Shown here one piece after another: positions 1 through 26,637 of a DNA stretch of 26,637 bases. How positions within the stretch are numbered: the stretch's first letter is position 1; each line of letters opens with the position of its first letter. Under the pieces are notes generated by a model. The model did no database searches. It saw only the letters and a program-made list of their open reading frames with translations, and was not told the DNA's origin. The position numbers and the translations under genes are program-made. Source of the stretch: a virus; the IMG/VR virus record IMGVR_UViG_3300007513_001461, positions 1-26,637 of that record. The stretch is one strand, 5' to 3'.

Positions 1-2
1 CG

Positions 3-125
3 CTTGCAGAGGAACAGGGCATGAATAAAATGACCATTTCTCAATTGCGAGATCTTCTGGGTGCTGGACTTCGTGCAGCGGTTAATGATGGTCTTATCGG
101 AAATTCAACCGCCAAGTGGCAATAA
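3..125 (+). CDS. C-terminal end of an upstream phage head gene (partial)
   Basis: An open frame enters from the left edge and ends at TAA 123-125. The 40 visible residues start LAEEQGMNKMTISQ and finish with NSTAKWQ. The stop lies just before the SD of the capsid gene, so the two are probably co-transcribed. Genes directly upstream of a major capsid gene are usually a scaffold, protease or decoration protein, but too little is visible to choose. An internal ATG at 21 has a weak GAGGAA upstream, so a separate 34-residue protein is possible but less likely. Confidence 0.55.
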   Translation, partial: LAEEQGMNKMTISQLRDLLGAGLRAAVNDGLIGNSTAKWQ

Positions 126-136
126 GGGGGCATGTA

Positions 137-1129
137 ATGTCTAATTATCAAACAGGTTGGCTTGGCGCTGTTGATCCGGCACGCCGTGAAGCCTTCGAGC
201 GTGCAATGAACGTATCCAATGTTGGATCTGTTCTTATGCAGCAATATATTAACCGTGTTGTGCAGCAGCTTACATTGCGTGAGTTTGGTGCATGGGCAAC
301 TATGGACCATCGCGCTGGTTCTGGTTTGGCTTGTTATATTAACCGACGTACTGCTGGTGCAACTGGTGGTGAGTGGGTAACTGATACAGCTGTTCCGACC
401 GAAGAGACTGGTACATACGCACAGGTCGCGTTTAACTACAAGACCGCTGTTTCCCGTGGTAAGATTACCCGTAAAGCTCAAGCTGTTGGCGCGACTTACG
501 GTGATATTCTTGCTGGCGAAATTGCCGCTAAAGCCGAAGATATGGCTGCTTTGTTGGAAGCAACCATTATTAATGGTGATAGCTCGGTTACTGCTGCGGA
601 AATTGATGGCCTTCTGACCCAGATTGGCAATGTTTCCGGTCAAACTGTCGGTAATACGACGGCTGCGGCTGGAGATGACTTGACTTTGGCGAAGCTAGAT
701 CAGGCTATTGATAGGGTTAAGGGATCTGGCTCACGGTCAGATTGTATTATCCTCGGTAGCTTTGCGGGACTTCGTAAAGTTAATGCTGCATTGCAAGCAG
801 ACCAGCAGTTCAATGACGTAACTGAAATTGCTGCGGGTTTCCGAGTCCGTACATATGATGGTATTCCAATGGTCACCAGTACCGGCGTGAATGATACATA
901 TGTATGGAATGGAACTGACGACCGCATTACCGCTTTTACTGGTGGTACTACGACAGCGTTGTTTGTAATCAACAAACGGTATACTTGGATTGAGGAGCTT
1001 ACTCCAATGACAGTTATGCCGCTTGCGAAGGATTCAAGCCAGTACGACCAATTTGATATGTTCACCGACCTTGTTGTTCCGCTTGCGAACACAAATGGTG
1101 CAGCAATTCTTGGTGGTTTGTCGTTGTAA
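137..1129 (+). CDS. Major capsid protein, HK97 fold
   Basis: A 330-residue protein predicted to be the main shell subunit of the icosahedral head. The sequence has the look of HK97-fold coat proteins of siphoviruses and podoviruses. An N-terminal helical arm is followed by a beta-rich stretch with a TDTAVPTEET turn. A helix near residues 130-150 (GDILAGEIAAKAEDMAALLE) resembles the spine helix. The C-terminal part ends in a strand-rich P-domain and A-domain-like segment (GFRVRTYDGIPMVTSTGV, then LFVINKRYTWIEELTPM). I place the start at ATG 137, six bases after AAGGGGG at 124-130. An in-frame GTG at 116 lies inside the preceding gene and has no SD. Position, length and the adaptor gene downstream all fit. 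The family call is by recognition, not by a database search. Confidence 0.85.
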   Translation: MSNYQTGWLGAVDPARREAFERAMNVSNVGSVLMQQYINRVVQQLTLREFGAWATMDHRAGSGLACYINRRTAGATGGEWVTDTAVPTEETGTYAQVAFNYKTAVSRGKITRKAQAVGATYGDILAGEIAAKAEDMAALLEATIINGDSSVTAAEIDGLLTQIGNVSGQTVGNTTAAAGDDLTLAKLDQAIDRVKGSGSRSDCIILGSFAGLRKVNAALQADQQFNDVTEIAAGFRVRTYDGIPMVTSTGVNDTYVWNGTDDRITAFTGGTTTALFVINKRYTWIEELTPMTVMPLAKDSSQYDQFDMFTDLVVPLANTNGAAILGGLSL

Positions 1130-1153
1130 TACCTAGTCGGTAGAGCAATTTCG

Positions 1154-1193
1154 AAGCCCTCGTATGTAGCTTATCTGTTACATGCGGGGGCTT
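1154..1193 (+). terminator. Strong hairpin after the capsid gene (terminator or attenuator)
   Basis: Bases 1154-1168 (AAGCCCTCGTATGTA) pair with 1179-1193 (TACATGCGGGGGCTT) over 15 bp, with two G-U wobbles and a 10-base loop. The hairpin starts 25 bases after the capsid stop. The U-tract is poor (TTTGTGTT), so it may be a partial terminator that lowers downstream expression relative to capsid, or a 3' stabiliser of the capsid mRNA. It does not cover the next SD at 1211-1219. Confidence 0.7.
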
Positions 1194-1222
1194 TGTGTTA
1201 TGGTTCTATTAAGGGAGGGCTT

Positions 1223-1528
1223 ATGCCAGCAGTATCTTCTACTATTCCAGAAAGTTTCCAATTTGTAATGCGTAGGTATGACCGTAATCACCGATTAGCA
1301 TTTCGCTTTGTGTGTTACGGGGAAAATACAACGAGCAGGTCTATCAATGTAGATGGCGTTATTGCGCCGACATTGTTTCTTAATACCCAGCCAGCTCGCG
1401 ACAGGGCAAAGAAGATGGGCTGGAAGGATGAGACGGCATCGTTTCGTACGCCCAAGCAGCGAACAAGTATTGCAGGACCAGACAAGAAGGCTCCTCGGCG
1501 ACGCAAGCAGAGTAAAAAGGGTAAGTAG
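1223..1528 (+). CDS. Small basic protein between capsid and adaptor, unknown
   Basis: A 101-residue protein I do not recognise. It starts at ATG 1223, three bases after an excellent SD, AAGGGAGGG at 1211-1219. A TTG at 1193 would extend the frame but lies at the foot of the hairpin and has no SD. The first 70 residues are mixed (MRRYDRNHRLAFRFVCYG, then VIAPTLFLNTQPARDRAKKMGWKDE). The last 25 are very rich in Lys and Arg (KKAPRRRKQSKKGK), which would suit contact with DNA or a negatively charged surface. Its place between capsid and adaptor suggests a head-associated protein, but this is inference. Confidence 0.7.
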   Translation: MPAVSSTIPESFQFVMRRYDRNHRLAFRFVCYGENTTSRSINVDGVIAPTLFLNTQPARDRAKKMGWKDETASFRTPKQRTSIAGPDKKAPRRRKQSKKGK

Positions 1529-1530
1529 GC

Positions 1531-2118
1531 GTGGCGGTATTCACATCAGCTTTAAGGGTGCGTAATTTACTGGGTTTAGCCAGTGGTGTAACTGTTTACG
1601 ACGAGTTGCTCGAGACGCTGGTAGATGTAGCTGACTCTGTGATATTTGATGAAATTAACTTGCCGCTTACTAATGGTGCTAGGGTTGCGACGTATTCGGA
1701 ATCTTTTGATATACATACCGCAGGACAGAAAGATCTAGCAGTCAATTACACACCTCTTGTGAGTGTGGTGGCAATGACGTTTGGTGGCTCGAATGGGTCA
1801 CTTATTGGATCAGATGACTATTATATTACGGATTATGGGCAGGTCCGTTTGATCCCAGATGGTTCATACTATCCAGCAGGTCGTCAAATAGTACATATTA
1901 CATATACTGCCGGTTTTTCTCGTATCCCAAATGACTTGCGACATGCCGCAACACTTATAGCGGTGCATCATTTTAATGAGGGACCACATATAGGTTTTCA
2001 AACTGAAAAATTAGGAACCTATAATTATAAATTAGCGAATCTTGGGCAAGGTATTGGTATGCCTTCTATAGTAAATCGTATTTTGGCAAAATATAAGCGA
2101 GTATTTGCGCGACCGTAG
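1531..2118 (+). CDS. Head-tail connector adaptor, gp6-like
   Basis: A 195-residue protein resembling the head-tail adaptor family (HK97 gp6 / SPP1 gp15 type), which binds beneath the portal ring and extends the DNA channel. It begins with a short helical N-terminus (LRVRNLLGLASGVTVYDELLETLVDVADSVIFDEI). A beta region follows with the family's usual 'YTPLVSVVAMTFGG... DYYITDYGQVRLIP' pattern. After it comes VHITYTAGFSRIPNDLRHAATLIAVHHFNE, typical of the family's C-terminal helices. The start is GTG 1531, two bases after the previous stop, with purine-rich sequence upstream. In standard siphovirus order the stopper gene would come next. Here more than 3 kb of other genes intervene. Confidence 0.75.
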   Translation: MAVFTSALRVRNLLGLASGVTVYDELLETLVDVADSVIFDEINLPLTNGARVATYSESFDIHTAGQKDLAVNYTPLVSVVAMTFGGSNGSLIGSDDYYITDYGQVRLIPDGSYYPAGRQIVHITYTAGFSRIPNDLRHAATLIAVHHFNEGPHIGFQTEKLGTYNYKLANLGQGIGMPSIVNRILAKYKRVFARP

Positions 2119-2127
2119 GAGGTTTGC

Positions 2128-2454
2128 ATGTCATTTAGAATGGTAAAAAAAAGAAGGGCTGGCGATAAAGCGGTTGTTCATACGCCGTCTGAAATTGTCA
2201 GATGTGAGTTTGATGGACCACTAATTATTGCAAAGTGTAGCGGTACAAATGCTCGTCGGGCACTGGAAAAGCGTGGGTTTGTTTTGGCACCAGAGGCACC
2301 TAAAAAGTCAAAGCCAAAACCAAAGCCAAAGCCAAAACGTGCGCGTGATGAGGATGGTCAGTTTAAGGGTGATGATCCTTCTACACCGGATGTAGATGAA
2401 GCGTGGAAGCCGCCAAAGAAAAAGTCGGCTAAAAAGCCCACGAAGAAAAAATAA
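2128..2454 (+). CDS. Small protein with Lys/Pro-rich linker and DDPSTPDV motif, unknown
   Basis: A 108-residue protein starting at ATG 2128 after TAGGAGG, which includes the previous stop. Residues 1-58 form a compact region with beta-like strands (EIVRCEFDGPLIIAKCSG). A low-complexity stretch of alternating Lys and Pro follows (KSKPKPKPKPK). Next comes the segment DEDGQFKGDDPSTPDVDEAW, and then a second poly-basic tail rich in KK. From memory, similar 'D.G.FK.DDPSTPDVNEAW' segments occur in many small phage structural-region proteins of unknown role. I cannot confirm this here. It overlaps the next gene by one base (TAATG). Confidence 0.7.
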   Translation: MSFRMVKKRRAGDKAVVHTPSEIVRCEFDGPLIIAKCSGTNARRALEKRGFVLAPEAPKKSKPKPKPKPKRARDEDGQFKGDDPSTPDVDEAWKPPKKKSAKKPTKKK

Positions 2455-2693
2455 TGGCACAACTAGATACAAGCAATCCAAAGACAGTAGTTTCGGGCGT
2501 GCTAGTTGTATTAGCTTTAGTGGGCGGTGGTATTGGTGGCGGTTCTTTAATGGGATATACGATTGAGCCAGAATCAATTACCCAGTTGCGCGTAGATAAG
2601 GCCAAACTAGAAGTCCGGTTAGAGGTAATGGAAGACATTATTCAGGATTGCGAGACACTAGTTAAACATGCAAAACGTGAGGCTGCAAAATGA
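2454..2693 (+). CDS. Small inner-membrane protein with coiled coil, candidate i-spanin
   Basis: A 79-residue protein with one N-terminal membrane segment at about residues 11-36 (VVSGVLVVLALVGGGIGGG). A short charged helical region follows (ITQLRVDKAKLEVRLEVMEDIIQDCETLVKHAKREA) with coiled-coil spacing. It overlaps the lipoprotein-like gene downstream by four bases (ATGA). A membrane-anchored coiled-coil protein paired with an overlapping lipoprotein gene is the classic layout of two-component spanins, which fuse inner and outer membranes at lysis. The protein is short for an i-spanin, the glycine-rich helix is unusual, and the site among head genes is unexpected. A small holin-like or virion membrane protein is the alternative. 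Confidence 0.6.
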   Translation: MAQLDTSNPKTVVSGVLVVLALVGGGIGGGSLMGYTIEPESITQLRVDKAKLEVRLEVMEDIIQDCETLVKHAKREAAK

Positions 2694-3019
2694 GGGTGCC
2701 ATTAATAACTAAATTTGGTGGTGTTTTTATAGTTTTTGGTTTTGGGTTGCTATGTATTTCAGCGTTTTCTGGTTGTGATAACCAGCAGTCACATGCCAGC
2801 GAGCCGGTCTTGGAGGTCGAGGAGGACCAACAGGATGATAGTTATGGCATGGAGCAAATGACTGATTTAGAGCGTCGAATCCAACAGGTGCAGCAAAACG
2901 AATTACCAAAAGCGGCAATTAAGCAGACACCAAGAGAGATTGAGCTAGAGGCGGAATTGTCAGAATGTAAGAGTAAATTAAGTATTTTGATGTACTCCAA
3001 TTCGGATAATCCTAAATAA
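2690..3019 (+). CDS. Putative lipoprotein, candidate o-spanin partner
   Basis: A 109-residue protein with a Lys at position 8 followed by a hydrophobic stretch (FGGVFIVFGFGLLCISAFSG), then Cys29. This is a plausible lipoprotein signal with a relaxed lipobox (F-S-G-C, Phe at -3 instead of Leu). The predicted mature part is acidic (EPVLEVEEDQQDDSYG) and then helical with charged repeats (LERRIQQVQQNELPK, then EIELEAELSECKSKL). The gene overlaps its upstream neighbour by four bases, so translation is probably coupled. Overlap, membrane partner and lipobox support an outer-membrane spanin subunit, but spanin outer subunits are usually Pro-rich and this one is not. A moron lipoprotein for superinfection exclusion is another option. 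Confidence 0.6.
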   Translation: MRVPLITKFGGVFIVFGFGLLCISAFSGCDNQQSHASEPVLEVEEDQQDDSYGMEQMTDLERRIQQVQQNELPKAAIKQTPREIELEAELSECKSKLSILMYSNSDNPK

Positions 3020-3053
3020 TCAGCTTTATTTTTAGTTGTTTTCGGTTATATAA

Positions 3054-3079
3054 GGGTACGCGGTATGGACTGCGTATCT
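3054..3079 (+). promoter_or_regulatory. Hairpin abutting the SD of the dehydratase gene
   Basis: Bases 3057-3064 (TACGCGGT) pair perfectly, with one G-U, with 3069-3076 (ACTGCGTA) around an ATGG tetraloop. The stem can extend outward to 3054-3079 with more wobbles. The SD AGGAGGG (3080-3086) begins immediately after it and the GTG start follows at 3090. There is no U-tract, so it is not a standard terminator. It could influence ribosome access or mark a processing site at the start of the sugar-gene block. I found no convincing promoter in 3020-3056, though the stretch is AT-rich. Confidence 0.5.
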
Positions 3080-3089
3080 AGGAGGGATC

Positions 3090-4100
3090 GTGCGAGTATT
3101 GATTACTGGTGGAGCTGGGTTTATAGGTCATCACTTAATTCATCACATATTAAAACGTACAGATTGGGAAATAGTTTCATTAGATAGGCTGGATACATCG
3201 GGTACGCTTGGTCGTTTGGCCGAGGTTTTAGATTGTAATAAAGAGCAGTTGGTTCAGGATTGGCGAAGTAGGCTTCGGGTTGTGTGGCATGACTTAAAGG
3301 CTCCTGTCAACGATTATACGGCGGAGAAGATAGGTAAAATCGATTATGTGTTCCATCTGGCGGCGGGTTCTCATGTAGATAGAAGCATCGAGAATCCTAT
3401 GGAATTTGTAATGGATAATGTTGTTGGTACTTGCAATATTTTAGATTTTGCACGAAATCATTTATCCGATAGTCTCAAGTTGTTTCTTTATTTTAGTACA
3501 GATGAAGTATTTGGAACGGCCCCAGAGGGAGTCTTTTATAAAGAGGATGACCGTTATAAAAGTGGTAATCCATATTCGGCGACGAAGGCGGGCGCGGAAG
3601 AGTTGGCAATCGCATACGAGAATACTTACGGGATGCCAATTGTTGTTACCCATACAATGAATGTGTTTGGTAAAAGGCAGCACCCAGAGAAGTTTATTCC
3701 ACTAGTAATCAAGAGGGTTCGGGATGGAGAGAAGATCTATATACATTCCAATTCAGAGTGTACCAAAGCAGGATCTAGACATTATATCAGTGCAGACGAT
3801 GTGGCTGATGCAGTTCTATTTCTTGTAGATAATTTCAAGGTTGGCGAGAAATATAATATTGTTGGTAGACGAGAAACCGATAATTTAGAACTTTGCCAGA
3901 TCATTGCTGATATTATGAATGGAGAGTTAATCTACGAAATGGTAGATTTTCATTCGTCGCGACCGGGGCATGACTTAGGGTATGCTTTATGTGGCAATAA
4001 GATGCGAGAGTTGGGATGGGAACCAAGCAAGTCTCTCAATGATAGGTTGAGAGAAGTGATTGAGTGGACGTTAGAAAACAAACAGTGGCTAATGCAATGA
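3090..4100 (+). CDS. NAD-dependent nucleotide-sugar 4,6-dehydratase, RmlB-like
   Basis: A 336-residue short-chain dehydrogenase/reductase of the extended type, close in pattern to dTDP-glucose 4,6-dehydratase. That enzyme converts dTDP-glucose to dTDP-4-keto-6-deoxyglucose. Visible motifs are the Rossmann NAD-binding loop GGAGFIG (7-13), HLAAGSHVDRSIENP (89-103), and STDEVFG (136-142) with the Thr-Asp-Glu catalytic set. The YSATK segment gives Tyr162 and Lys166, and the C-terminal RPGHDLGYAL segment is typical of RmlB. Length matches the family. The start is GTG 3090 with SD AGGAGGG. It overlaps the next gene by ATGA. No RmlA, RmlC or RmlD is in the window, so the phage would draw on host sugar nucleotides or host later steps. 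The exact substrate (dTDP-, UDP- or GDP-sugar) cannot be fixed from sequence alone. Confidence 0.85.
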   Translation: MRVLITGGAGFIGHHLIHHILKRTDWEIVSLDRLDTSGTLGRLAEVLDCNKEQLVQDWRSRLRVVWHDLKAPVNDYTAEKIGKIDYVFHLAAGSHVDRSIENPMEFVMDNVVGTCNILDFARNHLSDSLKLFLYFSTDEVFGTAPEGVFYKEDDRYKSGNPYSATKAGAEELAIAYENTYGMPIVVTHTMNVFGKRQHPEKFIPLVIKRVRDGEKIYIHSNSECTKAGSRHYISADDVADAVLFLVDNFKVGEKYNIVGRRETDNLELCQIIADIMNGELIYEMVDFHSSRPGHDLGYALCGNKMRELGWEPSKSLNDRLREVIEWTLENKQWLMQ

Positions 4101-4825
4101 AAAAGAACGTTATATCAATCATTGGTGATCATTACGCGCAAGGGCCACGAGATTTGTGTGGTCTTAATAACCGATTATTCATAGAGCTATCAGAGCTTGA
4201 TCCTTCTACATGCTGGTCGGTATTAAGTCATGGTTCTCTTGGTGGAATTAAATCTGTTGTAAATAGCACAGCAGATGCCTTTGCAGACATGTTTTCTTAT
4301 GAGGCAGACCGGTATACTGCAATTATTTGGGTTGGCGTAGGTGAGTCGAAGAGTGGCGGTATCCCATTAGATGCGTGGGCGGGGATGCTGGACCATTTGA
4401 TCTGCATGGTGTATGCGGCAGATGTAGATCCGATCCTTATTCTTCCGGTGGTGCCGCCTCAAGAGTATGCAGATAAGAATTTAAGAAAATGGTGCAGGAG
4501 GGCACACAAGCTGGCAATTGAAGTTGCAAACAAAAGAGAAGTTAGAACTTTAGATTTGCCTCTTGGCCCAGATTCATTTGTAGACCTATATGCATTAAAA
4601 GCACGGACATACCAACAAATTGCAACAGAGTTGGGTCGTAGTTTTTTTGTTGGTTCTAAAAAACAACATTCTACACCAAGACTAGTTAGTGAGCCGGAAG
4701 TTATTTATAAGCATAAAAGTGCAAAGCCAGCCCCAACAAAACGAGTAGAGACTAACAATTCTGAAAATAGTGTTGCTATAATGCAGCCAGATAGAGTTCG
4801 AAGCAAAAGGAGTGCTCATGGATAG
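4097..4825 (+). CDS. SGNH-hydrolase-like protein with degenerate active site
   Basis: A 242-residue protein whose pattern suggests the SGNH/GDSL hydrolase fold, which in active members removes acyl groups from sugars or lipids. The segments would be block I NVISIIGDHYAQG, block II HGSLGGIKSVVN, block III IIWVGVGES, a strand LILPVVPP, and the final helix DSFVDLYALKARTYQQIATELG. The usual Ser of GDS is His here, the Asn of GxND is not visible, and the DxxH pair is replaced by DLYA. It would therefore be inactive, use other chemistry, or be a binding domain. The last 60 residues are a disordered basic tail. The start is ATG 4097, coupled to the dehydratase by ATGA. A GTG at 4064 lies deep in that gene and is unlikely. 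Fold assignment is tentative. Confidence 0.6.
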   Translation: MKKNVISIIGDHYAQGPRDLCGLNNRLFIELSELDPSTCWSVLSHGSLGGIKSVVNSTADAFADMFSYEADRYTAIIWVGVGESKSGGIPLDAWAGMLDHLICMVYAADVDPILILPVVPPQEYADKNLRKWCRRAHKLAIEVANKREVRTLDLPLGPDSFVDLYALKARTYQQIATELGRSFFVGSKKQHSTPRLVSEPEVIYKHKSAKPAPTKRVETNNSENSVAIMQPDRVRSKRSAHG

Positions 4826-5375
4826 GCCAACAATTATTGGTATAACAGACGGACCCATGCATCCAGATGCGGAATTAGTGCGTAAGGTTGATTTTGTAAT
4901 CTTTGGTGATTGGCCAAGTACGTTTGAGCCTCATAGAGTTGGTGAAGTTGCACCAAAGAATTGGCGACACTCACCATTGGTGGTCGCCAAAAAGAGCGTT
5001 GGTTCAAGACGATTGATTGGTGTGCATGTTTTCTGGGGGCCAGATAGTAAAGAATTATCTGAACTTATTTTGTCGGGCATTGCTGGCAGTACATCAGTAG
5101 TAGTCATTACGGGCAGTGGTGATGGTTCTGCGACTAAAGCAGCTAAAAAAATTGGAGCACTGGTTGAAATTGTTTCATCTGGTAGGCTTGTGATGGTGGC
5201 GTGTTTAGATGGGAAAGCCCAAATCAGTTATGAAAATGGCACGAAACCAAAGAAGGCAGCAAAATCCAAAACAAAAGCAAAGCCGCCCGTAAAAGAAATA
5301 GAGGTAGTAAAAAAAGATAATGAAACTGTTGTAGTCGTTGAGACTAAAGCAAAGACAGAAAATGATAATAAGTAG
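4818..5375 (+). CDS. Unknown protein with alpha/beta core and Lys-rich tail
   Basis: A 185-residue protein I do not recognise. It starts at ATG 4818 after AAAAGGAG, overlapping the previous gene by eight bases. An in-frame GTG at 4812 is part of the SD region and less likely. Residues 1-135 alternate strands and helices (TIIGITDGPMHPDAELVRKVDFVIFGDWP, then GSTSVVVITGSGDGSATKAAKKIGALVEIV), which gives a Rossmann-like impression. The rest is a low-complexity tail rich in Lys, Glu and Val, likely disordered. A similar basic tail occurs on the product of 2128-2454. Position inside the sugar-gene block suggests a linked role, but nothing in the sequence defines a reaction. Confidence 0.65.
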   Translation: MDRPTIIGITDGPMHPDAELVRKVDFVIFGDWPSTFEPHRVGEVAPKNWRHSPLVVAKKSVGSRRLIGVHVFWGPDSKELSELILSGIAGSTSVVVITGSGDGSATKAAKKIGALVEIVSSGRLVMVACLDGKAQISYENGTKPKKAAKSKTKAKPPVKEIEVVKKDNETVVVVETKAKTENDNK

Positions 5376-5997
5376 TGCACATCGAACATTTACAGTAAAG
5401 CGAATGACGGCGTTTGTTCTAGATGCGTCAGCAGCAGCAGCTACGATGAGTTTGACTAGACAACCTGTACGGGAATCAATGTTGCAGATTCGAGTGTATG
5501 GTGGTTCGGATAATACAGGTACGGTAACACTAGATGGTTTAGATAAGGATGGTTTAGCCATTAGTGAAACCATTACATTTGCTACTGGTGGTTATAAGCA
5601 GTCAGTTAATTTATATGTTTCAATTAATTCTGATGGGATTACGACAACGGGTTTAGCTGATGAGGCTACCAAACCAACAATAGAGATCAAGAGCTTGGGT
5701 CCAGACGGAAGCCTTCAAAATAAGCCATACAATGTAGTTGCAGGGTGGCCTATGTATATGGATAGGAGTAGGCCATCTAGGGCGGTTTGGAAGGGTGAGA
5801 GGTCGGGTTCTGCGGAAGAGGAGCCTGTGTTTGTTATGATCCAATGGTCGGACACATGGGCACCCCGAGAAGGTGATGTTCTGGTTGACGATTATAGTAG
5901 TGAACAGTTTGTAGTAACTGGTACACCAATGTTAGAAGGCTACAACCGCGTAAGCCATTATGAAGCGTGGGCGCAAAGGCGTCAGGGTTCAGTTTAA
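5362..5997 (+). CDS. Beta-rich virion protein with head-closure (stopper)-like C-terminus
   Basis: A 211-residue protein. Residues about 35-120 form a beta-sandwich-like domain. Its TVTLDGLDKDGLAISETITF segment resembles Ig-like or decoration domains of phage structural proteins. The C-terminal region, from VFVMIQWSDTWAPREGDVLVDD through FVVTGTPMLEGYNRVSHYEAWAQRR, resembles the small head-tail stopper family (SPP1 gp16 / HK97 gp7 type). In that family a 'GD.V..d...y.V.G.P' core and a final strand close the channel. This fits its place between adaptor and gp10-like genes. The start is uncertain: ATG 5362 overlaps the previous gene by 14 bases with only a weak SD, and ATG 5404 is an alternative. 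The fusion of the two parts is an inference. Confidence 0.6.
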   Translation: MIISSAHRTFTVKRMTAFVLDASAAAATMSLTRQPVRESMLQIRVYGGSDNTGTVTLDGLDKDGLAISETITFATGGYKQSVNLYVSINSDGITTTGLADEATKPTIEIKSLGPDGSLQNKPYNVVAGWPMYMDRSRPSRAVWKGERSGSAEEEPVFVMIQWSDTWAPREGDVLVDDYSSEQFVVTGTPMLEGYNRVSHYEAWAQRRQGSV

Positions 5998-6030
5998 TAA
6001 ATTAATGTAGCTTTACGCCTTGGAGGTGAC

Positions 6031-8913
6031 ATGCTGCTCAAAAGTGAAGAGATCGTAGATGACGCTAATCATGATTATTTGATTGTTGTTCCAACAGTTG
6101 GTGATCCAGATGTTCTAATACCAACATTCCATAGTCTAGTTAAAAACATGCCATCTAGGACAAAGTTAATGTTGTCCTTTAACCCAGTTGATGCTGAAAA
6201 GTCGAAGAGGGTTCTTTCGGCGTTGCTTGGTGCAAAGTTTCCCGCAACTTGTTCACTTGATTATTGTTGGGAAGACAGTCCAATAGGGTTTGGTGCTGCT
6301 GTAAATGCAGGTTTGCTTAATTCTATCAAAAAAGATGGACTTCAAAAGTACATAATCGTTTTTAACGATGATGCTCGTGCTACAGATGGATGGGTAGAGG
6401 GTTTAGTTTCAGCATTAGAAACGACGCATGTGAATTTTGCCACAGAGCCACCGAATCCGGTAACTAACCGCAGGAAGGATCGTCCTGTGGAGGTATATGG
6501 GAAGATCGGAATGGTCGGCCCGGTAAGTGATAATGTTGCGGGTGTGCAGCGAGTGGGTCCAACAAGTGAAGTGAATAAAATTGGTTATGATTTATATGCT
6601 CATAATCATAAGCATAATAAAGATAATACTGGACAACGGATAACAACGCAGTTTCTATCTGGATTTGTGCTGTGTATGAAGCATGATTTTGTTAAAGACT
6701 TAATGCTGGATGATGGTACAAATTGGATTGGTTTATTTGATGAAGAGAACTTCCCGGTAGGTGGCTATGAAGACAATGATCTTTGTGTGCGAGCCGACAT
6801 AGCTGGTTGGAGACTTGCTATTGCATGGGATGTATTTGTTGGGCATTTGGGTCATCAGAGTTTTGATAAATACTTTCAAGACCATATGCGTGGTATGAAG
6901 AATAGATTGAACTTCTATAATAAGTGGAGTGATCATGTACGCAGTGAAGATAAGTTGGTGGCCAACTATCGCGTAAAGATGACATCCATTAACGATTTGC
7001 ATGTATGGAAAACTTCGTTGATCCGACATGCGGAATTAGTAGATGGTTTTGCGGTATTAATGACCAACAATCCTCTTGAGATAATGGATGGTAATGATTG
7101 GGAAGATTGTAAGGGCTTGCTTATCCCTAGAGATCAACAACTACTTAAAGATTGCAGTGGTGTCGATGCTAATGGAGTAGCCAAGGCGGTTCAGTCATGG
7201 ATTTTCGATCATACACGAGATTCGCGCAAACCAGAGGTGGTTGTAGATGTTTGGACCCAAGAGTTCAATGAGAGAGACGAGAGGAATCTTGTAATTGAAA
7301 TGGCCGAAGATATGGGTGCAACGTGGATTATTTCCGTAGACCATGACGAGATGCTAGAGGACCGTATCCGGCGACGGCATTTAGATAAGATGATGAACCA
7401 TCCTAACCCAATGGTAGACAGTTGGGAATTGGGTTGGATCAATCACTGGGACACTGCCCGTACAGCGCGTATAGACCTGCCGTGGGGCGATGGCGCGACC
7501 TATACGGGTGGAATGAGGGGTTGTAGGTTCTGGCGCGTTAAGAGGGGCTATAAGGCTCGTATTACTGGTGGCACAGCAAATGGTTTGCACTGTGGTAATT
7601 GCCCAGATTCTTCAAATATGAGTCGTAGGCACTCGGCACTACGGTTTAGGCATTTTGGTTATGTCCGTGCAGTTGATCGTGTGAGAAAATTTCACGATTA
7701 TCAAAATAAAGACCCTAACCCAGACTCTAGTTTGATTGGGGGATCTGGCTATGGGCATTTGATTAATGAAGAGAAGATGTTGATGCGTCCTTTTATGCCT
7801 CAAAATGGTATTGGGATGCATATGCTTGTGTATGAAGGTGAATCTCCAGATGATGTTGCTCGGTGGTTAGACGATCTTCATGGGTTAATGGATCGTATTG
7901 TCCTAGTTTGGACAGGCAAATGGGACGATGAGCATCAGATCAACTTGGATGCAGAAGTGTGGCCAGACACGGGGCCATCGCGGGAACTTGCGACATTCGC
8001 GGCGATGCATGAGGTCGAGTGGGTACATAAGCCACTAGATAAGAATATCTCTGCGGCTAGAAGCGCGGGGATTCAGTATTTGCATCAGTATCGAAATGAG
8101 GGTCTAGGTTGGGCGATATTTTTTGATCCAGACGAAATGTTTGAGTTTACCAGCAAAGCACTTGCGTCAATACGGGAGTTAGCGTTGTGTACGGACACAT
8201 GGGGCTGGTTGTTTACGTTCTTAAACCCAATGAAGGGTGGTGGATCATCAAAGTCTGAATCAGTACGCATGAGCAAGCTGGACCGTGATGGCATTATGCG
8301 AATGAATGGCCGTGTTCACGAGAGTTTTAATGATGCGGTTAAACTAATACAGGGTCGAGGAGAGCACCCAAACTTTCGTTATGCGCCATTTAATACGTTG
8401 AATATGGGCTTATATAAAGACAGAGACGAGCTTTATACAAAGCTAAAAAGTTATCACGAAATGTGCGTATTGGATTTGGAGGACAACCCATTTAATCCCG
8501 GTGCGTGGGTAACTCTTGGCTTGCAATATAATAATGATGGCAACCCAGAGTTGGCAAAAGCATGTTTTGAACGTGGCGTAATGTGCGCGGGAACAAGTTA
8601 TCTGCCATTTAGAGAACTTGGTTTGTATCATTTGCGTATAGCGAAAGCTCTTATGCTGGAAGTTATAAAATATACAACTGATGGACATGAGGTGCATAAG
8701 GTTGCAGAGAAGCCTCTTGATTTTCTTCAAATGGTTGCTCCCGGTCAGCCATACGTTGGAACAGGTAAGAATATTATTGGTGATCAACCGTTACCAGATT
8801 TTCCATTTGACCAATTAATTGAAAACGAGGAAACTAATACCGATAGTGATAATGGAACAAGTAGTTCTATGGTATCTTTAGCTAAAGGTAGTCCTTCACA
8901 AATTCATACTTGA
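6031..8913 (+). CDS. Large multi-domain glycosyltransferase with TPR
   Basis: A 960-residue protein starting at ATG 6031 after TTGGAGGTGAC. Domain 1 (about 15-285) is a GT-A family 2-type glycosyltransferase: IVVPTVGDPDVL opening strand, FNDDARATDGW (111-121) metal/nucleotide-sugar motif, and GYEDNDLCVRADIAGW (245-260), the family's ED acceptor motif, with His272. Domain 2 (about 330-590) has a second acidic motif, ISVDHDEMLED (434-444), and several Cys (CGNC 521-524). Domain 3 (about 595-800) has NISAARSAGIQYL and FFDPDEMFEF (697-706), typical of family 2 enzymes linked to TPRs. A TPR-like helix pair follows (NPGAWVTLGLQYNNDGNPELAKACFERGV, 822-850) and then an acidic Ser/Thr-rich tail. It likely transfers sugars to protein or glycan acceptors in the cytoplasm. 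Three catalytic centres in one chain is my reading; domain 1 is the firmest. Confidence 0.8.
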   Translation: MLLKSEEIVDDANHDYLIVVPTVGDPDVLIPTFHSLVKNMPSRTKLMLSFNPVDAEKSKRVLSALLGAKFPATCSLDYCWEDSPIGFGAAVNAGLLNSIKKDGLQKYIIVFNDDARATDGWVEGLVSALETTHVNFATEPPNPVTNRRKDRPVEVYGKIGMVGPVSDNVAGVQRVGPTSEVNKIGYDLYAHNHKHNKDNTGQRITTQFLSGFVLCMKHDFVKDLMLDDGTNWIGLFDEENFPVGGYEDNDLCVRADIAGWRLAIAWDVFVGHLGHQSFDKYFQDHMRGMKNRLNFYNKWSDHVRSEDKLVANYRVKMTSINDLHVWKTSLIRHAELVDGFAVLMTNNPLEIMDGNDWEDCKGLLIPRDQQLLKDCSGVDANGVAKAVQSWIFDHTRDSRKPEVVVDVWTQEFNERDERNLVIEMAEDMGATWIISVDHDEMLEDRIRRRHLDKMMNHPNPMVDSWELGWINHWDTARTARIDLPWGDGATYTGGMRGCRFWRVKRGYKARITGGTANGLHCGNCPDSSNMSRRHSALRFRHFGYVRAVDRVRKFHDYQNKDPNPDSSLIGGSGYGHLINEEKMLMRPFMPQNGIGMHMLVYEGESPDDVARWLDDLHGLMDRIVLVWTGKWDDEHQINLDAEVWPDTGPSRELATFAAMHEVEWVHKPLDKNISAARSAGIQYLHQYRNEGLGWAIFFDPDEMFEFTSKALASIRELALCTDTWGWLFTFLNPMKGGGSSKSESVRMSKLDRDGIMRMNGRVHESFNDAVKLIQGRGEHPNFRYAPFNTLNMGLYKDRDELYTKLKSYHEMCVLDLEDNPFNPGAWVTLGLQYNNDGNPELAKACFERGVMCAGTSYLPFRELGLYHLRIAKALMLEVIKYTTDGHEVHKVAEKPLDFLQMVAPGQPYVGTGKNIIGDQPLPDFPFDQLIENEETNTDSDNGTSSSMVSLAKGSPSQIHT

Positions 8914-8920
8914 GGTAACT

Positions 8921-9445
8921 ATGGCAAAAGCAGCGGTAATGCAGGTTGATGCGGGTTCTCTCCGTATGACCGTCATGCGAATTGGTGGCATGAAGTCAAA
9001 AATACAAAAGGCTGCATTGAAGTCTTTAGATGCGGCTGGTCAAATTTTGCATACAGAGATTGTGAAAAATGCTTCGTATACAGATCACAGTCTAAAAAGG
9101 CTAGAGGCGTTAGACCACCCATATGCAAAACGACATGGAAGTATACAAATCCATACTCGTAAGCCATATGTTGTACATAAGCAGGGAACCCGTAAGCATA
9201 GCAAAAATCTTCATAAAGGAATTAAACAACGATTGATAAAGACTAAACGTGAATACCACGTTTATGTATTACCCAGTCACCCGTATGCGAAATATGTTAT
9301 TCAGGGCACCAAAACCGTGATGCTTGGACGTGATTTTCTTTGGCTCACAATGAATGAACGTGGTGTGAAAAAGAAAATGATGAAGGCGGTTGTTGGTGTA
9401 CTTGGTAAAGATATGAGAATGAAAGCAGTCGTTCGATTTGATTAA
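8921..9445 (+). CDS. HK97 gp10-like neck/tail completion protein
   Basis: A 174-residue basic protein with the features of the HK97 gp10 family found between stopper and tail-terminator genes. An early helical part (KIQKAALKSLDAAGQILHTEIVKNA) is followed by a central beta part with HIGH-type contacts (RKPYVVHKQGTRKH, then YHVYVLPSHPYAKYVIQGT). The end, FLWLTMNERGVKKKMMKAVV, matches the family's 'pF...a......' C-terminal helix. It starts at ATG 8921. The SD GAGGT includes the stop codon of the glycosyltransferase gene. Family members act in head-tail joining, but their detailed role is poorly defined. Confidence 0.72.
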   Translation: MAKAAVMQVDAGSLRMTVMRIGGMKSKIQKAALKSLDAAGQILHTEIVKNASYTDHSLKRLEALDHPYAKRHGSIQIHTRKPYVVHKQGTRKHSKNLHKGIKQRLIKTKREYHVYVLPSHPYAKYVIQGTKTVMLGRDFLWLTMNERGVKKKMMKAVVGVLGKDMRMKAVVRFD

Positions 9446-9456
9446 GGTGGTTTAAG

Positions 9457-9870
9457 TTGGCAAATTCACTTACAAATATTGTACAAGTCCTGCGGTCACT
9501 GCTTATTTCTGATTCGGTTGTGTCTGGTTTTGTGGGTGATAATATACATACGGCCCACATCTATGATGCTGATGCTGGGACAGTCCCGATGCCATGCCTG
9601 ATTTTAGAACTTGAATCAGGGTTTGGTATGTATAACCGAACAGTGCAATTTCAGGATTACGATTTGTATGCTTATTCAAAGATAAGCCAAGCCGAAGCGA
9701 TGCAGGTTTATAATGCTGCTTATGATGCACTACAGGCGTGCCGTTTATCGTTAGATGGTGTTAGTACCAAGGGTCTGATAACAGAACGTAGTAGGCCAGT
9801 TAGTGGCTATAATGACCGATTAATGTCATGGTGGGTCCGTGGATCTTGGCATGTAGCCGCAGCAGGATAA
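9457..9870 (+). CDS. Tail terminator protein
   Basis: A 137-residue protein with the size and pattern of siphovirus tail terminator/completion proteins, which cap the tail tube and join it to the head. It opens with a helix (SLTNIVQVLRSLLISDSVVSGFVGDNIHTAHI). The family-like strand MPCLILELESG and the DYDLYAYSKISQAEAMQVYNAAYDAL strand-helix follow, with a final strand MSWWVRGSWHVAAAG. The start appears to be TTG 9457, six bases after AAGGTGG (9444-9450). No ATG or GTG is well placed. Neighbours (gp10-like upstream, major tail protein downstream) support the call. Confidence 0.75.
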   Translation: MANSLTNIVQVLRSLLISDSVVSGFVGDNIHTAHIYDADAGTVPMPCLILELESGFGMYNRTVQFQDYDLYAYSKISQAEAMQVYNAAYDALQACRLSLDGVSTKGLITERSRPVSGYNDRLMSWWVRGSWHVAAAG

Positions 9871-9871
9871 A

Positions 9872-10069
9872 ATGAGAACTCGTGGCATACAAACTAATAA
9901 AGACAAGCCAGCTCACCTCTTCTGTTGCGGTGAAGAGATATACACCATCCCTGCGGGTAAAGAATTATTAATGGGCGGACGCACTAACAGTAAGTCGGTA
10001 AGAGCATCTATTAAATGTCCAAGATGCTCAAAGCTCGTGGTTTTGTGTTTGGTGGATGGAGCAGCATAA
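9872..10069 (+). CDS. Small Cys-rich (zinc-ribbon-like) protein
   Basis: A 65-residue protein with a CC pair at residues 18-19 (FCCGEEIYTIPAG) and a CPRC knuckle at 49-52 (IKCPRCSKLVVL). This arrangement resembles compact zinc ribbons such as the Mu Com family, where a translational regulator binds RNA. It starts one base after the terminator gene stop and overlaps the next gene by one base (TAATG). That next gene encodes a second zinc-ribbon protein. The function here is unknown. An RNA-binding role is inference. Confidence 0.6.
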   Translation: MRTRGIQTNKDKPAHLFCCGEEIYTIPAGKELLMGGRTNSKSVRASIKCPRCSKLVVLCLVDGAA

Positions 10070-10431
10070 TGGCAACAGTAGATGATAGATTAGTTAAGTT
10101 GGAACGCCACATTAGAGGTATGGACCAAGAGATTAACACGCTATCAGCGGTGGCAGCGGCGATGCAAAATAAAGAGCAGACAGATCAGGACGAATCATCT
10201 GGTAGTGCGAACCCAGACCATATTTGGGTGTGTCGCAAGTGTGGTGCTCGTCTTGGGTTTTATGATCCAGTCGAAGATATATTGCGTGTCCGTTATAAAG
10301 ATTTTGTTACCTATATACATATTGGAACTGGGGGATTTGTGAAGGTACTCTGTAGATCATGTTCCGAAATGAATAAGGCGACATGGGAAGAGGCAAACTC
10401 TCAAGAAATAAATGTTCGGGAAGGAGCCTAA
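10069..10431 (+). CDS. Coiled coil plus zinc-ribbon small protein, Com-like
   Basis: A 120-residue protein starting at ATG 10069, overlapping the previous stop as TAATG. Upstream in-frame codons back to 10015 lie in the neighbouring gene. Residues 1-30 form a short helix with heptad spacing (VDDRLVKLERHIRGMDQEINTL). After a Ser/Asp-rich linker comes a four-Cys zinc ribbon: CRKC (near 54-57) and CRSC (near 94-97), separated by a beta-rich LRVRYKDFVTYIHIGTGGFVKVL. The spacing resembles Com-like and other phage small zinc-ribbon proteins. It sits just upstream of the major tail protein, so it could regulate tail gene translation or be a minor structural part. Neither role is proven. Confidence 0.65.
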   Translation: MATVDDRLVKLERHIRGMDQEINTLSAVAAAMQNKEQTDQDESSGSANPDHIWVCRKCGARLGFYDPVEDILRVRYKDFVTYIHIGTGGFVKVLCRSCSEMNKATWEEANSQEINVREGA

Positions 10432-10447
10432 TCAAATTAATGTGCGG

Positions 10448-10508
10448 GGTAGCATTGAAAGGCTGCTCGTGCTATCGTTTGTCAAGACGCCACTAAAGGT
10501 GCTACAGT
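10448..10508 (+). promoter_or_regulatory. Spacer before major tail gene: weak hairpin and possible promoter
   Basis: The 111-base gap 10432-10542 holds two candidate signals. A 7-bp stem pairs 10448-10454 (GGTAGCA) with 10470-10476 (TGCTATC), with one G-U and a 15-base loop. There is little U-tract, so termination would be weak. Just after it lies a sigma70-like pair: TTGTCA at 10479-10484 and TACAGT at 10503-10508, 18 bases apart. A dedicated promoter for the abundant tail tube protein would make sense, but the match is modest. Confidence 0.35.
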
Positions 10509-10542
10509 AGAACATACACTTTTGTAGAGAAAGGAGGGCGTA

Positions 10543-11094
10543 ATGCCTTTGAATATACCTACTGGTAGTACTACCGATATTAGCTTTGGACCGGCAATTT
10601 TATTTCTTGGGATTGCAGGTACAACGCCAACTGTCGATGTGGGATTTATCAGTGAAGATGGCGTATCTTTTGAAATTTCAAATGAAACAAAAGATATTAT
10701 GCAGGGAAACCCAAAACTAATTGAGTATACGTTTAGCCAACAACAAGGTGTGATGGTTAGCTTGTCCTCTATTGAATGGGATTTTGATAACTTTACCAGA
10801 GCGATTGGTGCTGGTGTGACCGCTGCCCCTGCGGGCGCGGAGACATTCTCTTATGGTGGTGACCCCATTGTAACCACAGTTGCGATCCATGTTCAGCATC
10901 AGATGGCTGTTTCTGGCAATACCCTGAATTGTTATGTATGGAAGGCTGCATCAGAAGCCGGATATGCTATTGCTATGGGTGCTGATGAGCATACATTTGA
11001 ATACAAATGGAAGGCACAGCGGTCCACTACGGACTGGGCTGGTGATCCGCTGGCATCTAATGAGCAGCTTGTCAAAATTGAGCGAGTGACCTGA
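10543..11094 (+). CDS. Major tail (tube) protein
   Basis: A 183-residue beta-rich protein predicted to form the stacked rings of the tail tube. It starts at ATG 10543 after one of the best SDs in the window, AAGGAGGG (10531-10538), as expected for a highly made protein. The opening (GSTTDISFGPAILFLGIAGTTPTVDVGFISEDGVSFEISNETKDI) is typical of siphovirus tube proteins, where the start of the tube domain is followed by a 'lGfv..dgv.i..e.e...i' pattern. The IVTTVAIHVQHQMA strand and HTFEYKWKAQRS segment also fit. Immediate context (terminator upstream, chaperone with frameshift and tape measure downstream) is diagnostic. Confidence 0.85.
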   Translation: MPLNIPTGSTTDISFGPAILFLGIAGTTPTVDVGFISEDGVSFEISNETKDIMQGNPKLIEYTFSQQQGVMVSLSSIEWDFDNFTRAIGAGVTAAPAGAETFSYGGDPIVTTVAIHVQHQMAVSGNTLNCYVWKAASEAGYAIAMGADEHTFEYKWKAQRSTTDWAGDPLASNEQLVKIERVT

Positions 11095-11127
11095 TAGTTA
11101 CCCTATAAGTATCAGGACCATCTGGTT

Positions 11128-11178
11128 CCTTCTTCGGTATCATGCTATTCTAGCATAGCCTATTGATGCCGAAGGAGG
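11128..11178 (+). promoter_or_regulatory. Hairpin that sequesters the tail chaperone SD
   Basis: Bases 11128-11142 (CCTTCTTCGGTATCA) pair with 11164-11178 (TGATGCCGAAGGAGG) over 15 consecutive base pairs, with two G-U wobbles. The 3' arm contains the whole SD AAGGAGG of the chaperone gene, so the 5' arm is a built-in anti-SD. A small inverted repeat (ATGCTA TTC TAGCAT, 11142-11156) sits in the enclosed loop. When folded, the RNA should block initiation at GTG 11184. When ribosomes, a protein or a ligand opens it, translation would proceed. This is seen in sequence; the regulatory effect is inference. Confidence 0.7.
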
Positions 11179-11183
11179 TACAG

Positions 11184-11708
11184 GTGACAAATGAATCTAC
11201 GGTGATAGCCGAACCCGAAGATATTGTACAGCAAACCCCGAATATGGATCTCCAGCAATTACTGGATGTTCTTGTTCCGCCAACAAATATTAAGATTACC
11301 GATATATTTGGTAATGAATACAGTATTCCATCTGCTTGCTCCGCTCGAGCGCAAGTGAAAATACTCCAACAACTTAATAAATTAAAAAATAATGAAGCTG
11401 TCCAAAGTGCACTGAAAGATGGATTAGATTTCAATGAGATTTCTGAATTGGTCGGAATTATTGTGGGCGTTGCAGCAGATCCCGAAGTGATGGAAGGTAT
11501 TGCTAATGCTTTCGCTTTGGCTCACCCAAAGCCATACCGATCTACATGTGCCGCAGCAAAAGAGCAGGATATTGAATATCAAGATGCGGCGGATCTCTTT
11601 TCTGTTGAGGAGCTGGCAGGGGCCGTTGTCCCTTTATTTATACGCCTAGTTCGGAAAGGCACGAGCGCGATAGCGACTCTGAATCAGGCGACAGCAGGGA
11701 TGGCATAG
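11184..11708 (+). CDS. Tail assembly chaperone (short, gpG-like product)
   Basis: A 174-residue acidic, helical protein in the position of lambda gpG, between tail tube and tape measure. It is thought to bind the tape measure and recruit tube subunits, and is absent from the finished virion. Start is GTG 11184, five bases after GAAGGAGG. A TTG at 11163 and an ATG at 11166 are in frame but lie in or before the SD. The Gln/Leu-rich DLQQLLDVLVPP is followed by ARAQVKILQQLNKLKNNEAV and EISELVGIIVGVAADPEVMEGIANAF helices typical of such chaperones. Its SD is buried in the 11128-11178 hairpin. Near its end lies a -1 slippery site that would make the longer form. Confidence 0.75.
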   Translation: MTNESTVIAEPEDIVQQTPNMDLQQLLDVLVPPTNIKITDIFGNEYSIPSACSARAQVKILQQLNKLKNNEAVQSALKDGLDFNEISELVGIIVGVAADPEVMEGIANAFALAHPKPYRSTCAAAKEQDIEYQDAADLFSVEELAGAVVPLFIRLVRKGTSAIATLNQATAGMA

Positions 11709-12010
11709 CCGATATTAAAAATATCTTGGGTGTTCTACTATCAGCAGGACATACCCTAGACGATATTTTGGATATGACTTGGGCGCAGATACATTTATCT
11801 GCGGAAGCTATTTTACTACATAAAACCGAAGCACTTAATATGGTGCTGGAGCCGGTTATTACTATCCTTGGTGGTAAATTCAAAAAGAGCAAAATAACAA
11901 AGAACAAACAGGGCAATAATAATCGCAATACAAAGATGACACCCGCACAAAAGGAACAGATGCTCATGCATAAGTTTCGTGCTGTTGGTATTCCCGTTAT
12001 TGATACATAA
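11184..12010 (+). CDS. Tail assembly chaperone, -1 frameshift (gpGT-like) product
   Basis: Predicted 275-residue fusion made when ribosomes slip back one base at CCCTTTA (11630-11636). It would be read 11184-11636, then 11636-12010. The -1 frame is open from 11609 to 12010, so the overlap with the short form is about 100 bases. After the slip the chain runs IYTPSSERHERDSDSESG, a charged linker. A helical T-like domain follows (ILGVLLSAGHTLDDILDMTWAQIHLSAEAILLHKTEAL), then a Lys/Asn-rich tail. The downstream frame has no good SD or ATG start of its own; the nearest is a TTG at 11726. That supports expression by frameshift, as in lambda and many siphoviruses. Confidence 0.7.
11630..11636 (+). 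other. -1 programmed ribosomal frameshift slippery site CCCTTTA
   Basis: The heptamer fits X-XXY-YYZ exactly in the zero frame (C CCT TTA), so both tRNAs can re-pair as CCC TTT. It is the only heptamer of this form I found in the 100-base overlap between the two chaperone frames. A weak stem (GCCT 11644-11647 with AGGC 11657-11660) begins seven bases downstream, a suitable distance for a stimulator. It is only 4 bp, and I did not find a clear pseudoknot. Confidence 0.65.
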
Positions 12011-12039
12011 TAGTGTAGAATACCCTCGGAGATAATCAA

Positions 12040-15000
12040 ATGGCTGCTTCTGGCGTACTTGGAAAACTAAAAGTCATATTGGCTGCTGATGCTACGCAGA
12101 TGCAAAAGGGCTTTGATAAGGCGCAAAAGAATGCACGAAATTTCAGTGCCAAGATCGGAAGGGTTGGCGATGAGATGAACCGGATCTTTGTTCGGGGCAT
12201 GATGGCTGGCACGGCGGCACTGACAGCGTTTGGGGCAGCATCGGCCAAGGTTGGATCAGAGTTTGAGTCAGCGATGCAGTTTGTCGGCGCGACAGCAAAT
12301 GCCACTGGCGTGGAGATGAAGGCTCTTGAGAAAGAAGCAAGAGATATTGGATCAAGCACGTTATTTTCGGCCCGTCAAGCAGCGCAGGGAATGACCGAGT
12401 TTGCTCGTGCCGGTATGACAACTAATGAGATTATTGGTGCATCTAGACCCGCGATGTTGCTTGCAGGTGCGACAATGACCGATATGGCGACTGCCACGCA
12501 AGGTATGTCGGCCACACTTAAACAGTTTGGTTTAGATACGTCAGAGGCAAGCAGAGTATCAGATGTTTTGGCACTTGCAACGCGGCGATCGTTATTTAAC
12601 CTAACTGGGTTACTTACCGCTATGAAGTATGGTGGACCACAGGCCCGTGCTTATGGTATGTCCCTTGAGGAAGCCGTCGCCGGAATGATGGAGTTCAGAA
12701 ATATTGGTCTAGAGGCGCATCAGGCCGGTGTCTATTTCCGAATGATGTTAGCTAAAACAGGCAAGGTTACTCCCGAGGCGGAAAAAGAACTAAAGAAGTA
12801 CGGATTAACCACTAAAAGTATTAGCCTTAAAACTAATAATTTTGCTGGTGTACTGAAAAATTTAGCGGACGCGGATATTCCAAAGGCCGCTGGTGCTATG
12901 GAGCGAATATTTGGTGTCCGTGCTGGACCGGTTGTTCAGGTTCTCGTGGAGAACATGAAGCAGGGTAAGGATGAATTTAATGAGTTCACAGAGGCATTAA
13001 TAGGTGCTGGTGGGACTACGGAGGATATGTATAACCGTATATTGGATACGGTTAGTGCGCAGTTTACGATTATGAAATCTGCATTTGAAGAATTGATGAT
13101 TGTCATTTTTCAAACGTATGGTGAGGCACTAAAAGAATTTTTTACGCAGTTGGCCGCGACTTTAGCATTTACCGCGCAATATCTTTCTAGAAGCGAAGAA
13201 TTGGGTGGTGGTGTCGCCGATATGCTCCGGTCAATGACAGAGTGGTTGCAGAACAATCAGGCGTATTTTGCCAAGTTTATTGAGGATATGATAAATCTCA
13301 TTGGCACACTAATAAGTGTAATGGTTGAAGTGGCTCGTTGGGGCCGGATAATTGCGGCGGTGTTAGCAGCGGTTTTTGTGGCAACAAAAGTACATGCATA
13401 CACTACGGCGTTGATTGGATTAATCGGTGTTGCAAGAACATTAGTCGCTACGATTTATGGAATTAGAGCAAGTATTATTGCGGCACAGGCGGCAGCGGCT
13501 TTTGCGACTGGTGGTATACTTCCTGTTATTTTAGCGATCTCAAGTGCAGTCGTTGCTTTGGTTACGACATTGGGTCTGTTGCCGGGTGCGAGTAATGAGG
13601 CGGCAACGGCATTAGATAAATTTTTGGCAATAGATGAAAAGCGTAAAGCCAGTCAATTGGAGGGATACAAAAAGAGTGCGGAAGGATCTAAAGTTTATAT
13701 TGCGGCATTAAGAAACGAGTTGGCCCAAACAGAAAATTTAGATCAGACAACCGAAGGCCATATGAAGCATTTAGAGCAAATGACGGGTGCTCAAATGGCG
13801 ATGAATATTGAGGGTGGCAAATGGGTTGAGGTAATGCAGAATGGGGAAAAGGTAACATTATCCCAATCGGTAATTTGGGATTTGTATAATAAGGGCACAG
13901 ATAAAGGAATCGAGCTTCATAAGTTGTTGCAGGAAGAGATAAGAAACGAAAGCAGCGAGGTGGCAAAGTTAGCGTCTCAAACTGATTATATGAGGCGAAA
14001 GGCAGAAAACTATAATGAGCTTATTAACCGGTCGATGGGTGCGTGGGCAACACATGCGGATCTTCGTAGGAAGTTTCATAGACAATTTGGCGTACAGCTT
14101 GATGATGCGGAAGCGAAGGCCGAAGCTAATGATAAAAAGATAGCTGAAAGGCAAAAGAAAGCGGAAAATCAAGCCCGTATATATCAAGACAATATGCGAA
14201 GGGTACAAAAGCAGGAATTAGATGAAGCTATACGAGTTGCCAATGAGAAGGCGGATGCGGATGAGCGGGTCAGCAAAGAGCATCAAAAACTAGTTGAAAA
14301 GCGCATGAAGGCGGAACTCAAGTTAGCAGAATTTGAGAAAAAGTTGGCTCGTGAAAAAAGACTTTTAGATAGTCATGGATTATTGGAAAGGAGATTTCAA
14401 CTAGAAGATGAGCTGGAAGCACACCAAAAGTTAGTTGATGAAACTACTAAACTTTATAAAGAGGGCCATGCGAAACGTGAAGAGATAGAGCGGCAAGCTA
14501 TAAGAACGCGCGAAGATATAATTACCAAGTCGATAGCAGAATTTTATTCTGAAATGAGACAGATGCGAGAGAAGCTGGTTGCAGAAGATCATGAAAATGC
14601 AGCATTAACAGAAAAAGAGAAGCGGAAGGTAGCAAATCAGGCCGAGTTAGCTGATCTAAAACTCCAAAGAGACAAAGCTGTGGAAATGTACGAGGAAGGT
14701 GCATTAGAGCGGATGGATATTGATTATGCTTATGCACAGGCCAGAGCTAAACTACGAGAAACGCAAGCGAATCGTGAGCGAGCAATTGAGGCAAAGGCCC
14801 GCGAGGAATTTCGCGACACCCTTCAAGGGGAGGCAGAAGATTTAGCCAAAGCACTGATGGGTCCACGACTGGCGTTGCAATTAGAGTATTCAAAACGTGT
14901 AAACGAGATGCGTAAAGTTCATGCGTCCAAAGCCCAACTGGAGATTGCTAAAAATATTTATAAATTAAAGTTGCGCCAACTCGCAAAAGAGGAGTTTGCA

Positions 15001-16716
15001 ACCCTAAAGAGTATACGAGATCGGGGTCGTAAAGCTACGAAGTTAGAGCTATTGTCCGAGCGTGCAGGTTTTGGGATTTTTAAGAAGTTCTTGAAGTCCC
15101 GCGCAAAAATGAAGGAACGTGAGCATAAATTAGATGAAAAGCGTCGGGAGTATAAGGCACTAAAAGACACCTTGACTCGTGACGAACAAAAAATGGCAGA
15201 AGCGGAGATGGCTAACGAAGCCTTTGCCATATGGAAGGAGAAGGTAGGAAAGATCATCAAGGTGATCGGGGATATTGGGAAGGCCATAGCAGCAACTATT
15301 AAGGGAATGACCGCTATAGCCAAGAAGGGTGCGGAAACATTTAAGTTTTTTACTGGTTTTGAATTTGATTTGCGTGGGATTGTAAGTGAGTTCGCTGCTG
15401 CATCTTCTGAAATGGCATCCAAGGGTGCGACAATGGATGTTAAAGCGGAGGCTGCTAAAAAGGTAACGGAATTAGTTAGTAAGGCCACGGGCTTTATGAA
15501 AATGGCGGTAGCCGCTGTTCCGGCGTTGCTGCAAGAGCTTACGGCCCAGTTGCCGGGGCTATTCAATGAATTTGTGGAGATGGTCCCACAGATCATTCAG
15601 GGTTTCGCGGATAATATCGGCAACCTAGTTAAAGTCATAGTAGATAACATCCCGGCGATGATAACAGCGGTATTGAGTGCCCTACCTAACCTTGCGACGG
15701 TGTTGGCAGATGCAATCACCACCATAATTGCAGCACTTCCAGAAATACTAGATGCGATCATTGCGGAATTACCAGCAATATTAGATGCATTATTGGCTGG
15801 ATTGGTTCAAATCATTTTGCAGCTGGCGGATACGCTTCCAGTTCTTATTGAGCAAATTGTTGGGATTATTCCAATAGTGCTCGAGGCCGTTATTGGTGCG
15901 TTGCCAGAGTTGCTTCCGGCATTAGTTCGATTGGTAATGCGTGTAGCTATATCATTACTACAAGCCATACCAGACATCTTGGATCATTTATTTGACGCTA
16001 TCCCAATGCTTATTGGTGCGATTGTTGAGGCGTTACCAGCAATATTGGTAGAGTTATTATCAATGTTGCCAAAGTTGATTGGTGCCGTTCTCGCATTGAT
16101 ACCAAGGATTGTTATAGGGATCGTTAAAATGATCCCAAATATTATTGCGTCATTTTTTACTGCGTTCTTTAAGGAGCTTCTTCCAGCAATTCCAAAGATA
16201 GTCAGCATGATAGTTACATCTGCATTAATGGCTATCATAGAAGGTATGAAGCAGATTGGTCAAGCAATTGGTGATTTGTTTAGGGGTAAAGAAGGGAAAA
16301 AGAAGGCGAAGGAGCGGCGTGCCGCTAGAGCTAACGAGACAGAGGAACAACTGAAAGATGCATATATAGGTGAAATGGGCCTAGATAGCTTTTATTCCGG
16401 CATTAATTATGTCCCATCAAATATGCGGGTAAATGTACACAAAGGCGAAGCAATTATACCGGCAGATAGAAATGCAGCCCGTTCCAGAGGTGGAGCACAG
16501 CAGCCCCTCGCCGGTGCGGGTGGACCGGGTTCTATGGGCCAGTCAGCACCTATAGACATTGCTATTATGGCCGAGGGGCGCTTGTTGGATGCGGTACAGG
16601 TGACCGCTATGAGGCGAGGCAATGCACCCGGTATTACAAAACAGCTAACACGAGCGTCGGGTGTTACTGTAGGATTAGATCGCGGACGTTTTAATTACTG
16701 GACCAAGAGTTCATAG
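12040..16716 (+). CDS. Tape measure protein
   Basis: A 1558-residue protein, the longest in the window, which sets tail length inside the tube and may help DNA pass the membrane. SD GGAGA (12028-12032) precedes ATG 12040. Residues about 60-300 form the TP901-type core (SEFESAMQFVGATANATGVEM, then FARAGMTTNEIIGAS). Residues about 430-515 hold several hydrophobic segments able to span a membrane. Residues about 690-1060 are charged helices rich in Glu, Lys, Arg and Ala, likely coiled coil. Residues about 1160-1400 are repeated hydrophobic 'LP' units (separate entry). Near the C-terminus, YVPSNMRVNVHKGEAIIPADRN matches the 'hkGEaviP' motif common at tape-measure ends. At roughly 0.15 nm per residue, an often used rule, the tail would be about 230 nm. 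Confidence 0.92.
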   Translation: MAASGVLGKLKVILAADATQMQKGFDKAQKNARNFSAKIGRVGDEMNRIFVRGMMAGTAALTAFGAASAKVGSEFESAMQFVGATANATGVEMKALEKEARDIGSSTLFSARQAAQGMTEFARAGMTTNEIIGASRPAMLLAGATMTDMATATQGMSATLKQFGLDTSEASRVSDVLALATRRSLFNLTGLLTAMKYGGPQARAYGMSLEEAVAGMMEFRNIGLEAHQAGVYFRMMLAKTGKVTPEAEKELKKYGLTTKSISLKTNNFAGVLKNLADADIPKAAGAMERIFGVRAGPVVQVLVENMKQGKDEFNEFTEALIGAGGTTEDMYNRILDTVSAQFTIMKSAFEELMIVIFQTYGEALKEFFTQLAATLAFTAQYLSRSEELGGGVADMLRSMTEWLQNNQAYFAKFIEDMINLIGTLISVMVEVARWGRIIAAVLAAVFVATKVHAYTTALIGLIGVARTLVATIYGIRASIIAAQAAAAFATGGILPVILAISSAVVALVTTLGLLPGASNEAATALDKFLAIDEKRKASQLEGYKKSAEGSKVYIAALRNELAQTENLDQTTEGHMKHLEQMTGAQMAMNIEGGKWVEVMQNGEKVTLSQSVIWDLYNKGTDKGIELHKLLQEEIRNESSEVAKLASQTDYMRRKAENYNELINRSMGAWATHADLRRKFHRQFGVQLDDAEAKAEANDKKIAERQKKAENQARIYQDNMRRVQKQELDEAIRVANEKADADERVSKEHQKLVEKRMKAELKLAEFEKKLAREKRLLDSHGLLERRFQLEDELEAHQKLVDETTKLYKEGHAKREEIERQAIRTREDIITKSIAEFYSEMRQMREKLVAEDHENAALTEKEKRKVANQAELADLKLQRDKAVEMYEEGALERMDIDYAYAQARAKLRETQANRERAIEAKAREEFRDTLQGEAEDLAKALMGPRLALQLEYSKRVNEMRKVHASKAQLEIAKNIYKLKLRQLAKEEFATLKSIRDRGRKATKLELLSERAGFGIFKKFLKSRAKMKEREHKLDEKRREYKALKDTLTRDEQKMAEAEMANEAFAIWKEKVGKIIKVIGDIGKAIAATIKGMTAIAKKGAETFKFFTGFEFDLRGIVSEFAAASSEMASKGATMDVKAEAAKKVTELVSKATGFMKMAVAAVPALLQELTAQLPGLFNEFVEMVPQIIQGFADNIGNLVKVIVDNIPAMITAVLSALPNLATVLADAITTIIAALPEILDAIIAELPAILDALLAGLVQIILQLADTLPVLIEQIVGIIPIVLEAVIGALPELLPALVRLVMRVAISLLQAIPDILDHLFDAIPMLIGAIVEALPAILVELLSMLPKLIGAVLALIPRIVIGIVKMIPNIIASFFTAFFKELLPAIPKIVSMIVTSALMAIIEGMKQIGQAIGDLFRGKEGKKKAKERRAARANETEEQLKDAYIGEMGLDSFYSGINYVPSNMRVNVHKGEAIIPADRNAARSRGGAQQPLAGAGGPGSMGQSAPIDIAIMAEGRLLDAVQVTAMRRGNAPGITKQLTRASGVTVGLDRGRFNYWTKSS
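15520..16240 (+). repeat. Repeated hydrophobic Leu-Pro units in the tape measure
   Basis: Over about 240 codons the tape measure repeats short units of about 10-20 residues. Each ends in a Pro after hydrophobic residues, for example LPEILDAIIAELPAILDALL, LPVLIEQIVGIIPIVLEAVI, LPELLPALVRLV and LPAILVELLSMLPKLIGAVL. The repeats are clear in protein but diverged in DNA, so they are old. Pro-kinked hydrophobic helices of this type occur in many tape measures and could insert in the host membrane. Confidence 0.75.
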
Positions 16717-16725
16717 GGGCGAGGC

Positions 16726-19700
16726 ATGTCAGGTGGGCCTAATAGTTATATTATTTTTCCAGATCCTTGTCTGACTGGTAGTAAAAATATTGATTCAATC
16801 GAACCCGTAGCGGCAGGTGAATATGTTGGGCCTACAGATTCCGAAAATGATAATCGAGGAAGTCTTGTTGCTACTATGCAGGGAAAATATGTCGAACCCG
16901 GCTTCATTACATTAACTGATGAGGATAAGAAGTTTGATTTTCGTGTTCAGGTTGCTGGTGGGATTAATGGTGGAACATGGGCACATAGGCCAAATAAAAC
17001 AAGCACTGTTGGTACGATAGTATCCGATAAAGTAGGATCAAGCGAGATAACTGTAGGGACTCAATTGGTGGTAAATGATGTAGAGACTCCGCTTACTAGG
17101 TATAAAGATCCCTACACCCCTCTGCTTGTTCAGCCAGCCACTTCCGCTTTGGCAAAAGCGATTGCGATTAATGAAAACACTGAACTTCACGGAGTAACCG
17201 CAACCGGTAATGCAGCCGAAATTGTGTTTGATGTTCGCATAGCCGGTGGTACGTTGGACAATGGTGAACTAGTTATCAATGATGTGGACTTACTGAATGG
17301 CGCGGGTCCAGTTGCATACGTTGTTAATGATGGTACGAGCACGTTGCGTAATGCTATTAATGCGCATACTGGAACACATGGCATTACCGCTAGTACAGTT
17401 TCCACTGGTTCAACGGGTACAGATCGGATTCTTGTGTTGACTGGAACCGATGTCAACCTAGACACTGGGGCAAGTTTAGGGTTGTTTGTAGATGCGGCGG
17501 CGGCAGCGGGATTAGGGTGGACGGGGGCAACAGCTACTATTCATAGAGCTGGTATTACACTTTCTAGTAATACGCATATCGACCTACGACCATCTAGTGA
17601 TATTTCTGGTGTTTTAGGGATCAATTCTGAAATAATCTTTCGATCCCAGATAGCGGGTGGAACAATTTTTAGTGGACAGCTTCTTATAAATGACTTTGAT
17701 CTTGTTGGTCCCGGCCCATTTGTATTTACGACGAATGATGGAACTAGTGCGTTGCGTAATGCAATTAACGCACGGACCAGTATACATGGGATCACAGCAT
17801 CACTAGATGGTACTACAAGGTTAAAATTAACGGCAACAAGTGGAAATTTAAGACTATATGTTGATCCAACTATGCATGTCCCGCTTGGATGGGTAGGTGA
17901 TGTAAATAGCTTACATTCCGGTGATGGTTTTGAAGCCAATAAAAATTATTATGGGTACAATGAAGAACGTTATGTCCATTTTTCACACGGGGGGCTGCTT
18001 GCGACTGGCGGGGATGCTGCTTCTGGCGCGTTTATCCCACGGTTAAATCGGGAAGTAATTTATACAGCAGAGGATACAGTTGGCGATGTGGCAACAATCA
18101 ATGTTGCGTATAGAAATATTGATCAGGCTAACGGGGGATGGACCCAAACAACTATTAATTTTAATCGGAAAGACTTTTGGGGTATTGGGTATACATTAGA
18201 TGTATTCAAAGTTTGTGCTATGGGTGATGGCACCCTACGCATGATGAGCAGAACTGATCGCAATGACATTAATATATGGTGGTCGGAAGACGGATTAAAG
18301 TGGGAATTATTATCTGCTGATGTGGCATCTAAATATTTAGATACGTTTCCAATAAACTATGAGTCCGTAAAGATGGATGGTAGTGGCGATTATCTTCGTC
18401 TTGCTTGGATTGATTTGATAGAGGGAACTACCACGAACTATTTTAGAACTATTGTATCTGGTGATGGCGGGGCATCTTGGTTGGAACCAGAGTTAGCCTT
18501 TACACCAGCAATCGTGGAGAATGGCGACAGTATAGATCAGCATGTTTATACTATGGCTGGACTTCGGGATGACTCTGGTACATTTTTATTGCATTGGATG
18601 GATTCCCTACAGCGGCTACAGACTGGGATTGCAACAGGTACAGGTGCATTTGTAAATGCTAATGTGACTAAAGGTACTGGTGTTCCTAGTGCGATGATGA
18701 AAGCACACATTACGTCGGTTCGTGGTCAGGATTATTATTGGTTAATACTTTGTTATTATATTGTGCCGACGCTTGGGCTTGTAGATTGGCATCGTACCGG
18801 TTGGGAATTTGTTTTATTCCGTATAGATCCAAATGCGCCATTGGGCGACTGGTATAGCAATAATTATCTTACTGGGTCGCAGGGAACGATTAGGTTTGTT
18901 CCTTGCTATATGAACCTTATAAACTGCCATAAATATTTATCGTTTTTTGCGGGTGCCATAGATGCGACCGATGATCCATCATTATTCACAGCAGACAACA
19001 GAACGATCTATTTTCGGCTTGGTGGTTGGGACATGTCGCCGATTGCAAATTATACCGATTATAGAGTCGAAAGCACTCCAAATTTGTATTCAGAGTCAGA
19101 TCCTTACCCACTTCCAATTGTGGGATGGCATATACCATTTGGATTAGTGGCTGGTGCTGGCGGTAATGTGTCTCCCGGCACTCCTTGGACAAGAACAGTT
19201 AGTCAGGTAACGAGTAGTTATAATTCGTGGAGACAGCGACTTTCAGATAATACTGGATTTTTCGCACAATCCTATATTAATGAACTTGATGATACTGCGT
19301 GGTCTACTACTGCTCCTTCCGATGCTCAACCAACATGGATGCCAACCACCGACCAGCAGGGCGGGGTTGTTATTGAAGCAGAAGTAAAGACAGAGTATGG
19401 GTATGATAATGTAATGATAAGTTATGATGCAACTATATTTTTTGATGTAAATGCGTCAGATCATACTTCTGGTGTAAGGCAAGCCGTCTACTTACGAGTC
19501 GTTATAGCGAATAATGGCATTGCTTTAATTGATGTAAATGCTGGCCCAACTCCAATAGAGGCATCGTTTATAAACGCAAATATGGCGGTCTTTAATCGTA
19601 TACGGTTAAGTATTGCATCTGTTAATGTTGGTACTTATTTAGCTCCTTCTTTAGAAACCCAAGTAATGTTATCTCTAAAGACCGTTAGCGGATATGATGA

Positions 19701-21159
19701 AGCCGGGATTCGGGAATGGCAACGTGTAGGGCCATTTACAGTAACTGAAACAACGGTAGCTTCAATTATACAAATATTACGTTTTGGACACCTTCCTAAT
19801 AGTCCGGGGGGTACTCCTCATATGGATAGAAGATCAAATTGGAGGTCTATTAATGTATTTAAGTCCGAAGAGCGTGGTGGTAGTGCGGGTAAAATCAAGA
19901 ATAGTGCTTTAAGCCAGTTTCGAGCGTATGATATTGATACCGATTGGCCTCAACATTTGCGGGGTCGCCTGATAACGGGAAACCCAATTAATATGGGGTA
20001 TGCCATTAGTGCTAGATGGGGTGGTGCTTCTGGATTTTCTGGAGACAACTTTAATGGTCTTACAAAATATCAATATGGCGCAGAAAACCTTACCTTGCCA
20101 TCTCCGCGATTACAATATCGATCCAAATTAGACCTGACCCGATCCTCGTCTGATACGTTCAAGGTAGTACTTGTGGCCGACCCAGACAATACAATGACCA
20201 AGTTTAAGTGGAATTGTATTGCTGCATTTAACTCAAATATTGGTAATATTGGAATCCGTGTATCAGAGGATAAGGTGACATGGAACACGGTAGTACCCAC
20301 CCACCAGACATATATTTCTAGAGCCTTTAGTCCCGATATTTTAAGTATGGAGTCACCAAATAAGGTCGTTGTGAGGCTTGGTGGTGGACCGGGCTATATG
20401 CCAGAGAACGCGGAGTGGAACACAAGTGAGGGCAAACCATTTTATGTGAATCTAGGAGGCACTATTGGCTCTCCTCCAACTGTCTTTACTAGAACCGCAA
20501 ATATTGTTGAATGTATACGAATATCAGATACCGAGTATCATCTAATATTAGATACCGATTTTGATATTACGTTGCTTGGCACGTTATCAGCGATCACTGT
20601 ATTTTCAGGTAGATGGGTATATAAAAATGACGGTATACAGAGCAATAGATACATTGAGATTACTGGCGATCGTGACTTGGGAAATGCTACTAATGAAGCG
20701 TTGTCCGTAGGTACTATAATTGTTGGTATTCAGGAATCGCTTGAGGTGCCTCTTGAATGGACCTCCACAAGTAATGAACAGCCAAATGTTACAAATTACA
20801 AAACCAAGGGCGGATTATCTTGGGCATATCCAGAGGGACCACCTCAACGTACAATTACTGGTAGGCTTGTTGGAGATGTGAGTCAGGAGCAGCGAGATAC
20901 GCTACGACAGTTACTTCGAAGCCATACCCAATACGAAACGAGGCCAGTAGTATTAGTGTTAGATGACACAGATGCCACCGCCACGAGGTATGCGCCATAT
21001 GCTGATCCAGATAATGTAATTCTCGGACGTATCACCAGTGGATCACAGTTGGATAATGCCGCGTGGTATCAACAAACAAAATCTAACTCCCCAGCTGCTG
21101 ATATAGATATTTGGAAACAGGCTGGCGATATGGCTATTACGCTTGAGGAAGAAGTGTAA
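16726..21159 (+). CDS. Large tail-tip/fibre-like protein with flagellin-IN-like and Asp-box regions
   Basis: A 1477-residue protein directly after the tape measure, the place of distal-tail and tip proteins. It starts at ATG 16726 with GGGGCGAGG upstream. Residues about 105-395 carry three copies, one short, of a module like the flagellin/hook IN motif: 'elvINdvdl....ndgTStLRNAINA.tgtHGITAS'. Residues about 405-760 look like a sialidase-type beta-propeller with two Asp boxes, SEDGLKW (520-526) and SGDGGASW (578-585). The middle (about 800-1150) is beta-rich and may bind receptor. The last 150 residues (RTITGRLVGDVSQEQRDTLRQLLRS, RPVVLVLDD, ILGRITSGSQ) resemble the beta-sandwich of distal-tail proteins. 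No catalytic sialidase Arg triad could be confirmed, so binding rather than cleavage is possible. It overlaps the next gene by one base. Confidence 0.75.
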   Translation: MSGGPNSYIIFPDPCLTGSKNIDSIEPVAAGEYVGPTDSENDNRGSLVATMQGKYVEPGFITLTDEDKKFDFRVQVAGGINGGTWAHRPNKTSTVGTIVSDKVGSSEITVGTQLVVNDVETPLTRYKDPYTPLLVQPATSALAKAIAINENTELHGVTATGNAAEIVFDVRIAGGTLDNGELVINDVDLLNGAGPVAYVVNDGTSTLRNAINAHTGTHGITASTVSTGSTGTDRILVLTGTDVNLDTGASLGLFVDAAAAAGLGWTGATATIHRAGITLSSNTHIDLRPSSDISGVLGINSEIIFRSQIAGGTIFSGQLLINDFDLVGPGPFVFTTNDGTSALRNAINARTSIHGITASLDGTTRLKLTATSGNLRLYVDPTMHVPLGWVGDVNSLHSGDGFEANKNYYGYNEERYVHFSHGGLLATGGDAASGAFIPRLNREVIYTAEDTVGDVATINVAYRNIDQANGGWTQTTINFNRKDFWGIGYTLDVFKVCAMGDGTLRMMSRTDRNDINIWWSEDGLKWELLSADVASKYLDTFPINYESVKMDGSGDYLRLAWIDLIEGTTTNYFRTIVSGDGGASWLEPELAFTPAIVENGDSIDQHVYTMAGLRDDSGTFLLHWMDSLQRLQTGIATGTGAFVNANVTKGTGVPSAMMKAHITSVRGQDYYWLILCYYIVPTLGLVDWHRTGWEFVLFRIDPNAPLGDWYSNNYLTGSQGTIRFVPCYMNLINCHKYLSFFAGAIDATDDPSLFTADNRTIYFRLGGWDMSPIANYTDYRVESTPNLYSESDPYPLPIVGWHIPFGLVAGAGGNVSPGTPWTRTVSQVTSSYNSWRQRLSDNTGFFAQSYINELDDTAWSTTAPSDAQPTWMPTTDQQGGVVIEAEVKTEYGYDNVMISYDATIFFDVNASDHTSGVRQAVYLRVVIANNGIALIDVNAGPTPIEASFINANMAVFNRIRLSIASVNVGTYLAPSLETQVMLSLKTVSGYDEAGIREWQRVGPFTVTETTVASIIQILRFGHLPNSPGGTPHMDRRSNWRSINVFKSEERGGSAGKIKNSALSQFRAYDIDTDWPQHLRGRLITGNPINMGYAISARWGGASGFSGDNFNGLTKYQYGAENLTLPSPRLQYRSKLDLTRSSSDTFKVVLVADPDNTMTKFKWNCIAAFNSNIGNIGIRVSEDKVTWNTVVPTHQTYISRAFSPDILSMESPNKVVVRLGGGPGYMPENAEWNTSEGKPFYVNLGGTIGSPPTVFTRTANIVECIRISDTEYHLILDTDFDITLLGTLSAITVFSGRWVYKNDGIQSNRYIEITGDRDLGNATNEALSVGTIIVGIQESLEVPLEWTSTSNEQPNVTNYKTKGGLSWAYPEGPPQRTITGRLVGDVSQEQRDTLRQLLRSHTQYETRPVVLVLDDTDATATRYAPYADPDNVILGRITSGSQLDNAAWYQQTKSNSPAADIDIWKQAGDMAITLEEEV
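17038..17910 (+). repeat. Tandem repeats with flagellin-IN-like motif in the tip protein
   Basis: Two long copies (about 17218-17548 and 17623-17910) and one shorter (about 17038-17220) encode the same module. The clearest match is around 17325-17400 against 17733-17810. There, AATGATGG..AC.AG, GTTGCGTAATGC.ATTAA.GC and the following CATGG.AT.AC.GC are nearly identical at the DNA level. This suggests a fairly recent duplication of the later two copies. The short first copy (QLVVNDVETPL, then ALAKAIAINENTELHGVTAT) is more diverged. Confidence 0.7.
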
Positions 21160-22913
21160 TGGTCTGGGAGCCACAAACACGTATTTATTCTTATTGGTCT
21201 ACCCAAAAGTGGCGCAAAAGCCTTACCCATCACCAACCAAGAAATTCTACCTTTTGGAAGAACATATTAAAACTAGACCCAATGATGGAGTCTGTATGTT
21301 TATGTGTTGAACTTGTTTTTGGTAATGGTGAAACTATAAATGTTTCTACAAAAGCAATATCCAGTAGAAAAAAACTCTCATCATCGGCTCCTGGAAATGA
21401 GGCGACCGTTGCGTACAAGCCGTTACTGGTTAAGGCTCCTGCCATTCAAAATGTGGTAAGTATGGGTGGTGGCTCATCATCTGCCAGATCTTTCACATTG
21501 AATGTTTCGCAGCTTGATATTGATGTTTATTCTATATTGAAATCACGACGGTTTCTAGCTGGCTATGGTGAAATTTCACTACAGGTAGACGGACAGTGGT
21601 GGGAAGATAGATGGGTAATCTTAAAAGGCGACATGAATGGCGGGGTTAGGTTCGGCGGCGAAGATGAGATGTTAGATTTGGAAATTGTAGATCCAAAAGA
21701 CATTGATGATCTCCAAATACCCGTAGTACGCCTAACTACCGAAGATTGGCCAGATATGCCAGAGAATAATCTGGGGTATAGAATACCGATGGCGATTAAT
21801 AATGTGTCAACTGTTCCGTGCGTACGAGTGTACAATCTCCCACCTTCAATTGGGAATGACGTAGTATTTGTTGGTTTCCACTCACCACTTGGACAGCATT
21901 TTCAAAAGAACGCTTATGTCAACGGGGAAGAGAAGAATCCCGGCGATGCCGGTTATCCCTATAATATTTCACTTGGGGAAACACAAAACGTATCATTCTT
22001 TCAGTACAATTTTGTAACAGGTGGTACTGGGGTCTGGGAAGATAGCGATACTGTATATATTCCAGCATCCATTGATGGTGGCGAGTCTCCCGATGGGACA
22101 GAAATTACGTTAATTGAGGTTATACGTTATTTGTGTGTAGAGTGGTCTACGCTTGGCTTGGCCAACATCAATGAAGATATGTTTAGCCGTGCAATGTCGA
22201 AGCAAGCCATTTCACTTATACCATCAGTTTTATTAAATGCGTCTGGTAACACAAATTCCGCAACGGCCATAAAGTACATTGAGGATGTGCTTTGTAAGTC
22301 ATACCCGATGGTATCAATGGCGTGGCAGGATGGGGGGTATGGGCCTGTCTATTATGATAGGCGGGTTGAACCGGTGATGGAGTTGCGGGTGGGCCAGTAC
22401 CCATTAATTAAGCGGCGTACAGCTATTACTGAAACAGCCAAGGAAGAGTTGAAGAATCGTTTTACGATTAACTTTGATTATGATGCAATGACCGATACGC
22501 ATAGAGGTCTAATTAGTCGAGATGCGTCTAATAGTACCTTGTGTGCTTTAAGTGCTAATCAGGCGGGTACTCGTGAGATGGATGTGCTTGAAAGTAAGGT
22601 AATACCATCTACAGCATCGTTGCTTGGTGCACCAAATTCTATAACCAATGATTGGCAAGCAAATCATGTAATTGATTGGTACGTCCAGCATTATACGCTC
22701 CCGTCTTATTATGCTGAATATGATGCTTTTGCTTCTGTATATTTGCAATTAGCATTAGGTGATAACGTAATTTTATATGATGAAACAATTACCAAAGATC
22801 CAATATCCGCCACCGTCGAAAAAATATCCATAGAACCGGGAAAAGCTGTTTTGGGTTTACGAATGTGGATACTTTATGATTTAGTTCCGGTGTCTAGCAG
22901 GAGTACGAATTGA
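21159..22913 (+). CDS. Tail hub / baseplate-like protein
   Basis: A 584-residue protein that starts within the preceding stop codon (TAATG), after GAGGAAGAAG, so translation is probably coupled. It is the second gene after the tape measure, the usual place of tail hub proteins that close the tube and hold receptor-binding parts. Residues about 110-220 show a strand-rich pattern (SFTLNVSQLDIDVYSILKSRRFLAGYGEISLQVDG). The later part (ITLIEVIRYLCVEWSTLGLANI, then SATAIKYIEDVLCKSYPMV, ELRVGQYPLIKRRTAITETAKE) resembles hub proteins that have an inserted helical region. The end has a beta-barrel-like LGDNVILYDETITKDPISATVEKISIEPGKAVLGLRM, as in gp27-like hubs where 'v.d....v..v.....k....l.l' is usual. 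The assignment rests mostly on order and general pattern. Confidence 0.55.
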   Translation: MVWEPQTRIYSYWSTQKWRKSLTHHQPRNSTFWKNILKLDPMMESVCLCVELVFGNGETINVSTKAISSRKKLSSSAPGNEATVAYKPLLVKAPAIQNVVSMGGGSSSARSFTLNVSQLDIDVYSILKSRRFLAGYGEISLQVDGQWWEDRWVILKGDMNGGVRFGGEDEMLDLEIVDPKDIDDLQIPVVRLTTEDWPDMPENNLGYRIPMAINNVSTVPCVRVYNLPPSIGNDVVFVGFHSPLGQHFQKNAYVNGEEKNPGDAGYPYNISLGETQNVSFFQYNFVTGGTGVWEDSDTVYIPASIDGGESPDGTEITLIEVIRYLCVEWSTLGLANINEDMFSRAMSKQAISLIPSVLLNASGNTNSATAIKYIEDVLCKSYPMVSMAWQDGGYGPVYYDRRVEPVMELRVGQYPLIKRRTAITETAKEELKNRFTINFDYDAMTDTHRGLISRDASNSTLCALSANQAGTREMDVLESKVIPSTASLLGAPNSITNDWQANHVIDWYVQHYTLPSYYAEYDAFASVYLQLALGDNVILYDETITKDPISATVEKISIEPGKAVLGLRMWILYDLVPVSSRSTN

Positions 22914-22914
22914 A

Positions 22915-23334
22915 ATGTCACATTTAACTTTTGATAGACATGGGGTAAGCGTTTCACTGTTGAACGATTTGTCGTTGTCGATACGATCTGGTATAGCTGC
23001 TAGTTTACATGATGATTATAGTTCTCAAATAAATGCATTACAGTTATCGGAAGATGACGGATTTAATGAACAAGTAGAGGGTTATGATAGTTTGCTCCCT
23101 TTGTGGGGCAATATAATTAAATCATCAAATATTGGCTTGGTTTCCAATATACGCGAACGCGATGAACATATAAGACTCCAGATATATACAGTTCCTCAAG
23201 TTGATGTTGAGGATGTTATTATTGATGGTGTGCTCACGAAACAATATTCAAACAGACGTGGCGGCGAATTGTTGTTGCGTGTTCTATATACCTGTGAGGA
23301 TAGATCTTTAACCTATACAAAGTATTGGGAATAA
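22915..23334 (+). CDS. Small tail-region protein, unknown
   Basis: A 139-residue protein starting two bases after the hub-like gene stop. I do not recognise it. It opens with beta-like segments (LTFDRHGVSVSLLNDLSLSIRSGIAASLHDD). An acidic middle follows, then DEHIRLQIYTVPQVDVEDVIIDGVLTKQYSNRRGGELLLRVLY, likely strands. There is no signal peptide, membrane segment or Cys cluster. Its place at the end of the tail module suggests a minor tail or tail-tip protein. Confidence 0.65.
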   Translation: MSHLTFDRHGVSVSLLNDLSLSIRSGIAASLHDDYSSQINALQLSEDDGFNEQVEGYDSLLPLWGNIIKSSNIGLVSNIRERDEHIRLQIYTVPQVDVEDVIIDGVLTKQYSNRRGGELLLRVLYTCEDRSLTYTKYWE

Positions 23335-23335
23335 C

Positions 23336-24124
23336 ATGGCCGCTAAAGATAAAAGAAACTCTGTTAGGCGTGCAGGTAGACCTGCGAATATTAAGAAAGT
23401 TGACGCACCAATCAATCAGTTGAAGGGTGAGCCGGATTTGGCTTATAGGTGCTTTCTCCTTTGGACAATGCAGGAGCCGGGTAGACGCAGTGCGCGTGCT
23501 GCTTCTAGGGCGATCCAAAGATCTGATGGTCTGATGCGTCAGTGGAAAAAACGATGGAGCTGGCAAGCTCGAGTCGATAAAGTTTCATTGCCAGATATGA
23601 CTGCTGCCGCGATTTACCGAGCAAAGTATTATAAAATTTATAAACTGCGCGAGATAGTCGAAGTTGAGGGCAGATTGGCTACTCCATTCCTACCTGATAC
23701 GCCAGTTCCAATGTCTGTCGCAGAGGAAGTGAGTAAGGCGGTAATGCCTGATAAGACCACTGCCGATGAGGAGCGCAGAAAAAAGAAGATTAAGCAACAG
23801 CATCTTCAATTGGTGGATGGTGCTCTTGGGCTTCTTGCTAGGCGTATTGCGGCAGGGGAGATCAGATGCACAATGCGCGACCTTCCAGCACTACTCAAGG
23901 TACGCGATGAGATGACAGACTCAACAGCGGTTGCCAACAATAATACTATTCTTGTAGAGTCTGTACGGGTCCGTCAGGCGAAGCTCCAAGGGACAGATCT
24001 TCTGGAGGCTATGTATGAAGATTCGCAGGAGATAATGGCAATTTTAGGTGCGCTTGTAACAGCCAATCAATTGAAAGATAAGCACTCAATATTAAATGAG
24101 GGTGAGACTATAGCGGCAGAATAA
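23336..24124 (+). CDS. TerS-like DNA-binding protein (candidate terminase small subunit)
   Basis: A 262-residue basic protein. Residues about 44-90 read QEPGRRSARAASRAIQRS, then LMRQWKKRWSWQARVDKVSLPDM. This matches the 'gp.RSy..va..lg.s...i..Wskky.WqeRa.a.d' pattern of phage terminase small subunit N-terminal helix-turn-helix domains, which recognise phage DNA at packaging. The rest is helical: a charged EERRKKKIKQQHLQLVDGAL region, possibly an oligomerisation helix, then RDLPALLKVRDEMTD and an acidic end. The start is one base after the previous stop. In most siphoviruses TerS lies upstream of the portal and capsid, so its position after the tail is unusual. Another DNA-binding role is possible. 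Confidence 0.55.
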   Translation: MAAKDKRNSVRRAGRPANIKKVDAPINQLKGEPDLAYRCFLLWTMQEPGRRSARAASRAIQRSDGLMRQWKKRWSWQARVDKVSLPDMTAAAIYRAKYYKIYKLREIVEVEGRLATPFLPDTPVPMSVAEEVSKAVMPDKTTADEERRKKKIKQQHLQLVDGALGLLARRIAAGEIRCTMRDLPALLKVRDEMTDSTAVANNNTILVESVRVRQAKLQGTDLLEAMYEDSQEIMAILGALVTANQLKDKHSILNEGETIAAE

Positions 24125-24135
24125 AAGGAGTAATC

Positions 24136-24507
24136 ATGGGTATTAGTGATGATATAAGGCGTGAAGTTGAAGAGGTTGCGGTTTCTGCCGTATCAGAATT
24201 AATGGATGATGCGAAGATTGACGAAGAAGAAGCAATCGAAATATTATCCACAACACTTGATGCGCTGGTCCCTTTAAGTATGCTGCTGCCGGGACCACTT
24301 GGTGAGCTGGCTGAAAATGCAGATGATATGGTATTTGATGAAATTGCCAAGGCATTATATAAAGCATTTACTTTAGATCCTGATAAAATCGAAATACGCG
24401 CAAAACGCGCACTGGAAAAAGGCAATACTAAAGTTGCCGCACGGCGGCTTCGGAGAGCTGCTCGAGTCAGAAAACGTCAGGCGTTAAAACATTCTAATTC
24501 TAGGTAA
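24136..24507 (+). CDS. Small helical protein, unknown
   Basis: A 123-residue protein starting at ATG 24136 after AAAAGGAG. It is acidic in the first half (REVEEVAVSAVSELMDDAKIDEEEAIEIL) and strongly basic at the end (AARRLRRAARVRKRQALKHSNSR). A moderately hydrophobic middle (LVPLSMLLPGPLGEL) is too short and Pro-broken to be a clear membrane segment. It precedes the coiled-coil membrane protein gene by 15 bases. A link to lysis is possible from position only. Confidence 0.65.
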   Translation: MGISDDIRREVEEVAVSAVSELMDDAKIDEEEAIEILSTTLDALVPLSMLLPGPLGELAENADDMVFDEIAKALYKAFTLDPDKIEIRAKRALEKGNTKVAARRLRRAARVRKRQALKHSNSR

Positions 24508-24522
24508 CTTGAGGCATACTGG

Positions 24523-24978
24523 GTGAAAGAACTTGAACGCATGATAGTCGATAATTCAAAACGTATCGAAGCACTTGATGGCGATATAACGTCACTTAAA
24601 ACTGATGTTGGAAGCCTAAAGGTTGATATGAGTAAGATTGGTACGACGCTAGAGTTCCAAGAGACACGTTCAAAGGAGCGGTTTGAGGCACTAACTTGTA
24701 CTCAAAATAAGATGATCGACATAATGCGTGATAAAGAAAAACGAGATGAAGAGTATGCGCACGAAGCCCGGCAGTATAGGCAACGCCGAGAAGAGTTGGA
24801 AGCAAAAGCTGCTATTGAAAGGCAGAAGTGGTTTAGATCCTTGATAACACCACAGACAATTATGATTATGCTGTTTATAGTAGCCGCCTTTCTGGGCATT
24901 AGACTAACAGATATGCATGCCGTGTCTGAATATATCAGTGGTGAAGCCGATAACCAAAAAGTTCAGCCAAAACCCTAG
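24523..24978 (+). CDS. Coiled-coil, C-terminal membrane-anchored protein (XhlA/holin-like)
   Basis: A 151-residue protein starting at GTG 24523, eight bases after GAGG (24511-24514). Residues 1-45 show clear heptads (MIVDNSKRIEALDGDITSLKTDVGSLKVDM). A long charged helix extends to about 104. One membrane segment lies at about 110-128 (TIMIMLFIVAAFLGI), followed by a short tail. This plan (N-terminal coiled coil, single C-terminal anchor) resembles haemolysin XhlA-like phage proteins that work with holins in lysis, but it is longer. It is the last gene before the new promoter, so it may end the late operon. A lysozyme or endolysin gene is not seen in the window. Confidence 0.6.
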   Translation: MKELERMIVDNSKRIEALDGDITSLKTDVGSLKVDMSKIGTTLEFQETRSKERFEALTCTQNKMIDIMRDKEKRDEEYAHEARQYRQRREELEAKAAIERQKWFRSLITPQTIMIMLFIVAAFLGIRLTDMHAVSEYISGEADNQKVQPKP

Positions 24979-24992
24979 TAATTTAAGGGGCG

Positions 24993-25021
24993 TTGTTGTT
25001 TTTAGGTGTGCCTGATATAGT
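24993..25021 (+). promoter_or_regulatory. Sigma70-type promoter before the winged-helix gene
   Basis: TTGTTG (24993-24998) and TATAGT (25016-25021) are separated by exactly 17 bases. The -10 matches consensus at five of six positions and the -35 at three or four. It is in a gene-free gap (24979-25049) and points toward the gene at 25050. That placement suggests a new transcription unit separate from the late operon. Confidence 0.5.
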
Positions 25022-25049
25022 GAGAAAATAGATTTGGGGTCAGCAGAGC

Positions 25050-26288
25050 ATGATGGACAGTGTTCCTACTACGGAATTTGGAGACACTGCCAGAAGTATG
25101 CGAAGCCGGAAACTTGCGGTAGCTGATTGGATAAAAGCAAACGAGCAAAAGAAACCAAACCTAGTACGGGCTGGCAAAGTTATTATTTATAAGCTGTTAT
25201 CACACAGCCCCCTAAATGCCCCGTGCTTGCCGCTTGATAGATGTATTGAGTTGTCACCCTCTTATATTGCCAAGGTCGCTGATACAAGTCCACAGACAGC
25301 CAGAAACGCATGGCTAGAGCTACGGGTGCTACTTGGTTGGCGTGAGCTTTCAGTAAGGGCGAAGATTGGCAAAACACTTGAGCGTATTGGGTATGAACCG
25401 CGATGGCCAAGTGGTGGGCGGCGTTGGGGAACCCATGTATTTCTTTTTAGTAAGTTATATACCGCAATACAGTCAATATCAGAATGGTTACAAAGGTCTG
25501 GTAGGTACATGGGTATTTCATGTGTTCCAGAGAACCAAAAAATTGAATCCTCTATTGTGCGAATAGTAAATGATAAACTGAATAATACTAATGTAGATTT
25601 AGATAAAAATTCTTCCCCCTGTAGCCCCCCAAGAACTAAAAGAAAACCAAGGGACGAAAGCAACCGCAGTCCTTGGCGTAGGAAGGGATGGGCGGCAAAA
25701 GGTAGAAAGGAACAAATGGGCGAGTTGTTCTCATTTATGATCAAAATGGATGAGAAAAAATCCAGTCCAGATGCTAGACGGCGACGCTCTTGGCTTAATA
25801 GAATGTCCAAAATACCCCCCCGGTTTAGATATGGCTTATACAGGCCCGGTGAATCCATTAAAAGTCCTAGCGGACAACTTGCCATGTGCCTTATAGCGGA
25901 GGTTAATGCCGCATATGGGCGAGTATTGCAGATTGATGTAGCGGATGCAGAGGATGAGTGGTTTGGGTACAATTTGATAAATCCAAGTATGGTGGAAAAA
26001 CATACAGGGAGTCATTGCAGTTTAGGGGTTGATTTGGATATGTGTGGTGAGGAATTAAGCCATGCAATGCCAACAACGGGTCACAGTGGAAGATATAAAG
26101 CAGGGAACATGCCCGAAAGATTGGGTATTGCGACTAGTTTATTATGGTCCGAATCTGAAAAATCTATCTGGCCAAAGTATGAAATTTTGGCAGATCACGC
26201 CATTGAACATGGAAGCAGAGAAATGCTTAATATCATATGGCCCAATGGACCAAGCTCGCCCGGTGACGTACCAGACTACTTTAGATAA
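25050..26288 (+). CDS. Winged-helix DNA-binding protein, possibly replication or regulatory
   Basis: A 412-residue basic protein starting at ATG 25050 or the adjacent ATG 25053; the SD is weak for both. Residues about 40-100 contain a helix-turn-helix/winged-helix-like region (LSPSYIAKVADTSPQTARNAWLELRVLLGW). It resembles domains in replication initiators and in primosomal or regulator proteins. A very basic linker follows (about 190-260: RTKRKPRDESNRSPWRRKGWAAKGRKEQ), then an alpha/beta part with no motif I know. A promoter sits just upstream. A replication-initiator or transcription-control role is plausible, but nothing visible (for example Walker motifs) decides. Confidence 0.6.
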   Translation: MMDSVPTTEFGDTARSMRSRKLAVADWIKANEQKKPNLVRAGKVIIYKLLSHSPLNAPCLPLDRCIELSPSYIAKVADTSPQTARNAWLELRVLLGWRELSVRAKIGKTLERIGYEPRWPSGGRRWGTHVFLFSKLYTAIQSISEWLQRSGRYMGISCVPENQKIESSIVRIVNDKLNNTNVDLDKNSSPCSPPRTKRKPRDESNRSPWRRKGWAAKGRKEQMGELFSFMIKMDEKKSSPDARRRRSWLNRMSKIPPRFRYGLYRPGESIKSPSGQLAMCLIAEVNAAYGRVLQIDVADAEDEWFGYNLINPSMVEKHTGSHCSLGVDLDMCGEELSHAMPTTGHSGRYKAGNMPERLGIATSLLWSESEKSIWPKYEILADHAIEHGSREMLNIIWPNGPSSPGDVPDYFR

Positions 26289-26619
26289 AGCATTGCGTAA
26301 ATGTGCGGCCAAACTAAAGAAGGGCTATTCCTACGATGGAGGAGGATATAGCAAGGCGGGAGAATATGATCTGAAAGAGGATGCTGGAAATACAACGATG
26401 TATCCAGTTGATATTATGGAAATAGCCCAACTGATTAGTGTTAGATCATATGTGACCATACCAATTAAATACGATCTAACCAAAACAATGCGGGCCGATG
26501 AAGTGAAAGTCTTTATGGATAAAGAAATGTGTTTTTGGATTATGTGTCGAAATAAAGAAATTTATACTATTGGTAAATTAAAATATAATCGTGACGGAAA
26601 AGACCTCCCAACCAAATGA
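26245..26619 (+). CDS. Small protein overlapping the upstream gene, unknown
   Basis: A 124-residue protein if ATG 26245 (MDQARPVTYQTTLDKALRK) is the start. The same frame is open back to 26062, well inside the preceding gene in another frame. ATG 26209 is a further option, and none has a good SD. Translational coupling may be used. The sequence KKGYSYDGGGYSKAGEYDL is followed by an alternating strand/helix end (RADEVKVFMDKEMCFWIMCRNKEIYTIGKL). I do not recognise the family. Confidence 0.55.
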   Translation: MDQARPVTYQTTLDKALRKCAAKLKKGYSYDGGGYSKAGEYDLKEDAGNTTMYPVDIMEIAQLISVRSYVTIPIKYDLTKTMRADEVKVFMDKEMCFWIMCRNKEIYTIGKLKYNRDGKDLPTK

Positions 26620-26637
26620 TATTTTTTCCCTTAAAGG

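Follow-up and report, generated by a model that had tools for sequence, protein, structure and literature searches.

A glycosyltransferase (GT) gene belongs to the core of the neck region in a diverse clade of uncultured phages, and the 960-aa protein that it encodes probably attaches sugars to proteins; exchangeable sugar-synthesis genes lie beside it. These features suggest that phages of the clade decorate their own particles with sugars, and it seems reasonably probable that the GT and its neighbors form a module within the neck operon that glycosylates virion proteins. The block of sugar-modification genes that the original prediction placed among the head-to-tail joining genes is confirmed, and the interpretation given to it is partly supported by the results.

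Organization of the neck operon

The window, meaning the whole stretch of DNA that was analyzed, is a 26.6-kb IMG/VR viral contig with a siphovirus late operon on its plus strand, including genes for an SU10-like capsid protein, an adaptor, neck proteins, a tube protein, and a 1558-aa tape measure protein. All five open reading frames predicted between the adaptor and the gp10-like gene are present there, in place and on the plus strand, and three small genes also sit between the adaptor and the dehydratase. Gene boundaries from the adaptor to gp10 mostly overlap or lie close together, and there are two insertion points, one between adaptor and stopper (the slot) and one between stopper and gp10. 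The relevant features are as follows.

1531-2118, plus strand: head-tail adaptor (phrog_442, E 4.9e-17), kept in relatives; left border of the slot
2128-3019, plus strand: three small genes (2128-2454, Lys-rich; 2454-2693; 2690-3019) with no firm family
3090-4100, plus strand: RmlB-like dTDP-glucose 4,6-dehydratase (TIGR01181, PDB 1g1a, phrog_540; TGGAGFIG, STDEVFG, and YSATK motifs)
4097-4825, plus strand: SGNH/GDSL-fold protein, by matches of its positional relatives to Lipase_GDSL_2
4818-5375, plus strand: protein with a charged tail and no family assignment; same-slot relatives in contig G002 and, more weakly, in L051
5362-5997, plus strand: stopper-like protein with an extra N-terminal beta domain, conserved between the adaptor or SDR gene and the GT in relatives
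6031-8913, plus strand: the 960-aa GT, read as a triple GT-A plus TPR protein; core gene of the clade
6076-6939, plus strand: GT domain 1, COG1216-like GT2 (Glyco_tranf_2_3, 2.6e-15; NDD, EDND, and HLGHQSF motifs)
6955-7710, plus strand: GT domain 2 (DHDE, LHCGN, and RHFGY motifs; weak Glyco_tranf_2_4 match in relatives; AF2 model)
7807-8403, plus strand: GT domain 3, SunS/GmaR-like (DPDE and GRVHE motifs; catalytic residues invariant)
8422-8736, plus strand: TPR-like helical tail of the GT (profile and Pfam TPR matches; AF2 helices at residues 798-902)
8921-9445, plus strand: gp10-like neck/tail completion protein (phrog_5, 4.8e-6; weak PF04883 match); right border
9457-9870, plus strand: tail completion gp17-like protein (PF11367, 5.5e-6)
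10543-11094, plus strand: tail tube protein (phrog_2175, phrog_117), which served as a GT-independent query within the limits given below

The dehydratase starts with a GTG codon just downstream of AGGAGG. The SGNH-like frame (4064-4825) likely starts at the ATG at 4097, which overlaps the dehydratase stop codon (ATGA). For the next frame (4812-5375) the ATG at 4818, accompanied by AAGGAG, is the likelier start, and the stopper-like frame (5338-5997) likely begins at 5362. A promoter scan gave fewer matches than shuffled sequences did, and its result was not used.

Searches for a sequence-family profile match to the stopper-like protein, and for a PDB match to the stopper profile, were both empty. 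Its AF2 model (pLDDT 82) gives weak Foldseek matches (E 0.02-0.1) that include neck proteins of T1, Bxb1, T4, and Sf14. Position and conservation agree with a stopper, and the link by fold is a weak one.

The GT gene is a constant member of the neck region

A scan that used the capsid protein, and that was therefore independent of the GT, already yielded GT relatives in four contigs (G002, G004, G008, and G010). Scanning viral contigs with a GT alignment added L043-L046 and L049/L050, and the same alignment found no match in a genome scan. A search of the viral contigs with one GT sequence in place of an alignment was empty, its peptide patterns being too exact, whereas the capsid, GT-alignment, and tube-alignment scans succeeded. 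The capsid also retrieved two MAG contigs in the genome scan, one of which (Myxococcales, L051) carries the block; a host assignment made by MAG binning alone is not trusted here.

A further survey relied on the tube protein alone as the query, which is not wholly independent of the GT because the GT had led to some of the contigs that supplied the tube seeds. It recovered 36 viral contigs, and in 35 of these the GT immediately precedes gp10 and is encoded on the same strand. The remaining contig (L079) extends no more than 1.1 kb beyond the tube gene on the upstream side, too short to reach the GT position, and was left out of the count of informative loci. The GT is thus genetically tied to structural genes in 35/35 informative contigs, a recurrence that places its position beyond chance. 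Of the dehydratase and multidomain GT that the original prediction proposed to look for between the adaptor and gp10-like genes, the GT recurs and the dehydratase varies by lineage.

Removal of near-duplicates left 27 lineages (below 85% identity), some of which have GTs only 22-28% identical to that of the window. None of the 27 deviates at any of five catalytic residues of domain 3 (D699, D701, E702, H763, and E764). Furthermore, pairwise divergence of the GT correlates with that of the adaptor (r 0.87, p 0.0002), tube (r 0.72, p 0.004), stopper (r 0.71, p 0.01), and capsid (r 0.57, p 0.04), which indicates that the GT has been inherited together with the structural genes. The predicted tie between the GT and late structural genes therefore holds. 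The accompanying generalization, that GT cargo usually lies outside the connector genes, is not a fixed rule, because Corndog-type phages carry GTs between the portal and protease genes (PMC4351075).

No GT was found in two loci that are exceptions or outgroups. On one 36-kb fragment (G006) the stopper is present and is followed by unrelated genes on the opposite strand, and the other contig (L052) shares 31% capsid and 28% tube identity. Among 50,697 phage records, no capsid or tube match of the clade was found. The window GT likewise had no match in cultured phages, and the GT of G010 matched them only in domain-sized fragments, among them SPbeta SunS.

Domain architecture of the GT

The AF2 model of the GT has a mean pLDDT of 79.5 and a pTM of 0.80. 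From this model and the sequence motifs, we interpret the protein as a series of three GT-A domains with TPR-like helices after them; its sequence matches Glyco_tranf_2_3 (E 2.6e-15) and holds further GT-A domains. The best fold matches are to two-domain chondroitin polymerase, the SunS/ThuS peptide S-glycosyltransferases (Foldseek E about 1e-10), and polypeptide GalNAc-transferases. Full-length TM-scores are low because the templates cover single domains. No transmembrane segment was found in the GT (maximum KD19 1.04).

The relationship of domain 3 to peptide-modifying enzymes emerges from homologs, the profile, and the fold; direct sequence matches of the window domain itself are weak. A profile of nine GT sequences picked up PDB entries for GmaR and for TPR proteins. 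Domain 3 of the G010 homolog matches the SunS family TIGR04195 at 1.4e-15, and that of the L083 homolog matches both GmaR (4.7e-22) and SunS (3.3e-17). The best TIGR04195 score, 57 bits for G010, lies below the curated cutoff of 350 bits, so the domain is related to SunS rather than a SunS equivalog. The D-x-D-E and H-E signature of SunS/GmaR-type GT2-TPR enzymes is found in the window GT as DPDE (residues 699-702) and GRVHE (760-764), followed by the helices at 798-902.

A variable slot for accessory genes

The original prediction treated the genes as one block, a view that requires revision because the GT is constant, and the dehydratase, SGNH-like, and methyltransferase genes belong to a variable slot. 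Among the members for which it was measured, the adaptor-stopper gap is between 2 and 3670 nt long. An RmlB-like dehydratase occupies the slot in the window, L007, L008, L045, and others, and a GalE-like epimerase is found there in G002, L043, L044, L053, L057, and L071. L044 additionally has a UDP-glucose dehydrogenase, methyltransferases occur in L045, L007, and L008, and some lineages have a slot without any sugar gene. These swapped accessory genes may individually be moron cargo.

The window dehydratase matches TIGR01181 (E 1.4e-76) with 257.7 bits, short of the equivalog cutoff of 365, and also PDB RmlB (1g1a; 2.6e-55) and phrog_540 (8e-100); the NAD motif and the catalytic motifs S-T-D-E and Y-x-x-x-K are present. 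Relatives in L007/L008 are 61% identical, and the closest phage relatives (61-64%) are cyanophage nucleotide-sugar epimerases and proteins of unannotated marine viruses. The SGNH-like protein of the window has no family match itself, and its positional relatives in G002 and L044 match Lipase_GDSL_2 (2.8e-7 and 5e-12, respectively). Its earlier assignment therefore stands with respect to fold, whereas the catalytic triad appears to be missing. Because the catalytic Ser (block I) is replaced in most aligned members and the catalytic His (block V) is missing in all of them, the protein is probably a fold relative that is inactive as a hydrolase.

The slot contents might also be related to the state of the GT. 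One clade (L046/L005/L051; support 100/100) has degenerate motifs in domains 1 and 2, and L072/L075 lack domain 1. An SDR gene occupies the slot in none of these five lineages, versus 15 of the 22 with intact domain 1 (Fisher p 0.0098, a value that ignores kinship); the other seven have intact domain 1 and no SDR in view. This link between sugar-nucleotide genes and the integrity of domains 1-2 is only suggestive because it reflects about two independent losses and partial contigs.

Possible functions of the GT

In the favored reading, the late structural proteins and a soluble 960-aa enzyme would be produced together. Domain 3, for which the TPR tail would serve as a substrate clamp, would attach the first sugar to an acceptor polypeptide. 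The acceptor would most likely be a component of the virion, perhaps from the neck or tube, because the gene has a fixed place among neck genes and the enzyme has peptide-GT character. Domains 2 and 1 would extend the glycan with further sugars in most lineages, and some donor sugars might be supplied or finished by products of the neighboring slot genes. For the window, the donor could be a 4-keto-6-deoxyhexose made by the RmlB-like dehydratase and completed by host enzymes. The resulting glycan would be lineage-specific and added during assembly.

A more specific version is put forward tentatively: A single neck-encoded enzyme might work as an assembly line on a virion protein, carrying out both the priming and the extension of a complete lineage-specific glycan, with donor genes exchanged as adjacent cassettes. 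If this version is true, virion glycosylation goes back to the ancestor of a large uncultured phage clade and is universal in it, instead of being a rare mycobacteriophage oddity. A search by Ser/Thr content revealed no obvious Ser/Thr-rich tail in the window capsid and tube proteins. In G002, a 680-aa fiber-like protein with 26% Ser+Thr is encoded exactly between the stopper and the GT and is a candidate acceptor there.

The original prediction offered two outcomes, glycosylation of the capsid or tail and alteration of the host surface, and the first is favored because the GT resembles polypeptide glycosyltransferases. There is a small chance that the block instead remodels a host surface polysaccharide (O-antigen or capsule) late in infection, as serotype-converting phages do. 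Domain 1 and the RmlB, GalE, and UDP-glucose dehydrogenase genes are typical of such pathways, and Foldseek also matches the GT to heparosan polymerase in addition to chondroitin polymerase. However, Gtr-type systems use a membrane-embedded or lipid-carrier-linked GT, whereas the window GT has no transmembrane segment, and no flippase or lipid-carrier transferase was recognized in the slot. Moreover, it is the peptide-GT-like domain that is invariant, and one would not expect genes for surface modification to be confined between neck genes. A modest chance is given to the enzyme acting late on a host protein, such as a pilus or flagellar subunit, or on a non-virion phage protein, thereby altering adsorption or blocking superinfection. 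The solved relatives nearest to it modify flagellin (GmaR) and a bacteriocin peptide (SunS), neither of which is a phage structural protein, but the fixed neck position and the co-divergence suit a virion substrate better.

Two further explanations are very improbable. Phage GTs hypermodify DNA in T4, and PMC12619734 cites viral enzymes of this kind; the GT could likewise place sugar on modified pyrimidines. Against this, no thymidylate-synthase-like gene was found in eight relatives, including contigs of 75 and 86 kb, and a peptide-GT-like domain 3 encoded among neck genes is not what such a role predicts. Equally doubtful is that the block is moron cargo of the usual sort that landed among the structural genes at random. 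The exchange of slot contents between lineages resembles such cargo, but the GT keeps its position in every informative member, even at 22-28% identity, and its active site is invariant, which contradicts this explanation for the GT.

Relationship to known systems

Calling the locus an undescribed system was too strong, since the kind of system is already known from mycobacteriophage virion glycans and the Corndog GT block. In the literature found, virion glycosylation is presented as demonstrated in mycobacteriophages, and glycans are reported on the C termini of capsid and tube proteins of Che8, Corndog, and others (Freeman et al. 2023). Insofar as these sources describe them, those systems resemble the proposed one in having phage-encoded GTs with virion proteins as the proposed target. 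They differ in using several small GTs, encoded at the genome 3' end or in the portal-protease interval, rather than one triple-domain GT-TPR protein encoded between stopper and gp10. Also, the window clade has no cultured relatives in the collection searched. In Corndog-type phages, an O-methyltransferase, two GTs, and a GlcNAc-transferase lie between portal and protease and have been proposed to modify the capsid (PMC4351075). This cluster O block likewise combines sugar and methyl modification genes inside a structural operon, at another position and, from their descriptions, with other enzymes.

No description of the neck position, the three-domain enzyme, or its clade-wide universality was found in the literature searched. 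If the favored reading is correct, a widespread uncultured clade has an obligate, position-locked protein glycosyltransferase, and virion glycosylation is much more common than thought. The natural domain losses of the enzyme could then be used to separate priming from extending domains.

Among individual enzymes, SunS/ThuS provide the best named peptide-GT fold match; like the window GT, they combine a GT-A domain bearing DxDE-like and HE motifs with a helical C-terminal region. SunS, which is encoded in SPbeta and modifies a glycocin, has a single GT domain and acts on a bacteriocin, whereas the window GT is encoded among structural genes and has two additional GT domains. GmaR, the Listeria flagellin O-GlcNAc transferase, glycosylates the subunit of a protein filament (PMC9638930) and similarly has a GT domain followed by TPR; it carries linker and antirepressor domains and lacks counterparts of GT domains 1-2. 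The top viral fold match of the GT (BFVD A0A6J5LLV3, 2.9e-23) is an uncultured-phage multidomain GT-A protein that also has tandem GT-A folds.

Serine- and threonine-rich proteins

Within the window, local Ser/Thr content peaks in a large tail protein. A Ser/Thr-rich protein is also encoded in G002, a related contig, and its profile matches to baseplate and tail fibre proteins are weak.

Window 16726-21159: tail protein of 1477 aa that carries Flagellin_IN motifs (PF07196, 2.6e-9)
L028:4012-6051 (G002 24012-26054): 680-aa repetitive, Ser/Thr-rich fibre-like protein, an insertion between the stopper and glycosyltransferase genes

Rearrangements among the neck genes and their neighbors

In two related contigs, L046 and L051, the stopper-like gene is inverted within the neck operon.

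L046:1497-2132: stopper-like gene, strand opposite to the adjoining glycosyltransferase gene
L051:13946-14587: stopper-like gene, strand opposite to the adjoining glycosyltransferase gene

When the window protein (8921-9445) and its L046 counterpart (4873-5391) are taken as references, the gp10-like neck protein of L005 (6801-7307), a contig of the same clade, is circularly permuted, with its C-terminal half placed ahead of its N-terminal half. On the related fragment G006, genes downstream of the stopper lie on the opposite strand (L032:960-5949) and include one for anti-restriction and one for the repair of alkylated DNA, and therefore the late operon seems to be interrupted there.

The gene at 23336-24124, close to the window's right-hand end, has a 50% identical relative in G002 (19797-20603; L027/L028) that is situated between the adaptor and the epimerase, and thus one gene occupies two different locations. 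In the related locus L007, the dehydratase is adjoined by a 189-aa protein (16996-17562) for which Pfam and PHROG searches returned zero matches; it begins TGTGRSGTSAL and, when read by eye, looks like a P-loop sulfotransferase.

Directly after the capsid gene of the window, a stem-loop of 19 pairs followed by a T-rich stretch (1152-1195) forms a terminator-like element.
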